From: Cytophagaceae bacterium ABcell3 | GTDB taxonomy: Bacteria > Bacteroidota > Bacteroidia > Cytophagales > Cytophagaceae | Assembly (NCBI GenBank): GCA_030913385.1 | Contig: CP133159.1 | Location: 2,812,584 to 2,876,583, forward strand | Direction of reading: 5' to 3' | Length of the DNA: 64,000 nt | In this document: positions 1-64,000 of the stretch, one piece after another | Position numbering within the stretch: the stretch's first letter is position 1 | How the letters are laid out: every line of letters starts with the position of its first letter | The notes under the pieces: model-generated | What the model was told of the DNA's origin: nothing | The model's input: the letters and a program-made list of their open reading frames with translations, nothing else | The model's database searches: none | Program-made: the position numbers and the translations under genes

Positions 1-208
1 CTTTGAAGCAGGTGATAATCCATTGGAAACAAACCTCTATATGTTGGCTTGTTTTTCATTAACAACTTTTCGCTTTGAAATATAGTTGCCTTCTTTTGTT
101 TTTACTAACAATTATCTATAAAGAATAATTGAGGCGCCGATTTAGTTATCTTAAATGTTATTAGCTGACCAAGGTTCGCTTAGTTACTTTTTGCCTCGCC
201 GGCAGGGC

Positions 209-312
209 CTTACTTTTTTTCTTAGACAAAAAAAGTAAGCAAAAAAGTCAAGGCCTGTGATGAAATTTGCTAAACTTTATAACCATTACGCTATCCCGAT
301 AGCTATCGGGAT
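209..312. repeat. Hairpin plus 20-nt palindrome, repeat-like
   Basis: Positions 209-239 form a long A/T-rich hairpin with a cttagac loop. Just outside, gcctt near 207 pairs with aaggc near 250. Positions 293-312 are a perfect self-complementary 20-mer. Two dyads packed into 100 bp without a gene suggest an old intergenic repeat (REP or MITE remnant), but no second copy occurs in this window. Confidence 0.45.
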
Positions 313-659
313 GAAACTCACCCTCCTTGCGTCGGGCTCAAACAGCAAATTTTTTGGCCGCTTCATGCTTAGAAAGTTCTTAACGCAATTTCATCAATGG
401 CCGCCTTATTTTCTAACAATTGCACATACCGCCATTTAAAGAAGACAGCTTAAAGGCATAATATCATACAAGTAAAAAACTAATAGGCTCAAATGGGTAA
501 TCCTAAAGAATAATTTTTTGAAACTAGTAAGTAATATACGTTTTTGCTGACACGCGGTTAATGGCTGACAACTGAGACGGTTACATTTGGTGTGCGATTG
601 GACAATGGTCCTTTTAGCTTTATTGGAGAATATTTTTTAGAATTTTTTTTAAAAAGGGC

Positions 660-691
660 TTGTTTCGTAAAAATAAATAATGCTATCTTTG
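660..691 (+). promoter_or_regulatory. Bacteroidota-type promoter for tRNA-Ser
   Basis: A TTG at 660-662 and TATCTTTG at 684-691 are separated by 21 nt. This matches the -33 TTG / -7 TAnnTTTG pattern of the Bacteroidota primary sigma factor. It sits about 43 bp before the tRNA-Ser gene. Confidence 0.7.
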
Positions 692-733
692 CAGCACTTT
701 TTCGGGGAAACGAAAAGGGAATGTTCTAAAAAA

Positions 734-822
<89 letters not shown>

Positions 823-899
823 CACAATTTTCATAATTTATTGATTTTAAAAGCTCTAAAAAAAAGTAAAAAAAGAGTAGCAAGTTTAAAAATAATCAC

Positions 900-907
900 T
901 ACCTTTG
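900..907 (+). promoter_or_regulatory. Possible -7 element for tRNA-Pro
   Basis: TACCTTTG at 900-907 fits the TAnnTTTG -7 consensus and lies about 57 bp before tRNA-Pro. No TTG is present at the expected upstream distance, so this is a weaker call than the tRNA-Ser promoter. Confidence 0.45.
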
Positions 908-964
908 CACAACAATTTTCAAAAGGGCTTTTAAAGACTCTAAAAAGAGAAAAAAATAGTAGTT

Positions 965-1039
965 CGGGGTGTAGCGTAGCCCGGTTATCGCGCCACATTT
1001 GGGATGTGGAGGTCGCAGGTTCGAATCCTGCCACCCCGA
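965..1039 (+). tRNA. tRNA-Pro (anticodon TGG)
   Basis: The acceptor strand cggggtg (965-971) pairs with caccccg (1032-1038), with discriminator a1039. The anticodon loop ttgggat gives TGG. The T-arm carries gttcgaat. No CCA is encoded. Length is 75 nt. The start of the acceptor with C rather than G is typical of proline tRNAs. Confidence 0.95.
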
Positions 1040-1063
1040 CTAATTTTACAGCTTAGCTGTAAT

Positions 1064-1137
1064 GGACCCGTAGCTCAGCTGGATAGAGCAACTGCCTTCT
1101 AAGCAGTAGGTCTCTGGTTCGAATCCAGACGGGTTCA
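1064..1137 (+). tRNA. tRNA-Arg (anticodon TCT)
   Basis: The acceptor strand ggacccg (1064-1070) pairs with cgggttc (1130-1136), with discriminator a1137. The anticodon stem actgc/gcagt closes loop cttctaa, giving TCT, which reads AGA and AGG. It lies 24 nt after tRNA-Pro, so the two are probably co-transcribed. A terminator follows. Confidence 0.95.
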
Positions 1138-1152
1138 CGATTAAAAACATTG

Positions 1153-1184
1153 AAACCACTTATTCTTTAATAAGTGGTTTTTTT
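1153..1184 (+). terminator. Terminator after tRNA-Arg
   Basis: The arms aaaccacttatt and aataagtggttt flank a short loop, and the right arm runs into seven T residues. This is a strong intrinsic terminator for the tRNA transcript. Confidence 0.85.
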
Positions 1185-1213
1185 ATTTAGCTTCAACTAA
1201 AAAAACACTTTCT

Positions 1214-1261
1214 TTAACCTAGATTATGCAATAGAAAGTTCTAATGCATAATCTAGGTTAA
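1214..1261. repeat. MITE-like family, copy A (ends only, near-palindrome)
   Basis: A 17-bp perfect inverted repeat (ttaacctagattatgca at 1214-1230, its complement at 1245-1261) flanks a near-symmetric 14-bp centre containing tagaa-ag-ttcta. The two arms match the left and right ends of the longer family members at 39.1 and 43.2 kb, so this looks like a deletion derivative that keeps only the termini. Confidence 0.75.
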
Positions 1262-1404
1262 AACCCCTATTTGTCATGATTGGCAAACATACTTAAACAT
1301 AGCCTTTAACTCGGCTTAATGTCGCTTTGATTTATGCTTTTGCCTGAATTACTATTTAGGTTTATTATATTAAATTATTCTCTTGTTCTTTCTGTTACAC
1401 CTAC

Positions 1405-3000
1405 ATGAGTACTTTATCTGAAATTGAAAAAAGGAAAACCTTTGCAATTATTAGTCACCCTGATGCTGGAAAAACTACCCTTACGGAAAAGTTTCTTTTG
1501 TTTGGAGGCGCCATTCAAACAGCCGGTGCGGTAAAATCCAATAAAATTACCAAAGGGGCAACCTCTGACTTTATGGAAATAGAAAGACAGAGAGGTATAT
1601 CTGTGGCGACTTCTGTAATGGGTTTTGAGTATAACGGGTCTAAAATTAACTTGTTGGATACGCCAGGTCACAAAGATTTTGCAGAAGATACCTACCGTAC
1701 ATTGACTGCGGTGGACAGTGTAATTCTTGTCATAGACTGTGTAAAGGGTGTGGAGGAGCAGACTGAACGCTTGATGGAGGTGTGTAGGATGAGAAATACA
1801 CCTGTTATCATTTTTATCAATAAAATGGACCGTGAAGGACGCGACCCTTATGACCTTTTAGATGAGCTAGAAGAAAAGCTGAATATTAAGACCAGACCGC
1901 TAAGCTGGCCGGTAAGCATGGGCAGCACTTTTAAAGGGGTCTACAATTTGTACAATCAAAGCCTTTACTTGTTCAACCCAAATAAAACGAATATAGAGAA
2001 AGATGTAATGGCTATCAAAGACCTGAGCGATGAGGTGCTTGATGAGAAGTTGGATAAATTTGCAGATCAGCTTAGGGAAGATGTAGAACTGGTAGAGGGT
2101 GTATATGAACCTTTTGATAGGGAAGCCTACTTGAACGGAAAGCTTGCGCCGGTTTTCTTTGGTAGTGCTATCAATAATTTTGGTGTTAAGGAACTGCTCG
2201 AAACCTTTATTGATATTGCCCCTAGACCAAGGGGAAGGGAAGCCAATACGCGTAAAATAGAACCTTTAGAAAAACCTTTTACGGGTTTTGTCTTTAAAAT
2301 TCACGCTAACCTTGATCCAAGACATAGAGATAGGATTGCTTTTGTGAGGGTTTGTTCTGGGAAATTTGAACGTAACAAGTTTTTCCACCATGTTCGGCTA
2401 AATAAGAAGCTTCGGTTTGCTGCTCCGGTAAACTTCATGGCCCAGGATAAAAGCATTGTTGAAGAAGCATACCCGGGAGATGTTGTTGGTTTGTATGATA
2501 CAGGTAATTTTAAAATAGGAGATACATTGACCGAGGGGGAAGATTTAATGGTGAAAGGTATTCCAAGTTTTTCCCCTGAGATATTCCGGGAAGTTATCAA
2601 TAAAGACCCGATGAAGGCTAAGCAACTAGACAAAGGTTTGATGCAATTGACCGATGAAGGTGTTGCGCAGCTTTTTATACAACAGCCAGGTAATAGGAAA
2701 ATTATTGGCACGGTCGGAGAGCTGCAATTTGATGTGATCAAGTATCGCCTGCTGCATGAGTATGGAGCTTCTTGTGATTTTTATCCATTAAACCTGTACA
2801 AAGCATGTTGGGTAGATTCTGAAGATAAAAAAGCACTTGAAGAGTTCGTGTCTTTTAAAGCTTCTAACATTGCCAGGGACAAAGACAACAAATACGTATT
2901 CCTCGCTGACTCTAAATGGACACTGGATGTAGTGGTGGAAAACCGTCCAAATTTAAAATTTTCTTTTATTTCTGAGCATAATAGTCATTTGGATGGTTAG
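1405..3000 (+). CDS. prfC: Peptide chain release factor 3
   Basis: Cytosolic translational GTPase that recycles RF1/RF2 from the ribosome after termination. The G domain shows the P-loop HPDAGKTT at residues 18-25, DTPGH at 85-89 and NKMD at 139-142. The typical RF3 opening ([18 protein letters not shown]) and length (531 aa, close to the E. coli protein) separate it from EF-G and LepA. The ATG at 1405 is the natural start because it places the P-loop at the usual distance; there is no clear Shine-Dalgarno sequence. It stands alone between the tRNA cluster and a gene of unknown function. Identification is very secure. Confidence 0.97.
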
Positions 3001-3088
3001 TATAGCGGTAATGAATGACTTCCGATTTATAAACATACTAATTCTCGGGGTAATTTATTCAAAGTAAATTTCATTAGAAATATCAGAA

Positions 3089-3481
3089 ATGGCTTGGGAA
3101 GACAAAGTTTCTAATCAAAAGACTTATATAATACATTCAGTTTCGGAAGACGGACTGGCAGAAGGTTTATTAGATCTTTTTTCTGAAATTGAGGGACATG
3201 AATTTGAAGCTAGTTCTGAATTATTAATTTTTATTGATGCGACTAACGGAAGTCTTTTTATTTCAGCCTATAGTTCTAAATCAGAAGAAGTCTTTGATGA
3301 AAAAGGTATATTTGTGTTGTTGGAAGAGCTTTGGGAATCAATTGAATCTTATGATTTTGACGAGATTGTTTTACAAGCTTTAAGGACAGCTTATAGCAAA
3401 AGTGAAAACTCCGTTTTGAGGTCAAAGTTCAATGTTTTTTACCAAACAGAAGAACAATGCTTGGCAATGCCGCTACACTAA
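3089..3481 (+). CDS. Hypothetical acidic protein
   Basis: A 130-aa soluble protein rich in Glu, Asp and Ser. I see no signal peptide, membrane segment or known motif. It is predicted to be cytoplasmic. The pattern of alternating short hydrophobic runs (LLIFIDA, GSLFISAY) and acidic helices suggests a compact alpha/beta fold. It starts with ATG 88 bp after prfC and is followed by about 240 bp without a gene. Coding character is supported by the absence of competing frames and a normal composition. Function is unknown; a small immunity- or SUKH-like fold is only a guess. Confidence 0.65.
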   Translation: MAWEDKVSNQKTYIIHSVSEDGLAEGLLDLFSEIEGHEFEASSELLIFIDATNGSLFISAYSSKSEEVFDEKGIFVLLEELWESIESYDFDEIVLQALRTAYSKSENSVLRSKFNVFYQTEEQCLAMPLH

Positions 3482-3720
3482 AATTTTAAGGTTTATTTTT
3501 TTGTCTTTTACCTTCTCTTATTATCCCCAAATTTTTTTGGTTAAAGTGATAAATGAATCAGGATATTATAAAATGCTTAATTTTAAAAGCTTGTGGTTTT
3601 CTTATAAATAATTGTATAAAAAAAAGATGATTGTAGTGTAACCATGGGTGATGTGTTTCGTAAAATTCAATTCAAGTCACTAATATTTTAGGAACTTTAA
3701 ATGTCGAAAACAATACTTCT

Positions 3721-4113
3721 ATGAAATCCAGATCTATATTATATTTAGTGGTAGGAATTCTTCTAGCCTTCTCGTTTGTGTTAATAGTTGATCAAATGGG
3801 TATGTCAAAATCATCTGGCGAAGTATCCCACAGACAAAACTCTTCCGTAATGCAGGTAAATGGGGTTTGGATATACACAAAAGACAAACCTTGGTTTAGT
3901 CAGTATACTATTGGAACCATTGATAAAAATGATTTGCCTAACAATGCAGACTTGCAAAGTGGCAGCCTTCATGGTCAAAAAATATTTAACAAGCAGTTAG
4001 AAGAACTTATCTCTCAGACCCGCCTCCAATTAGGAAATAAAAATTTTAATGCTATCGTGATTGATGAAAACCTGTCATTTTGTAAAGTGATGGATTTTAC
4101 TGAAAAAAACTAG
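3721..4113 (+). CDS. Hypothetical single-pass membrane or exported protein
   Basis: A 130-aa protein with one hydrophobic segment at about residues 6-24 (SILYLVVGILLAFSFVLIV) after a short basic start. This is either an uncleaved signal anchor or a signal peptide. The remaining ~105 residues are polar, include a VNGVWIYTKDKPWFSQY stretch, and have no motif I can name. They should lie in the periplasm. A probable terminator follows at 4141-4172. The downstream gene is GldN-like, but there is no evidence that the two work together. Confidence 0.6.
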   Translation: MKSRSILYLVVGILLAFSFVLIVDQMGMSKSSGEVSHRQNSSVMQVNGVWIYTKDKPWFSQYTIGTIDKNDLPNNADLQSGSLHGQKIFNKQLEELISQTRLQLGNKNFNAIVIDENLSFCKVMDFTEKN

Positions 4114-4140
4114 GTTGTAACAGTTGTTCGTTTGGTTTAG

Positions 4141-4172
4141 GCACTACTTCCATATGGGGCGGTGCTTTTTTT
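4141..4172 (+). terminator. Probable terminator
   Basis: The arms gcac and gtgc close an imperfect stem (ttcc/gggg inside, with G-T pairs) followed by eight T residues. It lies 27 bp after the preceding stop codon. Confidence 0.5.
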
Positions 4173-4241
4173 TGTAATAGGGGGTAGTATATAATTATAC
4201 CTCTTCGCTTTCGTTAAGTGGCTGTACCCATATGTTAAGCC

Positions 4242-5069
4242 ATGAAAAGTAAATATTTTATTCTTCTTCTCATCTTTGCATGTATCTCTTCTGTTGTGCA
4301 TGGTTCGCCAGACCCATACCCTAAAAGAAAATATAGGGAGCATGACATTCTTTACCGGAAGCATATTGTAAGGAGCATTAACTTAAGCAAATTTGATAAC
4401 AATGAAATTTTCGGCAACTCTAATGCCTTGGTAGAGATTTTATTGGATGCTGTTAAAAATGGGAAATTGCAACCTTATGAAACACCACATTTGGAGAAAG
4501 CACTTTCTGTAGATGAATTTTGGGAACGTTTAAAAATCCAAGAAGAAAGCGACTATAGCGATTATTCCGGCTATTGGGCTGAAAGCGATATAGAAAAATC
4601 AGCTTGGGAAGAGGTTTTGCCTGAGGCTCCTTCCGGGGAAACTATTGAAGATCAATATTACTTGCCTTCTCAACTTTTTAGGATCGAATATGGTGAGGAT
4701 TTATTGGTTGACAAAATCGTATCTGATGTTGTTTATGACCCTAAGTACATTACATTGTTCATACCTGCCAGTATCAGTCCAAAAGGTATTCATGAACCTG
4801 TGGCCAGTTTTAGTTTTTATGATTGTGCAAAAGTTTTCAGAGCAGATAAACGTGCAGTCGCAGAGAACCCTCTAATGAATGGCCGAAACATAAACTTTAC
4901 TGAAGTGTTCTTGCTCAGGCTTTACAATTCTTATATAGTCAAGCTTGGCAGAATTGACGATCCTTATTTCGACCAGATGTATAGCAAACCTATGGATGCT
5001 TTTATGGCTTCTAAGAAAGCAGAGCACAAAGTGATTAGCTATTTGTATAAACTTTTTAATCCAGAATAA
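4242..5069 (+). CDS. GldN/PorN-family protein (type IX secretion and gliding)
   Basis: A 275-aa exported protein with a signal peptide (MKSKYFILLLIFACISSVVHG). After it comes a block that resembles GldN: an HDILYRKHIVRSINL segment, then a LVEILLDAVKNGKLQPYE segment, and later SFYDCAKVF followed by NFTEVFLLRLYNSYIVK. In known systems GldN binds the GldK lipoprotein to form the periplasmic ring of the type IX secretion machine, and its gene follows gldK, gldL and gldM. Here it stands alone, with no gldKLM beside it, so it may be a paralogue with a specialised role rather than the core subunit. The family call rests on pattern similarity, not an alignment score. Confidence 0.7.
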   Translation: MKSKYFILLLIFACISSVVHGSPDPYPKRKYREHDILYRKHIVRSINLSKFDNNEIFGNSNALVEILLDAVKNGKLQPYETPHLEKALSVDEFWERLKIQEESDYSDYSGYWAESDIEKSAWEEVLPEAPSGETIEDQYYLPSQLFRIEYGEDLLVDKIVSDVVYDPKYITLFIPASISPKGIHEPVASFSFYDCAKVFRADKRAVAENPLMNGRNINFTEVFLLRLYNSYIVKLGRIDDPYFDQMYSKPMDAFMASKKAEHKVISYLYKLFNPE

Positions 5070-5194
5070 TAACAAGGTAGGCTTTTGGGAAAGAGCAAGC
5101 TGTTGATCTACAGTAGCTCCTCATGTAAACTAACTTACTGATGGTTTTGTTTTAAATGTAAGGTTGTTTCGAAAACTTTAAAACAAATTGTGTT

Positions 5195-5641
5195 ATGGGA
5201 TTTACAAGAAGAGGAGACAAGTTCGCTCAAGAGCACCCTTTTGCCATATTTGCGGTACTTAGGGTGTTGTTAGGTGTAATATTGCTCGTAAAAGGCGTGT
5301 TCTTTCTATCAAATACAGATGCTATTACCTCCTTGATTTCTTCAGGCGAAATAAGGTGGGGGGCAGTGTTTTTAGCCCATTATATTGCTTTGGTACATAT
5401 AGCAGGAGGTTTATTAATTGCTGCGGGAGCACTTACCCGGGTAGCCATACTGTTCCAGTTGCCGATTTTGATAGGGGCTTTGTTTGTTGGAGAAGGCCCT
5501 TTAGGAATGGTTTCTGAATGGTATCTGGCACTTATTGTGTTAATAGGCGCACTGTTCTTTTTATACTATGGATCTGGTGTACACTCCTTCAGGACTAAGC
5601 TTGAGCAAGAGCAAAGATATAATGAACATTATTATAGTTAA
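5195..5641 (+). CDS. DoxX-like membrane protein
   Basis: A 148-aa inner-membrane protein with four hydrophobic segments (about residues 17-38, 58-80, 82-100 and 107-126). The layout RVLLGVILLVKGVFFL, then HYIALVHIAGGLLIAAGALTR and a short polar C-terminus is typical of the DoxX/SURF4-like family. The biochemical role of most members is not known; some are linked to oxidative stress or terminal oxidases. It is a single-gene unit closed by a strong terminator at 5643-5678. Confidence 0.75.
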   Translation: MGFTRRGDKFAQEHPFAIFAVLRVLLGVILLVKGVFFLSNTDAITSLISSGEIRWGAVFLAHYIALVHIAGGLLIAAGALTRVAILFQLPILIGALFVGEGPLGMVSEWYLALIVLIGALFFLYYGSGVHSFRTKLEQEQRYNEHYYS

Positions 5642-5642
5642 T

Positions 5643-5678
5643 AAAAATAGGGTTCCTTACTAGGTTCCCTATTTTTTT
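5643..5678 (+). terminator. Terminator after the DoxX-like gene
   Basis: Stem aaaaataggg / ccctattttt with a 14-nt loop, running into a T tract. It lies between convergent genes, and the A-rich left arm also gives a T tract on the other strand, so it may serve ktrA as well. Confidence 0.75.
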
Positions 5679-5689
5679 TACCCTTTATT

Positions 5690-6364
5690 TTAAAAATGAA
5701 GGAGTTTTTCAAGGTCAGATAACCTACCAAAAAGCACAAGAATGTCATTTTCTTCAATTTTCATATCTGGCGTGACTACCCCTAAAACTTCACCTTTGCG
5801 ATGGTCTTTTGACGCTGTGGTATTCATGCGTATAATGGTAAGTACGTTTATTTTATATCGCGCACGGAAATCCGTTTCCGCAATGGTTTGTCCAATATAT
5901 CTTGTAGGGGCTTTGGCTTCAATAATATTGTAGTCCTCTGTTATGTAAAAAGAGTCTATGACTCCTCTCATTTCTAGTCTTTTGGCTAACCGCTCTGCAG
6001 AATCCTCTTCAGGACTGATAATTTCATCTACTCCAATAGCTTCTACTACAGTTCTGTGCAATGCTGATATGGATCGGCTGATGAGGCGCTTTACCTTTAA
6101 CTGTTTTAAAGTGGCGGTAGCCATCAAAGACGATCCTATATCTTCACCTATACCTACTATTACGACATCTGTATCTTTAAGAGGTAGGGTGCTTATGGCA
6201 TGTTCGTCTGTGCAGTCCATATTGATGGTATGGGTAATTTTATTCTTATAAGCATCAACTTTTTGCATGCTTTTGTCTACTGCAATGACCTCATGTCCAA
6301 GTTCGGTTAGGCGCATGGCCAGCGAAGAGCCAAAATTCCCTAATCCAATTACTATATATTTCAT
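5690..6364 (-). CDS. ktrA: Potassium uptake regulatory subunit KtrA (RCK protein)
   Basis: A 224-aa cytoplasmic gating subunit. The RCK_N domain has a Rossmann nucleotide motif GLGNFG at residues 7-12 and the acidic D30 at the end of the second strand, followed by the conserved cMDCTDE region. An RCK_C domain covers about residues 140-222. KtrA forms an octameric ring that opens the KtrB channel on binding ATP. It begins 9 bp after the stop of the upstream ktrB gene on the same strand, so the two form an operon. Length matches single-RCK KtrA rather than the doubled TrkA. Confidence 0.93.
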   Translation of the reverse strand: MKYIVIGLGNFGSSLAMRLTELGHEVIAVDKSMQKVDAYKNKITHTINMDCTDEHAISTLPLKDTDVVIVGIGEDIGSSLMATATLKQLKVKRLISRSISALHRTVVEAIGVDEIISPEEDSAERLAKRLEMRGVIDSFYITEDYNIIEAKAPTRYIGQTIAETDFRARYKINVLTIIRMNTTASKDHRKGEVLGVVTPDMKIEENDILVLFGRLSDLEKLLHF

Positions 6365-6373
6365 ATGATATGT

Positions 6374-8194
6374 TTAGTTGATAAATACATTTTCTTGCGG
6401 GTATTTATACCTTAAGCTTCCGGTAATGGTGACAAAGCTGATAATTATAGTAAGTGTCCCGACTCTTCCAAGGAACATTGTAATTATTATAATAATCTTC
6501 CCCCATAGGTTAAGCTCAGAAGTTATACCAAGAGATAGCCCTACGGTACTGTATGCTGAAAAACATTCAAATGCTACGGAAATAAGAGGCTTTTCTGCAT
6601 CAGTTATGGTAACAAAAAGAATCGCAAGGCCAATTACCATTACTGATAATAATATAATTGCAAAAGCACGTTTTACGGATTCATCAGAAATTTCTCTTTT
6701 GTAAACATCTAGCCTGTTTTGACCTTTGGCAATAGCTAAAGTGTTTAATACTGCTACTGCAAAAGCACTGGTTTTAATTCCGCCTCCTGTAGACCCAGGA
6801 GAAGCTCCAACCCACATTAAGAAGATGTATATAAGTACAGTGCCTGGCAAAAGTATGCTTGTGTCTACTGTGTTAAATCCTGCTGTTCTTGGAGTGACTG
6901 CACCAAAAAATGCCGTAACTATTTTCCCATACCACGAATGTTCGACCAAGGTGTTATTATACTCAGTTATAAAATATAGTACAAAACCTAAAGCTAATAA
7001 ACTGCTTGTTGTTAGTATTACTATTTTGGTATTTACATTAATAATTCTTGGCTCATGTTTGTAAATCTTTTTTAGAATTAAATGCCTGTATTTGTTGGAA
7101 AAATAGTGTTTTAGGTATTTATAAAGGTTAAATACTATTGGAAAACCCAAACCTCCCAGAATTATAGTAAAAGCTATTACTAACTGCATATTGTAGTTAT
7201 AGCGGAAGTTTATATCATAGAGTCCATCAGATAAAATTGAAAAACCCGCATTGCAAAAAGCTGATACCGCATGAAAAATAGAAAAAAAGGCTCTTTCTGT
7301 ATTGTTTTGAAATAAATAGGGGTCTACTGATAAATAAATGAATATAGCCGCTATAAACTCTATGCCTAAAGTTATTGCAATAATTTTAAATATGGTTTTA
7401 AATATTTCTCCCATTTTGTCTTCATTGACCATGTTTTGGAGAAATATTTCATTTTGAAAAGAAAACCCTCCTTTAAAAAGGAAACCAAAGAAACTTGTAA
7501 ATGTCATTATGCCTAATCCCCCAGTTTGGAAAAGAAACATAATAATTATCTTACCCATTAAAGTAAAGTCCTTGGCGGTGTCCAGAACAACAAGGCCTGT
7601 TACACACACTGCGCTAGTCGAAGTAAATAAAGCGTCAATTAAGCTTATTCCCTCCACTGTAGATCTAGGGAGAAGGAGGAGACCTGTGCCCGTAAATATT
7701 AAAAGAAGAAAACTGTAGATGAATATCCTTGCAGGGTTAAGGTTTTTTGTGAAAAAACTGAGACTTTGCCGAGATACTTCTATGAAAAATATAGCTGTAA
7801 TGGATATATAGAGAAAGATATTTTCATTTAGGAAATCAATCCATGGAAGGGTTTGTGTAAACCAATTGGGGAAAAATAACCTTACGCTGAGTATGGCAAA
7901 TACAAATAGGGCTAACAGATACTCTGAAAAAAGTTTGTTCAAGTTTGTTCGGGTGCCAATACCGGTTAATAGTCGGTATAGCAGGCATAAGAACAATATG
8001 ACCAGAGAAATTTCAAAAAAACGGATTAACCTGAGATCTGTAGCCAATGGTTTTTCAAAACCAAAGCGGTATACTATAAGTAGTAGGTTTACTAACGAGA
8101 GATATAAGATGGTGCGATTTATAACAGATAACAGAACTTGATTGGTCCTTTCAATAAAATCAGCAAGCTTTGCAAAGTATACTTTGTATCCCAT
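6374..8194 (-). CDS. ktrB: Potassium uptake channel subunit KtrB/TrkH
   Basis: A 606-aa inner-membrane cation channel subunit. Four pore-loop segments with filter glycines are visible: TSAVCVTGL (about 193-201), AFCNAGF, PRTAGFNTV and FSAYSTVGL. This is the standard four-fold MPM repeat of the Trk/Ktr/HKT superfamily. It is roughly 120 residues longer than E. coli TrkH because of an N-terminal extension (about residues 20-150) holding several extra hydrophobic segments, as is often seen in Bacteroidota. It is the first gene of the ktrBA operon. No clear promoter was found upstream. Confidence 0.93.
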   Translation of the reverse strand: MGYKVYFAKLADFIERTNQVLLSVINRTILYLSLVNLLLIVYRFGFEKPLATDLRLIRFFEISLVILFLCLLYRLLTGIGTRTNLNKLFSEYLLALFVFAILSVRLFFPNWFTQTLPWIDFLNENIFLYISITAIFFIEVSRQSLSFFTKNLNPARIFIYSFLLLIFTGTGLLLLPRSTVEGISLIDALFTSTSAVCVTGLVVLDTAKDFTLMGKIIIMFLFQTGGLGIMTFTSFFGFLFKGGFSFQNEIFLQNMVNEDKMGEIFKTIFKIIAITLGIEFIAAIFIYLSVDPYLFQNNTERAFFSIFHAVSAFCNAGFSILSDGLYDINFRYNYNMQLVIAFTIILGGLGFPIVFNLYKYLKHYFSNKYRHLILKKIYKHEPRIINVNTKIVILTTSSLLALGFVLYFITEYNNTLVEHSWYGKIVTAFFGAVTPRTAGFNTVDTSILLPGTVLIYIFLMWVGASPGSTGGGIKTSAFAVAVLNTLAIAKGQNRLDVYKREISDESVKRAFAIILLSVMVIGLAILFVTITDAEKPLISVAFECFSAYSTVGLSLGITSELNLWGKIIIIITMFLGRVGTLTIIISFVTITGSLRYKYPQENVFIN

Positions 8195-8351
8195 GTATAA
8201 TGGTAAAATTTAGGGGTGCAATTTAATGATTAAGATCAAAGTATGAAATGCCTCTTTAGCAGATATTGGGAAGGTGAAAATGTTTTAACTTTATAATAAG
8301 CTTAAACAATTACAGTATAGTGAGTTATTTATAAGGAAGGAAAACTTCAAC

Positions 8352-9095
8352 TTGGGATTAACTGTTGGAACATTAATGAAAAAGAACGTTAAGCGGTTAT
8401 ACAGAAAAAGTCTTGCCGTACTTGCTTTGTTTTCTTTAGAACTTGCGCTTGTCACTCTTATTTTTTCTGTATCCTTATATATATTTTACCTGGTATGGCG
8501 GTATGTGATTTTTCAAGGTGAGGAGCTGGAAGGCTATACAGTTTTTGACAAAAGAGTCTTTGAATGGATAGAATCATGGTCTGGACCAGGTATGACTACT
8601 TTTATGGAAATTGTTACAGTTCTGGCTAATCGGAATTTTATTATCGCAGCTTCGGTTATACTTATTCTGTATTTCTTGTTTATTAGAAAGCACAAATGGT
8701 TTAGTATGAAAATTCCAGTGGTGGCACTGGGGTGTATTACTTTAAATATTATTCTGAAAGAAATGATAGGGCGGGCCAGGCCTACTATGCCCCTGATAGA
8801 AGCCTTTGGCCTTAGTTTCCCTAGCGGACATGCCATGATGGCTTTTTCTTTCTATGGTTTGCTTATTTATATTTCATATAGAAGTATCAGTAATAAAATT
8901 TTAAGGTATCTGACGTGTATTTTCTTGTTTATCTTAATACATTTGATAGCCCTGAGTAGGGTATACTTGAGGGTACACTTTGCTACTGATGTAGTGGCGG
9001 GGTTGGCTTTGGGGGCCGCATGGCTTTTTCTATCCTTGTTTGTGCTTGTTAAAGTTGAAAAGTTTTCTGGCAGGAAAATTGAACCTGTATTATAA
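8352..9095 (+). CDS. PAP2-family membrane phosphatase
   Basis: A 247-aa membrane phosphatase with six hydrophobic segments. All three catalytic motifs of the PAP2 (phosphatidic acid phosphatase type 2) superfamily are present: K136-x6-R143-P144, PSGH at 157-160, and SR-x5-H209-x3-D213. The histidines form the phospho-enzyme and act as acid/base. Likely substrates are phosphatidate, diacylglycerol pyrophosphate or undecaprenyl pyrophosphate; the sequence alone does not decide. The start is a TTG with an aaggaagg Shine-Dalgarno 11 nt upstream. An ATG at 8376 is the alternative and would shorten it by 8 residues. A thioredoxin-like gene follows after 11 bp. Confidence 0.88.
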   Translation: MGLTVGTLMKKNVKRLYRKSLAVLALFSLELALVTLIFSVSLYIFYLVWRYVIFQGEELEGYTVFDKRVFEWIESWSGPGMTTFMEIVTVLANRNFIIAASVILILYFLFIRKHKWFSMKIPVVALGCITLNIILKEMIGRARPTMPLIEAFGLSFPSGHAMMAFSFYGLLIYISYRSISNKILRYLTCIFLFILIHLIALSRVYLRVHFATDVVAGLALGAAWLFLSLFVLVKVEKFSGRKIEPVL

Positions 9096-9106
9096 ATTGT
9101 TACAAT

Positions 9107-9610
9107 ATGAAGTTATCACTAAAGTTGTTTACTGTGCTAGTTGCACTAGCAGTAATTTTTTCTACCAATGTACTGGAAGCCCAACACAGTAAAGATGATG
9201 AAGGCTTTACCTTAAGGGATATCGATGGTAAAAACGTTTCATTGAGCGATTTTAAGGGGAAAGTTGTTTTTATAGACTATTGGGCTACTTGGTGTATGCC
9301 TTGTTTGGTTGAAATCAACAAGTCAAAGTATCTTAAAGAGCACTATGCTGATGCAGATGATGTGGTCTTTTTGTATGTATCTATAGATAAGGATGAAGAA
9401 AAGTGGAAGAAAATGGTTGAGAAGAAGGGAATAGAAGGTACACATTTAATATCCTTAGAGGGCAAAGAAGATAATTTGTTGCAGAAGTTTGGTATAGAAG
9501 CCATTCCTCGTTTTATGCTTGTAGACAAATCGGGAAAAATAGTGGACTTTGATGCTAGAAACCCATCTGACAAGAAGATTATCAAAGATATAGATAAATT
9601 AAGGAACTAA
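9107..9610 (+). CDS. Exported thioredoxin-like protein (TlpA/ResA type)
   Basis: A 167-aa periplasmic or membrane-tethered redox protein. It has a signal peptide (residues 1-25, ending VLEA-Q) and an AhpC-TSA/Redoxin fold with the active site WATWCMPC (C63 and C66). It keeps the usual FTLRDIDGKNVSLSDFKGKVV strand before it and a cis-proline loop (AIPRFMLVDKSGKIV). Such proteins reduce disulfides in exported proteins or in cytochrome c maturation. It lies 11 bp after the PAP2 gene and 1 bp before the CrtA-like gene, so the three are probably one transcript. Confidence 0.88.
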   Translation: MKLSLKLFTVLVALAVIFSTNVLEAQHSKDDEGFTLRDIDGKNVSLSDFKGKVVFIDYWATWCMPCLVEINKSKYLKEHYADADDVVFLYVSIDKDEEKWKKMVEKKGIEGTHLISLEGKEDNLLQKFGIEAIPRFMLVDKSGKIVDFDARNPSDKKIIKDIDKLRN

Positions 9611-9611
9611 G

Positions 9612-10337
9612 TTGGAACGAGAACAAACTATAAAAGGTAGCCAAATGGTTACCTTTTCTTTATTTACCTACCAAAGTTCATGGTCCAAATTTTTGGCATT
9701 AAGCATGATGGGGCTGGCCAGGCCATTTTTATTCTTTAGGAAGGGGCTGGTGTTTTGGAAATTGGTTGGCTGTGGTGCAGGTATTGGTTTTAGCCTTAAA
9801 CCTGATTATGGCAGATATGGCCTCATGGCGGTTTGGGAAAGCAACGAAGCTTTTGACAAATTTCTAAACTCAACTTTATATGCCATTTATAAGAAATTAT
9901 CTTCAGAGCAGTATCACCTCAAATTAGCTACCATACAAAGTAAGGGTGCCTGGTCGGGTGTAAACCCTTTTGAAAATATACATAATGCAAACCTGAAACC
10001 TAGCCCTATAGTGGTTTTGACCAGAGCTACTATACGGCTTAGTAAGATCAGGGATTTTTGGAATCATGTGCCCATTGTAAGCGAGTCGTTATTAGATGCC
10101 AAAGGGCTTATTGCATCTATAGGCATTGGAGAGGTACCTGTGTTTAAACAAGCGACACTTAGTATCTGGAAGGATTTAGAGTCAGTAAAGGAATATGCCT
10201 ATAAGATGGAGCAGCATAAAGATGTGGTAGTAAAGACTAGAACACGCAACTGGTATAAGGAGGAGCTTTTTGCCCGTTTTGCAGTAGTAGATTCTTGGGG
10301 GACCTGGAATGGGGAAAATCCTTTAAAATCACATTAA
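9612..10337 (+). CDS. Spheroidene monooxygenase (CrtA)-like protein
   Basis: A 241-aa protein resembling the CrtA-like family: an opening MVTFSLFTYQSSW, a GLARPFLFFRKGLVFWKLVGCGAGIGF segment, a YGLMAVWE strand, and a second half starting VVLTRATIRLSKIRDFW. The two halves look like a tandem ferredoxin-like fold. CrtA inserts oxygen into carotenoids in purple bacteria, but no carotenoid genes are nearby, so the substrate is open. The frame begins with TTG at 9612, 1 bp after the previous stop; the ATG at 9645 (residue 12) is an equally good start and fits the family better. Confidence 0.6.
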   Translation: MEREQTIKGSQMVTFSLFTYQSSWSKFLALSMMGLARPFLFFRKGLVFWKLVGCGAGIGFSLKPDYGRYGLMAVWESNEAFDKFLNSTLYAIYKKLSSEQYHLKLATIQSKGAWSGVNPFENIHNANLKPSPIVVLTRATIRLSKIRDFWNHVPIVSESLLDAKGLIASIGIGEVPVFKQATLSIWKDLESVKEYAYKMEQHKDVVVKTRTRNWYKEELFARFAVVDSWGTWNGENPLKSH

Positions 10338-10418
10338 ACTTGGTATTTGAAATAGGGCAGTCGGGTCTTGGAAATAACTTTTAAAAGCTTTTAAAATCTA
10401 TTTTACATGAGGGATAAA

Positions 10419-10450
10419 AAAAGCCAAGCATTTGTTGATGCTCGGCTTTT
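10419..10450. terminator. Bidirectional terminator between convergent genes
   Basis: Stem aaaagcc-a-agcat / atgct-c-ggctttt with a six-base loop and A/T tracts on both sides. It lies between the CrtA-like gene and the end of the convergent GreA-like gene. Confidence 0.65.
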
Positions 10451-10528
10451 AATTGTTTGTGGTTATTTTTACCTGAAATAAATTACAGTTTTTTTAGATC
10501 TTCATGCCTTAAACCCTATTGTTCAAGT

Positions 10529-10990
10529 TTAGAAAACTTCAGTTATTTTAATTTTTTGGTTTCTAAAGGTAAACTCATCACCTTTTTTCTTGCCTTCCAT
10601 TACTTTATAAATTGGAGATTGGCTAGAAATAGCAAAATATTTTGTGCCATCCACATCTACTGCTCCAAGGCTTATAGAAACATAGTAATTATGTTGGTTG
10701 GTATGTATTACAGCACCGGTTTCTACCTTATCGGTTTCATTTACAGGGATTCTTTTCAGTACATCAAGCTCGTTTTGTGCCTGAAAGTATCTTTTGGCAA
10801 ACATGTCTCTTGTGTTTTGCATTGTTTCACGGAAGGAGTCTGTCATTTCCTCAGTGGCATGCTGTGCTTCATTGGCACTTTCTTGTGCCTCGTCCATTGC
10901 TTTTTTTGCATTTTTTACAACCTGTGTCTGCATATCGACACATTTTTTCAGTAAGCCAACTTTTATATCTTTTTTCTCAAGTACTTTCAT
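10529..10990 (-). CDS. GreA/GreB C-terminal domain protein with altered N-terminus
   Basis: A 153-aa cytoplasmic protein. Residues about 85-153 match the FKBP-like C-terminal domain of transcription factor GreA/GreB (GAVIHTNQHNYYVSI, AISSQSPIYKVMEGKKKGDEF). Residues 5-75 are a long helical region full of Ala, Glu, Gln and Lys, as in a coiled coil, but without the usual Gre hairpin opening and its acidic tip. It probably binds RNA polymerase at the secondary-channel site; whether it cleaves backtracked RNA is doubtful. Its ATG overlaps the stop of the dipeptide epimerase by 4 bp, so the two are translationally coupled. Confidence 0.7.
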   Translation of the reverse strand: MKVLEKKDIKVGLLKKCVDMQTQVVKNAKKAMDEAQESANEAQHATEEMTDSFRETMQNTRDMFAKRYFQAQNELDVLKRIPVNETDKVETGAVIHTNQHNYYVSISLGAVDVDGTKYFAISSQSPIYKVMEGKKKGDEFTFRNQKIKITEVF

Positions 10991-11988
10991 AATTTTAAAT
11001 CATTTTTAAAAAGTAATCCATCTTCTTCTTTAACCAAACCAAAAGGCTCATTTCCCACAACAAAAAAGCCATCCAGATCAACATAATCTAAACCAGATGC
11101 GAGGTTCAAAGCAGAAGAAATTCCTAAGGTGGTTTCAATCATACAACCGACCATGGTTTTCATGTTATGCTTGTTCGCTTCATCTAGTATCTTCAACCCA
11201 TTCAAATATCCACCAGCTTTCATTAACTTCATGTTGATACCATGAAACATTTCGCTAAAGCCTGGAATGTCTTCCACTTTATCAGTTATCGATTCATCTG
11301 CTATAATGTCAAAGTCCGAATTTTTCTTCAGGTATTTATATTCTACAACCAGTTCATGGGGAAAAGGTTGTTCAAAAAATAGAATTTTGCTGTTTTTTAC
11401 CTTTTCCATAAGCCTTAAAACGTCATCTGGGTTTCTCCATGCTTCATTTGCATCAATGCATATATCCCCATCATAAATGCGTCTAACCTCTTTTATCAAC
11501 CCTTCGGCATTTTCGGCATTTACTTTTAATTTTAGTGGTACAAATCTTGAAAGTTTGTATTCTTCAATAAACCTACTTACCTGTCCTAGGTCCATTATCG
11601 GAAGGGTGTATGAGGTTCTGATGCCTGAAGCTGGGCGTAGTCCCCAAGTTTCTAAAGGTCTGCCTTGGCTTAATGATTCAAAATGTAAGGCAGCTGACTC
11701 TATGGCAAATCTTAATGAATTGCTTATGTTCATCAACTTTAAGTCAACCGCTAACTGTTCTATAGAATTAATGGCTTTAGGAGCGTTTTGCTGAAACTGT
11801 AAAAACTCTTCCATGAGCTTTTCCGGTGATTCGCCGTACCTGATATTAGGGGCAGCCTCACCACGGCCGTATATTTTTCCATCGCTGACAGTAACTATAA
11901 TATTGGTTTTCTCAGAAGATTCATTTCTTGAAATTTTCCAGCTATAGAGTAGCTTTAAATTGATTTTTTCGGCAGACCAGGTAAGCAT
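10987..11988 (-). CDS. Dipeptide epimerase (enolase superfamily)
   Basis: A 333-aa enzyme of the muconate lactonizing/enolase superfamily, most like L-Ala-D/L-Glu epimerase, which recycles murein peptides. The catalytic lysine pair is in PLKLKV (K153, K155). Metal ligands are D179 (DANEAW), E206 (FFEQP) and D231 (IADES). The second base is K254 or K257 in NMKLMKAGG, and the specificity loop has VDLDGFF at about 303-309. Length fits the family. It is the first gene of a two-gene operon with the GreA-like protein. The exact dipeptide cannot be read from sequence. Confidence 0.85.
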   Translation of the reverse strand: MLTWSAEKINLKLLYSWKISRNESSEKTNIIVTVSDGKIYGRGEAAPNIRYGESPEKLMEEFLQFQQNAPKAINSIEQLAVDLKLMNISNSLRFAIESAALHFESLSQGRPLETWGLRPASGIRTSYTLPIMDLGQVSRFIEEYKLSRFVPLKLKVNAENAEGLIKEVRRIYDGDICIDANEAWRNPDDVLRLMEKVKNSKILFFEQPFPHELVVEYKYLKKNSDFDIIADESITDKVEDIPGFSEMFHGINMKLMKAGGYLNGLKILDEANKHNMKTMVGCMIETTLGISSALNLASGLDYVDLDGFFVVGNEPFGLVKEEDGLLFKNDLKL

Positions 11989-12132
11989 TGTGTTCTTCTT
12001 TTTAGTAAGACTTTTATTGAGTTATAAGTTATCAATATTTATCGTCAGTAGAAAAAAAATGGTGTAATCTAAACATCTGCGTTATTATTTAGTTAACTTT
12101 AAACATCTGATAACTTATAAATACTTTTTTTA

Positions 12133-12645
12133 ATGAAAATTACCAGAGACAAAGTAGTAGCCATAGATTATGAGCTCAAAGTAAAAAGTGAGGGTGGAGG
12201 TCTTGAACTGGTTGAAAAAACTGAGGGGCAAGAACCTATGGTTTTTCTTTTCGGTCAAAGTGGACTTCCTGAAAAATTTGAAGAAAACCTTGATGGAAAA
12301 CAGGAAGGTGATGCTTTTGAATTTTCATTGACTTCAAATGAAGCCTATGGAGATATTGATGAAAATGCTATTGTTAAATTTCCATCTAATGTATTTGCGC
12401 AAGATGGCGTAGTAGATACTGAAACTTTTAAGCCTGGAGCAATCATACCTATGTCTGATCCTGATGGCAATGTATTAAGGGGAAGAGTTTTAGAAGTAAC
12501 TCCTACAGAAGTTGAAATGGACTTCAATCACCCTCTTGCTGGATATGACCTTCACTTTGAAGGAAATGTTAAAGAAGTTAGAGAGGCTACTGAAGAAGAG
12601 CTTTCTCATGGCCATGCCCATGGGCCTGGAGGCGTTCAACATTAA
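12133..12645 (+). CDS. SlyD-like FKBP-type peptidyl-prolyl isomerase
   Basis: A 170-aa cytoplasmic folding helper. The FKBP half (YELKV, PMVFLFGQSGLPEKFEENLDGKQEGDAFEF, EAYGDIDE) surrounds an inserted-flap chaperone domain, with the end marked by NHPLAGYDLHFEGNVKEVREAT, which is the standard SlyD signature. The tail SHGHAHGPG is short and His-rich, as in metal-binding SlyD proteins, though far shorter than in E. coli. It starts with ATG and is a single-gene unit with a strong terminator right after it. It prepares proline bonds and may help nickel delivery. Confidence 0.9.
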   Translation: MKITRDKVVAIDYELKVKSEGGGLELVEKTEGQEPMVFLFGQSGLPEKFEENLDGKQEGDAFEFSLTSNEAYGDIDENAIVKFPSNVFAQDGVVDTETFKPGAIIPMSDPDGNVLRGRVLEVTPTEVEMDFNHPLAGYDLHFEGNVKEVREATEEELSHGHAHGPGGVQH

Positions 12646-12664
12646 TGAACACCGAAAAACTTAT

Positions 12665-12692
12665 AATCCCGCCACACCAGCGGGATTTTTTT
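12665..12692 (+). terminator. Terminator after the SlyD-like gene
   Basis: Stem aatcccgc / gcgggatt with a 7-nt loop followed by seven T residues, 20 bp after the stop codon. Confidence 0.85.
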
Positions 12693-12746
12693 ATAATCTT
12701 TCCACAAAAAAAGCGTTCTAGCCAGTAAGCCTTACCTGTAGGGTAA

Positions 12747-12776
12747 TTGTTTAGGTGGCTTTATTTCTTATTTTTG
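12747..12776 (+). promoter_or_regulatory. Promoter of the PorP/SprF-family gene
   Basis: TTG at 12747-12749 and TATTTTTG at 12769-12776 are 19 nt apart, matching the Bacteroidota -33/-7 pattern. The start of transcription would lie near 12783, just before the ATG at 12789. This rules out the upstream in-frame TTG as a start codon. Confidence 0.7.
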
Positions 12777-12788
12777 TGGTCCTTGAGA

Positions 12789-13841
12789 ATGAAAAAATTA
12801 TTACAGATACTGCTTTGGGCAACGATAGTGTTGCAAGCCACGGAAACCTTGGCTCAGGATCCACAATTTTCGCAATATTACAATGCCCCTTTATTTTTAA
12901 ATCCGGCTTTTGCGGGTACTGCACAAAATACCAGGGCTGCCTTGAACTATAGGGTACAGTGGCCTAATGTGACTACTCCATTTGTTTCTTATGCAGCATC
13001 GGCTGATCACTTTATAGAACCTTATAACAGTGGTATTGGGGTGGTTTTTCGCAGAGACCAAGAAGGGGATATTGGTTTTCGAACCAACAATATTGGTTTG
13101 ATTTATTCATACCATGTAAATATTACAGACAAATGGAAGTTTGTGCCTGCTTTACAGGCTTCTTATATGTCTAGAGGTGTGGATGCCGGAAATATGACTT
13201 TTGGAGACCAAATAGATGACCGCGGATATACTGGTGCGCCAACCGGAGAGTCTTTTGGAGGGCTTAATACCCATAACCTAAGTTTTGCCACCGGTGGTTT
13301 GGTCTATAACCCTAACCTTTGGGTAGGTTTTTCTGCTTTTCACCTCAACCGCCCCGACCTGTCTTTTTTTACTGACGGATCAGGACGCTTGGACATGCGC
13401 TATACTGTTCATGGTGGCTACAAATTCAATCTGACAAATTCGATGCCGTCGCAAAGGCATAACCCTCAAGAAATAAGCATTACGCCTACTTTTCTTTATA
13501 TGAGACAAGGTGTGGCTGATAGGTTTGATGTCGGTGCCTATGCAGTAATGGATCCGGTTTTATTCGGTTTTTGGTACCGCGGACTACCGGTAAAGAAATA
13601 TAATGAGTCTATACATAACCATGAATCTTTGGTTTTTATGGCAGGCTTTCGTCACGAGGGACTTATGGTCTCGTATAGTTATGATGTGACAATTTCTAAG
13701 TTTACTCCAGCGAGCGGTGGGGCGCATGAACTATCTGTCATTTATTCATGGGAGTTGCTTTACAATAAACGGAAAAGAAGAAAGCCAGGGAAAAGCGCGA
13801 GAACTCCTTTCCCTTTTTTGCATCAACCTGCAACATTCTAA
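12789..13841 (+). CDS. PorP/SprF-family type IX secretion outer-membrane protein
   Basis: A 350-aa outer-membrane beta-barrel protein. The signal peptide (MKKLLQILLWATIVLQATETLAQ) is followed by the family signature DPQFSQYYNAPLFLNPAFAGT, and the rest is an alternating strand pattern ending in SVIYSWELLY. PorP/SprF proteins work with the type IX machine; SprF-type members help secrete and anchor adhesins with type B tails. The ATG at 12789 is chosen because the frame's earlier TTG overlaps the promoter. A barrel paralogue with the same opening occurs at 29.5 kb. Here no cargo gene is adjacent; the next gene, 18 bp on, is a helicase. Confidence 0.88.
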   Translation: MKKLLQILLWATIVLQATETLAQDPQFSQYYNAPLFLNPAFAGTAQNTRAALNYRVQWPNVTTPFVSYAASADHFIEPYNSGIGVVFRRDQEGDIGFRTNNIGLIYSYHVNITDKWKFVPALQASYMSRGVDAGNMTFGDQIDDRGYTGAPTGESFGGLNTHNLSFATGGLVYNPNLWVGFSAFHLNRPDLSFFTDGSGRLDMRYTVHGGYKFNLTNSMPSQRHNPQEISITPTFLYMRQGVADRFDVGAYAVMDPVLFGFWYRGLPVKKYNESIHNHESLVFMAGFRHEGLMVSYSYDVTISKFTPASGGAHELSVIYSWELLYNKRKRRKPGKSARTPFPFLHQPATF

Positions 13842-13859
13842 AAACTTAATTTTTATGCT

Positions 13860-15800
13860 ATGCAAGGAGCAGTAGAAGAACTGAACCTGTTACTTGAACT
13901 TTTACAGCTAGAGCAGGAAGAAGACCGGAAGTATTACGAAGAGCATGTTTTAAATACACCACTAAAGGAGCGTAGAGAAGCTGGGCTTTCTTGTTACCCT
14001 GTAGTAATTAAAGAATCGTTTTATGGCACAGGCCAGCGGCTTATTTTGGAACTGGAAAGAACTTCTTATACTGATATACCGCATCAGTTTCAGGCAGGAC
14101 GGGTTGCCTCCTTGTTCAGTAACACTTCAAGTGATAATAAAGATTTGCCGAGGATATCAGGCGTTGTTTCTGCATCGAGACCTGATATAATAAAACTGAC
14201 TCTTTTTGTTGATGAGCTTCCAGACTGGATTGATGATGGTAAACTGGGGCTTGACTTGCTATTTGACGAAAGTAGTTATCGAGAGATGGAAGCAGCCGTT
14301 CAACTTGTCAGGAAAGCGCGAAACTGTCGTTTGGCAGATCTTCGAGATATACTGTTGGGGGATAAGACGCCAAGCATCAGGGAAGACGTGCACCCTGAAA
14401 AAATCCCTGCCACACTGAACGATCGTCAGAAGGAGGCTATACATTCCGTTGTTTCTGCTAGTGATGTAGCCATTATACATGGCCCTCCTGGTACGGGAAA
14501 AACGACTACTTTGGTAGAGGCTATCGTGCGAACCCTTCAAGATGAAAAACAGGTGCTGGTTTGCGCTCCTAGCAATACGGCTGTTGATCTTTTGACAGAA
14601 CGTTTGGATGCGCAAGGTGTCAATGTATTGCGCTTAGGAAACCCCGCTAGGGTCACAGAAGAGATATTAAGCCACACCTTGGATGTACGTATAGCTAAAC
14701 ATCGGGACTTCAAGCTTATTAAGGAACTAAAACGCTCGGCCATAGAATATCGAAATATGGCTTTGAAGTATAAGCGTAAATTTGGTAAGGAAGAGCGGGA
14801 ACAACGCAGGCTAATTTTGTCAGAAGCCAGAAGGTTACAAGCCGACGCTGAAAAAATTGAAAAGTTTATTACAGACTCTTTGGTCAATGAAGCGCAGGTG
14901 GTTACCTGTACCTTGGTGGGTGCCGCCGGTCACTTTCTGAAAGGCAAAGAGTTTTCAACTGTTTTTATTGACGAAGCTGCACAGGCACCAGAACCCGCAT
15001 GTTGGATCCCTATTATAAAAGCCAATAGGGTAGTGCTTGCAGGTGACCACTGCCAGTTGCCTCCCACTGTCAAATCTGAGGAAGCAGCAAGAAGGGGATT
15101 GTCTGTAACACTTTTTGAAAAATGCATAGAAAGACAAGAGGTTGGGGTAATGCTTGATGTGCAATACAGAATGAACAAAAGAATAATGGGTTTTTCAGGT
15201 GAAGCTTTTTATAAAGGCGCTTTAAAAGCCCATGATTCAGTAGCAGACTGGTCTATTTCTGACCAATCTCCACTTTTGTCAGCGCCTATTGAATTTATTG
15301 ATACTGCAGGCTGTGGTTTTGAAGAAGCGTTTGGAGAAAATACCAGGAGCCTGATCAATGAGGGGGAGGCGAATATTCTTTTTGCATACCTTCGTACGAT
15401 TTTAAATGAAGTGAAGCAATATGTAAGTGTAGCAGATCAGCAAAGGTTTAGGGTAGGGGTTATTTCTCCGTATAAGGCACAGGTGCATTTGCTCGAATCT
15501 ATGAAAGAAAATGATGAGTTTTTTAAATCTTTTGGGAAGAATTTGTCTGTAAATACAGTAGATGGGTTTCAAGGCCAAGAAAGGGATTTGGTGCTTATAA
15601 GTTTGGTTCGTTCTAATGACAGGGGAGAAATAGGTTTTCTTAGTGATATTCGCCGGATGAATGTAGCCATGACGCGCGCAAAAAAGAAATTAGTGGTAGT
15701 AGGCGATAGCGCTACCATTGGACAACATGATTTTTATGGGAAATTTCTTGAATATTCCGAAAAACAGGGCGTTTATAAAAGTGCGTGGGAATTTATGTAA
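13860..15800 (+). CDS. SF1 helicase, UPF1/IGHMBP2-like
   Basis: A 646-aa cytoplasmic superfamily 1B helicase that unwinds DNA or RNA with ATP. It has an N-terminal beta domain (about 20-190) and then the helicase core. The Walker A motif GPPGTGKTT is near residue 210, DEAAQ (motif II) near 370, GDHCQLPPT (motif III), LDVQYRMN (motif IV region), VDGFQGQERDLVLIS (motif V) and NVAMTRAK (motif VI). A charged helical insert lies between motifs Ia and II (about 280-340), like the stalk of UPF1. Its partner substrate in bacteria is not established. It starts 18 bp after the PorP/SprF gene. Confidence 0.92.
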   Translation: MQGAVEELNLLLELLQLEQEEDRKYYEEHVLNTPLKERREAGLSCYPVVIKESFYGTGQRLILELERTSYTDIPHQFQAGRVASLFSNTSSDNKDLPRISGVVSASRPDIIKLTLFVDELPDWIDDGKLGLDLLFDESSYREMEAAVQLVRKARNCRLADLRDILLGDKTPSIREDVHPEKIPATLNDRQKEAIHSVVSASDVAIIHGPPGTGKTTTLVEAIVRTLQDEKQVLVCAPSNTAVDLLTERLDAQGVNVLRLGNPARVTEEILSHTLDVRIAKHRDFKLIKELKRSAIEYRNMALKYKRKFGKEEREQRRLILSEARRLQADAEKIEKFITDSLVNEAQVVTCTLVGAAGHFLKGKEFSTVFIDEAAQAPEPACWIPIIKANRVVLAGDHCQLPPTVKSEEAARRGLSVTLFEKCIERQEVGVMLDVQYRMNKRIMGFSGEAFYKGALKAHDSVADWSISDQSPLLSAPIEFIDTAGCGFEEAFGENTRSLINEGEANILFAYLRTILNEVKQYVSVADQQRFRVGVISPYKAQVHLLESMKENDEFFKSFGKNLSVNTVDGFQGQERDLVLISLVRSNDRGEIGFLSDIRRMNVAMTRAKKKLVVVGDSATIGQHDFYGKFLEYSEKQGVYKSAWEFM

Positions 15801-15880
15801 CTCATATTTTGCACTCTCAGATTTCTTCCTATATATTGTCAGGATTAACAAGATCCGTTTTTAATAAGCAGTTTTTATAA

Positions 15881-17194
15881 ATGGCATTAAACTATATTTG
15901 GGTCTCATTCTTTGTTTTAGGCTTTTTAATGGCTGTTGTTCGGGTAGTGGGGTATTACTTCCGGGAGTTTTTTCTCCAAAACTGGAATATCGTTTTTACC
16001 ACCGAAGACCTGAATATCTTTAACACCATTATTGGCAGTGTTTTCTCATCGGCACAAGCCAGTGTGACTTTGTCTATCGGGCTTATCGGCGCTATGGCTT
16101 TGTGGTTGGGAATCATGAAAATTGGAGAAGAGGGTGGCGCGGTCAATGTGTTAGCACGCCTGATGGGGCCGTTTTTTCACCGTTTGTTTCCTGAGGTTCC
16201 CAAGGAACACCCAGCCAATGGTTCTATGTTGATGAATTTTTCAGCCAATTTGTTGGGGTTGGACAATGCGGCGACGCCATTAGGGCTTAAGGCCATGAAC
16301 CAGCTTCAGGAAATTAACCCAGACAAGGAAAAGGCTTCCAATGCCCAAATCATGTTTTTGGTACTTAATACCTCTGGGCTGACACTTATTCCGGTAAGCA
16401 TCATGGCACTACGTGCGGCAGGGGGATCCGTCAACCCTTCGGATATTTTTATACCTATTCTGATTACTACTTTTTTCTCATCTATCACTGGTTTAGTTGC
16501 AGTTTCAATTATTCAGAAAATAAATCTTCTGGACAAAGTGATTTTGGCTTACCTTTTAGGTGGTATAGTGTTGATGGGCGGTATAATTTATTACTTTGTT
16601 AATCTTCCCGATGAGCAAGTAGGACCTATTAGTAGTCTATTGGGCAATGGTATTATCTTCTCAATTATCATTGCTTTTCTGTTGATGGGGCTGCGTAAAA
16701 AAATTAATTTATTTAATACTTTTATAGATGGCGCCAAAGATGGTTTTGGGATTGCTATAAAGATTATTCCTTACCTGGTAGCCATGCTAGTAGCTATTGG
16801 TGTTTTTAGGGCTTCAGGCGCTATGGACTTACTGCTGGCCGGAATAGAAGGAATTTTCAATGGATTGAATTATGTGCTAGCAGCAGTAGGCTTCACATGG
16901 CAAATCAATACCGACTTTATACCGGGGTTGCCTGTCGCACTGATGAAGCCGCTTTCAGGCAGTGGTGCTCGTGGGCTTTTTGCTGAAACAATGGAAACTT
17001 ATGGTGTAGACTCTTTTGTTGGGAGATTGGCAGCAACTTTTCAGGGAAGTACAGAAACCACTTTTTTTGTACTAGCTGTTTATTTCGGTTCTGTTGGAAT
17101 AAAAAGAACACGCTACGCATTAGGGGCTGGTCTTATCGCTGACTTTGCTGGAATTATAGCTGCCATATTTGTGGCTTATATCTTTTTTAGATAA
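15881..17194 (+). CDS. Nucleoside-recognition (Gate) membrane protein, SpmA-SpmB fusion
   Basis: A 437-aa inner-membrane protein with two Gate domains. The first half (about 45-200) carries [21 protein letters not shown] and [12 protein letters not shown]. The second half (about 265-437) carries [21 protein letters not shown] and [20 protein letters not shown]. These are the conserved blocks of SpmA and SpmB, spore maturation proteins of Bacillus, here fused in one chain as is common in Bacteroidota. No sporulation gene is nearby, so a transport or envelope role is more likely. Its stop overlaps the next start by 1 bp (TAATG). Confidence 0.88.
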
Positions 17195-17793
17195 TGAAAC
17201 TTTCTAATGACTTCTACCAGCGTGACGATGTATTACAGGTTAGCCAGGACTTGCTGGGAAAGCAATTGCTAACTTGCATTGACGGTAAGGTAACAGGAGG
17301 AGTTATCGTTGAAACAGAAGCTTACAAAGCACCAGAAGATAAGGCTTCGCACGCCTTTGGAAATAAAAGGACTTCCCGAACAGAAACTTTTTATAAGGCA
17401 GGTGGGGTAAGTTATGTTTATATGTGCTACGGAATCCATTTCCTTTTTAATATTATAACTAATAAAGTTGACGTGCCCCATGCAGTTCTGGTAAGGGCCA
17501 TAGAGCCAATAGAGGGACTCGATATTATGATGGAACGTAGGAAGAAGAAAAAACTGGACTACACTTTAACTGCCGGCCCCGGAGCATTGTCTCAGGCTTT
17601 AGGAATAACTAAGTCGCACAATAACCTGTCTTTACAAGGTGATGCTATATGGATTGAAGACCAAGGCAAAGTTGTTGATGCCAATGATATCACAGCACGC
17701 CCCAGAGTCGGGATTGCTTATGCAGAAGAGTATGCTTTGAAACCATGGAGGTTTAGTATTAGTGGCAACAAATGGGTTAGCAAAGCAAAGTAA
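17194..17793 (+). CDS. DNA-3-methyladenine glycosylase (AAG/MPG type)
   Basis: A 199-aa base-excision repair enzyme that removes alkylated purines. It shows the AAG family blocks: [26 protein letters not shown] (with the catalytic Glu in VETEAY), [42 protein letters not shown] and [20 protein letters not shown]. Length is that of the bacterial family. It is translationally coupled to the preceding Gate protein through a TAATG overlap, though no functional link is known. The identification is secure; the preferred lesion is not readable from sequence. Confidence 0.93.
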
Positions 17794-17901
17794 TTTAATT
17801 TTTTTAGCGTAAATATTACCTAGAAATAATTATATTCATTCCTTAAATGTTTGTAAAATTTTCCGCTTGTTATTAACTTGTTTCCGGTTTAATCTGGGAA
17901 C

Positions 17902-18852
17902 ATGAAAAATCTTTATCTCACTTTTTTCTTCGTTTTGTTTTTAATAAAACAAGGTATAGGGCAGGAGTTGTATGTGACTCCTGAAAATGGTCTAAATTTG
18001 CGGAGCAATGCCAGTGTTGGGAACAATGTAGTAAGCAAGGTGCCTCATGGTACTAAGGTGGAAGTGTTGGATAATAGCAATCCTGAGTGGTACAAGGTGA
18101 AGTATGAAGATAGCGAAGGTTTTAAAGTCGGTTATGTTTCTTCTCAATATTTAAGCGAGGATAAGCCCAGAGGCAGTGGCAGAAGAAAATCCTCTTCTAG
18201 GTCTAGTAACAGGTCGTCTTCAAATTCTAATAGGAACGATTCTTCTTCAGGTTCAGGCAATAGTGGTGGGGGAGGCTCTGGAGATGGAGATCTTGGTATT
18301 GGAGTTCGGGGTGGAGACCCAACGGGGATAACTGCGAAAAAGTATTTTGGAGATCGTGCCATTGAAATTAGCATTGGTCGCCCTGCTGGTTGGTGGTACT
18401 CTGACCGCTATTATCATAATCGTTTTAGAGATTACTATTATGATTATTATAACTATAATCATCACCATCATTATAGTTACTATTATGACGATATTGAACG
18501 TCATTTCTCTATAGCGCTACAGGTACATTATTTAATTCATAAAAATTTATTAGAGGGAGAGGGAATTGAAGGGCTTCAGTTTTATTATGGAGGAGGAGTA
18601 CAATTAAGAAATTGGAGTTATAGCTATCATTATCGTAGGTGGGTTCCTTATCCTTATGGAGGAGGAAGATACGTGCATGAGCGGTCCCGAGTCAATGATG
18701 TAGACTTGGGAGTGGACTTTGTAATCGGTCTTGAATATACCATTCCAGATATACCATTATCTTTCTTTTTAGATGCTAACCTGTATACGGTCCTATACCG
18801 TGATATTGGTTTTATCGGACAATTTGGAATAGGAGGACGGTTTAACTTTTAA
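17902..18852 (+). CDS. Exported SH3b-domain protein with Tyr/His-rich region
   Basis: A 316-aa exported protein. After a signal peptide (residues 1-20, ending GIGQ) comes a bacterial SH3 domain (about 21-85: LYVTPENGLNLRSNASV, VPHGTKVEVLD, YVSSQYL). A Ser/Arg/Asn/Gly low-complexity linker follows (about 90-130), then a Tyr/Asp/His/Asn-rich patch (about 165-195), and a C-terminal part with beta-strand character ending GQFGIGGRFNF, as in outer-membrane proteins. SH3b domains often bind peptidoglycan, so it may bridge cell wall and outer membrane; that is inference. It is a single-gene unit with a clear terminator. Confidence 0.7.
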   Translation: MKNLYLTFFFVLFLIKQGIGQELYVTPENGLNLRSNASVGNNVVSKVPHGTKVEVLDNSNPEWYKVKYEDSEGFKVGYVSSQYLSEDKPRGSGRRKSSSRSSNRSSSNSNRNDSSSGSGNSGGGGSGDGDLGIGVRGGDPTGITAKKYFGDRAIEISIGRPAGWWYSDRYYHNRFRDYYYDYYNYNHHHHYSYYYDDIERHFSIALQVHYLIHKNLLEGEGIEGLQFYYGGGVQLRNWSYSYHYRRWVPYPYGGGRYVHERSRVNDVDLGVDFVIGLEYTIPDIPLSFFLDANLYTVLYRDIGFIGQFGIGGRFNF

Positions 18853-18873
18853 ATTAATGGGTTTTCTTATAAA

Positions 18874-18915
18874 AAAAGCAGGTTTGGGGTTTCTGAACCT
18901 GCTTTTCTTTTTTTT
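18874..18915 (+). terminator. Terminator after the SH3b gene
   Basis: Stem aaaagcaggtt (18874-18884) / aacctgctttt (18896-18906) with an 11-nt loop, followed by a T-rich tract to 18915. Confidence 0.85.
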
Positions 18916-19026
18916 CGAGGGGTGACTAGGATCAACTGTAGCCCTGACTATCATCATTATAAATCGTCGCTTCATGCTGTACTTTTGATGTTATAAAGTA
19001 AATGACACAAATAAAAGCAAACAACT

Positions 19027-19377
19027 ATGGCAACAGCAACAAGATTAGCGCACGGTACTAGTATCAACACTTCTGAGGCAGTACACAACAATTCTAAGTT
19101 TTCTCAACTATGTGAGGTGCTTGAGAATTATCGGTATCTGGCGGTTTCAGGAATATTGTTTTTTCAAGGATGTATCTTGGTTCCAGTTCTATTGCTTATG
19201 ACTCAGTTCTATAGTATTGGAATTTCTGATATTACCGCATTAGTAGCTTCGCTCTCAACTATGGCTGTATTGGTTACGAATATCTCAGGCTTGGGAATGA
19301 AAACAAATATGATTGTTTTTGGACTTAATTTAGTGGCAATGCTTTCTTTAATTTTGATTCACCTAGTGAATATATAA
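19027..19377 (+). CDS. Hypothetical small membrane protein
   Basis: A 116-aa protein with a polar N-terminal third and three hydrophobic segments (about residues 38-60, 67-85 and 93-114). No motif is recognisable. The start ATG at 19027 follows an A-rich leader (caaacaact), common in Bacteroidota. It is flanked by terminators on both sides (18874-18915 and 19409-19445), so it is a monocistronic gene, which supports it being real. Predicted to sit in the inner membrane. Function is unknown. Confidence 0.65.
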   Translation: MATATRLAHGTSINTSEAVHNNSKFSQLCEVLENYRYLAVSGILFFQGCILVPVLLLMTQFYSIGISDITALVASLSTMAVLVTNISGLGMKTNMIVFGLNLVAMLSLILIHLVNI

Positions 19378-19408
19378 AGTGGTTAATTTTAAGTGGTTAA
19401 TTCTGGAT

Positions 19409-19445
19409 GCAGGTTTGGGGTGGTTCCCAGCCTGCTTTTTTTTTG
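19409..19445 (+). terminator. Terminator after the small membrane protein gene
   Basis: Imperfect stem gcaggtttggg / cccagcctgc followed by nine T residues. The arm sequence gcaggtt resembles the terminator at 18.9 kb. Confidence 0.7.
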
Positions 19446-19485
19446 CTTAGATTATGCATTAGAAAGTTCTAATGTATATTTCATG
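19446..19485. repeat. MITE-like family, copy B (partial)
   Basis: The stretch contains ttagattatgcattagaaagttctaatg, matching the left end and the tagaa-ag-ttcta centre of copy A, but the right arm has degenerated. It lies directly after a terminator, like the other copies. Confidence 0.6.
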
Positions 19486-19486
19486 T

Positions 19487-19981
19487 TTATGACTTCTGTT
19501 GTTTGACAAAGTAAAAAACTGGCAAAATCAGGCAAATTATAGCAGAAATAGTCATAACAGAAGCATATGGCCATCTCATCAGATTGGCATATAGGCCAGA
19601 AAGGAAAAGTAGAAGGAATATTGGTTTACCATATTCTACATTTTTGATATTGCTTCTCTTAAAAAACTCAAAAAAATAAACGCTTGTAAAGCCTATTAAA
19701 CCAATAGCGATAATTATTTCGGCATATGGCCAATTTAGAACAGTAAATGATGTGCCTATCATGAATATAACTAAACCTATGCCTGCATAAGGAAATGCTT
19801 CGCTTTTGATAAAAGTACCATTTTTAAGCAATGCATAAGTTCCTGATAGAATGAATAAAGCTCCTGAAACACCCGCTATACTTCTTAATAGTGCTTCATG
19901 AAAGAAAATTGACAGAAACAGTCCTGAAAAAGTAAGGAGTAATGTTATGTTTATTATTCTTACCAGGTTTGTATTACTCAT
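19487..19981 (-). CDS. Hypothetical multi-pass membrane protein
   Basis: A 164-aa inner-membrane protein with about six hydrophobic segments spanning almost the whole chain. Two copies of a similar short motif, LNWPYAEIII (about 82-91) and MRWPYASVMT (about 135-144), suggest an internal duplication of a two- or three-helix unit. The paired W-P-Y-A elements loosely recall the membrane part of GldL but the match is too short to name it. It is transcribed with or near the rhomboid gene, which lies upstream across a 93-bp gap on the same strand. Function is unknown. Confidence 0.65.
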   Translation of the reverse strand: MSNTNLVRIINITLLLTFSGLFLSIFFHEALLRSIAGVSGALFILSGTYALLKNGTFIKSEAFPYAGIGLVIFMIGTSFTVLNWPYAEIIIAIGLIGFTSVYFFEFFKRSNIKNVEYGKPIFLLLFLSGLYANLMRWPYASVMTISAIICLILPVFYFVKQQKS

Positions 19982-20008
19982 CGGCTAGTGTTTTGTATTT
20001 ACAGAAAC

Positions 20009-20032
20009 AGCGCAAATGCCATGATTTGCGCT
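20009..20032. terminator. Hairpin between two minus-strand genes
   Basis: Perfect 9-bp stem agcgcaaat / atttgcgct with a 6-nt loop, 43 bp after the stop of the rhomboid gene (minus strand). The following sequence is only moderately T-rich on the minus strand, so it may be a weak terminator or an mRNA-stabilising hairpin. Confidence 0.45.
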
Positions 20033-20074
20033 GATGGATAATTTATCAGATTGTAATCCTTTATAGTTCGTTGG

Positions 20075-20947
20075 TTAAATTCTAGGTTTTTCACCCCATA
20101 TCTTCACAAGTATGAAACCAAATATCATACCACCAAGGTGAGCAAAGTTTGCCACATTATTTTCTTCAAAAACCCCAACATAAAGTTCTAGCGCCCCTAA
20201 GAAAATGACGAAGTATTTTGCTTTGATTGGGAATAGGAAATAGATATAGACTGGTTGGTTCGGGAAAAGAAATCCAAAAGCCAATAGTATACCAAAAACA
20301 GCACCTGATGCACCTAAAGATGGCCTGTTAATGTGGAATTGAAGGTAGCCTTGCATAAGCTCTTCTGAGCGTCTGGCGTAAGCTTCATTTTCTGGATCTT
20401 CAGCCCATTTTTCTTCTAGTTCATGCATTTCCTGCAATACACGTGCCTGTTGTGGAACGGTTTCTGGCAGTTCTCCAATTTCTTCATGGACAAACTCTGA
20501 AAATGCTGAGTAGCTTGGGTCTTGTTTGTAATCGTTTACTTCAGATTCTAGCTGGCTAATTGTAAACATCGTTACTGCACCATGGAGAAGCGCTGCACCT
20601 ATACCTGTGAAAAAGTAATAAAATATAAACTTCTTAGGTTTCCATACATACTCAAGAGCAGATCCGAACATCCATAGGATGAACATGTTTAGAAATAAGT
20701 GCAAATACCCTCCATGCAGAAACATATGGGTAACTAATTGCCAAATAGCAAAATGTTCGGATTCAAAACTGAACAGTGCGAATGTTTCTGTAATCCCAAA
20801 GCCATTGTTGTCAAGGTAAAGCTGGGCAAGAAATACCAAAATGTTAATAATTACCAGAAATTTAACAACATCCGCTAATTTTTTTGGTCGTACTTCACTT
20901 ACTCGCTCTGGGTTCTGGTAATTTTCTTCTTCAGACATGCTATTCAA
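20075..20947 (-). CDS. Rhomboid-family intramembrane serine protease
   Basis: A 290-aa polytopic protease that cleaves membrane segments of other proteins. The catalytic serine is in GASGAVFG (about residue 215) and the catalytic histidine in ANFAHLGGMIFG (about 270). The HMFLHGGYLHLFLNMFILWMFG block is the conserved helix-2 region. An unusual acidic insert of roughly 80 residues (about 130-210) separates this block from the active-site helix. The listed start gives MNSMSEEE; the ATG three codons later is equally possible. No adjacent substrate gene can be named. Confidence 0.9.
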   Translation of the reverse strand: MNSMSEEENYQNPERVSEVRPKKLADVVKFLVIINILVFLAQLYLDNNGFGITETFALFSFESEHFAIWQLVTHMFLHGGYLHLFLNMFILWMFGSALEYVWKPKKFIFYYFFTGIGAALLHGAVTMFTISQLESEVNDYKQDPSYSAFSEFVHEEIGELPETVPQQARVLQEMHELEEKWAEDPENEAYARRSEELMQGYLQFHINRPSLGASGAVFGILLAFGFLFPNQPVYIYFLFPIKAKYFVIFLGALELYVGVFEENNVANFAHLGGMIFGFILVKIWGEKPRI

Positions 20948-21081
20948 AAATTGCTTAAAAATGTTAACTATATGTAATTATAATGAATTATACGCATATT
21001 TTGTTACTATCATGTACGTATCTTAAAAATGCTTGTTCCGGTTTTTCTAAGAATTATTCAATTGTTGCTCTTAAGACGAAG

Positions 21082-21771
21082 TCACCCTTCGGTATTGCCT
21101 TTTCGCTTTCTGTCCAGATATTGATCTGCCATTATGAATAACCTATAAGGTTCATAAATCCTCATTACCGTATAGGTTTTAAAGCTCGCCTCTAGCATGG
21201 CCCTGGCCAGAGTTTTGCCATGAATAGGACGGTAGCTTTTTAATAAACCTAGTTTGTTGACTAGTTTCATGAACCTGATGCCCAAGCTTTCAAAGAACCT
21301 ATTTTCTTTTCTGTCTCCTTCTAGAATGCTGGGATGCAAAATATGTATACTTTTAAAGTCTAAATCTATGACTTTTTGCTCTAGTTTTCCTTTGATTTTA
21401 GAATAAAAGAAAATGGAGGAGGGGTTTGCTCCAGGGGCAGAGACCAATACATAAACCGGTACTTTGTTCTCTGCTGCTGCCTTGGCAAACTCATACTGAT
21501 ATTGGAAGTCTACCTTAAACTGATTTTCTTTGCTCCCAGCTTTTTTTAATGTAGTTCCTAAAGTAGAAAAAAGGACATCGCCTTGAACAAGATGCTTCCA
21601 TTCATCTGGCGAATCAAAATTTATGATATGTTCTTCTAGCTTTTGGTGCTTTGTGCCAGTCGGTCTCCTAGTAAAAACCCTCACAGTTTCGAAATGCTCG
21701 TCTTCTAGTATCTGGTTTAGAAGAAAGTGGCCGGTTAAACCTGTTGTTCCGATTATATTTGCTGTCCGCAT
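21082..21771 (-). CDS. Atypical short-chain dehydrogenase (NAD(P)-binding, HTATIP2-like)
   Basis: A 229-aa cytosolic protein with an N-terminal Rossmann fold: the nucleotide motif IGTTGLTGHFLL (about residues 7-18), then FTRRPTG where an Arg probably contacts the NADP phosphate, and the STLGTTLKKAGS strand-loop. YVLVSAPGANPSSIFFYSKIKGKLEQ carries a Y-x3-K pair in the usual place. This pattern fits the atypical SDR group that includes TIP30/HTATIP2 and NAD(P)H-binding oxidoreductase-like proteins. The true substrate is unknown. It is a single-gene unit on the minus strand. Confidence 0.75.
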   Translation of the reverse strand: MRTANIIGTTGLTGHFLLNQILEDEHFETVRVFTRRPTGTKHQKLEEHIINFDSPDEWKHLVQGDVLFSTLGTTLKKAGSKENQFKVDFQYQYEFAKAAAENKVPVYVLVSAPGANPSSIFFYSKIKGKLEQKVIDLDFKSIHILHPSILEGDRKENRFFESLGIRFMKLVNKLGLLKSYRPIHGKTLARAMLEASFKTYTVMRIYEPYRLFIMADQYLDRKRKGNTEG

Positions 21772-21835
21772 AAAGTCTTTTCTTTGTAAAACCCTCCTTT
21801 TACTTCAGGGTTTAGGGGCATAGGCAAAATAAGTT

Positions 21836-21984
21836 TGAAATATGCAATAGTGATTCTATTACCTCAAAATATCTTTAAACCGTCCTAGCTCGCATTTGTG
21901 CCTTAACCACAGCGCTGCTGCTTTGCCGTTCAAATGCTGATTTATTGTTATTTTCTCCTCATGACGAAATTTATTGCCTATGCA
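21836..21984. repeat. MITE-like family, copy C
   Basis: About 150 bp beginning gaaatatgcaatagtgattctatta and ending catgacgaaatttattgcctatgc. It shares the internal block gtgccttaaccacagcgctgctg and the ctgatttattgttatttt block with copy D. The outermost arms have eroded. It has no ORF and lies between a start and a terminator of two minus-strand genes. Confidence 0.75.
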
Positions 21985-21989
21985 GAAAA

Positions 21990-22024
21990 AAAAAGGCGCA
22001 GCTTTGGAAAGTGCGCCTTTTTAT
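21990..22024. terminator. Terminator of the coiled-coil membrane protein gene
   Basis: Stem aaaaaggcgca / tgcgccttttt with an 11-nt loop and a long A tract on the left, giving a T tract on the minus strand 20 bp after that gene's stop. Confidence 0.8.
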
Positions 22025-22043
22025 AGTTAAGCAAGTTTATGTA

Positions 22044-23348
22044 TTATTTTTTAAGAACCATTTTCCCGTCACCAACTTTCTGGCCTTCTGAGTAGAACTC
22101 AATTCTGTAGGTGCCAGGCTTATATTTACTGCCTTTATCGTAGTAGAAAGTAATGGTTTGGTTGGTGTTGTCAAAGTCAATGGTTTGCTTGTCTGTGTAA
22201 ACCAACTCCCTTCCGTCAACTTCGAAGGACTTTTGACCGGTAAACAAGGTTATTCCTCCTGGTTCAATTAGTCGCATGTAAATGTCCTTTTTGCCTGGCT
22301 GCGCCACTTTGTTCTCAGCTAATGTCAATGAAGCCTTCACTCTTTTAATATACTGTGATTTGATAGAACCAGGCTTCACTTCTTTTCCTGCTGTATTAAA
22401 AACAGCAACATCGATATTTTCAGCCTTTAGTGCGGATGCTACAGCGACTTTTTCAGAAAGTTCTGTTTTAACTTCAGCCAAAGCTTTAATAGAGTCATTT
22501 TGTGCTGCCATTCTAGCTTCTAAAGTGTCTTTTAACGCTTTTAGTTTTTGGTTTTCCTCTTCTAGAGATGACATGTTGGCCTGTGCTACATTGTAGTTCT
22601 TCTGATAGTTTGCCAGTTTATTGTTCAGGCTCCTGATCGAGATGTTTTTGTTTTGGATTTCAGCTTTTAGCTCATCAAGTTGGGCTAATTTCTGTCTTTC
22701 CTCTGCCAACTCCATGCCTAGCGCTTCTTTTTCTCTAATAACCATCTTGATGCTGTCCTGTAGACGGGATATTTCATCCAGCTTGTTTTTAACATCAGAT
22801 TTGTATGATGCTGACTTTTGCTCTTCCTGTGCAAGTACTGTTTCTGTTTCCTGTTTTTCAAATAACAAGAAGCCTATAACACCTCCTAAACCTAGAACCA
22901 ATAGACTTAATACTATAATGGCTCCGGTACCACTTCTTTTGGTTTTTTCTTTTTCTGGTTTTGCAGGTCTTTCTTTTTTCGCTTTAGACTTTAACTCCTC
23001 TTTTTTTGTAGGAGCCTTCGGTTCTGCTTTGACTTCTGCTTTTGTTTCAGTTTTTGCAGCCGCAGGCGTAGGTTCAGCTTTGGCAATAGGTTCTGACTTT
23101 GCTGCTGGTGGAGTGGCTGGAGCCGGTGCCTTCGGTTCTGTAGCCTTAGACTCCTGAACCGGTTGTTCCGCTGGTTTGGCAACTTGAGGCTCTTTTTTTA
23201 CCTCTGGTTTAGAAACTGGGGTGCTCTGGGGAGCAGGATCCGGCTTCTTTGCAACGGAATCAGAAGCTTCTGGGTTTTTCTTGACAGTTTTCTTTACAAC
23301 CTTTCTGACAACAGGTCTTGGACCTTTTATTTTAGGAGGTCTTGCCAT
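22044..23348 (-). CDS. Coiled-coil membrane protein with Lys/Pro/Ala-rich N-terminus
   Basis: A 434-aa single-pass membrane protein. Residues 1-145 are a disordered stretch rich in Lys, Pro, Ala and Glu. One membrane segment follows (about 145-165, GAIIVLSLLVLGLGGVIGFLLF). Residues about 170-310 form a long coiled coil with many Glu, Lys, Gln and Leu. The C-terminal ~110 residues are a beta-rich domain (YMRLIEPGGITLFTG, YYDKGSKYKPGTYRIEFYSEGQKVGDGKM). The basic tail should be cytoplasmic and the coil plus beta domain periplasmic. No family can be named. It is monocistronic, with a terminator at 21990-22024. Confidence 0.75.
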   Translation of the reverse strand: MARPPKIKGPRPVVRKVVKKTVKKNPEASDSVAKKPDPAPQSTPVSKPEVKKEPQVAKPAEQPVQESKATEPKAPAPATPPAAKSEPIAKAEPTPAAAKTETKAEVKAEPKAPTKKEELKSKAKKERPAKPEKEKTKRSGTGAIIVLSLLVLGLGGVIGFLLFEKQETETVLAQEEQKSASYKSDVKNKLDEISRLQDSIKMVIREKEALGMELAEERQKLAQLDELKAEIQNKNISIRSLNNKLANYQKNYNVAQANMSSLEEENQKLKALKDTLEARMAAQNDSIKALAEVKTELSEKVAVASALKAENIDVAVFNTAGKEVKPGSIKSQYIKRVKASLTLAENKVAQPGKKDIYMRLIEPGGITLFTGQKSFEVDGRELVYTDKQTIDFDNTNQTITFYYDKGSKYKPGTYRIEFYSEGQKVGDGKMVLKK

Positions 23349-23536
23349 AACTATACTTATTTAATTTTTGTAAAATTTTGTACAATAGTTAGTTTTTTAA
23401 TAAATATTATTCTAAAGAGAGTCTAATTTACTCAAAGAATATTAATATTCAATAACTTTTTGTCAAGTAATGTACTTTTTTATAAAACCTTGTTGACTAA
23501 ATTTTCATTAAGAAGCTATTTTAAACTTGTAACTCT

Positions 23537-23746
23537 ATGAAAAATATAATACTTTATACAAAAAAGTTCCCTCTTGTTTTTGACGATAATGCTGTTTGTC
23601 AAATAGATATATCAAAAATGGTAGAAGAGCTTTCTCAAGATTATAATCTTTTAGAAAAAAATCCATCGATTACTGTTGTCGGAGACTTTCAGTACGTAAG
23701 TTTTGCTCTGAGTAAGAAAGAAGACAGGCAAAAAATTGGATTTTGA
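23537..23746 (+). CDS. Possible small hypothetical protein
   Basis: A 69-aa reading frame with ATG start, normal composition and no overlap with another gene. It has two short hydrophobic strands (IILYTKKFPLVF, ITVVGDFQYVSFAL) but no known motif, signal peptide or membrane helix. The 190-bp region before it is very AT-rich and could hold a promoter. There is no terminator after it. Its reality is uncertain; conservation in related genomes would decide. Confidence 0.45.
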   Translation: MKNIILYTKKFPLVFDDNAVCQIDISKMVEELSQDYNLLEKNPSITVVGDFQYVSFALSKKEDRQKIGF

Positions 23747-23847
23747 CTTGTCTTGAATTCTACCACCATGTATATATTAGTTACCTGCTAATTCAATTTT
23801 TGTGGTCAGGTCGTTGCTTGGATCAGACGTTACCACGGCTGATGAAT

Positions 23848-24282
23848 CTAATCTTCCATAATGTCTTCATTCCATAGTGCAGGTTTATTTTCTATAAACT
23901 TTTGCATCATGTCTATACATTCTGGAAGGTTTAAATCTACTACCTCCACACCATGAGATTCCATAAACGCCCTGGCACCGGAAAATGTTTGTGACTCACC
24001 TACTATAACTTTGGGTATTTTAAACTGGACTATGGTTCCGGCGCACATATAGCATGGCATTAAGGTAGAGTAAATGACTGTGTCTTTATAACTGCCTATA
24101 CGTCCAGCATTATTCAAGCAGTCCATTTCACCATGTAAAATCGGGTTGTTTTCCTGTACCCGCTTATTATGTCCCTTTGATATAATTTCATTGTTTTTGA
24201 CCAATACAGACCCAATAGGGATACCGCCTTCGTTAAGGCTTTTTTTGGCCTGCTCAATGGCCGCTTTCATAAATACATCCAT
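23848..24282 (-). CDS. Cytosine deaminase, yeast Fcy1-like nucleoside/base deaminase
   Basis: A 144-aa zinc enzyme of the cytidine deaminase fold. The metal and proton-shuttle motifs are HGE (H50, E52) and PCYMC (C77, C80). Unlike tRNA adenosine deaminases it keeps features of yeast cytosine deaminase: GHNKRVQ before the HGE, VVGES..F with a phenylalanine at 100, and the C-terminal end FIENKPALWNEDI with W137 and D140 matching the yeast substrate-pocket Trp and Asp. It should convert cytosine to uracil for salvage. Bacterial CodA is unrelated in fold. It is a single gene on the minus strand. Confidence 0.8.
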   Translation of the reverse strand: MDVFMKAAIEQAKKSLNEGGIPIGSVLVKNNEIISKGHNKRVQENNPILHGEMDCLNNAGRIGSYKDTVIYSTLMPCYMCAGTIVQFKIPKVIVGESQTFSGARAFMESHGVEVVDLNLPECIDMMQKFIENKPALWNEDIMED

Positions 24283-24382
24283 ACCAATATTTTTTAACAG
24301 AATTATACCCTAAGTTTTCTGTTGAGACAAACAATTGACGAAGGTTTAATTGCCGTTCATACAAGTTACTATGGCATAATTC

Positions 24383-25726
24383 TTATTGAATTATTAAAGA
24401 AATGATAAATACTGTTGTAAAACCAGTAAAAGCGATAATGGTTGTCATAATTGTCCAGCTTTGCAAAGTCTGCTTTTCGTTGAGTCCATAATACTTGCTT
24501 ACCAACCAAAAGCCACTATCATTCACATGTGACATTATGGAAGCTCCTGAAGCTATAGCAATAACCAATAGTGCTTTTTGCATATCAGAATAGATGGTAC
24601 CTTCCAGCAATGAAGCAGTTAATCCGGCAGCCGTTATCATGGCCACTGTAGATGACCCTTGTAATATCCTGATGACAGCGGCAGAGAGGAAGGCAAAAAA
24701 CATGATTGACAAACCTTGGTCAGCCAATGTCATAGCTAACATTTTTCCTGCCCCAGTATCTGTTAACATTTGTTTGAACACACCTCCTGCACCAGTTATC
24801 AGGATTATTATACCGGCAGGTTCAAGAGACCTGTTGCTTAATTGTAATAGTTGTTTTCTGGATTGTCCTCTTTTTATTCCTAAAAAATACCAGGCTGCAA
24901 GATTAGCTAAAAGCAGTGCTATGAACGGGTGTCCTACAGTCGTTAGGGTGTTTAGAGCTAGGGAACTCAGTTGTAAAGAGTCCTGAAAAGTATTTACTAC
25001 GGTGTTGGTAAGGATTAAAAAAATGGGGAGACCAATAATAACTGTTATCTGTTTGGGAGAGGGAAGGGTAGCTGTGTCTACGCTTGTTGATGTAGTTGGA
25101 GGGGCTATGTTTTTAATTCTCTTTGCAATAAACTTTCCAAACAACGGGCCTGCTAATAAAGCAGCGGGAATGCCTGCTATAAGTCCTGAAATAATTACCA
25201 AACCTAGGTCGGCCTGAAGTATGTCTGCAACGGCAACTGGTCCCGGTGTAGGGGGAATAAAAGCATGTGTAACAGCCAGACCTGCTAGTAAGGGTACACC
25301 AAAGTAAAGTAAGGGTTTGCCTGTTTTTCTTTGAAGAGCGTACACCACAGGGGCTAAAATCACAAAGGCCACATCAAAAAATACTGGAATACTGATAAGA
25401 AAACCCGTTACCATTAAGACTAAGGGTGTTTTTTCTTGACCAGACTTGTTTATTAAATAGTTTGCTAACGAATGCACTCCTCCAGAATTTTCTAAAATGC
25501 CTCCAAATAAAGCTCCTAGACCTACGACTATGGCTATAAACCCCAAGGTTCCTGCCATACCTTCTTGCATACTGGATATGATTTGAGGGCCAGGAATGCC
25601 TGCTAATAAGCCAACTGCTATGCTAGATATTAATAGGGAAAGAAAAGCCTGTAACTTAAAGTACAGGATAAGTATGAGTAACAGTGTAATGCCTGTAAGA
25701 ACTGCGAAAAGTAAGGAGTAATCCAT
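24383..25726 (-). CDS. gntP: Gluconate:H+ symporter, GntP family
   Basis: A 447-aa inner-membrane transporter with 12 or more hydrophobic segments. It matches the GntP family through GLGALFGGILENSGGV, the HAFIPPTPGPVAVADILQADLG block, the TGAGGVFKQMLTDTGAG block and the C-terminal SHVNDSGFWLVSKYYGLNEKQTLQSW signature. It imports gluconate with protons. It is the last gene of a minus-strand operon, 13 bp after gnd, so substrate uptake, phosphorylation and oxidation are encoded together. Related members carry other sugar acids, but the neighbours favour gluconate. Confidence 0.92.
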   Translation of the reverse strand: MDYSLLFAVLTGITLLLILILYFKLQAFLSLLISSIAVGLLAGIPGPQIISSMQEGMAGTLGFIAIVVGLGALFGGILENSGGVHSLANYLINKSGQEKTPLVLMVTGFLISIPVFFDVAFVILAPVVYALQRKTGKPLLYFGVPLLAGLAVTHAFIPPTPGPVAVADILQADLGLVIISGLIAGIPAALLAGPLFGKFIAKRIKNIAPPTTSTSVDTATLPSPKQITVIIGLPIFLILTNTVVNTFQDSLQLSSLALNTLTTVGHPFIALLLANLAAWYFLGIKRGQSRKQLLQLSNRSLEPAGIIILITGAGGVFKQMLTDTGAGKMLAMTLADQGLSIMFFAFLSAAVIRILQGSSTVAMITAAGLTASLLEGTIYSDMQKALLVIAIASGASIMSHVNDSGFWLVSKYYGLNEKQTLQSWTIMTTIIAFTGFTTVFIISLIIQ

Positions 25727-25739
25727 TTCAATAATTGGT

Positions 25740-27155
25740 CTACCAAAGGGTATGAAAGTACTGGTCTAAAGGTTTATCTTTTCGTCTGTAAGTATGTGCA
25801 CCAAAATAATCCCTTTGCGCTTGAGTTAAGTTAGCTGGTGAGTCTGCTGTAATGTATCCTAGAAAATAGTTTAATGCCGCGGACATTACCGGTAGGGGAT
25901 AGCCATTGGATAGTCCCTGTGCTACAGACGCTCTGGCAGATTTTTCCCACATTTTTACTTTTGGAACTAAGCCTGGAGCTAGCAACAGTTCATCACTTTC
26001 TTTGAAAATAGTTACTAAGTCTTCCATGAAGGAGGAACGGATAATACATCCATTGGTCCAAATCCTTGCAACTTCGCTTAAGTCTACCTGCCATTTGTTT
26101 TTCTTTGACACCTCATGGATTAAGCCAAACCCAACGGCATGGTTAATAACTCGGGTAAATTGATATGCTTCAAACAACAGTTGGGAGAATGCTTGCTTTT
26201 CAGAACTTAAAACTTTTTTTTGTCGGGTATATATGTTGGACGCTGCTACCCTTTGCGCTTTCATAGCAGACAAGTTTCTTGCCATTACCGCCTCTGCCAA
26301 TGGTCCGTAAGGTACGCCATTTTCCAGTGCAGTGTTTACAGACCAGCTACCGGTACCTTTTTGCTCTGCCTGGTCTAAGATAAGGTCTAGTAAGAACGTG
26401 TTCCCTTCTCTTTTTTGTAGGATCTTTACCGTTATTTCCAGCAAGTATCCTGAGGCGCCATTTTTGCACCATTGACCAAAAGTGTTGGCTATTTCTTCAG
26501 GCGTATGTTCAAGATAGTTGTTAAGTAAATAGTAAACCTCTGCTATAGCCTGCATTTCGCTGTACTCTATACTATTGTGGATCATTTTTACAAAATGTCC
26601 AGCTCCTTCAGGGCCTATCCAGGCAGTGCATGGCATACCGTTTTTGTCAGTCGCGGATAGCTTGTACAAGTATGGACTTATCAGCTCAAAGCCTTCCCTG
26701 GACCCACCTGGCATTATGGAGGGGCCTTTCCTGGCACCTTCTTCGCCACCAGAGATTCCTGCTCCGATAAAGTTAATTTTCTTCTCAGCAAGCATATGGA
26801 ACCTTCTTGAAGAGTCCTTGTAAAATGAATTTCCGCCGTCAATAACCAAATCACCTGGTGAAAGGTGGGGGATTAGTGCTTCTATCTGTTGATCCACGGC
26901 ACTTCCTGCCGGAATCATGAGCAATATTTTTCGTGGGCTTTCAAGGGAGCTTACAAAATTTGCAAGGTTGTCAAAGCCAGATAGTACTTTAAGCTCTGGG
27001 TTGTCCTCAAGCACCTTCTGGGCAATACCTTCTTCTTTACCTGCTACATGTCTATTATATATAGAAACAGCAATATTTTTGGTGGCTAAATTGAGGGCAA
27101 GGCTTTTACCCATAGTGCCCATTCCTATAATGCCAATTGCTGAAGTTTTTTTCAT
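25740..27155 (-). CDS. gnd: 6-phosphogluconate dehydrogenase (decarboxylating)
   Basis: A 471-aa cytosolic enzyme that oxidises 6-phosphogluconate to ribulose 5-phosphate, giving NAD(P)H and CO2. The Rossmann motif GMGTMG is at residues 11-16. The substrate-site block GAGISGGEEGARKGPSIMPGG and the catalytic KMIHNSIEYSEMQ (Lys and nearby Glu) are intact, as is the C-terminal AQRDYFGAHTYRR motif. The length fits the long (E. coli type) family. It overlaps gntK by 4 bp and is followed closely by gntP. The pentose-phosphate step is thereby tied to gluconate use. Confidence 0.95.
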   Translation of the reverse strand: MKKTSAIGIIGMGTMGKSLALNLATKNIAVSIYNRHVAGKEEGIAQKVLEDNPELKVLSGFDNLANFVSSLESPRKILLMIPAGSAVDQQIEALIPHLSPGDLVIDGGNSFYKDSSRRFHMLAEKKINFIGAGISGGEEGARKGPSIMPGGSREGFELISPYLYKLSATDKNGMPCTAWIGPEGAGHFVKMIHNSIEYSEMQAIAEVYYLLNNYLEHTPEEIANTFGQWCKNGASGYLLEITVKILQKREGNTFLLDLILDQAEQKGTGSWSVNTALENGVPYGPLAEAVMARNLSAMKAQRVAASNIYTRQKKVLSSEKQAFSQLLFEAYQFTRVINHAVGFGLIHEVSKKNKWQVDLSEVARIWTNGCIIRSSFMEDLVTIFKESDELLLAPGLVPKVKMWEKSARASVAQGLSNGYPLPVMSAALNYFLGYITADSPANLTQAQRDYFGAHTYRRKDKPLDQYFHTLW

Positions 27156-27631
27156 AAGTTTAATTCTTTAATCACTTTTTCAACCAAGTCTTCTGGCGAA
27201 AGTTTTATGTCCAGGTGTATACCATATGCAGGTTTTTCCAAAGTGTCATATTGTGATTGAATGAGACTGGCAGGCATAAAATGTCCCTTGCGGTCTTTAC
27301 ATCTTAAGTGTATTGTTTCAGGGTCTCCCTCTAAATATACCCACTGCGCTACTACGTTTTTTTGTAACAACTGACGATACTTTTCCTTTAGGGCAGAACA
27401 AGCTAGTATGGCGCCTTTGTTTTTCTCCCATTGTTCCGTAAGGGCAGCCAGTTGCTCTAGCCATGGTTGCCGGTCTTCATCCGTCAAAGGTATCCCATTC
27501 TTCATTTTTGCTATATTCTGTTCAGGATGGTAGTCGTCTGCATCATAAAAAGGCAAGTGAAGCCGACGGGCCAATAACCTGCCGATGGTACTTTTGCCAC
27601 ACCCAGATATACCCATTACTATGATTATCAT
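27152..27631 (-). CDS. gntK: Gluconokinase, GntK type
   Basis: A 159-aa cytosolic kinase that phosphorylates gluconate with ATP. The P-loop GISGCGKS is at residues 7-14, followed by the substrate-binding block YDADDYHPEQNIAKMKNGIPLTDEDRQPWL, and ACSALKEKYRQLL and RKGHFMPASLIQSQYDTLE further on. The length is typical. It is the first gene of the gntK-gnd-gntP operon and its stop overlaps the gnd start by 4 bp. No regulator gene is adjacent, so control lies elsewhere. Confidence 0.95.
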   Translation of the reverse strand: MIIIVMGISGCGKSTIGRLLARRLHLPFYDADDYHPEQNIAKMKNGIPLTDEDRQPWLEQLAALTEQWEKNKGAILACSALKEKYRQLLQKNVVAQWVYLEGDPETIHLRCKDRKGHFMPASLIQSQYDTLEKPAYGIHLDIKLSPEDLVEKVIKELNL

Positions 27632-27757
27632 AAGCGAATTTATGCAAAATATAGATATGAGGATAATTTGATTAAATAATTCAGTATAGGGGGAACTTGT
27701 TTTAATGCTTTTCGTAGAATTTGAATAAAAAATAATTATAATTTTTCTTTCTTAATT

Positions 27758-27765
27758 TATATTTG
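27758..27765 (+). promoter_or_regulatory. -7 element upstream of the CHU_C protein gene
   Basis: TATATTTG matches TAnnTTTG and lies about 40 bp before the ATG at 27807. No TTG is found at the usual distance upstream. Confidence 0.45.
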
Positions 27766-27806
27766 TAGAACTTTAGGCTTTAAAATATTTATATTTAGGC
27801 TTCTGT

Positions 27807-29501
27807 ATGGTCAAAAACTTACTTCTTTTGTTGTTATGTCCATGTCTTTTGTTGGCAGAAGGAACAAAAGAACTTCGTCCTAATGAATCGCATCATGGAA
27901 ACCTTGTGTTGTACAACCAAGGCGGGTTTACCGAGTTTGGTATGTATGATGCCCCAGTGGAAAATCGTATTAAAATCAGGATAGGGTCTTTAGATGAGAA
28001 AATCTACATTGGCCTTAATAACAAACAGGGGCTTCATATACCACTAGACGATGGCCCTTTTGTTCCCAATGTTCCTTTCCGGATAAGGACTCCATCTGAT
28101 GTTACTATTTATGAAAGTGTCATACCTGCACCAGGCGAGGAAGGGCATGTGGCTACTTATGAACAGGCGGTGGCTGGTCCTGTCGAACTAGGAAATCCAG
28201 ACGGTTTCGATGCCATTATGCTTGATAACTTGCCGGAAACCGGCGATTATTATATAGAATTCAACCCTGACCCTATGCTGGTAAACGGGGAGTGGATGAT
28301 ACGTTTAAATATTCACCTTTTTGATATTACTGTGGCTGATGCAAACAACAATCCTATCCCTGGTAGGCTGCACAGTCAGGCTTGGCAAATAACCACTGAA
28401 CGTTTTGATAATGGCTTTTGGGGCAAAATGTACCCTTATGATGGGGGGAGTGCTGTATATGAAGTAGACTTTAATGGCATGGAGCCTTTTGTTTTTGTGG
28501 TAGTACTTAACTCTGTAGGGACAGATTATACTGGCGACTTTTTGGAGGACAGGAAAAGTAAAATTGGAAACTATATGCTTCCTGAGTTTGAGGTGTTTCT
28601 TAATCCTCCTGACGAGTCTTTATACCCTGTCAATCCGGTTTTTGCAGAAATGAGTGCAGAGGTTAAGCGAGTGGAGTGTACTACTACGGAATATTGTATG
28701 GAATTTACCACCAGCACGGGAGGGTACATATCCGGGTTTATTGACTTTAATAATAATGGTGTGTATGATGCCGGTATTGGTGAGGTATATTTTGGAGAGC
28801 ATTATCCTGATGGTGGACAAAATTGCATTGAGTGGGATGGAAATGATAGTTTTGGAAACCCAGTGGATGATGGTCAATACCGGGTAATTGCTTCTTTTGG
28901 ATTTGGAATTACCCATAAGCCATTATATGATGTAGAGCACAACCGGAACGGGTATAAAGTTAACATTATTAGGCCTGAAAATAGTGAACCTCCTTTGCTT
29001 TTTTGGGATGATGAATATATTGTAGATGGGAATACTTTAGGAGATCCATTGGTCAACTTAAGTGGATGCCTCTCTGTTGAAACGGGCTGTCACCGCTGGG
29101 AATACAGAGGTGCTATAGATGATGAAAGTGCGTACTATAGACAGGAAACCATTAATACGTGGTGGTACAGTGACTTGGTGTTGGACACTGTATTGTTTAA
29201 TGTAGAGGACTGTTATGATTGCGGTATTGAGTTTCCCAATGCTTTTTCCCCTAATGGCGACGGTATTAATGACGATATAGGAATACTAGGGTATGCCCCG
29301 AAGGTTGAACTGAAGATATTTAACCGGTGGGGCGAAGTTATTTTTAGGACTTTCGAAATAGAAAAAAGGTGGGACGGCATCTATCGGGGTGTTGAAGCGC
29401 CTGTGGGAGTTTATCCCTTTATATTGGACTGGGAGTGCCCTGATGAGAACGGAAATATGGTAAAACATCAGCGGGTAGGCGATGTAACTTTGGTACGATG
29501 A
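27807..29501 (+). CDS. Secreted protein with CHU_C (type B) type IX sorting domain
   Basis: A 564-aa exported protein. A signal peptide (residues 1-17, ending LLLAEG) is followed by ~450 residues of beta-rich sequence with no domain I can name, including YISGFIDFNNNGVYDAGIGEVYFGE. The last ~90 residues are the gliding-motility C-terminal domain: EFPNAFSPNGDGIND, LKIFNRWGEVIF, then RWDGIYRGVEAPVGVYPFILDW. This is the type B signal recognised by the type IX machine. The gene overlaps the PorP/SprF gene by 4 bp, the arrangement known for SprB/SprF pairs. It is probably a surface or released protein; its ligand is unknown. Confidence 0.85.
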   Translation: MVKNLLLLLLCPCLLLAEGTKELRPNESHHGNLVLYNQGGFTEFGMYDAPVENRIKIRIGSLDEKIYIGLNNKQGLHIPLDDGPFVPNVPFRIRTPSDVTIYESVIPAPGEEGHVATYEQAVAGPVELGNPDGFDAIMLDNLPETGDYYIEFNPDPMLVNGEWMIRLNIHLFDITVADANNNPIPGRLHSQAWQITTERFDNGFWGKMYPYDGGSAVYEVDFNGMEPFVFVVVLNSVGTDYTGDFLEDRKSKIGNYMLPEFEVFLNPPDESLYPVNPVFAEMSAEVKRVECTTTEYCMEFTTSTGGYISGFIDFNNNGVYDAGIGEVYFGEHYPDGGQNCIEWDGNDSFGNPVDDGQYRVIASFGFGITHKPLYDVEHNRNGYKVNIIRPENSEPPLLFWDDEYIVDGNTLGDPLVNLSGCLSVETGCHRWEYRGAIDDESAYYRQETINTWWYSDLVLDTVLFNVEDCYDCGIEFPNAFSPNGDGINDDIGILGYAPKVELKIFNRWGEVIFRTFEIEKRWDGIYRGVEAPVGVYPFILDWECPDENGNMVKHQRVGDVTLVR

Positions 29502-30562
29502 GTAGAAAAGCATTATATATCGTCCTGTTGTTTATTCAACAAACTGCCTTTGCTCAAGATCCACAGTTTTCGCAATATTATGCAGCTCCCTTGTTGTTAA
29601 ACCCTGCCATGGCTGGTTCAGGAGATTGTATTCGTGCTGGCTTCAATGCACGTACACAGTGGGTAGGTTTGCCTGGTGGCGCTTTTAATACCGGCTCTAT
29701 GTTTGTGGACATGAATATGCCTGATATAAGAAGTGGGTTTGGTTTAATGGCGCTGTATGATCAAATAGGTACACCGCGAATGTCTTCAAGTGAAATTAGC
29801 CTTTTTTATAGTTTTCTGGCTCCTGTAAACCGAAACTTGAATTTTCGATTCGGCTTACAAGGGACATTTGCTTCGAGGGGCTTAGATTATAGCAGACTTA
29901 TTTTTGAAGACCAATTTAGGGGTACGACTATCGTGGACCCAACCACCAATGACCCTGCCAGGGACCATACGAATGTAAACTATGGCGACGTATCTGCTGG
30001 ATTGTTAATTTATGGAGAAGACACTTATTGGTTAGGTTTTTCTGCACATCACCTAACCAGGCCCGAGCAGGCGTTTTTTTTGCCGGAAAGCAGGTTGCCC
30101 ATAAAATATTCCGTGCATGGCGGCTATAATTTTATACATAAGAATGGATCATACCAAAAAGATAATTGGGTATATATAATACCCACCTTTATGTACAAGA
30201 GACAAGCCGAATTTGATCAATTTGATCTAGGGGTTTATGTCATAAAATCTTACTTGATGGCGGGTGTGTGGTACAGGGGGATTCCTTTTAAGGTCGATGA
30301 GAATATCCCTAACAATGATGCCATCTCTATGCAGGTAGGTGTTCAATACGAAGATTTTTCAATAATTTATAGCTACGATTATACCATTTCCCGTTTACAT
30401 ATAAGAAATACCTGGGGTAGTCACGAAATAAGCTTGTTATACAAGTTTTGTATGGATTGGCCACGCAATAAGGGGAAGAAGCCTCCCAAGCATGTGCGAA
30501 AACCATCATGTCCAGATTTTAAAAGAAGTAAAAAACATAAATGGAACTCTAAAGGTTTCTAG
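29498..30562 (+). CDS. PorP/SprF-family outer-membrane protein paired with CHU_C cargo
   Basis: A 354-aa outer-membrane protein. After a signal peptide (residues 1-19, ending TAFAQ) comes the signature DPQFSQYYAAPLLLNPAMAGSG, then barrel-like strands and a basic C-terminal tail (residues about 325-354, rich in Lys, Arg and Pro). SprF-type proteins are needed for secretion of the type B cargo encoded beside them. Here the start overlaps the cargo stop by 4 bp, so the two are translated together. The paralogue at 12.8 kb shares the opening motif but has no cargo gene. Confidence 0.88.
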   Translation: MSRKALYIVLLFIQQTAFAQDPQFSQYYAAPLLLNPAMAGSGDCIRAGFNARTQWVGLPGGAFNTGSMFVDMNMPDIRSGFGLMALYDQIGTPRMSSSEISLFYSFLAPVNRNLNFRFGLQGTFASRGLDYSRLIFEDQFRGTTIVDPTTNDPARDHTNVNYGDVSAGLLIYGEDTYWLGFSAHHLTRPEQAFFLPESRLPIKYSVHGGYNFIHKNGSYQKDNWVYIIPTFMYKRQAEFDQFDLGVYVIKSYLMAGVWYRGIPFKVDENIPNNDAISMQVGVQYEDFSIIYSYDYTISRLHIRNTWGSHEISLLYKFCMDWPRNKGKKPPKHVRKPSCPDFKRSKKHKWNSKGF

Positions 30563-30629
30563 TGTTTGACTTTTAACTTTAAATTAGTTATATTATTTTT
30601 ATAAAATATTACACGAAAGGAACAACAAT

Positions 30630-31409
30630 ATGAAAAAAATTATACTCTCATCAATGCTTTTGTTTTTTCTTCTTGCAGGTTGCAAGAAAGATAGAGACGA
30701 CGTGAGGCCTTCCTCTAGCCAAAGTAGCGCATCAGGAACGTCTGCTGAATTTGATCATCATGGCGACCCTTCTTGCCCTGCTTCTGTATTTGACCTTTAT
30801 GCCGGGCAGCATATCCTTATAGGAGATGTTACGGTTTCAAATGATCAGGAAAATATATATGTTTCTTTTAATACTAAAGATGGCTGGGCTGTAAAGCATA
30901 CGCACCTTTATGTTGGGCCTCGTGGTGATATGCCTGTTAATAGTTCTGGTAACCCTAGGATTGGTCACTTCCCAAATAGTACCCCTCATGATCCTGCTGT
31001 TGCAAATTATACATACACGATTCCAAGAAGTTCATTGCCTGCTGATGAATGTATTGTTATAGCAGCTCATGCAGAAGCTGTATTGTTAGGTGACAATGGT
31101 GAAGTAAAACAAGCGGAAACTGCTTGGAGTGCTGGAAGTCCAATTTCAGACGGAGGTAGCTGGGCGACGTATTCTGATTATTGTATATGTGAAAGTTCTA
31201 ATGATGATTCCGGATCTAATGATGGTACTGGAACTGGTGGCTCTGGAACAGGTTCTGGATCTGGTAGTGGGGGAGGATCTGGAAGTTCTGATGGGTCTGG
31301 ATCTGGCGACGGTGGATCAGATGATGATGGTGACGGTGATGGTGGATCAGGCGACAGTGGATCAGGAGATGACGGTGATGGAGGAATAACTATTCCAATT
31401 AATCACTAA
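30630..31409 (+). CDS. Lipoprotein with Gly/Ser/Asp-rich tail
   Basis: A 259-aa lipoprotein. The signal peptide ends in a lipobox LLAGC (Cys at about 18), followed by KKDRDD. The middle (about 45-190) is a folded beta-rich domain (HHGDPSCPASVFDLYAGQHILIGD, VKHTHLYVGPRGDMP, WATYSDYCICES), which looks like the exported domain found in many Bacteroidota proteins of unknown role. The C-terminal ~65 residues are a repetitive Gly/Ser/Asp tail. The tail may be a flexible spacer or bind calcium. It lies 67 bp after the PorP/SprF gene with an AT-rich gap and may be part of the same unit. Confidence 0.7.
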   Translation: MKKIILSSMLLFFLLAGCKKDRDDVRPSSSQSSASGTSAEFDHHGDPSCPASVFDLYAGQHILIGDVTVSNDQENIYVSFNTKDGWAVKHTHLYVGPRGDMPVNSSGNPRIGHFPNSTPHDPAVANYTYTIPRSSLPADECIVIAAHAEAVLLGDNGEVKQAETAWSAGSPISDGGSWATYSDYCICESSNDDSGSNDGTGTGGSGTGSGSGSGGGSGSSDGSGSGDGGSDDDGDGDGGSGDSGSGDDGDGGITIPINH

Positions 31410-31431
31410 TGCATAATTAAGTTGTGTAAAT

Positions 31432-31468
31432 AAATGCCCTAGGTTCTTTAGGAATCTAGGGCATTTTC
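31432..31468. terminator. Bidirectional terminator
   Basis: Stem aaatgccctag (31432-31442) / ctagggcattt (31456-31466) with a 13-nt loop and T residues after it. It separates the lipoprotein gene from the convergent AAA ATPase gene. Confidence 0.75.
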
Positions 31469-31536
31469 TATTTATTCAAGCACATGATAAAAGTATAGTA
31501 AGGGGGGCTAAGAGAACTTGGGAGCTTTCTGTTCTC

Positions 31537-32673
31537 TTAGTTTTGTTGTTCCAACCACCTGGATAAAAAACAGTCATATACTCTGTAATATTGACCTTGT
31601 CCATCCATATCTTTGTATATCATTTCTTTATTTAAAAGCGCTTCTAATGCCCTTTGTACATTAGTGGCTGTGCCTACCTTGAATATCTTTAAAAAATCAC
31701 TTGAAGTCGGATGGTATACTTTATCTGTTTTTGCTATTGCTTTTAACAAGTTCCATTGAATGTTGGTCAAAAGGCTGCGGTATTGGTAGAATATATACTC
31801 TTGCTCTTTGAGTATTTCACTGCATTTTAGCTTGGTTGTTTCCAAATTAATTTTGCTTTCTCCACATGCAAACAAACGGTTACAGATAACTTGGGTATAA
31901 TATGTATGTAGTTTGGAAAAGTCCAATATGAAATTGATTGAATCGTCGTCTATTTTTCTTTTATTTTGCTTGAACTTTTCCAGTATGTAAGCAAAGTATT
32001 CTTGATGGGGAATAGGTTCAAGATAAACAGCTTGTGTGCTAGAGAAAAAAGGCCTTTTACTGTCATTGAACATTTCAGACAGAAGGTGTTTGTTGCTGCC
32101 GCTAAAGATAAAGTGGACATTTTTTAAGGGTTGGATCAATGTTCTAAGAAAAGCTTCAATATTGCGCTCTGGATAAGTTGCAATTTGCTGAAATTCATCA
32201 AAAGCAATAAGAACCTCTATTTTTTGCTGTTCTAAAAAACTTAATATACCTGTTAAAGATTGTTCATAGTCTCCTGACCGGGAAAACTCTAAGTTTATTT
32301 CCGGTAGGCCTGTGAGAGGGTCAAAACTTATAATAGGGCGAAAACTTTTTATTAATTTCATCAATTTCTTCCCTATAGGATTTGACTCAGGAAAAGCTTG
32401 AACTACTGCTGCTGCTACTGTATTGGTAAATTCTTTAAAGTTTTGAGTAGAGTAAATATCTATGTAAACAGGTTTTACTTTTGAATTTTTGTTTAAGAGG
32501 TGAAAACAATGGTGTATCAATCCTGTCTTTCCCATTCGCCTTATTGACAACAGGGTAGAATTCACTCCATTGAGCAAGTTTGAAGTTAACCTTTCTGTCT
32601 CTTGCTTTCGGTCACAGAAGAAGTTTGGGCCATGGTAGCCGGTTAGAAAAAATGGATTTTTATTTACACTCAT
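31537..32673 (-). CDS. AAA-type ATPase with C-terminal winged helix
   Basis: A 378-aa cytosolic ATPase of the archaeal-type (STAND-like) group. The P-loop is SIRRMGKTG (about residues 43-51), in which the first glycine of the usual motif is Ser. Walker B is VLIAFDEFQQI, and the sensor strand is FIFSGSNKHLL. A helical lid and a winged-helix-like C-terminus (about 300-378: LLKAIAKTDKVYHPTSSDFLKIFKVGTATNVQRALEALLNKEMI) follow. Members are thought to act in signalling or as switches, but their targets are mostly unknown. It is a lone minus-strand gene. Confidence 0.8.
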   Translation of the reverse strand: MSVNKNPFFLTGYHGPNFFCDRKQETERLTSNLLNGVNSTLLSIRRMGKTGLIHHCFHLLNKNSKVKPVYIDIYSTQNFKEFTNTVAAAVVQAFPESNPIGKKLMKLIKSFRPIISFDPLTGLPEINLEFSRSGDYEQSLTGILSFLEQQKIEVLIAFDEFQQIATYPERNIEAFLRTLIQPLKNVHFIFSGSNKHLLSEMFNDSKRPFFSSTQAVYLEPIPHQEYFAYILEKFKQNKRKIDDDSINFILDFSKLHTYYTQVICNRLFACGESKINLETTKLKCSEILKEQEYIFYQYRSLLTNIQWNLLKAIAKTDKVYHPTSSDFLKIFKVGTATNVQRALEALLNKEMIYKDMDGQGQYYRVYDCFLSRWLEQQN

Positions 32674-32960
32674 AAAGTTTTACTATTATACATTATGTAT
32701 AATACAAATTGTTTAAATTTTTGTTCTTTCCACAAAGTAGATGCCTTTATAAAAGTTCAAGTTTCTGATATGGTAAAATTTGCTGCTAGTATACTAAGAA
32801 TAAACCAATTGGTATTATTGTCAGAAAAAAATATTTCAATGAAAAAAAATATGATGATAGCAACGGTCAGGAATAACTATTTGATTGAGAAATATCATAA
32901 TTTCTTCTAACAATTTGAAGGTTATTTGCATATATATAATATAATAAATTTTTAAAAGTT

Positions 32961-34235
32961 ATGCCTAAGAATATTACAGCGGAGGAAGCCGTAAAAGTAA
33001 TTAAATCTGGAGACCGGGTATTTGTTCATAGTGTTGCTGCAGCACCACAAATCTTGACAGAGGCCATGACAGCACGGGCGCATGAGTTGGAAAAAGTGGA
33101 GGTTGTGCATTTACATACAGAAGGGAATGCACCTTATGTTCAACATGAAAATGCCGATACTTTTAGGCTTCATTCATTATTTGTGGGGGAAAATGTTCGT
33201 AAAGCTACCCAAGAGGGTCGTGCAGACTATATTCCTGTCTTTCTTTCTGAGACACCTGGCCTTTTTAGGAAAAACGTACTTCCTTTAGATGTTGCACTTG
33301 TACAAATATCCCCGCCTGACAGATTTGGTTACTGTTCATTGGGTACTTCTGTTGATGCCAGTAAGGCAGCAGTAGAAATGGCAAAAGTTGTTATAGCCCA
33401 AGTAAACCCTAAAATGCCACGTACCTATGGCGATGCATTGATGCATGTTAGGAACTTTGATATTTTAGTTGATCATGAGTGCCCGCTTCACGAGGTGCCT
33501 CCTGCACCGCCTACCGATATAGAAAAACAGATTGGTTATCATGTAGCTTCACTCATTGAGGATGGTGCTACCTTGCAAATGGGAATTGGTGCTATTCCTA
33601 ATGCTGTCCTTAGCCATTTGGATAACCATAAAAACTTGGGTATTCATACAGAAATGTTTTCTGATGGATTAATTCCTCTTGTGGAGAAAGGTGTGGTTAC
33701 TGGTTCTGAAAAAACGGTTTACCCAAATAGAATTGTCAGCACTTTTGTCATGGGTACCAACAAAACCTATGACTTTATTAATGAAAACCCTCAGGTGTTA
33801 ATGATGGAAGTGAACTTTGTTAATGACGTGTCCATCATTAGGAAAAACCATAAAATGACAGCTATCAATAGCGCCATTGAAATAGATATTACTGGCCAGG
33901 TGTGTTCTGACTCTATAGGTACCAAACATTATTCAGGGGTTGGGGGGCAAATAGACTTTATTCGTGGTGCATCGTATGTTGACGGAGGTAAACCTATTAT
34001 TGCTATGCCATCTGTTACCTCTAAGGGCGTAAGTAAAATTGTACCTTATCTGAAACAAGGGGCAGGTGTAGTTACTACACGGGCTAATGTACACTATATA
34101 GTTACGGAATACGGAGTTGTAGATTTATATGGAAAGTCGTTAAGACAACGTGCCGAGTTACTTATCAGTATTGCACACCCTGACCATAGAGAAGCCTTGG
34201 AGAAAGCTGTTTTTGAACGTTTTGGAAAACTTTAA
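32961..34235 (+). CDS. Acetyl-CoA hydrolase/4-hydroxybutyrate CoA-transferase family protein
   Basis: A 424-aa cytosolic CoA transferase. It shows the family blocks SPPDRFGYCSLGTSVDASKAA, IEDGATLQMGIGAIPNAVL, GIHTEMFSDGLIPLVEKGVVTG with the catalytic Glu near residue 230, and QIDFIRGASYVDGGKPIIAMPS near the C-terminus. It moves CoA between a donor such as acetyl-CoA and a short-chain acid such as acetate or 4-hydroxybutyrate. The specific acid is not readable. It is a single-gene unit with an AT-rich upstream region and no visible terminator. Confidence 0.9.
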   Translation: MPKNITAEEAVKVIKSGDRVFVHSVAAAPQILTEAMTARAHELEKVEVVHLHTEGNAPYVQHENADTFRLHSLFVGENVRKATQEGRADYIPVFLSETPGLFRKNVLPLDVALVQISPPDRFGYCSLGTSVDASKAAVEMAKVVIAQVNPKMPRTYGDALMHVRNFDILVDHECPLHEVPPAPPTDIEKQIGYHVASLIEDGATLQMGIGAIPNAVLSHLDNHKNLGIHTEMFSDGLIPLVEKGVVTGSEKTVYPNRIVSTFVMGTNKTYDFINENPQVLMMEVNFVNDVSIIRKNHKMTAINSAIEIDITGQVCSDSIGTKHYSGVGGQIDFIRGASYVDGGKPIIAMPSVTSKGVSKIVPYLKQGAGVVTTRANVHYIVTEYGVVDLYGKSLRQRAELLISIAHPDHREALEKAVFERFGKL

Positions 34236-34365
34236 TAATGTTAATTGGTTCTTGATACTGCAAGTTTTGTATATTTAGCACTTTCTAATTAGTGTAAAAG
34301 TTTCTCTACTACTTTTTTAGTATAGAACTTTATACCGCAAGCTTTTTTATCCAGTATAATTCAAG

Positions 34366-34743
34366 ATGGAAAGTGAATATGCAAAATATGAAATAGAGGA
34401 TGGACTTTTGTTCTGTTTTTATAAGCCTGGTTTTGTAATTGATTTGGCTGTTGCAAAAAGTGTGGTTGCTGATAGACATAGGTTTTCTAAGGGAAAGTGT
34501 TATGCTGTTGTCATTGATTGCAGGAACCTAAAGGTGATCACCAAAGAAGCAAGGGAGTATTTGTCCACTTATGACGGCGTTAGAGGAATTAAGTCGAGTG
34601 CATTTATAGTAAAGGGTAACATTCAAAAGTTACTAATTAACTTCTTTGTCCGTGTCCATAAACCAGCCCTTCCTTTGAAGGTTTTCACAGGCATGGATGA
34701 AGCTGTTTCCTGGATAAGGAGAGGGGCAATGGTAATGCATTAG
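34366..34743 (+). CDS. Hypothetical STAS/SEC14-like small protein
   Basis: A 125-aa cytosolic protein. The pattern of a GLLFCFYKPGFVIDLAVAK start, a YAVVIDCRNLKVIT strand-helix, an AFIVKGNIQKLLINFFVRVH helix and a final VFTGMDEAVSWIRR is like that of STAS/SEC14-like single-domain proteins (SpoIIAA-like, DUF7793 type) common in Bacteroidota. Such domains often bind partners in signalling, but no partner gene is adjacent. It lies 130 bp after the CoA transferase. Assignment is by fold pattern only. Confidence 0.65.
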   Translation: MESEYAKYEIEDGLLFCFYKPGFVIDLAVAKSVVADRHRFSKGKCYAVVIDCRNLKVITKEAREYLSTYDGVRGIKSSAFIVKGNIQKLLINFFVRVHKPALPLKVFTGMDEAVSWIRRGAMVMH

Positions 34744-34805
34744 ACTTCCGTAAGTGGCAACCATACCAAAATGAGTAGATCGTGATTGATTCTTAAAATA
34801 CAAAA

Positions 34806-34875
34806 AGCACCAAGCTATTTAGAATTACTGCCTGAATATATATTCGGGCAGTAATGTTTTACAACCGTTGGTGCT
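34806..34875. repeat. Nested inverted repeat between convergent genes
   Basis: Outer arms agcaccaa (34806-34813) and ttggtgct (34868-34875) enclose an inner 14-bp hairpin with arms 34824-34837 and 34842-34855 (attactgcctgaat / attcgggcagtaat, one G-T pair). It may be a two-way terminator or a small mobile remnant. Confidence 0.6.
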
Positions 34876-34920
34876 GGTAGGGCGTAAAAGAGCAACTCCA
34901 ATACTTCTTTTGGCCAAGCC

Positions 34921-37161
34921 TTATTGCAGCTCTAGCTTAAATCTTTTTGTTTGTTCTCCTGTAGAAATTGTAAAATACCCCTCTTCTAATCTCTTGTCCC
35001 CATGTTTGTCTGGGAAACTCAAATGCTTCCATGGGTTTACAGCAAATGTAAATGTCTTGCTTTCCCCTGGCTTTAGCTGCTGCTTTTCAAAATGTTTTAA
35101 CTCTTTTATAGGGCGTGTAATACTGGCAACCTCATCACTTACAAACCAAAGGACAGACTCTTTACCAACTCTGTTGCCTGTATTCGTAACAGTAACCTGG
35201 CACTTTACGGTAGAATTAACAGAAACTACTGTGTCGCTTATGGTAATGTCTGAGTATTCAAAGTTTGTATAGCTTAAGCCCTGTCCAAAATCTATGAGGC
35301 TATACCTTTGCAAATCCTCACTAACAGGACGTAACTCCGAAAATTCGCTACGCTTATGGTTATAAGGAATAACGTGGCCTTGTTTCCATGGATAAGTGAA
35401 TGACATTTTTCCCGAAGGGTTTATATTGCCGCTAATAATTTCAGCAATGGCTGTTGCCCCTTCATTGCCTGGTAGACCGGCAAAGATGATCCCATCGCAA
35501 CGGTCTGCAATTTTATGTATAATTAAAGGACGCCCTTCGGTAAGTAATAATATGACAGGCTTACCGGTCATAAAAGCTTCCTTTGCTAAAGCTATTTGAT
35601 GTTCAGGAAGCTCAAGGTCATCTATGCTTCCATCGGTTTCTGCATAAGCTGTTTCTTCTCCCAAAGCTAGTATAACTACGTCTGCGTCTACGGCCTTATT
35701 GCTGAGTGTTGAAAGTTCAGCAAGTTCTACTGTAGTGTTTTCCAACTCTTTAGTTAGGGCAGAATAAATGGTGGGCATATCCTTTGGGAACCATATATCG
35801 CTCTGAGGAGCAAATCTGTACGTCCAGCCCCCACAAAGAGGGACCTTCCTATCGGCATTAGGCCCTGCCAAAACTATTTTTTTTATATCTTTTTGAAGTG
35901 GTAGTACATTTTTCTCATTTTTCACCAGAACAATAGATTCCCTGGCGGCATTAAGGGCTACTTTTTTGTGTTCTTCGGCTCCAATTCTTTCAAAACGGTC
36001 ATTTCTAGGATATGGATTGTCGAATAAGCCCAAGTCCATCTTTAGTTTTAATATTCTCCTGACCGACTGATCAATTCTTTCCTCTGATATCCTGCCTTCT
36101 TCTACTAATTCCTTTAAGTATTTACAAAAGCTGGTGGAGTAAGGCACCATAGACATGTCAATACCTGCATCTATAGCCAAAAAAGTGGCCTCTTTTTCAT
36201 TTTCAGCGACAAAATGCATTTTTTCTAGCGCAATGATGTCTAGCCAGTCTGTAACCGCCACCCCTTCGAAGCCCAGCTCTTTTCTAAGCAATCCGGTTAA
36301 AATTTCTTTATTGGCATGTACGGGAATCCCATTTATTTCCCCGCTGTTTATCATAACAGTTTTGACGCCTGCATTAATAGCTTTTTGAAATGCTGGAAGG
36401 AAAAACTCTCTAAGTGCCTGATCCGGAATTTCGGCTGGTGAGCGGTCCCAGCCTGACTTAGGGTCTGAATATCCTATAAAATGTTTGGCGCAGGCTGCTA
36501 CCTTATATGGGGCTGCTTCTTGACAGTTTTGGATACCGTTGACGAATGCAGTTCCAAACTCTGCTGTTACCATTGGATCTTCACCAAAAGTTTCATAATA
36601 CCTTCCCCAAAATTTATTTCTTCCTAGGTCCAGGACTGGTGCAAACAACCAGCTATGTCCTAAGTCAGCAGTTTCTATAACCGTTATTTTACCGGTTTCA
36701 TAGGCAAATGTAGTGTCGAATGTGGCTGCTAAATTAATGTTGTGAGGGAAAATCGTACCACCATTTAAATAGCTACTGCCATGAACATGATCTACTCCAT
36801 AGATAATAGGAATTTTGAGCCTCGAGTGTTTCATGTTGGTCCGTTGAAGACCATTTATATATTCAAACCAGTTTTCAGGATCTACGCCGCGGCCATTGAG
36901 AAATGAACCTACATGGTGGTTCTTTACAAAATCGATAAGTTTATTGGTGTCGAGTACAAAAGTGGTAACGGAGTCATAGTGTTCCTGTATGGAATCTGAC
37001 ATGATAGTGGTAATATTTAATTGGGTCATTTGCCCAATTTTCTCTTCAAGGGTCATTTGGGAAAGCAAGTTTTCCACAGGGTCATTGTTTTGTTCGCTAC
37101 TGCAACTGACTAGCAAGCCTGTGGAAAGTACTATGAGGAAGAAAAGTGTTCTGGAGAGCAT
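34921..37161 (-). CDS. bglX: GH3-family glycoside hydrolase, lipoprotein (beta-glucosidase-like)
   Basis: A 746-aa exported hydrolase of family GH3, likely active on beta-glucosides or xylosides. The signal peptide ends in a lipobox LLVSC (Cys near 20). The GH3 N-terminal barrel (about 45-370) holds the nucleophile in GVAVTDWLDI (near 303) and the KHFIGYSDPKSG block. The GH3 C-terminal domain (about 395-600) and a fibronectin III-like end (about 640-740) follow. The general acid/base glutamate cannot be placed with confidence. It is divergent from the aldo/keto reductase gene across 134 bp. Symbol given by family likeness only. Confidence 0.9.
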   Translation of the reverse strand: MLSRTLFFLIVLSTGLLVSCSSEQNNDPVENLLSQMTLEEKIGQMTQLNITTIMSDSIQEHYDSVTTFVLDTNKLIDFVKNHHVGSFLNGRGVDPENWFEYINGLQRTNMKHSRLKIPIIYGVDHVHGSSYLNGGTIFPHNINLAATFDTTFAYETGKITVIETADLGHSWLFAPVLDLGRNKFWGRYYETFGEDPMVTAEFGTAFVNGIQNCQEAAPYKVAACAKHFIGYSDPKSGWDRSPAEIPDQALREFFLPAFQKAINAGVKTVMINSGEINGIPVHANKEILTGLLRKELGFEGVAVTDWLDIIALEKMHFVAENEKEATFLAIDAGIDMSMVPYSTSFCKYLKELVEEGRISEERIDQSVRRILKLKMDLGLFDNPYPRNDRFERIGAEEHKKVALNAARESIVLVKNEKNVLPLQKDIKKIVLAGPNADRKVPLCGGWTYRFAPQSDIWFPKDMPTIYSALTKELENTTVELAELSTLSNKAVDADVVILALGEETAYAETDGSIDDLELPEHQIALAKEAFMTGKPVILLLTEGRPLIIHKIADRCDGIIFAGLPGNEGATAIAEIISGNINPSGKMSFTYPWKQGHVIPYNHKRSEFSELRPVSEDLQRYSLIDFGQGLSYTNFEYSDITISDTVVSVNSTVKCQVTVTNTGNRVGKESVLWFVSDEVASITRPIKELKHFEKQQLKPGESKTFTFAVNPWKHLSFPDKHGDKRLEEGYFTISTGEQTKRFKLELQ

Positions 37162-37295
37162 ATTTTATAATATATATACGGTATTAACTCCAAAAATATA
37201 TAAATCAAGTCTAAAAAAGATGGATAATATCATTCTTTTTGATTGATTTTAGGGATATTTGCTCAAATTTTTAGTAAATCTTTAAATCCTTTTTT

Positions 37296-38267
37296 ATGAA
37301 ATACAGAACTTTTGGAAGAACAGGCTGGAAAATCAGTGAAATTGGTTATGGCATGTGGGGCATGGCAGGATGGACAGGCTGGGATAGAAAAGAATGTGAT
37401 TATTGTTTAGATTTGGCTGTTGAGTTAGGTTGTAACTTCTTTGATACCGCTTGGGGATATGCAGAGGGAGCCAGTGAGCGGATTCTCGGAGACCTGGTAA
37501 AAAGGTTTCCTGGCAAGAAATTATATACAGCCACAAAAGTACCTCCTGCAAATTTTAAATGGCCTTCTAAAAGAGAATATACGCTTGATGAGTGTTTCCC
37601 GCCTGAACATATCATTGAGTATACCGAGAAAAGCTTGAAAAATATTGGTGTTGAAACCATAGACCTTCTACAGTTCCATGTTTGGGAAGACGCTTGGGTT
37701 AATGATGACCGTTGGAAAGAAGCTTTGGAAAAACTTAAGAAAGACGGTAAAATTAGGGCTGCTGGTATCAGTATCAACCGGTGGGAACCTGAAAACAGTT
37801 TGGAGACTATCAAAGATGGCCATATAGATGCTGTACAGGTTATTTACAATATTTTTGATCAAGCACCAGAAGATAAGCTTTTCCCTCTATGTGAACAGGA
37901 AAATATTGGGGTAATAGCCAGGGTGCCATTTGATGAAGGTACTTTGACTGGCACCTTTACTAAAGAAACTACTTTTCCTAAAGATGACTGGCGTAGTACT
38001 TATTTTGTTCCGGAAAACCTTCATAGCAGTGTGGAGCATGCAGATCGGTTAAAACCTGTTGTGCCAGAAAATATGACTATGCCTGAAATGGCGCTGAAGT
38101 TTATTCTTGGCAATAAAACAGTAAGTACAACTATTCCTGGTATGAGAAGGGAAAAACATGTGCGGGCTAACATTGGTGTAAGCGATTCTGCACCTATAGA
38201 ACAAGCTTTGTTGAATAAGCTTAGGGAGCACCGGTGGGATAGGCAACCTACTGCTTGGTCTCAATAA
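37296..38267 (+). CDS. Aldo/keto reductase
   Basis: A 323-aa NAD(P)H-dependent cytosolic reductase with the TIM-barrel of the aldo/keto reductase superfamily. Catalytic residues are visible: D in FFDTAWGYAEGASE with the Tyr four residues on, K in YTATKVPP, and H in LLQFHVWED. The C-terminal FILGNKTVSTTIPGMRREKHVRANI block binds the cofactor phosphate. The natural substrate is unknown. It shares its upstream region with the divergent GH3 gene, and the two may be co-regulated. A strong terminator follows its stop. Confidence 0.9.
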   Translation: MKYRTFGRTGWKISEIGYGMWGMAGWTGWDRKECDYCLDLAVELGCNFFDTAWGYAEGASERILGDLVKRFPGKKLYTATKVPPANFKWPSKREYTLDECFPPEHIIEYTEKSLKNIGVETIDLLQFHVWEDAWVNDDRWKEALEKLKKDGKIRAAGISINRWEPENSLETIKDGHIDAVQVIYNIFDQAPEDKLFPLCEQENIGVIARVPFDEGTLTGTFTKETTFPKDDWRSTYFVPENLHSSVEHADRLKPVVPENMTMPEMALKFILGNKTVSTTIPGMRREKHVRANIGVSDSAPIEQALLNKLREHRWDRQPTAWSQ

Positions 38268-38268
38268 A

Positions 38269-38301
38269 TAAAAAGGGCCGGATTTCTCCGGCCTTTTTTT
38301 A
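38269..38301. terminator. Bidirectional terminator
   Basis: Stem aaaaggg-ccgga / tccgg-cctttt (one bulged G) with a short loop and T run, between the convergent aldo/keto reductase and DUF4468 genes. Confidence 0.8.
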
Positions 38302-38838
38302 TTACCAATCATCTTCATCTTTAATTTCTCCAGACTCTACTGCTTGTTGTAGGGCTTCTAATAACGAGGTCATCTCTTTATTAAAGTTTTTGTAAAGCTC
38401 TGTTTTGTTCTGATGGCGTTGTTTCTGATAAAACGTTTCTAAAGGCACGGCTGATTTTTCATCATTTTTATTGTCATAAATGGAGAAGTCCGTCAAAGTA
38501 TAGCGGTATTTCCCGTCTTTCTGTGCTATGCTCATGTTAAACAATACGGTGTGTTTGTGTTTGTATCTGTAATCATAAGTGATGATTACTTCAAAGGAGC
38601 CTTTTCTGCTTACTTCACTTTTCTCTTTGTCTTCTTTTACTTTTTCTTTATTAGAAAAATATACTTCTAGCCATTTTCTGGTCTTCTCAAATATTTCATT
38701 TTGATCTTGACCTTCTATCTCTACAGTTTCTTGATAGGTAATCTTTTGGTTATCCGGATCGGTCGGAAATGTTTGGGCGATAAGGCTTTTGCCGGTAAAT
38801 AGCAATAAGGCAAATATTCCAATGTATTTTAAATGCAT
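38302..38838 (-). CDS. DUF4468 domain-containing exported protein
   Basis: A 178-aa exported protein with a signal peptide (residues 1-21, ending LIAQ). The remaining region fits the DUF4468 pattern common in Bacteroidota: YQETVEIEGQDQNEIFEKTRKWL, GSFEVIITYDYRYKHKHTVLFNMSI, and KYRYTLTDFSIY. These proteins look like small TBP-like folds of unknown role and act in the periplasm. It ends next to a bidirectional terminator and is monocistronic. The C-terminal 30 residues are acidic. Confidence 0.75.
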   Translation of the reverse strand: MHLKYIGIFALLLFTGKSLIAQTFPTDPDNQKITYQETVEIEGQDQNEIFEKTRKWLEVYFSNKEKVKEDKEKSEVSRKGSFEVIITYDYRYKHKHTVLFNMSIAQKDGKYRYTLTDFSIYDNKNDEKSAVPLETFYQKQRHQNKTELYKNFNKEMTSLLEALQQAVESGEIKDEDDW

Positions 38839-39237
38839 AAACGATACTTTTAATATAGTTAATTAAATAAGAGTTTTTGGTATGGCAATTTTCCAAGTTT
38901 AAATATAAATAATTAAACTCATAAATTGCAATAGAACTTAGTATGCATGGGTAATTGATTTGAAATCAGTTGTTTCCCCTTGCTGTTGTAGTCAAGGCTA
39001 ATTATGCTTACGTAAAAATTTTAGAGAGGTTTATAGTCATGTGCACTATAAAAAGATAGGGGAGGGGCTTAAATCTGAAATACTTCATAGAGCTTTCTAT
39101 TAAGTAGCAAAATAAATTAACTCAGTCGCTTTGCTCACAGTTGTGCCTTAACCATAGCGCTGCTGTGCTGTGCGATGCAAAAGTACTGATTTAATGTTAT
39201 TTTGCTCTTTATGCCGAAATCTATCGCATAGTTCAGG
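38839..39237. other. Intergenic stretch holding repeat copy D
   Basis: Positions 38839-39069 are AT-rich with no gene or clear structure. From about 39070 the stretch is the MITE-like copy D, which runs up to the mtaB stop codon. Confidence 0.6.
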
Positions 39238-39242
39238 TTAAA
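39070..39242. repeat. MITE-like family, copy D
   Basis: About 173 bp, starting ttaaatctgaaatacttcatagagctttctatta and ending ctatcgcatagttcaggttaa. It shares gtgccttaaccatagcgctgctg with copy C and tttctatta and gcaaaataa with copy E. Its last bases supply the stop codon of mtaB. Confidence 0.8.
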
Positions 39243-40569
39243 CTTTTTCATGCGCATTTACGCACATGCCTGTTATGGTACTTTCAGCTATACAGTTTTC
39301 GCTAATACCGTTGATTTTCACTTTTCTTATTTCGTTAATAAGTAAAGGGTCATAAGGTATGGCTACTTTAATATAGTTGTCTGTAAAGCCAAACATCATT
39401 CCGTCTTCATTGTCAGCCTCAAATAGAACATTGTGTTCCGTTCCTACAAACTGCTCATAAAAGAACCTTTTCTTTTTTTCAGAAAGGCTTCTAAGCATTT
39501 TAGTTCTGTTGCTTCTTTCTTTTTGGGGAACAGTAGGCTTGATAGACAGCGCATGCGTATTTGCCCGTTCAGAATAAGTAAACACGTGCAAATAAGTAAT
39601 GTCAAGCTCATTTAGGAAATTGTAAGTCTCCTTGAAGTCTTCGTCCGTTTCTCCCGGAAAACCTGTAATTACATCTACGCCAATGCAACAGTTAGGGATT
39701 GTTGCTTTAATCTTGCTGATTCTTTCTTCATAAAGCTCTCTGAGATACCGTCTGCGCATCATTTTCAGGATCTTGTTGCAGCCAGATTGTAATGGTATGT
39801 GAAAGTGCGGAACAAACTTTTTTGACTGCGCTGTAAATTCGATAATTTCGTCGGTAAGCAAATTGGGCTCTATAGAAGAAATCCTAAATCTCTGAATCTG
39901 TTCGATTTTATCAAGCTCTTTGACCAAAGTATAAAAAGAAGTGGTTCTTTTGCCGTTTGTTATACCATAGTCTCCAATATTTACCCCTGTAAGAACAATT
40001 TCTTTTACGTCACGAGTGGCAATTTCTTTTGCCGTTCTGAGGATACTGTCCACCGAATCGCTACGGCTTTTACCTCTTGCTTGGGGAATGGTACAAAAAG
40101 AACAGACATAATCACAACCATCCTGAACTTTAAGAAAAGTTCGAGTACGGTCATTTACAGAATAAGAGCAGTAGTAGTCTTTGGCTTCAGAGATGTCGCT
40201 AGCCAAGACCAGTGCTTTGTCTTTTTTATCAAAATTGTCAATGAGTTCCAGTAGCTTAAATTTTTCAGAGGCGCCTAATACGGCATCAACACCTGGAATT
40301 TCTGCGATTTCTGTAGGTTTTAGCTGTGCAAAACATCCGATAATAGCAATAAAAGCATTAGGGTTAAATTTTAATGCCTCTTTAACCACCTTTTTACATT
40401 TCTTGTCAGCATTGTCCGTTACAGAACAGGTGTTGATTACATAAATGTCTGCTTTTTTATGAAATGCTACCTTTTTGTAACCCTTTTCTTCAAAAAGGCG
40501 GGATATCGTAGAAGACTCGGAGAAATTTAGCTTACAGCCTAGTGTGTAAAACGCTACCATTTTATTCAT
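39238..40569 (-). CDS. mtaB: tRNA t6A37 methylthiotransferase MtaB
   Basis: A 443-aa radical-SAM enzyme that adds a methylthio group to N6-threonylcarbamoyl-adenosine 37 in tRNA. The N-terminal UPF0004 domain carries Cys in LGCKLN, NTCSV and IIGCFAQL (a first iron-sulfur cluster). The radical-SAM motif CDYVCSFC (CxxxCxxC) lies near residue 150, and a TRAM domain ends the chain. A TAAATTTG -7-like box lies at 40574-40581 on this strand, so close to the listed ATG that the second ATG at 40560 (MVAFYTLGCKLN) may be the true start. The stop lies in repeat copy D. Confidence 0.93.
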   Translation of the reverse strand: MNKMVAFYTLGCKLNFSESSTISRLFEEKGYKKVAFHKKADIYVINTCSVTDNADKKCKKVVKEALKFNPNAFIAIIGCFAQLKPTEIAEIPGVDAVLGASEKFKLLELIDNFDKKDKALVLASDISEAKDYYCSYSVNDRTRTFLKVQDGCDYVCSFCTIPQARGKSRSDSVDSILRTAKEIATRDVKEIVLTGVNIGDYGITNGKRTTSFYTLVKELDKIEQIQRFRISSIEPNLLTDEIIEFTAQSKKFVPHFHIPLQSGCNKILKMMRRRYLRELYEERISKIKATIPNCCIGVDVITGFPGETDEDFKETYNFLNELDITYLHVFTYSERANTHALSIKPTVPQKERSNRTKMLRSLSEKKKRFFYEQFVGTEHNVLFEADNEDGMMFGFTDNYIKVAIPYDPLLINEIRKVKINGISENCIAESTITGMCVNAHEKV

Positions 40570-40931
40570 ATAGCAAATTTAGGCAAATGTTACCTTATTT
40601 TATGGTAGGAGCGTAGAAAAAAATAGATGTTTATTAAAAACTTTTGTGAATTTTTGAACAACCGCTAGGCGGGGTAGTTTTTCTTTTCTTTGAATTTGCA
40701 ATATGTTAACTATCTAATGTTCTATTAATATTTTTTGTGTTGTTAAAAGATATGAACCTTTTAGTTAAAAATGTAATTTATGCACAAAGGGTGAAAATAT
40801 AAGGCGGTTGTTGGGGAAAACATGTAAATAATTTAAATTTGCATTAAAATTTAGATCAAAGTTTGCTGATTTAAATAAAAAATCTCTATTTTTACTCAAA
40901 ATTAAAAAACCATTATCCAAACTTAACCAAT
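40570..40931. other. Intergenic stretch upstream of glnN
   Basis: Very AT-rich region between the divergent mtaB and glnN genes. It holds the glnN promoter at 40811-40841, a possible -7 box for mtaB at 40574-40581, and no gene. Confidence 0.6.
40811..40841 (+). promoter_or_regulatory. Promoter of glnN
   Basis: TTG at 40811-40813 and TAAATTTG at 40834-40841 are separated by 20 nt, an excellent fit to the Bacteroidota promoter. It leaves a leader of about 85 nt before the ATG at 40932. Confidence 0.7.
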
Positions 40932-43118
40932 ATGGCTTATTTAAGATTTAAAGCTTTAGAAACAGCTACAGGAAGAAAACCTGTTAAAGTAAAACATCCC
41001 TCAATAAGGGTTTCTGATTATTATGGTGAGAATGTTTTCGGAATTGATGCAATGAAAAAAACATTGTCGCCAAGTATATTTAAGAAAGTTCAGCAAGCCA
41101 TATCTAAAGGAGAGAAAGTAGATAGCGCAACTGCAGAAGCTGTTGCTGCTGCTATGAAATCTTGGGCTATGGAAAAAGGAGTAACGCACTATACCCACTG
41201 GTTCCAACCTTTGACAGATGCTACTGCTGAGAAACATGATGCTTTCTTTGAAATAGATGAGCAAGGAAAAGCAATAGAAAAATTCAGAGGAAGTGCACTT
41301 GTTCAACAAGAGCCTGATGCTTCTTCTTTCCCTAATGGTGGTATTAGAAATACTTTCGAAGCTAGAGGATATACCGCTTGGGATCCTTCTTCTCCTGCTT
41401 TTATCATGACAAGTGGAGGAAGTGCCACGCTTTGCATACCTACTATATTTGTTTCTTATACCGGAGAAGCGCTAGATTATAAAACACCTCTTCTAAAAGC
41501 TTTGACTGCTGTTGATAAAGCTGCTGTTGATGTGTGTCAGTATTTTGACAAAGATATTACTAAAGTTACTGCCACTTTAGGAACTGAGCAAGAGTATTTC
41601 TTGATCGATAAAGCACTTTATGCTGCCAGACCTGATATCGTGATGTCTGGAAGGACTGTTTTCGGGCATTCTCCAGCAAGAGGTCAGCAGCTTGAAGACC
41701 ATTACTTTGGTTCTATCCCTCCAAGGGTACACAGGTTTATGGTAGACTTCGAAATTGAAGCTCTTAAACTTGGTATGCCGGTAAGAACCCGTCACAATGA
41801 GGTGGCTCCAGGTCAGTTCGAAGTGGCTCCTACCTTTGAAGAGTGTAACTTGGCAGCAGACCATAACCAGCTTTTAATGGACTTGATGTCTAAAATTGCG
41901 GAAAGACATAGCCTTAAAGTTCTTTTCCATGAAAAGCCTTTTGCTGGTATCAACGGTAGTGGTAAGCACTGCAACTGGTCTCTTAGCACCAATACTGGTA
42001 AAAACCTTTTAGGGCCAAGCAGCAAACCAAAGGAAAACCTTATTTTCCTTACTTTCTTTGTTAATGCTATTAAGGCTGTACACGATTATGATGACTTGTT
42101 GAGAGCGTCTATTGCTTCTGCTGGTAATGATCACAGACTTGGAGCCAACGAAGCGCCTCCAGCTATTATGTCAGTATTTATCGGTGAGCAGCTTTCTGGT
42201 GTTCTTGAAGAGCTAGAGAAAAACGGTAACGTTAAAATTGATAAAGGTGATAATGTTTACATGAAATTAGGTATCAGTAAAATACCTGAAATTTTATTGG
42301 ACAACACCGACAGAAACAGGACTTCTCCTTTTGCTTTTACTGGTAATAAGTTTGAATTTAGAGCTGTAGGTTCACATGCAAACGTTGCCGCTCCTCTTAC
42401 TGTACTTAACACTATTATGGCAGAGACCTTAGTGAAATTTAAAGAGGATGTTGACAAGCAAATAAAGAATGGTAACAAGAAAGAAGTTGCTATTATCAAT
42501 GTTCTTAGAGAGTATGTAATTGCTACTAAGAAAATCAGATTTGAAGGCAACGGATATTCTGATGAATGGGTAGAGGAGGCAGCAGGTAGAGGTCTTAACA
42601 ACGTTAAGACTACTTGCCAAGCGTTAGACTTCTATCTATCTGATAAAGCTAAAGAAGTTTTCGCTAAGCACAAGGTGCTTTCAGAGAGGGAGCTTGAGGC
42701 TAGATATGAAATCATGGCTGAAAATTATATCCTGAAGATTCAGATTGAATCAAGGGTGATGGGCGATTTGGCGCTTAACCATGTAATTCCTACTGCAATT
42801 GCTTATCAAAACAAATTGATAAACAATGTTAAAGGAATGAAAGATATTGGCCTTGAAGCTGAGTGTTCTACTGTTATCGATGCTATTAAGGATATGTCTC
42901 GTTTCATTAAGACTATTCAAACGGATGTAGATCAAATGGTGGAAGCCAGAAAAAGAGCAAACAAGATTGAGGACGTTAGAGAAAGAGCGCTCTTGTACGG
43001 TTCAGACGTGAAGCAGTACTTTGAAACTATTCGCTATGCTGTAGACAAGTTAGAGCTTCTTGTTGATGACGAAGATTGGCCACTAGTGAAGTACAGAGAG
43101 TTATTGTTCATGAAATAA
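40932..43118 (+). CDS. glnN: Glutamine synthetase type III
   Basis: A 728-aa cytosolic enzyme that makes glutamine from glutamate, ammonia and ATP. Length and motifs fit type III (GSIII-N): KSWAMEKGVTHYTHWFQPLT, GTEQEYFLID, TRHNEVAPGQFEVAPTFEECNLAADHNQL, KPFAGINGSGKHCNWSL, and NDHRLGANEAPPAIMS. The C-terminal ~150 residues are the extra helical region typical of the type. It has a strong promoter and a strong terminator and is transcribed alone. No PII or transporter gene is nearby. Confidence 0.96.
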   Translation: MAYLRFKALETATGRKPVKVKHPSIRVSDYYGENVFGIDAMKKTLSPSIFKKVQQAISKGEKVDSATAEAVAAAMKSWAMEKGVTHYTHWFQPLTDATAEKHDAFFEIDEQGKAIEKFRGSALVQQEPDASSFPNGGIRNTFEARGYTAWDPSSPAFIMTSGGSATLCIPTIFVSYTGEALDYKTPLLKALTAVDKAAVDVCQYFDKDITKVTATLGTEQEYFLIDKALYAARPDIVMSGRTVFGHSPARGQQLEDHYFGSIPPRVHRFMVDFEIEALKLGMPVRTRHNEVAPGQFEVAPTFEECNLAADHNQLLMDLMSKIAERHSLKVLFHEKPFAGINGSGKHCNWSLSTNTGKNLLGPSSKPKENLIFLTFFVNAIKAVHDYDDLLRASIASAGNDHRLGANEAPPAIMSVFIGEQLSGVLEELEKNGNVKIDKGDNVYMKLGISKIPEILLDNTDRNRTSPFAFTGNKFEFRAVGSHANVAAPLTVLNTIMAETLVKFKEDVDKQIKNGNKKEVAIINVLREYVIATKKIRFEGNGYSDEWVEEAAGRGLNNVKTTCQALDFYLSDKAKEVFAKHKVLSERELEARYEIMAENYILKIQIESRVMGDLALNHVIPTAIAYQNKLINNVKGMKDIGLEAECSTVIDAIKDMSRFIKTIQTDVDQMVEARKRANKIEDVRERALLYGSDVKQYFETIRYAVDKLELLVDDEDWPLVKYRELLFMK

Positions 43119-43140
43119 TTCCTGTTAATGTTCTATAAAA

Positions 43141-43172
43141 AAAAAGCTCAGATTAATTTCTGAGCTTTTTTT
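43141..43172 (+). terminator. Terminator of glnN
   Basis: Stem aaaaagctcag (43141-43151) / ctgagcttttt (43160-43170) with an 8-nt loop and a T tract. Confidence 0.9.
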
Positions 43173-43199
43173 ATTTGATAACCTCAACCTCCAAGAGTT

Positions 43200-43376
43200 T
43201 GGGTTAACCTGAAATATGCATTATAGCTTTCTATTACGTGTCAAAATAACTTCAAATCAGACGCTTCGATAGCATTTGGTTTTTAATCATAGAGCCACTG
43301 TGCTTAGCAAAGCCAATATGCTGTTTTTTTGTTCTTTTGCCCCTCATAACGAAATATAATTTATAATCCAGGTTTA
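43200..43376. repeat. MITE-like family, copy E
   Basis: About 177 bp from ggttaacctgaaatatgcatta to ataatttataatccaggttt, so the ends are inverted repeats of each other (aacctg..ata / tat..ccaggtt). The right half cccctcataacgaaat matches copy F in reverse. No ORF is present. Confidence 0.85.
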
Positions 43377-43458
43377 CAAGCCCATTTTTAAGAGCACTGA
43401 TTATTCTCATAAGCATAGTTGATTCAGGAAGACTCCGAAAAATCCACTTGGTCGCTGA

Positions 43459-44688
43459 TTATATACCTGCAATAGACTTTCCAGCAATATAACCTGTAGA
43501 CCAAGCTGCTTGGAAGTTAAACCCGCCTGTTATACCATCTATATCCATTACTTCTCCTGCAAAATATATGCCTGGACATTTCAGGCTTTCCATGGTATTG
43601 GGGTTGATTTCATTGAGGTCTACCCCTCCGCAAGTCACAAATTCTTCTTTAAAGGTGGTTTTCCCTTTTACATGAAAACGGCCTCTGAGCAATTCTTCAA
43701 TTGTCTTGTTAATTGACTTATTATTGATGTCACCCCATTTTAAATCTGGGCCAATGCCGTTTATAGAAGTAATTCTTTCCCATAGGCGCCTTGGCAGATT
43801 GACCGGCGAGTGCAAGTAGACTTGTTTTTTAGGGTGTTTCTCCCTAAAGTCGATAAATAAAGTCCTTAATTCTTCTTCACTATAGCTAGGAGTCCAATTA
43901 ATACTGATATAAAAGTCGTAATTTTTATCGCTCAAGGTTCTAGCAGCAAAAGCGGAAAGTTTTAATACTGCCGGACCGCTAAAGCCCCAGTGTGTAATGA
44001 GTAAAGGACCTGTGGCATGCATTTGCGTACCGTCTATTTTTACTTTTGCCTCTGGTACCGAAATACCTTGTAACCCATTCAATCTTGAGTTCGGAATATT
44101 GAATGTAAAAAGCGAAGGTACCGGATGCTTTATGTTATGTCCTAACTCTTTAATCCAATGCCATGATGCCGGGTTGGGATTACCTCCTGTAGAAATCACT
44201 ATTTTGTCAAAAACAAGTTGTTCTCCGCCCCGCAAAACCAATTGAAACTCGTCACCGTGTGGCTTTATAGCACTAACTCCAAACCCAGTGTATATTTTTA
44301 CACCATTTACTCTTGCTTCGCTTATTAAGCAATCTGTTATAGTAGCGGACGAGTCAGATTTAGGGAATATTCTATTGTCTGGCTCGGTTTTTAATGCTAC
44401 ATTTCTATTCTCAAACCAGTTAACTGTATCTTTTACAGAGAAAGTGGCAAAAACTTTACGAAGAAACTTTTCTCCTCTGGGATAGTTCTTGACTAATTGC
44501 TTGTTGTCGAAGCAAGCATTGGTAACATTGCAACGCCCTCCTCCAGAAACCAATACTTTTGATAGTAATTTATTAGACTTTTCAAATATAGATATTTCAT
44601 GATAAGGGTTTAGGTGGGCACAGGTTACTGCTCCAAAAAAGCCAGCGGCCCCACCTCCGATCACAGCAACTCGTGTTTTTTTGCTCAT
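43459..44688 (-). CDS. FAD-dependent oxidoreductase, HI0933/YhiN family
   Basis: A 409-aa flavoprotein. The Rossmann motif GGGAAGFFGA lies at residues 11-20, followed by the family signature KVLVSGGGRCNVTNAC (about 44-59), STGG in the middle and the C-terminal GEVMDIDGITGGFNFQAAWSTGYIAGKSI, which closes the FAD site. HI0933-like proteins (also called BaiN-like) are found in most bacteria, but the reaction is not settled. It is a single minus-strand gene, convergent with glnN. Confidence 0.9.
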   Translation of the reverse strand: MSKKTRVAVIGGGAAGFFGAVTCAHLNPYHEISIFEKSNKLLSKVLVSGGGRCNVTNACFDNKQLVKNYPRGEKFLRKVFATFSVKDTVNWFENRNVALKTEPDNRIFPKSDSSATITDCLISEARVNGVKIYTGFGVSAIKPHGDEFQLVLRGGEQLVFDKIVISTGGNPNPASWHWIKELGHNIKHPVPSLFTFNIPNSRLNGLQGISVPEAKVKIDGTQMHATGPLLITHWGFSGPAVLKLSAFAARTLSDKNYDFYISINWTPSYSEEELRTLFIDFREKHPKKQVYLHSPVNLPRRLWERITSINGIGPDLKWGDINNKSINKTIEELLRGRFHVKGKTTFKEEFVTCGGVDLNEINPNTMESLKCPGIYFAGEVMDIDGITGGFNFQAAWSTGYIAGKSIAGI

Positions 44689-44875
44689 TGTACTTTTAAA
44701 GTATATATTTTTTTCTTTTTAAATATAACTTATTTCATGTTAAGGTTAAAGTATATGTTATTTATTATGTGTTTGTTTGTAATATTTTTATATAGAATAG
44801 GGGTTATCCATTAACAAAATCTTCATTACCCTGTTTTGCTTATAAGGTTAAGATAATTTTAATCACAATAATACT

Positions 44876-45088
44876 ATGGGAGAATTAGAAGACAAAAGAA
44901 GGGAAGTATTTGAGAAGCGGAGTCAAATTTCAAAGACTGCAGGTGAGATTATTGAAGAAACCAAGCATTTGTTAAGTGAACTACATCAATTAAGGGTGTC
45001 GTGGGAAAATGGATATCTTACGGATAAACAAACTGTACCTGTTCCAATAGAGCATGAAGCCAAAAAGCCTAAAAAGGGTAGAAAGTAA
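44876..45088 (+). CDS. Hypothetical small coiled-coil protein
   Basis: A 70-aa hydrophilic protein. Residues 3-45 are predicted helix (ELEDKRREVFEKRSQISKTAGEIIEETKHLLSELHQL) with coiled-coil spacing, and the last 20 are basic and Pro/Lys-rich. It has no signal peptide. ATG start after an A-rich leader. It may be a small DNA- or RNA-associated protein, but nothing confirms it. Confidence 0.55.
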   Translation: MGELEDKRREVFEKRSQISKTAGEIIEETKHLLSELHQLRVSWENGYLTDKQTVPVPIEHEAKKPKKGRK

Positions 45089-45119
45089 TAAAGGACTTGG
45101 TAATCGTTTCGTATACAAT

Positions 45120-45150
45120 ATCTTAGACATTCAAAAGCAATGTCTAAGAT
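45120..45150. repeat. Perfect 12-bp inverted repeat
   Basis: Arms atcttagacatt (45120-45131) and aatgtctaagat (45139-45150) with a 7-nt loop, 31 bp after the small coiled-coil gene. It lacks a strong T run, so it is a weak terminator or a protein-binding dyad. Confidence 0.55.
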
Positions 45151-45235
45151 TGATTTCAAAGAAATGTGTAATTGGAGTATATCTATAATGAAGTGGATTT
45201 AATCTAAAAAATAAGCGAGAGGTTATATAGATGCA

Positions 45236-45316
45236 TATATTTGTACTTCATAGCTGGTTGAAAGATCCCGGAACCTTAACAAGAGTTCTCCGCTCTTAGT
45301 TCCGGGATTTATTTTT
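45236..45316 (+). ncRNA. Candidate small RNA with terminator hairpin
   Basis: A TATATTTG -7 box (45236-45243) is followed by a two-part hairpin: outer arms atcccggaac (45265-45274) and gttccgggat (45299-45308), inner arms aagag and ctctt, then a T-rich tract. Together they would yield a 60-70 nt RNA. A -33 TTG is absent, and the hairpin can equally be the terminator of the minus-strand receiver gene, whose stop is at 45317. Confidence 0.4.
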
Positions 45317-45727
45317 TTATAATAGTTTTTTTACCTCTTCCATATTAAGAGGCTTTTGAAAAATTTTAATATTTGCATCCCTAAAGGGTTGAAGTTCCCT
45401 TTCGTTCATAGTACCGGAGTGTATAAATAATGTTATTTTTTCAGCAGCAGGGAGGCTCTTTAGGGCTTCATAAAATTCTTTCCCATTCATAGTTGGCATA
45501 ATAATATCGAGAAAAATTGCAGAAGGGTATTTGTTTGGAGGTAAAGACTTTAGGTGGTTAATAGCCTTTGTCCCGTCATTAAAAATGGAAACTTTCTTAC
45601 AAATATTCGATTTTTCCAGTATTTTAAATGCTACAAAGGAGTAGATATAATCATCATCTATTACGTAAACTTCATTATATGGCATAGTTCCAGCTGGTAA
45701 CTTATAAAAAAAATTTGTGTGGGACAT
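45317..45727 (-). CDS. Stand-alone response-regulator receiver protein
   Basis: A 136-aa cytosolic single REC domain without an output domain. The acidic pocket is VIDDD (23-26), the phospho-acceptor is D74 in FLDIIMP, and the Lys contact is in FQKPL near 126. It relays phosphate or acts by binding partners. The annotated ATG is at 45727; a second ATG at 45685 (MPYNEV) is also plausible. Its leader is the structured element at 45735-45840. The CheB-CheR-PAS kinase gene on the other strand begins 465 bp away and may be its partner. Confidence 0.85.
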   Translation of the reverse strand: MSHTNFFYKLPAGTMPYNEVYVIDDDYIYSFVAFKILEKSNICKKVSIFNDGTKAINHLKSLPPNKYPSAIFLDIIMPTMNGKEFYEALKSLPAAEKITLFIHSGTMNERELQPFRDANIKIFQKPLNMEEVKKLL

Positions 45728-45734
45728 AGGTTTG

Positions 45735-45840
45735 CTCTTTCCCAGGTACCGCCAGGACCCTGTTCATGCAACGCCTATGCCCACACAATGTTAATAGGGC
45801 ATAGGTATTTCCTGTGAATGATCTGGCGGTTTGGGAAACA
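45735..45840 (-). promoter_or_regulatory. Structured 5' leader of the receiver gene
   Basis: A nested dyad: outer arms tttccca-accgccag type (about 45741-45758, with a small bulge) pair with ctggcggt-ttgggaaa (about 45819-45836). Inside, cctatgccc pairs with gggcatagg around a 14-nt loop. On the minus strand it ends about 10 nt before the ATG at 45727, so as RNA it could control translation. It matches no riboswitch I know. Confidence 0.55.
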
Positions 45841-46163
45841 GGAATTACCTTATTCTTTTCTGACCATAAAGTTAGATAATGAATTGGTTATAAAACAATA
45901 CTTTCTCGATAAAATATTATAAAATTTTTAGTCGTTTTTAATGTTGGTACATGTTTTATTTTACGTCAGACTTCTTGTAGAAGTTCTGTTTTAGAATGTG
46001 TTTTTATTATTAATTCAAGAAATTAATGTACAAAAATAACATTTTTTACCCTTCAAGTGTTTGATATACAGTTGTAATCTGTGTGAAATTATTTTTTTTA
46101 AAAACCAAGGCATGGTTTTAGTTGTTTTTACCTGTGTATAGTAACATTTTTCTCTGATTTGCA

Positions 46164-46171
46164 TATATTTG
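46164..46171 (+). promoter_or_regulatory. -7 element upstream of the CheB-CheR-PAS kinase
   Basis: TATATTTG, 20 bp before the ATG at 46192. No TTG at the usual upstream spacing, so the leader would be short and the call is moderate. Confidence 0.45.
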
Positions 46172-46191
46172 GAGTGCATTAACACCTTTGC

Positions 46192-49100
46192 ATGATTAGT
46201 TCTTTAAATAAAATTAATAAACATATCATTGTCGGAGTAGGAGCTTCGGCAGGTGGACTGGAAGCCATTCAGGAACTATTTGATCATATACCATCTGATA
46301 CAGGTATCTCCTTTGTTATTATTCAACATCTGTCCCCTGACTATAAGAGTTTGATGGTTGAGCTGCTTTCTAAACATACAGCTATGGCAATATATGAAGC
46401 TGTAGATAATATGGAAGTGCAGCCTAGTTGTATATATGTCATGCCTCACAGAAAAGTGATGACCATTAGAAATGGTAAACTTGAACTTAGTGATAAGGTT
46501 TTGACACCCGCACCTAACACAGCTATTGATGTGTTTTTTGAATCTCTTGCCAAAGATGCGGGTAAGAATGCTATTGGTATAATCTTGTCTGGTACCGGTT
46601 CAGATGGGACTAAAGGTATAGGTGCTATTCAAGCGGCTGGTGGTAAGGTTATTGTACAGGATCCTGTAACTGCAAAGTTTGATGGAATGCCTAACAATGC
46701 TATCAATTCTGGTAATGTTGACCAAATTCTCCCTTTAGACCTGATCGCTGATGAACTTCTGTATTATAAAGAAGGAAATGGTTTTACAAGTCCACTTGCC
46801 ATTGATTATAGTGATAAAGACCAGGAGCTAAACAATATTTTACTGCTTATACGTGACACATCTGGTGTTGATTTTACTGCTTATAAAAAACCTACTATTA
46901 CGCGGAGGATTTTAAGAAGGATGGCTCTGTTGAGTATTCCTGACTTAGGGGCTTATTATTCATTTTTAAAGTTTAACACGGATGAAATAGATAATTTAAG
47001 AAAAGAGTTTTTAATAGGTGTAACACAGTTTTTTAGAGACAAAGAAGCTTTTGAAGCACTAAACGCCAAAGTGCTTGAACCTTTAGTTGAGTCTAAAAGT
47101 TTTGGTGAACCTATTAAAATCTGGGTAGCTGGCTGTAGTACCGGTGAAGAGGCTTATAGTATTGCCATCTTGATTTATGAAAAGTTGATGAAAATCAAGA
47201 AAAACCTGGACGTGAAAATTTTTGCTACAGATATAGATAAAAATGCTGTAGAGCTTGCTTCGCGCGGGGTGTTTTCTGAAAACATTGCTGAACAGGTAGA
47301 TGAGTACTTGTTAAATAAATACTTTAATAAAGAAGGTGATCATTTTGTGATCAATCAGCATATTAGAAAATTGGTGATTTTTGCGCACCATGACTTAATT
47401 AAAGATCCTCCTTTTAGCAAGGTGGATTTGATTACTTGTCGCAACCTTTTGATATACCTCAACCCTGTTTTACAAAAAAAGGTGATGGCAAGGTTCCACT
47501 TTTCTTTAAATTTGGGAGGTGCGCTGTTTTTAGGTTCTAGTGAATCTCCTGGAGAATTTAAAAAGAATTTTTCTGATATAAGCAAGAAGTGGAAAATCTA
47601 TAAGAATATAGAAAATTCTAAAACTTCAAATTTTGATAAAATAATATCTCCGGCGTTTTCGCATAAAACATTACAATCACAACAAGTGTCATCTACTAAA
47701 AATGCTTTGCAAAACCATGTTGCGGAACTTTTAAATGAAGCATTATTAGAGGAAGTAAGCTATGCAGGACTTTACATTGACGAAAACTTTGATCTTTTAC
47801 ATGCATTAGGAAACTTTAAGAAATATTTGCACCTGCCCGACAAATCGTTATCGCTAAACTTGCTAAAGATGGTGCCAGAAGATCTAAATATCGCTATGGG
47901 AACGGCGGTTAGGAAGTCACTGAAGAATAAAGAAAAGGTGGTGATAAGAAATATTAGGGTGAAGCAAGAAAAGCAATCTTATATTGTTAATATTTCTGTA
48001 AAACCTTATTTGTCAAATAACAAGCTTCAACAAAAATTCTTGCTAGTGCTGATTCATGAGGTCAATCACCAAGAGCGATTGAAAGGTGGTGAGTCTGAAT
48101 GGGATCACTTTAAAAATGAAAATCAAAAGGTAAAAGATTTAGAAGCTGAACTGAAGGATACAAAAGAACACTTGCAGTCAGCTATAGAAGAGCTCGAAAC
48201 TTCCAACGAGGAGCTTCAGTCAGCGAATGAAGAACTATTGTCTGCAAATGAAGAACTTCAAAGTACCAATGAAGAGCTTCAGTCCTTAAATGAAGAACTG
48301 CATACTGTCAATGCAGAGCATCAGCTCAAGATTAAGGAGCTTATTGAGTTAAACGACGACCTTTCTAATTATTTTTCAAGTACGGATATCGGGCAGGTTT
48401 TTATTGATAAAGATTTGACCATTAGGAAGTTTACCCCTGAAGTAACCAAACAAATCAATTTAATAGAATCTGACATTGGAAGGTCTATAGGGCATATTTC
48501 CAACAATATTAAGTATGGAAGTCTTATAGAAGATATCCAAGAAGTTATTGAAGAAGGGAGAACCATCCATAAGGAAGTAGAGATTAATTCTGGTAAATGG
48601 TACCTGATGAAGATATTTCCTTATATCAGACAAGATAAGCGCACAGACGGGGTTATTGTTTCATTTGTAGACATTACACCTTTAAAAGAAATGAATTCTT
48701 TTGTTTCGGGTGTTATAAATAGCTCTTTAAGTGGAATTATGGCTTTTAAAGCTGTCCGGTCTAAGGGTGAAATTGTGGACTTTGACCTTATTTTGTCTAA
48801 CAAATCTGCTGAGAAACTTCTTGACAAAAACTTTTCCAAGCTTAAAAAGAAGACTTTTTCTAAAATCTGGCCTGCTTATAAAAAAAGTGGTTTGTTAGAA
48901 GCCTTTATAAATGTTACAGAGTCGGGGTTCACATACCACTCCGAGTTTCTTTTCTCTAAGAAAGCATGGTTTGATGTAGTAGCTGTCAAATTAGACGATG
49001 GTTTTGCTGTTACGTTTTCTGACATTACATTAAGGAAAAATTCACAACAGCAATTAGCTACGGCTTACCACGACTTGAAAAAAGCTGAGGAGAACCTAAA

Positions 49101-50286
49101 GAAACTAAACAATGAGCTGGAAAACCGTGTAGAGGAAAGAACGCGTGCCTTGGGTATTAGCGAAGAAAGGTTCCGTCTGATTTCTGAAGCAACCAATGAT
49201 GTGGTTTGGGATTGGAACCTCAAAACGGGGGTTCTATGGTGGAATACCGGGTTTACAAATTTGTTTGGCTACAAGCTTCAGGACGAAGAAAGGCTTATAA
49301 ACTCTTGGCAAAAGCGTATTCACCCATCGGAACGTGATAATGTTCTGAAAGGACTTAATGAATTGGTAGAAAATAAAAGGACTCAGTGGTCAGGAGAATA
49401 TAAGTTTAAAAAGCAAGATGGTGACTATGCCTATATTATGCACAGGAGTTTTGCTATTACGGATGAAAATGAAGAAGTAATCAGGATTATAAGTTCCCTT
49501 ATTGACCTCACTAGTTTGAAAAAGGTACAGGATGATTTAATTGTTACCAATAAAAACCTTCGTAAAATCAATAACGATCTGGATAACTTTATTTATACCG
49601 CTTCGCATGATTTGCGGGCACCAGTTTCAAATATAGAAGGGCTTGTTTTAACTTTGGAGGAGGACTTGAAGCACGAAGATGACAATGTGAACTATGTGCT
49701 CGCTCTTATCAAGGAGTCAATCGAAAAGTTTAAGGAAACTATTAAAGACTTAACGGATATTGTCAAAACCCAAAAAAACCTTGAAGAAGATGTACAAGAT
49801 GTAAATTTGGAGGAACTTATTCAAGATATCGAACTTTCTGTTAGGGATTTGATACTAGATACCAAAGCCAAAATTGAGGTAGATGTCAGTGCTTGCGGAA
49901 TAATTAAGTTTTCTAAAAAGAATTTAAAAAGTATCTTTTATAACCTGCTGTCAAACGCTATTAAATACAGGCATCCCAATAGACCTCCATATATAAAAGT
50001 TGATGGATATTCAGAACAAGAGTACGATGTGATCTCTGTTCAGGATAATGGTTTAGGTATAGACGATGCAAGCAAAGAAAAAGTATTTTCAATGTTTAAA
50101 AGGTTTCACGACCATGTAGAAGGGACTGGTATAGGCCTGTATATCGTAAAACGTATTATTGAAAATGCAGAAGGTAAAATAGAAGTGGACAGTGTTCCTG
50201 GTGAAGGTTCTGTGTTTAGAATGTATTTTAAAAAGAGCATTGATGGAGATGGCAACACCAAAAGCTTGTCAAGAAAAACTTTGTAA
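46192..50286 (+). CDS. CheB-CheR-PAS-histidine kinase fusion
   Basis: A 1364-aa cytosolic signalling protein. It has CheB methylesterase (about 10-190, catalytic S19 in GASAGG, H46 in IQHLSPD, Asp in TGSDGT), CheR methyltransferase (about 210-470, GVTQFFRD, WVAGCSTGEEAYS, FATDID), then a long EELQS heptad-repeat coiled coil (about 640-720), PAS sensor domains (about 720-1100), and a histidine kinase with YTASHDLRAPVSN (H near 1140) and an ATPase with SNAIKY, DNGLGI and GTGIGLYIVK. The CheB N-terminal receiver is absent. Such fusions probably act in adaptation or kinase control, but no chemotaxis genes are near. Confidence 0.9.
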   Translation: MISSLNKINKHIIVGVGASAGGLEAIQELFDHIPSDTGISFVIIQHLSPDYKSLMVELLSKHTAMAIYEAVDNMEVQPSCIYVMPHRKVMTIRNGKLELSDKVLTPAPNTAIDVFFESLAKDAGKNAIGIILSGTGSDGTKGIGAIQAAGGKVIVQDPVTAKFDGMPNNAINSGNVDQILPLDLIADELLYYKEGNGFTSPLAIDYSDKDQELNNILLLIRDTSGVDFTAYKKPTITRRILRRMALLSIPDLGAYYSFLKFNTDEIDNLRKEFLIGVTQFFRDKEAFEALNAKVLEPLVESKSFGEPIKIWVAGCSTGEEAYSIAILIYEKLMKIKKNLDVKIFATDIDKNAVELASRGVFSENIAEQVDEYLLNKYFNKEGDHFVINQHIRKLVIFAHHDLIKDPPFSKVDLITCRNLLIYLNPVLQKKVMARFHFSLNLGGALFLGSSESPGEFKKNFSDISKKWKIYKNIENSKTSNFDKIISPAFSHKTLQSQQVSSTKNALQNHVAELLNEALLEEVSYAGLYIDENFDLLHALGNFKKYLHLPDKSLSLNLLKMVPEDLNIAMGTAVRKSLKNKEKVVIRNIRVKQEKQSYIVNISVKPYLSNNKLQQKFLLVLIHEVNHQERLKGGESEWDHFKNENQKVKDLEAELKDTKEHLQSAIEELETSNEELQSANEELLSANEELQSTNEELQSLNEELHTVNAEHQLKIKELIELNDDLSNYFSSTDIGQVFIDKDLTIRKFTPEVTKQINLIESDIGRSIGHISNNIKYGSLIEDIQEVIEEGRTIHKEVEINSGKWYLMKIFPYIRQDKRTDGVIVSFVDITPLKEMNSFVSGVINSSLSGIMAFKAVRSKGEIVDFDLILSNKSAEKLLDKNFSKLKKKTFSKIWPAYKKSGLLEAFINVTESGFTYHSEFLFSKKAWFDVVAVKLDDGFAVTFSDITLRKNSQQQLATAYHDLKKAEENLKKLNNELENRVEERTRALGISEERFRLISEATNDVVWDWNLKTGVLWWNTGFTNLFGYKLQDEERLINSWQKRIHPSERDNVLKGLNELVENKRTQWSGEYKFKKQDGDYAYIMHRSFAITDENEEVIRIISSLIDLTSLKKVQDDLIVTNKNLRKINNDLDNFIYTASHDLRAPVSNIEGLVLTLEEDLKHEDDNVNYVLALIKESIEKFKETIKDLTDIVKTQKNLEEDVQDVNLEELIQDIELSVRDLILDTKAKIEVDVSACGIIKFSKKNLKSIFYNLLSNAIKYRHPNRPPYIKVDGYSEQEYDVISVQDNGLGIDDASKEKVFSMFKRFHDHVEGTGIGLYIVKRIIENAEGKIEVDSVPGEGSVFRMYFKKSIDGDGNTKSLSRKTL

Positions 50287-50317
50287 TCTCTTGTTCACTT
50301 TTTCTGATAAGCATGCT

Positions 50318-50740
50318 TCAAGCTAGGGCTTTAAGATTCTTTACAATTTCATTTATGTAAGGCTGAAGCTTTTCTTTTGTTAAAGGTTTGGTTATATACC
50401 CAACGCTTTTGTCTTTAACAATCGCTTTAATATCTTTTTGATGGGTAGAGGTAGTCAAAATGACCACTTTGGCTTGGCTTTTATTGTTACATTCAAAACT
50501 TTTGAAAAGGTTTAAAAATTCAAAACCATCCATTACAGGCATATTTAAGTCCAATAAGATTAGCTCTGGACAGTTTTGATTATTTTTTGATGTATAGTGC
50601 TGTAAGAACTGCCAAGCTTCATCTCCATTAATGACTGTTTCTATACTGTCGGCAACATCGAGTCTATTGATTAATCGATGGTTTATGAAGTTGGTAACAC
50701 CATCGTCGTCTATCAGCATTACACAATTGAGTTTTTTCAT
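50318..50740 (-). CDS. Stand-alone response-regulator receiver protein
   Basis: A 140-aa single REC domain. The acidic pocket is LIDDD (9-13), the phospho-acceptor D64 is in LLDLNMP, and the Lys is in YITKPLT near 118. The TTST loop carries the conserved switch Thr. This layout fits the Rcp1-like group, often partnered with PAS kinases. It is convergent with the CheB-CheR-PAS kinase, ending 32 bp from it, so a pairing is plausible but not shown. Confidence 0.88.
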   Translation of the reverse strand: MKKLNCVMLIDDDGVTNFINHRLINRLDVADSIETVINGDEAWQFLQHYTSKNNQNCPELILLDLNMPVMDGFEFLNLFKSFECNNKSQAKVVILTTSTHQKDIKAIVKDKSVGYITKPLTKEKLQPYINEIVKNLKALA

Positions 50741-50814
50741 AGGTCTGGTAAATGTATTGGATAGATTTAATAATTAAAATTATAGAAAAATGTTTATAAC
50801 ATATTAATATTTTT

Positions 50815-51636
50815 TTAAAAAATTAACTTTTTGTTAATCGTTGCAATAATTTTATCAGAAATGATGGCTTTTTGTTCAAAGCTACGGTCTTCTATTTTTT
50901 TTATTATACTTATCCCTGCTATGTTGCTACAAAAAGCAATATCTGAAGATAATAAGTCTTTTGGCTGGTAAAGCCCTTCTTGAATAGGTATTCCTTTCTC
51001 ATGACATGTTTTAATAATGTTTTTTCTTACTATTCCTGCTATACAACCAGAGTTTATAGCGGGTGTATAGACAATGTCGTTTTTGACCCAAAAGATGTTA
51101 GAACTTATGCATTCAGCTATTTCTCCAGAAGTGTTTGTTAAAATAAGATCTTCTGAGTTTCTTTCTTTTTTTTCAAGTCCAGCCAATATATATGGCAAAG
51201 CACTTAAGGTTTTAAATTGTGAAGTGGGTGTATATGTCAGTTTGCTTTTCTTGGCAAACAATACATCCTTCTTTTGTAAGGGGGCAGGCGAAAAAGGTTT
51301 GCAAACTATTAGAATATTGCTTTCTGTTGCTGTAGGCGTAAAAAGCCCTCCAGGCTTTCTCCATATCATTATTTTGGCACGGGCATTATCTATTTTATTT
51401 TTTTTGCATAGCGTTGTAGTTGTGTGGTATATGGTTTGCAGGTCTATTGGCAAAGTTAATTGTAAAACTTTAAGTCCTATAGTCAAACGTTCAAAATGGT
51501 CGTCGGAAAATAATATCTTCCCGTTGTTGACCTTCATTGTTTCGAAAACCCCATCCCCATATTGAAAGGCTCTGTCATTTAGAGATATGCCTATATTTTC
51601 TTCGTGTATAAATTCATTATTGTAAAAGCTCCACAT
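50815..51636 (-). CDS. Class IV aminotransferase (branched-chain/aminodeoxychorismate lyase type)
   Basis: A 273-aa PLP enzyme of fold type IV. The PLP lysine is probably K142 in SQFKTLSALPY, the DRAFQYGDGVFETMKV block lies at 21-35, and LTNTSGEIAECISSNIFWV with CIAGIVRKNII marks the C-terminal half. It could be 4-amino-4-deoxychorismate lyase (pabC), D-amino acid aminotransferase or IlvE-like; the short length and the FQYGDGVFET block favour the pabC group. It is divergent from gpsA across a short region. Confidence 0.8.
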   Translation of the reverse strand: MWSFYNNEFIHEENIGISLNDRAFQYGDGVFETMKVNNGKILFSDDHFERLTIGLKVLQLTLPIDLQTIYHTTTTLCKKNKIDNARAKIMIWRKPGGLFTPTATESNILIVCKPFSPAPLQKKDVLFAKKSKLTYTPTSQFKTLSALPYILAGLEKKERNSEDLILTNTSGEIAECISSNIFWVKNDIVYTPAINSGCIAGIVRKNIIKTCHEKGIPIQEGLYQPKDLLSSDIAFCSNIAGISIIKKIEDRSFEQKAIISDKIIATINKKLIF

Positions 51637-51718
51637 AGGTTTTTTGACTTTGTGATTTTTTTAAACCACGAAATACGTAAATTTGCCTGAATGTTTGATA
51701 AAAATCAACCATAGAATA

Positions 51719-52729
51719 TTGGAAAATAAGCATACAGATAAAAAAGTAATTAGCGTAATAGGAGGGGGCAGCTGGGCTACTGCTATAATAAAGATTCTTA
51801 GTGAGCAGGAGCACGTAGCTATTCACTGGTGGCTAAGGAATGAGAAAGATGTGGCGCATATCCTCAAATTTGGCCATAACCCAAGCTACGCAAGCGATAT
51901 TGCCATCAACCTTCAAAAGGTATTTCCTTCATCAGATATTTTAAAGGCTACTCAAGCATCAGATATTATTATACTTGCTGTACCTTCAGCCTTTATTAAA
52001 AGTATTATTGATCAATTTGATTTAAGCGTCAGTGAAAAAATTGTAGTTTCTGCCGTAAAAGGTATGATACCTGATGAAAACTTATTAATCTCTGAATATA
52101 TTAATAGAAGGTTTAGTGTCAAAGAAGAAAGTCTTTGTGCTATAGGAGGACCATGCCATTCGGAAGAAGTAGCGCTTGAAAAGCAGTCTTATTTATCCAT
52201 TGCGGCAAAGAGTCCAGAAGTAGGTAAATTGGTCGCAGGCCTCTTTTCTTGTAGATTTGTTAAGGCTACCGTTGTCGAAGACCTCTATGGTGTGGAATAT
52301 AGCGCTATTATGAAGAATATTATTGCTATTGCGTGTGGAGTGGCTCGTGGTCTTAATTATGGAGACAATTTTCAGGCTGTTCTAGTCTCAAACTCTATGA
52401 AAGAAGTCGAGCAGTTTTTAGATACACTTTGTCCTCAACAACGAAACTTATATGCTTCTGCTTACTTGGGGGACTTGTTGGTAACCTCATATTCCCAATT
52501 TAGCAGAAACAGGACGCTTGGTAATATGATAGGGAGGGGCTATTCTCTAAAAACGGCAATGATTGAAATGAAAATGATTGCAGAAGGTTTCTTTGGAGTC
52601 AAAAGCATTCATGAGATCAGTAAAGACAATGCCCTTGATTTACCTGTAGTTAATGCTGTTTATAATATACTCTATGAGAAAATATGTCCTTCGGTAGAGT
52701 TTAAAAAGCTTGAAAAGCTCATGCGTTAA
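51719..52729 (+). CDS. gpsA: NAD(P)-dependent glycerol-3-phosphate dehydrogenase
   Basis: A 336-aa cytosolic enzyme that reduces dihydroxyacetone phosphate to glycerol 3-phosphate for lipid synthesis. The nucleotide motif GGGSWATAI follows the start, then the catalytic Lys in EYSAIMKNIIAIACGVARGLNYGDN and the SRNRTLGNMIGRG block. No in-frame ATG exists near the start. The TTG at 51719 is chosen because a TAAATTTG promoter box (51678-51685) covers the earlier TTG at 51683, so that TTG probably lies upstream of the transcript. The start remains uncertain. Confidence 0.88.
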   Translation: MENKHTDKKVISVIGGGSWATAIIKILSEQEHVAIHWWLRNEKDVAHILKFGHNPSYASDIAINLQKVFPSSDILKATQASDIIILAVPSAFIKSIIDQFDLSVSEKIVVSAVKGMIPDENLLISEYINRRFSVKEESLCAIGGPCHSEEVALEKQSYLSIAAKSPEVGKLVAGLFSCRFVKATVVEDLYGVEYSAIMKNIIAIACGVARGLNYGDNFQAVLVSNSMKEVEQFLDTLCPQQRNLYASAYLGDLLVTSYSQFSRNRTLGNMIGRGYSLKTAMIEMKMIAEGFFGVKSIHEISKDNALDLPVVNAVYNILYEKICPSVEFKKLEKLMR

Positions 52730-52837
52730 AGAATTCATAGCTTTGAGTAATTTAGGATAGACATGGGGGGTATTGATTTGTGACAAAAGTTTGGCGATTT
52801 AATCATAAGTTATTTTAGTTTCTTAATTAAATATATA

Positions 52838-53221
52838 ATGAAAAGTTGTTTTTTGATTTCCATTGTGATAGCCTTATGTTTTTTGGGTAGCTCTGCTTTT
52901 GGGCAGCGGCAAGATACTACCCAAGTAAAAAGGGCTTCTGTGAGTTTAGAAGGAATGATAGGCTTTTCTGTAGGTAATGATTTTTATTCCTTAAATGTAG
53001 GGGGGCCGAGCTTATTTTTAAATTTGAATAAAGATTGGAAGATTGGGGTAGGAGCTTTGCCTTCTTTATATTTATTAGAAGGGCAATTAGGAGCTAGGTT
53101 AGCTGTTTCTCCAAGAGTAGACTATAAGAATTTTGTTTTTATAGTTCCTTTTTTTCATAGAGACTTAACTAATGAATGGATTTGGTCAGTAGGTTTTGGA
53201 TATAAGTTCCATAAAAAATAG
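52838..53221 (+). CDS. Hypothetical exported protein, outer-membrane-like
   Basis: A 127-aa protein with a signal peptide (residues 1-22, ending SAFGQ) and short amphipathic strands (SVSLEGMIGFSV, FYSLNVGGPSLFLNLN, WIWSVGFGYKF) that end in an aromatic residue near the C-terminus, as in small beta-barrel proteins. No family is recognised. It is monocistronic, between gpsA and the convergent hybrid kinase gene. It is too small for a full barrel on its own and may form an oligomer. Confidence 0.65.
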   Translation: MKSCFLISIVIALCFLGSSAFGQRQDTTQVKRASVSLEGMIGFSVGNDFYSLNVGGPSLFLNLNKDWKIGVGALPSLYLLEGQLGARLAVSPRVDYKNFVFIVPFFHRDLTNEWIWSVGFGYKFHKK

Positions 53222-53255
53222 ATAGGGACGAGTATGTTCAATACTGCTTTTTTAA

Positions 53256-55847
53256 TTAGTGTTTGCTAGATTGTGCTTTACAATCAGCGTTGATGACCTT
53301 ATTGATATTTTCCCAGAAATCAAATAGTTGCAGAACCTCTTCTTTGTTTACAGGGTTTGCTGAGAGTAAATCTTTTTCAAGCTTTTTAGCATCAACTGGT
53401 GGAATAGCAGAAACAGAGCGGTATCTGGACGAAAGCTTGTGAATAAGCTCTCCTAGTTCCTTATTTTGATTCTCAGAAAACAAGCGTTTGGCTATTGCCA
53501 GGTCTTTATCGTTCTCATGGATAAAGTCGTTTATCAACTCTTCTAAGAGTTCTTCATCGCCCATTGCATAGCCTTTTATTGTGTCTAAGTTATATAGGGA
53601 CTTATTGTTATTGCTTTGTGAAGTGGTTTCTTCTTGAAAGTCGCTTTTAATGCCAGCCTCTTTAGTGTTGCTTTGGCTGATAGTATCCTCTAAGCCTAGT
53701 ACGTTTGCAGATTTAAGCAGTAATGTGCTTTTGTTCACTGGTTTGATAAGCAGCTCGTCAAACATTTGCAGTTGAGTTTTTTCTTCACTGGTAAGAAGGA
53801 CATTGGCTGTTGATGCAACAATTTTTGAAGGCCTTTTATCATGCTTTACTAAACGGTTAAGAAGCTCGATTCCGGAGAGCAAAGGCATCCTTAAGTCTGT
53901 AATCACTAAATCATATTTAGTATGGTTTTTGAGAAGGTGTTCCAATGCTGTCGTAGAATTGCTTTGTGTTATAACCTTTGCTTTATAGCCTTCAAAAATA
54001 TTTTTGTAAAGTTTCGCAATCAGCGGATCGTCGTCTATAATATAAATAGATTTGTTGTTGAAGAGATCTTCTCTTATTACTTGATTTTCTTTGTCACTGG
54101 CTTCCCTAAGCTTCTGAGCAGTTTTCATGACAAAGTCTAGTTTAAAAGAAGTCCCCTTTTCTGGTTCTGAATCCAAACTTATTGTACCGCCAAGTCGTTT
54201 GACCAGCTCTTTTACAATTCCTAAGCCAAGGCCATTTCCTTTGTTGTCATTTTTATGAGTACCAGCTTGATTATATTCATCAAATATTGTTTGTTGGTCT
54301 TCCTTTTTTATACCTATACCAGTGTCTTTAACCTCAACTATTAGGTTAGTCTCTTCGCTTGAAATAGGTGTTACCTTTGCCGATAAACTTATATAGCCCC
54401 TGTTGGTGAATTTTAAAGCATTGTGAAGCAGGTTATACAAGATTTGATTGAAACGCACCTCGTCAGATATTACTAAGTGATCTTTTGAAGGGAGGTCAAA
54501 TAGAAGCTCTACTTCGTCATTAGTTTTAAGAACAATGGTGTTTTGCCTTACTTCATTCAATAATTGAGTGATATTGACAGGCTTGGGATGTATTTCAATC
54601 TTTCCTGCCACTATTTTGGCCATGTCTAGCACTTCATTGGTAACGTGTAGCAGGTGTTTAGATGAAGATTTAATGGCCTTAACAAATTCGTTGTTGTTGT
54701 CCAACAGTTCAGCATAACCAATTATGGAAGTTAAAGGAGTCCTTAACTCATGGCTCATAGTGGTGAGAAATTTTTGTTTGGCCGAACTTTCCCTTTCTAC
54801 TCTTTGCTGGTTGAGCAATAGTTTATTTTGGTAAAACCTACTTTTTTCAATGTCTTTTAAAATCAAATACAAGAAAACGAGGCTAAAGATTACAAAAAAT
54901 ACAATTGTCCCTAAAATTATATAGTTAAATTTTTTAGCATGATTGTATAGGATTTGTGCTTTTGTCTCTCTCTTTTCATTTTCCTTTTCACGAAACTTGT
55001 TAATAACAGTTTCGATCTTGTGTGAAACAAGAGAGTTTTTTGCATAAGCTCTCCTGGCATTATCTTGAAGTAAACTGGCCCTTGAAATTTCATCATTATA
55101 TAACCGGTTTATTACTTGATAGACAGTTTCTTCTAATTTTATAGGAGGAGGTGCAGGTGAAATAGTATCAAGAGAAACCTCTGTAAGGGTATCTTTTTTT
55201 ATACTTTGGGTGATAACCATACTGCCTTCTTTCTCTTCTTCCTCTGCATCAGCCTTCTTTCTAAAAATATCTGAAAGGAAACTGTTCTTTTTCTTTTGTG
55301 GCGGTTCTCTTCTATAATAAATAGAATCAAGTTCATGTTTCATGAGTATTTCAGATTTAATACTCTTGATCACATAGACAGGGTCAATATGGTTATAATC
55401 TCCTAATGCTTTTGACAGTTCTTTTTCAAGTTGTTGAATAAACTTGTTCTTATTTTCCTTCTTTTTTTTATGAATATCAAAGTACTCAGTTTCAATTTGG
55501 TCTAGCAGTTCAGGAATCTTATCCAAGGTGTTTATGCTACTGGTATCTTCTTCATTGTATTCGCTCTTTAGTTTTACGACATGGTTTTTGATATTTTCAA
55601 TTAAAGAATGGTGGTTTGACATGGTATCAAGAGACTCTGATACAGAATGCTTTAAATAAAAAGTGTTTAACTTGCCAATGTCTGTTGCGATGTTGTTAAA
55701 CAACTGAGACTTTATATTGGGCTTTGAAAGTTCCTTAATTTCTCCATGCAAGCCCTGAAAGCTTCTCCATGAATAATAGCCAAGGCCTATTAGACATGCG
55801 GAAGCTAAAAGGTATACGAGCAATATTTTGAACTTTACAGAACCCAT
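53256..55847 (-). CDS. Hybrid sensor histidine kinase with receiver and HPt domains
   Basis: An 863-aa inner-membrane phosphorelay kinase. A first membrane helix (about 8-25) and a second (about 305-328) enclose a ~275-residue helical sensor region, which unusually includes a charged stretch (KKKNSFLSDIFRKK, then EEEEKE, about 190-210). A HisKA domain with SHELRTPL (H near 367) and an ATPase with NLLHNALKF, DTGIGI and GNGLGLGIVKEL follow. The receiver (about 600-715, D near 651 in ITDLRMP) and an HPt domain (about 760-850, H near 802 in LIHKLSS) complete the relay. It lies 9 bp after the receiver gene in the same operon. Confidence 0.93.
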   Translation of the reverse strand: MGSVKFKILLVYLLASACLIGLGYYSWRSFQGLHGEIKELSKPNIKSQLFNNIATDIGKLNTFYLKHSVSESLDTMSNHHSLIENIKNHVVKLKSEYNEEDTSSINTLDKIPELLDQIETEYFDIHKKKKENKNKFIQQLEKELSKALGDYNHIDPVYVIKSIKSEILMKHELDSIYYRREPPQKKKNSFLSDIFRKKADAEEEEKEGSMVITQSIKKDTLTEVSLDTISPAPPPIKLEETVYQVINRLYNDEISRASLLQDNARRAYAKNSLVSHKIETVINKFREKENEKRETKAQILYNHAKKFNYIILGTIVFFVIFSLVFLYLILKDIEKSRFYQNKLLLNQQRVERESSAKQKFLTTMSHELRTPLTSIIGYAELLDNNNEFVKAIKSSSKHLLHVTNEVLDMAKIVAGKIEIHPKPVNITQLLNEVRQNTIVLKTNDEVELLFDLPSKDHLVISDEVRFNQILYNLLHNALKFTNRGYISLSAKVTPISSEETNLIVEVKDTGIGIKKEDQQTIFDEYNQAGTHKNDNKGNGLGLGIVKELVKRLGGTISLDSEPEKGTSFKLDFVMKTAQKLREASDKENQVIREDLFNNKSIYIIDDDPLIAKLYKNIFEGYKAKVITQSNSTTALEHLLKNHTKYDLVITDLRMPLLSGIELLNRLVKHDKRPSKIVASTANVLLTSEEKTQLQMFDELLIKPVNKSTLLLKSANVLGLEDTISQSNTKEAGIKSDFQEETTSQSNNNKSLYNLDTIKGYAMGDEELLEELINDFIHENDKDLAIAKRLFSENQNKELGELIHKLSSRYRSVSAIPPVDAKKLEKDLLSANPVNKEEVLQLFDFWENINKVINADCKAQSSKH

Positions 55848-55856
55848 CTTAAGCTT

Positions 55857-56228
55857 TTAAACGCTTTCGGTATTTAAGCTTTTTATTTTACCAAGTAATT
55901 CAGCAGGGTCAATTGGTTTATTGATGTATTCCTTGGCACCTAGTTGTAAAGCTTTGTCTGCTATTTGTTTGTCGTCGGTTCTTGAAACCATGAATACCTT
56001 AGTAGACTTTTGGTTGTCTTTGATCCACTCAAGAAGTTCAATCCCGTTTTTGCCTGGCAGCCTGTAGTCAATAATGGCAATATCGTAATGCTTGTTTTGC
56101 ATGACCTCTATGGCTTCTTCTGCTGTTTGGGCGTCATCTGCCAAATAGCTGTTCTTGTTCAGGAACTTGTTGAGCATTTTGCAAAAAACGATATCGTCTT
56201 CTACAATTAAGATATTTTTATTGTTCAT
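55857..56228 (-). CDS. Stand-alone response-regulator receiver protein
   Basis: A 123-aa single REC domain. The acidic pair is in VEDD (9-12), the phospho-acceptor D54 is in IIDYRLPG, the switch Ser is in VFMVSRT, and the Lys is in YINKPID. It probably takes phosphate from the HPt domain of the kinase encoded 9 bp downstream. The upstream ATP-grasp-like gene ends 6 bp before it. Without an output domain it must act on a partner protein, and the ATP-grasp-like enzyme is a candidate by context only. Confidence 0.9.
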   Translation of the reverse strand: MNNKNILIVEDDIVFCKMLNKFLNKNSYLADDAQTAEEAIEVMQNKHYDIAIIDYRLPGKNGIELLEWIKDNQKSTKVFMVSRTDDKQIADKALQLGAKEYINKPIDPAELLGKIKSLNTESV

Positions 56229-56234
56229 AATATT

Positions 56235-57647
56235 TTAAGAGTTAGTGCTTTGTTCTACATTTTGTTTTGTCTTTTCACCAAACATTGCTATCCCTTGCTG
56301 GTCTATTGCATATACTGACATGCACGTTTGGATATAACCTTTTATCAATTCATCTATACCAATACCAAGTAAGCCAAAATTTCTTATATCATAGAGCATT
56401 AACCTGCTGTCATCATAAGACCAGCCCTCTTCACTTTTAACAGATAAGTTGGTACCAAAAACCTCCCATGAATCTACTCCTTCAGGCAATGGTTTGTTTA
56501 ACGGTTGTCTGGCCCTTCTGGAGTATACGGCTAAAGGTTTAAACCCTTCGCTAGTATGGTGGATCATCATTCTTATGTCAAAGGCATAGCTTCTGCCTTT
56601 TGTATCAGGTATTGTTCCTACATGGTACCATACATTTTCCTCCTCGTGGCTATTTAAAGGGTTGCTGTAAATGAGCTGTTGCACTATATACTCATCATCC
56701 TGATACCCCTCCAAATTTTTCATAGCATTTGCCAGTTCCTCATTGCTTGTAATGGTATATACACCTTGGCCAGCATTGCTATCAGGTACCTTTATAACCA
56801 TACAACCGGATAATTTCAGGAAGTACTCAGGTAAATCCTTGTATTTTATGTTGGTAAATGTGCCAGGGGTAAATATCTCGAGTCCTTTTGGAGCATGTTC
56901 TTTGTTAAACCTGGCATAGGCAGAACTTGCAACCTCTTTGTTTCTGCCACCTGCCAAACAGGCTTCAATAGGGTTTAGCAGTAAGGTCCTTGAGTTTTCA
57001 GGTATCAAATCCCATGGCTCTTGAGTAACATATCTAAAAGCTGCTTTAACATCTACCCAACCTGTATCTTCGATATAAAGCTGCATTTTTTTATTCTCAA
57101 ACCTTACATTTGGTTCACCGTTATGTATCTTATACTGTGCAAGATACACATTTTTGTCAAAAATATCAGCTATAGTTGCTGCATAGCCAACGTTTTCCAT
57201 AGGGTTTTTGTCATAAACAACTGCCAATACCCCGTCTTCTGTATGTTGTTCAACCATGGGCTTAAAGGTCTGTTCAAGCAGCCTCCTATATCCTCCTTGC
57301 TCATCGTGCATGTCGAGCAAGGGCATGCTTTTCTGTCCCGAAGGGCATGAATTTGTTTCAATGACAGTAAGTTTCCTTTGGCCTATGTTGTTGGTTACGT
57401 GCATCAGGTCTGCCCCCGCCCACCTAAAGTAGACTGGTTGGTAGCTTAAGATCCTTTCAAGCTCTGCTGGGTCTGCTTGAGGTTCTATTCGGTGATACCG
57501 TTCTATAATCTGCTCTTTGGATAAATTTAAAAAGTGAGATACCAGCGGGTGGATGTTAGAATTTAATGCCCGTGGGTACCAATGGTCAGAAGCTTCAAAA
57601 TCTCCCGGTTCTACTAAATGAATGTTTCTTGATATGGATAACTTCAT
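56235..57647 (-). CDS. Uncharacterised ATP-grasp-like enzyme
   Basis: A 470-aa soluble protein with no signal peptide. The middle and C-terminal parts show ATP-grasp-like features: MVIKVPDSNAGQGVYTI (about 282-298), DDEYIVQQLIYSNP, and FDIRMMIHHTSEGFKPLAVYSRRARQ (about 355-380), where Arg and Lys could bind ATP. The N-terminal half has RWAGADLMHVTN and IETNSCPSGQKSMPLLD, which look like a substrate-binding part of a ligase. I do not recognise a named family. It is the second gene of an operon with a TauE/SafE-like gene, a receiver and a hybrid kinase. It may ligate a peptide or amino-acid substrate. Confidence 0.7.
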   Translation of the reverse strand: MKLSISRNIHLVEPGDFEASDHWYPRALNSNIHPLVSHFLNLSKEQIIERYHRIEPQADPAELERILSYQPVYFRWAGADLMHVTNNIGQRKLTVIETNSCPSGQKSMPLLDMHDEQGGYRRLLEQTFKPMVEQHTEDGVLAVVYDKNPMENVGYAATIADIFDKNVYLAQYKIHNGEPNVRFENKKMQLYIEDTGWVDVKAAFRYVTQEPWDLIPENSRTLLLNPIEACLAGGRNKEVASSAYARFNKEHAPKGLEIFTPGTFTNIKYKDLPEYFLKLSGCMVIKVPDSNAGQGVYTITSNEELANAMKNLEGYQDDEYIVQQLIYSNPLNSHEEENVWYHVGTIPDTKGRSYAFDIRMMIHHTSEGFKPLAVYSRRARQPLNKPLPEGVDSWEVFGTNLSVKSEEGWSYDDSRLMLYDIRNFGLLGIGIDELIKGYIQTCMSVYAIDQQGIAMFGEKTKQNVEQSTNS

Positions 57648-57692
57648 GTAAACTATTTTTTAGGTTTAATAAGGCATTTCTGCGAATCGTTC

Positions 57693-58469
57693 TTACTGTA
57701 TTTGGCAAACTGAAAGCACATATTCTGTAAAGCCATTAATGGCTTCTTTATGCCGCCAAAGCATAATAGCGCCACTTACCACCATGGTAATTACTACTAC
57801 CTTTTTGAAAAATAAATCAGATATTTTTTTAAGAATTACTTTACCCGTGTAAGTAGCAAAAGTCGCTGATGCACCAATGAGCAAGCCAAACAACAACACT
57901 TCCTGCGTAACATAGCCTAGCCATGCGTAGCTGATAATTTTTGTAATATGTAGAACCACTGCATTGGCCGCTCTGGTTCCAATCATCGACTCTTTAGACA
58001 TTCCATAGCTTAAGTAGGCTGAGTTCATAAGAGGGCCCACACCTCCAATTAGGCCTGAAAGAAATGAAATGCCAAATCCCATGGGAACAAAGTGCCAGGT
58101 TTTTATCCTACTTTTTGTCGGCCCTTCTTTTTTTCTAAGTTGAAAAATTGTTGACACCAAAAATACGCCTATGATTATTTGTAGATACTCCGATGAAAGA
58201 TAGGCAAACATCATTGCTCCCAACACTGAGCCTATAATAGTAGAGGGGAACAACCATTTGAACAAATTCCAGTCAATGTTCTGCCAGAAAAAGTAGACTT
58301 TTGAGCTACTGCTCATTGCTATGCCTAATGTCATGATGGGTGCGACAGATTTTACACCGACTGTTAAGGCAATGAGAGGCATTAGCAACAAACTGGCTCC
58401 GCCTCCACTAATTGTACTAAGAACAAAAACTATAAATGACCCTATAACCAGTAAAAAGATATTTAGCAT
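57693..58469 (-). CDS. TauE/SafE-family membrane transporter
   Basis: A 258-aa inner-membrane protein with about eight hydrophobic segments. It fits the TauE/SafE (DUF81) family: an opening FIVFVLSTISGGGASLLLMPLI, the LGAMMFAYLSSEYLQIIIGVFLV segment, then GISFLSGLIGGVGPLMNSAYLSYGMSKESMIGTRAANAVV in the second repeat. Members export sulfite, sulfoacetate or other organic anions. It is the first gene of the operon, 45 bp before the ATP-grasp-like gene. Its substrate is unknown; it might move the product or precursor of that enzyme. Confidence 0.85.
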   Translation of the reverse strand: MLNIFLLVIGSFIVFVLSTISGGGASLLLMPLIALTVGVKSVAPIMTLGIAMSSSSKVYFFWQNIDWNLFKWLFPSTIIGSVLGAMMFAYLSSEYLQIIIGVFLVSTIFQLRKKEGPTKSRIKTWHFVPMGFGISFLSGLIGGVGPLMNSAYLSYGMSKESMIGTRAANAVVLHITKIISYAWLGYVTQEVLLFGLLIGASATFATYTGKVILKKISDLFFKKVVVITMVVSGAIMLWRHKEAINGFTEYVLSVCQIQ

Positions 58470-58715
58470 TAAGTGCTTTTTAGGTATAAAATACTATTTC
58501 CTATATTATACGCTAGAACCATGCCAAAATTGCCAGGTGTTGACCCTTTATTACTTGAAAAGAGGTGGCAAAAGGTTCATTATAAAAGGGGGAGAGGGTA
58601 TAGGTTGTAACGGCCAATGGGGGCGCCTAATTTAACCAACTGGTGTTTATTTGTTTGGGCAATTAATCAAATGTTGTCAAGTTAGAAGAACCGTCAACTT
58701 TCGTCTTAGAAATTT

Positions 58716-59297
58716 TTAATAAGTGGCTTCCTTAAACTTCACTAACTCATCAATGACAAGGTGAATCGGTAGGCCCATAACATTGTAAAATGAACCGTTT
58801 ATTTTTCTTATCCCAATCATGCCTATCCATTCTTGAATACCGTATGCACCAGCTTTGTCATAGGGTTTGAAGTTATCTATATAATGCTCAATGTCTTTTT
58901 GGGATAAGTCTTTAAAATAAACCTCAGAAACATCGGAAAAGGAAAGGGATTTTTCTTTATTCAGTATGGTTACGCCGGTATAAACTTCATGCATTTTACC
59001 TGATAGCATAGATAACATTTCTATGGCATGCTGCCTGTCCTTGGGTTTTTCTAAAATAAGACCATTGAGAGAAACAATCGTATCTGCTGCAAGGACTACT
59101 TCGTTGTTCAGCTCTTCCTTTAAAGAATCTGCTTTAAGCTTTGACAGAAATTCGGGAACTTTTGGTGCTGGCATGTCTTTGGGGTAGATTTCAGGCACCG
59201 ACTTAGTTTTTATGGTAAAAAAAATCCCTGCATCAGCAAGGATTTGTTGTCTCCTCGGGGATGCCGAGGCTAATATTAATGGGTAATCTATAAACAT
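58716..59297 (-). CDS. maf: Maf-like nucleoside triphosphate pyrophosphatase
   Basis: A 193-aa cytosolic pyrophosphatase that removes abnormal or modified nucleotides (dTTP/UTP type or m7GTP type). The family signature LILASASPRRQQIL opens the chain, with VVLAADTIVSLNG, YTGVTILNKEK, and DKAGAYGIQEW further on. An in-frame start 33 bp upstream exists, but the ATG at 59297 is preferred because it overlaps the stop of the TPR gene as TAATG, which makes the two translationally coupled. Assignment is secure, the exact substrate less so. Confidence 0.93.
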   Translation of the reverse strand: MFIDYPLILASASPRRQQILADAGIFFTIKTKSVPEIYPKDMPAPKVPEFLSKLKADSLKEELNNEVVLAADTIVSLNGLILEKPKDRQHAIEMLSMLSGKMHEVYTGVTILNKEKSLSFSDVSEVYFKDLSQKDIEHYIDNFKPYDKAGAYGIQEWIGMIGIRKINGSFYNVMGLPIHLVIDELVKFKEATY

Positions 59298-60457
59298 TAT
59301 TTTAAAAGGTTTGGGGTTGCCCTTTTGCAAACTCTCCTTATTTCATCAGAAGCTCTCTGCTCGCCCAATTGCTCAGCTTTTCTCATGTCCAGGCATGCGC
59401 CTTCGTTATCTTTGCTGCTCGATTTGGCAATACCTCTGTAGTAGTAGGCTTCTTTGTCGTTTTTGCTCAATTCTATTACTTTAGAGAAGTCTTCAATAGC
59501 CTCTTTAAAGTCTCCTACTTCCAACAAGAACAGTCCTCTGTGCATATACGACATTTTATTGTCGGGAAAGAGCTCAATGGCTAAGGCATAATCTTTTTTT
59601 GCATCCTCTTTTTCTCCAGCTAAAAACTTGACAATGGCGCGCTGATAATAAGCCTCTTCATCTTTTGGGTCTATTTCAATGTTTTTTGTATAGTCTGCTA
59701 TAGCTCCTTTAAAATCTTTTAATTCCCTTTTTGACCATGCTCTGTTAAAATAGGAGTTTTTGTCATTAGGGTCTAGCGAGATTACCTTGGTAAAGTCATC
59801 TATAGCGCCTTTGAAGTCACCGATATGATTTTTGGCGAAACCTCTATAGAAGTAAGCGTAATTGTATTTTGGGTAAAGCTCTATGGCCTTTGAGAAATCA
59901 TCAATCGCTTCTTTAAACTTTCCGTACTCATTTCTTGCCAACCCTCTCTTATGGTAAAGTTCAAAGTTGTTTTGGTTAGGAGGGTTTTGTTTAATTGCTG
60001 TGGAGTAGTCTTTTATAGCCCCTGCGTAATCACTCATTAAAAATTTTTCATGCGCTCTTTGGACATAAGCTTCATGAAATTTAGGATTGTATTTAATGGC
60101 GTGACTAAAATCTTCAATAGCACCTTTGTGGTCTCCTGTATGAGCTTTAGATTGACCACGCATGAAATAGGCATCATAGTCAGAAGATTCATTTTCCAAG
60201 GCTTTGTCCAGATCGTCTATGGCACCTTCATGATCTTCAATGGCTATCCTACATTTTGCTCTTTCGAGGTAGGCTTCGGTATAACGGCTATTTTCAGCAA
60301 TTAATTGATCGTAGATGCTAATGGCCCCAATGAAATTTCCTTCCTTGTACTTTTTTATGCCTTCTTGTAAAGTTGAATCAGTAAGAGTTGTGCCGTTTGC
60401 TTGCGATATGACTGCTGTAGACAGCAGGATAGCCATAAATAACACAATTTTTTTCAT
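59297..60457 (-). CDS. Exported TPR-repeat protein
   Basis: A 386-aa periplasmic protein with a signal peptide (residues 1-20, ending SQANG). Nine or ten tetratricopeptide repeats follow, each about 34 residues with the pattern G-D-x-K-G-A-I-x-D-x-x-x-A-I-x-x-x-P (for example GDFKGAIDDFTKVISLDP). They form a superhelical scaffold for protein binding. It is coupled to maf through a TAATG overlap. The partner is unknown. It starts 35 bp before the DUF1015 gene end. Confidence 0.88.
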   Translation of the reverse strand: MKKIVLFMAILLSTAVISQANGTTLTDSTLQEGIKKYKEGNFIGAISIYDQLIAENSRYTEAYLERAKCRIAIEDHEGAIDDLDKALENESSDYDAYFMRGQSKAHTGDHKGAIEDFSHAIKYNPKFHEAYVQRAHEKFLMSDYAGAIKDYSTAIKQNPPNQNNFELYHKRGLARNEYGKFKEAIDDFSKAIELYPKYNYAYFYRGFAKNHIGDFKGAIDDFTKVISLDPNDKNSYFNRAWSKRELKDFKGAIADYTKNIEIDPKDEEAYYQRAIVKFLAGEKEDAKKDYALAIELFPDNKMSYMHRGLFLLEVGDFKEAIEDFSKVIELSKNDKEAYYYRGIAKSSSKDNEGACLDMRKAEQLGEQRASDEIRRVCKRATPNLLK

Positions 60458-60492
60458 ATTCCGGATGCTTATTTCTTAAATGCTTTTTTTTA

Positions 60493-61713
60493 TTAGTTTT
60501 CCCAGTCACGGTTGACTAAACGATCTAGTGCTTTGGGAAAGAAATTTGTTGATTTTTGTGGTAATATATACCCGCTTTCGACTACTTCCTTGAGCTCGTT
60601 TTTTGTTACAGGATTGGCTAAAACAACAGCCTGACAATCATTAGTCTCAAGAAACCTTCTACATTCATCAAATATAGTTATATATTTTATTTTTTTAGAA
60701 TTTTTTTGTTCTTTTCCTTCTATGCCAAACCCTTTTTCTAAAATATAATAATGCAGGATAGTATATGACAGTGACTTTATTTTCTCCGGAAAATTCCATG
60801 GGATATTTTTTTCTAAGCCATCTTTAAGTTCTGCCAAATATAAGTTTTTAGGAAACATTAGCCCAAATGCTTTATTCTTAGTTTTTAGCTCATGGTAAAG
60901 GCCTTCAGCATGGTCAAACGTCCTGAGGTTGAAAAAATTTTGTAATTTCGTAATAACTTCTTCTTGGTCAAAACCTTCTAAGTTTGAAATGCCCCTATGG
61001 ATGGGTTTTATGGTTAAGCCTGGCGCTTCCATGTTGGTCAACATGATCATGGCATATTCAGAAGCGTTTTGGTAGTGGGATCCTTTGAAGACATCTTTAG
61101 CTGTTAGAGCTGCGTTGTAACGATGGTGTCCATCTGCCAAAATGATCTTTTGATCAACTAAAAAATCTTTAATAATCTTAATTGCGCTAGACTCAGTGCA
61201 ATTGTATAATTGGGTAAAGGTACCCTCCAAGTCTTTAAATTCATAGACAAGCTTTTTTCTGGCATCTTCTATAGCTGTCTCGACTATATGTGCTTCATCT
61301 TGATATAAACCAAGTAATGGACTTTCCTCTATTTTATTAAGTGTCAAAAAGTCCAGTTTTTCTTGTACATACCGATCAATCACATTTTCATGCATCATTA
61401 TGTGATTGCTATTGGACGAGGGGAGCTTTACCAAGCAGATAAAGCTGTTTCTGGTAACTTTTTGTTTATTGTCAAAGTCCCCAAAAGTCTGTTTGCAGAT
61501 ATATATACCTGGTTCAGTGTCTTGAATAATAAATTTTTCATGTTTCAGAACTTCCCAATAGGCCCTGAAGCTTGATTTGCTAAGGTCTGTTTTATCATTT
61601 AGTACCTGAGGTATCTGACTAGGGTAATTTTTGTCAGGATTTATGGCTATATTCTTAATTAATTCATTGCCAGTGTTGTATCTCCATCCTTTAAACCCTT
61701 CAATTTCGGCCAT
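60493..61713 (-). CDS. DUF1015 family protein
   Basis: A 406-aa cytosolic protein of the DUF1015 family. The family hallmark is ILADGHHRYNAALTA (about 195-209), preceded by the VIDRYVQEKLDFLTLN block. The family is widespread and includes SerK-like free serine kinases, but not all members share the reaction. It is followed after 35 bp by the TPR gene on the same strand and may be co-transcribed with it. A pair of catalytic-type His is visible, but the activity cannot be proven from sequence. Confidence 0.85.
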   Translation of the reverse strand: MAEIEGFKGWRYNTGNELIKNIAINPDKNYPSQIPQVLNDKTDLSKSSFRAYWEVLKHEKFIIQDTEPGIYICKQTFGDFDNKQKVTRNSFICLVKLPSSNSNHIMMHENVIDRYVQEKLDFLTLNKIEESPLLGLYQDEAHIVETAIEDARKKLVYEFKDLEGTFTQLYNCTESSAIKIIKDFLVDQKIILADGHHRYNAALTAKDVFKGSHYQNASEYAMIMLTNMEAPGLTIKPIHRGISNLEGFDQEEVITKLQNFFNLRTFDHAEGLYHELKTKNKAFGLMFPKNLYLAELKDGLEKNIPWNFPEKIKSLSYTILHYYILEKGFGIEGKEQKNSKKIKYITIFDECRRFLETNDCQAVVLANPVTKNELKEVVESGYILPQKSTNFFPKALDRLVNRDWEN

Positions 61714-61822
61714 ACTTTATTTATAATGAAAAGTGTTTTTTATACCTAATAATATAGAAAAAAAACAATAAAATTTCGTTACTTATAATATAAGTGTAAT
61801 TTTCTCTTTGGTGTTAAATATT

Positions 61823-61830
61823 TACTTTTG
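61823..61830 (+). promoter_or_regulatory. -7 element upstream of the MORN-like protein gene
   Basis: TACTTTTG matches TAnnTTTG and overlaps an in-frame TTG at 61828, arguing that this TTG is not the start codon. No TTG at the -33 spacing. Confidence 0.45.
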
Positions 61831-61890
61831 TTCGTAAGTAAATTGTGTAGAGCTGCTATCTGCATGCCTCAAATAAAAATAATGGTATTT

Positions 61891-63876
61891 ATGCGTTTTG
61901 ACAAACTGTTTATCTGGTCAGTGGTTTTGCTTTGTTTTTCTTTTCAAAGTTTTGGACAACAACCTCGCCACTTTTCCGGGAAATACAATAATCTTAAGTC
62001 TGAATCTGGTAAAGCAAAGTTTGAATGGGTTCCAGGTGAGGATGAAGATGACATAGTCCTTCATGGAGATTTTGAATTTATTATTAACAAAATAGACTCG
62101 TCATTGCCTGTTGGTGTCATTAAAAAAATGTACACTGGAAAATATTCCAACAACTTTAAACATGGCTCTTGGAGGTATGAATATGCTGACTTGCTTCTCA
62201 AAGTTAAAGAAGTACAGGATTATACTGTGTCTACTTCCACAGAAGGGGTAGTTGGTCATTTAAATGCTATATACAGCAATGGGTTTGCAGATGGAGCATG
62301 GTCAGTACATGAGGATCTGATGAAAGCTGGGGAAATTCAAAAGGTTTTAAAAACTGGTTCTGCTAATTTTAGAGAAGGGTTTATTACTGGGAATATTGAT
62401 GTCAGCGCAAAAGGGGAGAAGGCTTATGAAGTTAAGGGAGGTTTTGATGAGTATGGTTTTCTTGATGGGTTTTGGACAGTTACTTATTTAGACAATGACA
62501 GTATTCAGGTGGTAGAACATAGGCAGTATGAGAGTGGTTTTTTACTTTTTTTGTTGAAGCAAAACAAGACTACGGGTGATACATTGACCCATGTATTGTA
62601 TGAAGATGTAAAGCTTCAACTTGACAATATAGATAATCAGGATGACTACTCTATTAGCGATGAAAGGTTTGGGCTTATGTTCGATAATGGTTATCAACCC
62701 GATTCCAAAAAATCGCATGCACAAATAGACGGAAATGACATTATTGTGAAAGCAATGCAGTCTTTCTCTGGCAGAGATTCCCTTACTTTTGAAGTAAAAG
62801 GAGGGAAGGAAATAAAGACAGGAGCTACTAAACGTTTTTACTATCCGCTTTCTGAGGAGGATGAATTTCTACTTCAGAAAATTAGACAAGAAGGAGATTC
62901 AATTAAAGAGTTGTTGACTCAACGTTTGAACGATCCTGTTTTTAAAATTTATCACCAGCAGAGTGACTCTTTAGCTTATATATTTAACTATTATAGTTTA
63001 GCAGTCAGTAAAGCTGAAAAAGTTTCTCTGCTTTCAGCTCAAATTATGGAAGATGACTTCCGTTTTAAAAATATTAATAATTATTTTTCAGAGGGCATAT
63101 CCGGATTGTCAACCAAAGACTCTGTGGTTTATGAGTTTGATGGACAAGAAGAAAGGCGCTTGTTTGAACCTCAATTAACATTTAGTGTTGATAGCAGTCC
63201 TTTATCGATAATCGATGGTTACTTCTCAGAACTTATTGCAAAAATTGAAAGTTACGAAAGGGTTTTACTGCCAGCTCTTGACGATGTTGAAAGACAGCGT
63301 TATTCTACAGAATTAGAAAATATTATTAGTGAGAACATTGATGAAATTGAAGAAATGTATGTGGGCAAGGATACCATGCCTGTCAAACCAAATTATCTTC
63401 AACGGAAAATATATGATAGGTTTGCTGTAAGTGAACTGAACAGGATGAAACAAGAATATGCACAGCTGACGGAACTTGATAAGAAAAAAAGTAAAGCCAA
63501 AACAATTATTGAATTACAGACCACTTTAAAGAATATTCATAGACCATTGGGCAATTTACCTGAGCGTCGTGAAAAACTAGACAGCGTTTATACTGTATGG
63601 GCCTATAATCCTTATATGGATAGACATGATATCAAGGTAAGGGTAAAACCTCGTTTGTATAATGCATTAGTGCACGATGTATGGCCTTGTCTTGAAGATG
63701 CTTTGTTGACAGAAGATGATTTTACTAATTTGGAAGAAAGGGTTGATATGATTGATAGGCTGTACTACAAAGCGATAGAATTGAGAAAGCGTGATGATAA
63801 GGAGGCTTCAAAACTAGAACGAAAGATTCGAAGAGAAAGGGACATTATGAAGATTATACAAATGTTGGATATCTAA
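61891..63876 (+). CDS. Exported MORN-like repeat protein with helical C-terminus
   Basis: A 661-aa exported protein. The signal peptide is MRFDKLFIWSVVLLCFSFQSFG-Q. Residues about 25-220 hold several MORN-like units (YSNNFKHGSWRYEY, YSNGFADGAWSVHE, REGFITGNIDVSA, DEYGFLDGFWTVTY), as in YwqK/MORN-variant proteins. The rest is mostly helical, acidic and without motif, with coiled-coil-like stretches in the final 200 residues. In-frame ATGs at 61864 and 61882 are alternatives; 61891 gives the best signal peptide, and the upstream -7 box at 61823 rules out the TTG at 61828. Function is unknown. Confidence 0.7.
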   Translation: MRFDKLFIWSVVLLCFSFQSFGQQPRHFSGKYNNLKSESGKAKFEWVPGEDEDDIVLHGDFEFIINKIDSSLPVGVIKKMYTGKYSNNFKHGSWRYEYADLLLKVKEVQDYTVSTSTEGVVGHLNAIYSNGFADGAWSVHEDLMKAGEIQKVLKTGSANFREGFITGNIDVSAKGEKAYEVKGGFDEYGFLDGFWTVTYLDNDSIQVVEHRQYESGFLLFLLKQNKTTGDTLTHVLYEDVKLQLDNIDNQDDYSISDERFGLMFDNGYQPDSKKSHAQIDGNDIIVKAMQSFSGRDSLTFEVKGGKEIKTGATKRFYYPLSEEDEFLLQKIRQEGDSIKELLTQRLNDPVFKIYHQQSDSLAYIFNYYSLAVSKAEKVSLLSAQIMEDDFRFKNINNYFSEGISGLSTKDSVVYEFDGQEERRLFEPQLTFSVDSSPLSIIDGYFSELIAKIESYERVLLPALDDVERQRYSTELENIISENIDEIEEMYVGKDTMPVKPNYLQRKIYDRFAVSELNRMKQEYAQLTELDKKKSKAKTIIELQTTLKNIHRPLGNLPERREKLDSVYTVWAYNPYMDRHDIKVRVKPRLYNALVHDVWPCLEDALLTEDDFTNLEERVDMIDRLYYKAIELRKRDDKEASKLERKIRRERDIMKIIQMLDI

Positions 63877-63925
63877 TTTTCAATAATAACTGGCGAGGGA
63901 TAAGTTCCTCCTCTTTTCTAATTTT

Positions 63926-64000
63926 ACCTGGATTATGCATTAGATTTCGTTATGAGGGGCATAAGAACAAAAAATCAGCGTATTGGGTTTGCAAAGCATA
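63926..64000. repeat. MITE-like family, copy F (reverse, cut by window end)
   Basis: Begins acctggattatgcattagatttcgttatgagggg, the reverse complement of the right end of copy E (cccctcataacgaaat...ccaggt). It then runs on to the window edge through the complement of the copy E interior (cagcgtattgggtttgcaaagca). It follows a plus-strand gene. Confidence 0.8.

Follow-up and report, generated by a model that had tools for sequence, protein, structure and literature searches.

A conserved operon of a TauE/SafE-family transporter, an ATP-grasp-like ligase and a phosphorelay in Cytophagaceae bacterium ABcell3

Layout of the operon and its phosphorelay

Four minus-strand genes are arranged head to tail in the window, the whole 64-kb stretch of DNA that was analysed, in the order TauE, ligase, receiver and kinase (Table 1), and their open reading frames confirmed exactly the tight row with gaps of 45, 6 and 9 bp given in a preliminary description of this locus. 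The composition showed no sign of horizontal transfer (GC content of the operon 37.3%, of the window 37.4%), and no RNA element reached the gathering score at positions 52700-59400. Of the papers listed from openly licensed PMC text, none pointed to such a gene order.

Table 1. Features of the operon, with positions counted within the window
Feature	Position	Strand	Evidence
Membrane transporter of the TauE/SafE family, 258 aa, encoded by the first operon gene	57693..58469	-	ORF, PF01925
ATP-grasp ligase, unnamed family, 470 aa	56235..57647	-	ORF, invariant columns, models, fold matches
Single-domain receiver, 123 aa, phospho-acceptor D54, K104	55857..56228	-	ORF, PF00072
Hybrid histidine kinase, 863 aa	53256..55847	-	ORF, Pfam, hydropathy
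N-terminal sensor region of the kinase, residues 1-345	54813..55847	-	Alignment A3
Merely suggestive sigma-54-like box TGGCATG-N4-TAGC, 57 nt upstream of TauE	58512..58526	-	

The first gene product belongs to the TauE family by a wide margin (PF01925, E 5.3e-35, 121.6 bits against a cut-off of 32.6). Members of this family are described as carrying sulfite, sulfoacetate or sulfate, and one member as supporting sulfate uptake (PMC11535334). Export had been proposed for this locus; the transporter stands, but the outward direction was an assumption, given the uptake described for that member.

The lone receiver matched Response_reg (PF00072, E 7.6e-29) and the kinase HATPase_c (3.6e-25), HisKA (3.6e-18) and Response_reg (8.2e-17) in Pfam, together with a weak HPt match (E 0.041, 14.6 of 24.6 bits); the order of the kinase domains is HisKA (H366), HATPase, receiver (D651) and HPt (H803). 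All four phospho-acceptors of a multistep phosphorelay are in place, though the HPt profile stayed below its cut-off: D54 and K104 are present in 33/33 receivers of clade A (see below), and H366, D651 and H803 in 12/12 adjacent kinases. With the H-D-H-D acceptors intact and the HPt histidine kept despite the weak profile, the relay is complete, as had been suggested. The best NCBIfam matches of the kinase (TorS, LuxQ, BarA and ArcB) were all below cut-off, and its sensor region gave no Pfam match at 1e-5. Hydropathy revealed hydrophobic stretches at residues 1-27 and 304-335, flanking a predicted periplasmic part. This sensor region is common to the operon-borne kinases (alignment A3, 11 rows, 21-29% identity to the window kinase); those of L003, L007, L013, L016 and L019 were too short for the test, L019 being covered by its duplicate L062. 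A profile of the region matched 13 of 395 Bacteroidota genomes, G000 with 403 bits (its own row being in the profile) and the others with 47 bits or less.

Ligase family and its gene neighbourhoods

The ligase family splits into two clades. Clade A, with about 60-68% identity to the window ligase, is hosted by Bacteroidota of at least five families, and clade B by Bacteroidota, Myxococcota and one Lokiarchaeota MAG; no plasmid-borne relative was matched in 72,556 records. Gene context was counted at 35 clade A loci (window, L054, L003-L034 and L039) and 38 clade B loci (L035-L038, L040, L041, L055-L061, L091 and L093-L116), L040 and L102 being assigned to clade B from their best match and not from the tree. 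The counts leave out the rest of the 32 matching genomes (three with clade-B-like scores among them), a few fragmentary Myxococcota-group places, a second copy in L011 and the duplicates L062 (of L019), L092, L117, L118 and L119 (of L041, L036, L037 and L038, respectively). Many of the named hosts are presumably soda-lake or alkaliphile taxa. Sphingobacterium is also among the hosts.

TauE lies upstream of the clade A ligase on the same strand at 35/35 loci, the receiver lies downstream at 33/35 (one miss is a contig end), and a hybrid kinase comes next on the same strand at 12/35. Since these associations persist at 60-68% ligase identity and across at least five families, the TauE-ligase-receiver order is conserved beyond chance, and the arrangement of the window is indeed found in other Bacteroidota. 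Locally, the ligase ORF shares 4 bp with the receiver ORF in L004, L005 and L009, the receiver match overlaps the ligase end in L026, a 372-aa HTH/M78 gene sits between TauE and ligase in L028, and TauE is broken into pieces in L034. Furthermore, 19 of the 23 clade A loci that have no same-strand kinase possess a kinase match within 7 kb on the opposite strand.

Next to the clade B ligase there is neither the operon-type receiver nor the kinase, and the other two-component genes that occur are scattered (L057, L096, L108); the clade B ligase is adjoined by an AstE/AspA-type deacylase in 31/38 loci and by a GshB-like ligase in 23/38, neighbours that support the ligase-type chemistry proposed earlier. 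Over all 73 family loci, a same-strand kinase directly follows in 12 and an operon-type receiver is present in 33; the prevalence of ligases without kinase genes, named beforehand as adverse to a joint function, was therefore borne out in part. It should be added that G000 holds a second TauE (66%) and ligase (61%) pair, with no relay genes found nearby and with a cyanase and an NMT1-type ABC transporter in its flanks. Neither the clade B-type deacylase nor the GshB-like partner was found in G000 by a single-sequence search, which distant copies can escape.

Genes for an M42 peptidase and for a class II amidotransferase of 627 aa recur in the flanks (clusters of 14 and 13 loci, named by Pfam from the L003 copies), which, with hosts presumed to be of soda lakes or alkaliphilic, would suit a compatible-solute (NAGGN-like) system of ligase, amidotransferase and M42 peptidase in salt- or alkali-loving organisms. 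This is extremely improbable: in the L003 copies, the amidotransferase most resembles purF (122.7 of 350 bits), the peptidase ordinary aminopeptidases (NAGGN M42 model TIGR03106, 55.4 of 397.75 bits), both genes are on the opposite strand, and neither lies beside the window operon. The L003 flanks contained no TIGR03106 M42 peptidase and no asparagine-synthase-type amidotransferase above cut-off, and the NAGGN osmolyte system was rejected because NCBIfam names these genes purF-like and ordinary M42 aminopeptidase.

Fold and probable chemistry of the ligase

The window 470-aa protein was below every Pfam and NCBIfam cut-off. Its ATP-grasp match was sub-threshold (E 0.15 in Pfam), PF02222 gave 12.1 of 27 bits, and the best profile E-values among 39 family members were 0.0018 for PF02222 and 0.0016 for PF02955, and no curated ATP-grasp cut-off was reached by the window ligase. 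PDB searches with the ligase and with its profile returned chance-level matches only. Alignments with single E. coli ATP-grasp proteins reached E 0.025-0.067: with RimK the K, IVQ, DIR and RRA motifs were in register but weak (E 0.047), that with YgiC was confined to the ATP loop (E 0.067), and that with GshB was out of loop register. The control, E. coli GshA, which we assume to have another fold, gave E 0.64. The K/glycine-loop stretch aligned with the clade B GshB-like proteins in hhalign at E 6.6e-4, with a probability of only 27%. The likeness to known ATP-grasp families is faint at this level.

Conservation within the family is considerable, with a mean column identity of 56% over 59 aligned rows. 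From alignment A2, L102 was dropped because of an internal stop and L040 and L032 because they are truncated; eleven clade A rows of alignment A1 were so close to others that they were removed as redundant. Invariant in the 59 rows are D80, E97-x-N99, D146-K147-N148, E151, G233-G234-R235-N236-K237, K286, N291-A292-G293, G295, Q323, D357-x-R359 and N400, while C101 is conserved in at least 90%. The family therefore keeps what is expected of an ATP-grasp enzyme, namely the lysine of the ATP site, the glycine-rich loop, D-x-R and the residues of the metal site; the roles of K286, N291-A-G293, G295, Q323, D357-x-R359 and N400 are presumed from their motifs.

Two structure models, of which that from A2 is confident (pLDDT 88.9, pTM 0.90), both gave an ATP-grasp fold. 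For the A2 model, 496 of 1000 aligned chains had Z of 8 or more, and the best 50 matches listed are, as we assume, all ATP-grasp proteins. The 470-aa protein accordingly models as a member of the superfamily, in agreement with the preliminary description; with the profile cut-off not reached, this placement rests on fold and motifs. Foldseek ranked yeast glutathione synthase first for the A2 model (E 4.0e-10), with loose superpositions on glutathione synthetases (TM about 0.43, rmsd 12-15). RimK, LysX/ArgX and TTLL6 were also among the fold matches of the A2 model, as might be expected if the ligase modified a protein in RimK or tubulin-ligase style, e.g. by adding residues to TauE or the receiver. 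We consider this very unlikely: they align only from about model residue 133 onward, whereas many matches starting near residue 15-50 are glutathione-type ligases and their relatives, and in clade B the family is partnered by a deacylase of small-molecule type and by a GshB-like ligase.

The best structural alignment of both models was with 3k1t, a putative gamma-glutamylcysteine synthetase that we take to belong to the GshA family PF08886 (A2 model: Z 17.4, rmsd 4.3, 331 aligned, next Z 14.0; first model: Z 17.2, 333 residues, next Z 12.5), and it was absent from the 50 Foldseek matches listed for either. The window ligase might then be gamma-glutamylcysteine-synthetase-like, the cassette handling a thiol or sulfonate and TauE moving gamma-Glu-Cys or a relative. 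The pairing with a GshB-like ligase in 23/38 clade B loci, resembling that of GshA with GshB, the conserved C101 and the sulfur anions ascribed to the TauE family in PMC11535334 also point this way. The reading is nevertheless an unlikely one. The structure title of 3k1t gives no more than a putative function, and the surroundings of the second G000 pair suggest nitrogen rather than sulfur. No match to the clade B GshB-like protein was found in G000 (one query, single-sequence search), and a second synthesis step is therefore not evident there. PF08886 occurred for 0/39 ligase members among the matches listed (E up to 10, with filters dropping most above 0.1), and the ligase, not exceeding 25 bits, was not filed as a member. 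The PF08886 profile matched nothing in G000, where three controls matched below cut-off, nor in 176 Myxococcota-group genomes, where the controls gave no match either, so that these searches do not demonstrate an absence. Taking the neighbour sets of both clades into account, the 470-aa protein looks like an amide-bond-forming ligase, whose clade A members are accompanied by a transporter and a signalling arm.

Output of the relay and closest known systems

Because the four genes are kept together in many relatives, and from the functions they encode, they look like a cassette that makes and transports a small molecule under the control of a signal; we give this explanation as a whole a probability of about one half. 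The kinase would sense a periplasmic state, and phosphate is predicted to pass from H366 through D651 and H803 to D54. The lone receiver that carries D54 lacks an output domain and would act by protein contact, most likely on the ligase or TauE. The ligase would activate a carboxylate as an acyl phosphate with ATP and join it to an amine (or thiol), the product probably being a small glutathione-like or gamma-glutamyl-type conjugate, and TauE may transport either this conjugate or an anionic precursor through the inner membrane. A peptide is a possible product as well.

Even without a kinase next on the same strand, the receiver is kept beside the ligase, which favours the enzyme or the transporter as the receiver's target; against this stand the opposite-strand kinase matches at 19 of these 23 loci. 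The same retention fits the protein partner proposed earlier as the output. The accompanying claim that the relay lacks a DNA-binding output is unsafe: a longer second receiver gene lies near 20/35 clade A loci and TauE is often preceded by a sigma-54-like box, which makes such an output possible. It is quite conceivable, though on the whole not probable, that the circuit is an ordinary transcriptional one, in which an NtrC-type sigma-54 activator fed by a hybrid kinase switches on the TauE-ligase-receiver operon and the lone receiver serves as a phosphate sink or damper instead of regulating an enzyme.

The second receiver genes that were checked were all (7/7) sigma-54 activators with Sigma54_activat and HTH_8. 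The box [TA]GG[CT]A[CT][GA]-N4-T[TA][GT]C precedes TauE in 14/20 loci with a second receiver gene against 8/205 other upstream regions of the same loci, and in 2/15 of the remaining clade A loci (the window and L034) against 2/148. Because this pattern was derived from the very loci on which it was tested, and these come from related species, the Fisher value is not independent. Scoring with the general sigma-54 consensus (at least 16.4) gave a smaller contrast (11/20 versus 47/205; 8/15 versus 27/148). In most relatives the -12 part is TTTC, unlike the TTGC of that consensus, and the box is missing in all three Sinomicrobium and three Sphingobacterium loci. The window box scored 18.2 of 21.4 against that consensus, a value reached by 0.7% of 300 mononucleotide shuffles and belonging to 1 of 35 loci tested; the window contains 15 instances of a more relaxed version of the pattern. 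In G000, the lone receiver ranked third among the matches to a relative's sigma-54 activator (85.7 bits, against 50 for the receiver after it), but the window operon has no activator of this kind next to it, and the best G000 matches are far away, at 36-38% identity.

Returning to the cassette, we tentatively propose, as a possibility still short of probable, that its terminal receiver directly switches a small-molecule ligase or transporter in Bacteroidota, and that the ligase founds a new ATP-grasp family, elsewhere partnering a deacylase and a GshB-like ligase for a glutathione-like metabolite. The earlier interpretation is thereby supported in part. Clade A offers a testable case in which the target of a phosphorelay may be an enzyme instead of a promoter. 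Across Bacteroidota, Myxococcota and the Lokiarchaeota MAG, the family is found mostly beside enzymes or a transporter suggesting small-molecule metabolism, and what it makes would be a metabolite that is new or has gone unrecognised.

Among known systems, 3k1t of Methylobacillus flagellatus aligns with model residues 49-456, but differs in its 14% identity, its absence from the Foldseek matches listed and the lack of PF08886 among those listed for members. Eukaryotic glutathione synthetases (Foldseek 1m0w, E 4.0e-10; 2hgs, E 2.7e-8) and homoglutathione synthetase 3kal (Z 14.0, 303 aligned) are similar to the ligase and presumably share its E-x-N motif, yet have 11-14% identity and superpose loosely in Foldseek. 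The glutathionylspermidine synthetase/YgiC/YjfC group (2io7, 7uka, 7uk6, 3n6x) has a like architecture (Z 12.8-13.5), whereas the sequence of YgiC aligns in the ATP loop only. The relay repeats the H-D-H-D chain of four acceptors known from ArcB/TorS-like hybrid kinases and their lone receivers, but its sensor has no Pfam match and its terminal receiver, devoid of an output domain, is encoded beside a ligase. Finally, the window TauE is of the same family as other TauE/SafE transporters (PF01925), but is tied to a ligase, as at all 35 clade A loci.

Operon layout and the predicted fold of the ligase

ORF calling in the window confirmed the four minus-strand genes of the preliminary description, separated by gaps of 45, 6 and 9 bp, and Pfam identified the TauE transporter, receiver and kinase domains, the HPt of the kinase being weak by profile. 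For the 470-aa protein, the sole sequence-level family signal (Pfam, NCBIfam) was a sub-threshold ATP-grasp match; an assignment to PF08886 was not adopted. The flanking genes, including one before TauE that we take to be Maf-like, look unrelated to the operon. Close by lies a second signalling pair, in which a 1364-aa protein, presumably starting like a CheB methylesterase and carrying CheR- and PAS-kinase-like parts, faces a small lone receiver gene.

Structure models of the ligase were derived from a 39-row alignment (pLDDT 79.1, pTM 0.86) and, with better quality, from a 59-row alignment (88.9 and 0.90). Both models aligned best with the solved structure 3k1t, annotated as a putative gamma-glutamylcysteine synthetase, at Z 17.2 over 333 residues for the first and Z 17.4 over 331 for the second (rmsd 4.2-4.3); next for the better model were LysX and homoglutathione synthetase (Z 14.0), with human glutathione synthetase at Z 13.5 and YgiC/YjfC at Z 13. 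Foldseek placed yeast glutathione synthase first (E 4.0e-10) in a loose superposition (TM 0.43, rmsd 12.5), and 3k1t was absent from its best 50 rows. Sequence signal to known ATP-grasp proteins was weak: the K286/glycine-loop stretch matched GshB-like proteins at E 6.6e-4 with a probability of just 27%, and pairwise E-values were 0.047 for E. coli RimK (four motifs in register), 0.067 for YgiC, 0.025 for E. coli GshB (loop out of register) and 0.64 for the control, GshA. Invariant residues in the 59-row alignment include E97-x-N99, D146-K-N148, G233-G-R-N-K237, K286, G293-x-G295, D357-x-R359 and N400. The ATP-grasp likeness proposed earlier is thus upheld by predicted fold and invariant motifs, although the sequence match stays sub-threshold. 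On these grounds we interpret the protein as a putatively active ligase of the ATP-grasp type whose family has no name, with a probability of roughly 0.85 that it belongs to the ligase class.

Two clades and their gene neighbourhoods

The midpoint-rooted ligase tree (59 rows) splits into clade A, with the window (23 rows), and clade B (36 rows; support 100/100), and neighbourhoods were determined by tblastn at 35 and 38 loci, respectively. TauE preceded the ligase on the same strand at all 35 clade A loci and the receiver followed directly at 33, the exceptions being a second locus of the window's genome and L032, where the contig ends inside the ligase. The kinase came next on the same strand at 12 loci (the window, three Sinomicrobium, three Sphingobacterium, one each of Saprospiraceae, Schleiferiaceae and Flavobacteriaceae, and two Cyclobacteriaceae MAGs); at 19 others a kinase match lay within 7 kb on the opposite strand. 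Conserved order therefore holds for transporter and receiver, but for the same-strand kinase at a minority of loci.

In clade B, an AstE/AspA-type deacylase lay within 3 kb of the ligase at 31 of the 38 loci and a GshB-like ligase at 23, with neither at seven. No TauE match there exceeded 100 bits, L113 giving one of 45 bits. Other two-component genes were near three of the 38: weak kinase matches (tblastn) at L096 and L108, and at L057 an OmpR-type regulator and histidine kinase before the ligase, with two small ORFs between; the latter pair differs from the clade A two-component genes.

Several further features were observed (see table). Just before two clade B ligases stands a short ORF whose product carries an extended acidic, poly-Asp tail; its L055 copy had no Pfam match. 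Genes of decarboxylase or arginase type near clade B ligases, and ORFs of the decarboxylase cluster near TauE in clade A, may reflect either a polyamine link or chance neighbourhood. The doubled run at L011 reflects recent duplication or else an artefact of assembly, and the broken TauE of Nitritalea halalkaliphila (L034) is either a pseudogene or a sequencing error.

Features at the window and at loci of ligase relatives (L-numbers)
Feature	Locus	Position (nt)	Remark
TauE	window	57693-58469	minus strand
470-aa ligase	window	56235-57647	minus strand
Receiver	window	55857-56228	minus strand
Hybrid kinase	window	53256-55847	minus strand
127-aa ORF	window		beyond kinase; no Pfam match
Glycerol-3-phosphate-dehydrogenase gene	window		beyond kinase; plus strand; Pfam
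1364-aa protein	window	46192-50286	
Small lone receiver	window	50318-50740	strand opposite to 1364-aa protein
Second TauE-ligase pair	L054 (G000:C1:3961000-3980900)	9446-16011	same genome as window
Sigma-54-like box before ~106-aa ORF	L009	10911	
Sigma-54-like box before ~106-aa ORF	L014	10921	
Sigma-54-like box before ~106-aa ORF	L016	10920	
Sigma-54-like box before ~106-aa ORF	L017	8672	
OmpR-type regulator + histidine kinase	L057	6618-8589	clade B
Poly-Asp-tail ORF	L055	9685-10071	clade B
Poly-Asp-tail ORF	L061	9039-9452	clade B
Orn/Arg-decarboxylase-type + arginase-family genes	L057	12922-15259	clade B
Arginase-family + deoxyhypusine-synthase-like genes, ORF from decarboxylase cluster	L059	11670-14971	clade B
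ORF of Orn/Arg-decarboxylase cluster	L006	4343-5731	near clade A TauE
ORF of Orn/Arg-decarboxylase cluster	L011		near clade A TauE
ORF of Orn/Arg-decarboxylase cluster	L033	3844-5229	near clade A TauE
TauE-ligase-receiver run, twice, near-identical	L011	6089-14379	towards contig end
TauE broken across reading frames	L034	6230-6973	

The second TauE-ligase pair of the genome is 66% (TauE) and 61% (ligase) identical to the first, and the two ligases cluster together in the tree (97/88). No receiver or kinase match was found at this locus, so the core may consist of just TauE and ligase, with the relay as a layer of control added to it; functional coupling of TauE and ligase is probable. Gaps of 137 and 155 bp make a single transcript uncertain there. 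Upstream of the pair stand genes for an NMT1-type ABC transporter and cyanate lyase as well as a DUF1348 gene, neighbours that hint at a nitrogen link.

The phosphorelay and its possible outputs

Hydropathy of the window kinase places a predicted periplasmic part of ~275 residues between two hydrophobic stretches; the sensor region had no Pfam match. H366, D651 and H803 are kept in all 12 operon kinases, and D54 and K104 in all 33 clade A receivers; the relay described as complete thus has its four phospho-acceptors, and from these residues H-D-H-D transfer looks functional. A sensor profile built from the adjacent kinases scored them at 274-457 bits, but was trained on them; 15 non-adjacent kinases, from loci long enough (one from L062, a duplicate of L019), reached 25-61 bits. 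The profile matched 13 of 395 Bacteroidota genomes, at 403 bits in the window's genome, whose row is in the profile, and at 47 bits or less in the others. Since a ligase search of equally many Bacteroidota genomes found clade-A-like ligases only in the window's genome and G325, this says little on co-occurrence of sensor and ligase.

The relay had been proposed to lack DNA-binding output. In clade A the receiver tracks the ligase (33/35) more faithfully than the same-strand kinase does (12/35), which argues for a working link with ligase or transporter, and we tentatively suggest that the receiver acts on one of them. Alternatively, the relay could control the TauE operon through sigma-54: a second, longer receiver gene occurs in the flanks of 20 of the 35 loci, and all seven of these genes examined encode sigma-54 activators with HTH, which weakens the earlier proposal. 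A sigma-54-like box precedes TauE at 14 of these 20 loci, and in 8 of 205 other upstream regions, a contrast drawn with a box chosen on the same data and from related species; scored by the general sigma-54 consensus, it shrinks to 11/20 versus 47/205. In the window such a box lies 57 nt before TauE. Control of the enzyme and of transcription are not exclusive and may both hold. A similar box was also observed at four loci, 214-248 nt ahead of a ~106-aa ORF that stands before the longer receiver gene. This ORF had no Pfam match in its L009 copy.

Distribution and proposed function

Within the family and order of the window (59 genomes, its own included) the ligase matched that genome alone, and across Bacteroidota 11 of 395 genomes, two of them weakly. 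In the family to which G325 belongs, which we take to be Cyclobacteriaceae, 32 of 245 genomes matched (26 with clade-A-like scores, three clade-B-like, three weak), and 30 of 188 did so in the phylum that includes G448, a Myxococcales MAG and the source of L041 (one weakly, some as fragments); one Lokiarchaeota MAG falls in clade B of the tree. This patchiness suggests spread by transfer; operon composition gave no sign of it. Judging by their names or habitats, many clade A hosts (L003-L034, L039) are presumably alkaliphiles or taxa of soda lakes.

Most likely, the ligase would make a small amide conjugate, TauE would move this conjugate or its precursor, and the relay would tune the process via the lone receiver; a gamma-Glu type product is possible but less likely than not. 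Sulfate uptake is supported by one TauE-family member (PMC11535334), so TauE here may work in either direction. The limited literature searched contained no description of the ligase family or its two gene contexts; the ATP-grasp fold and the phosphorelay are themselves of known kinds.
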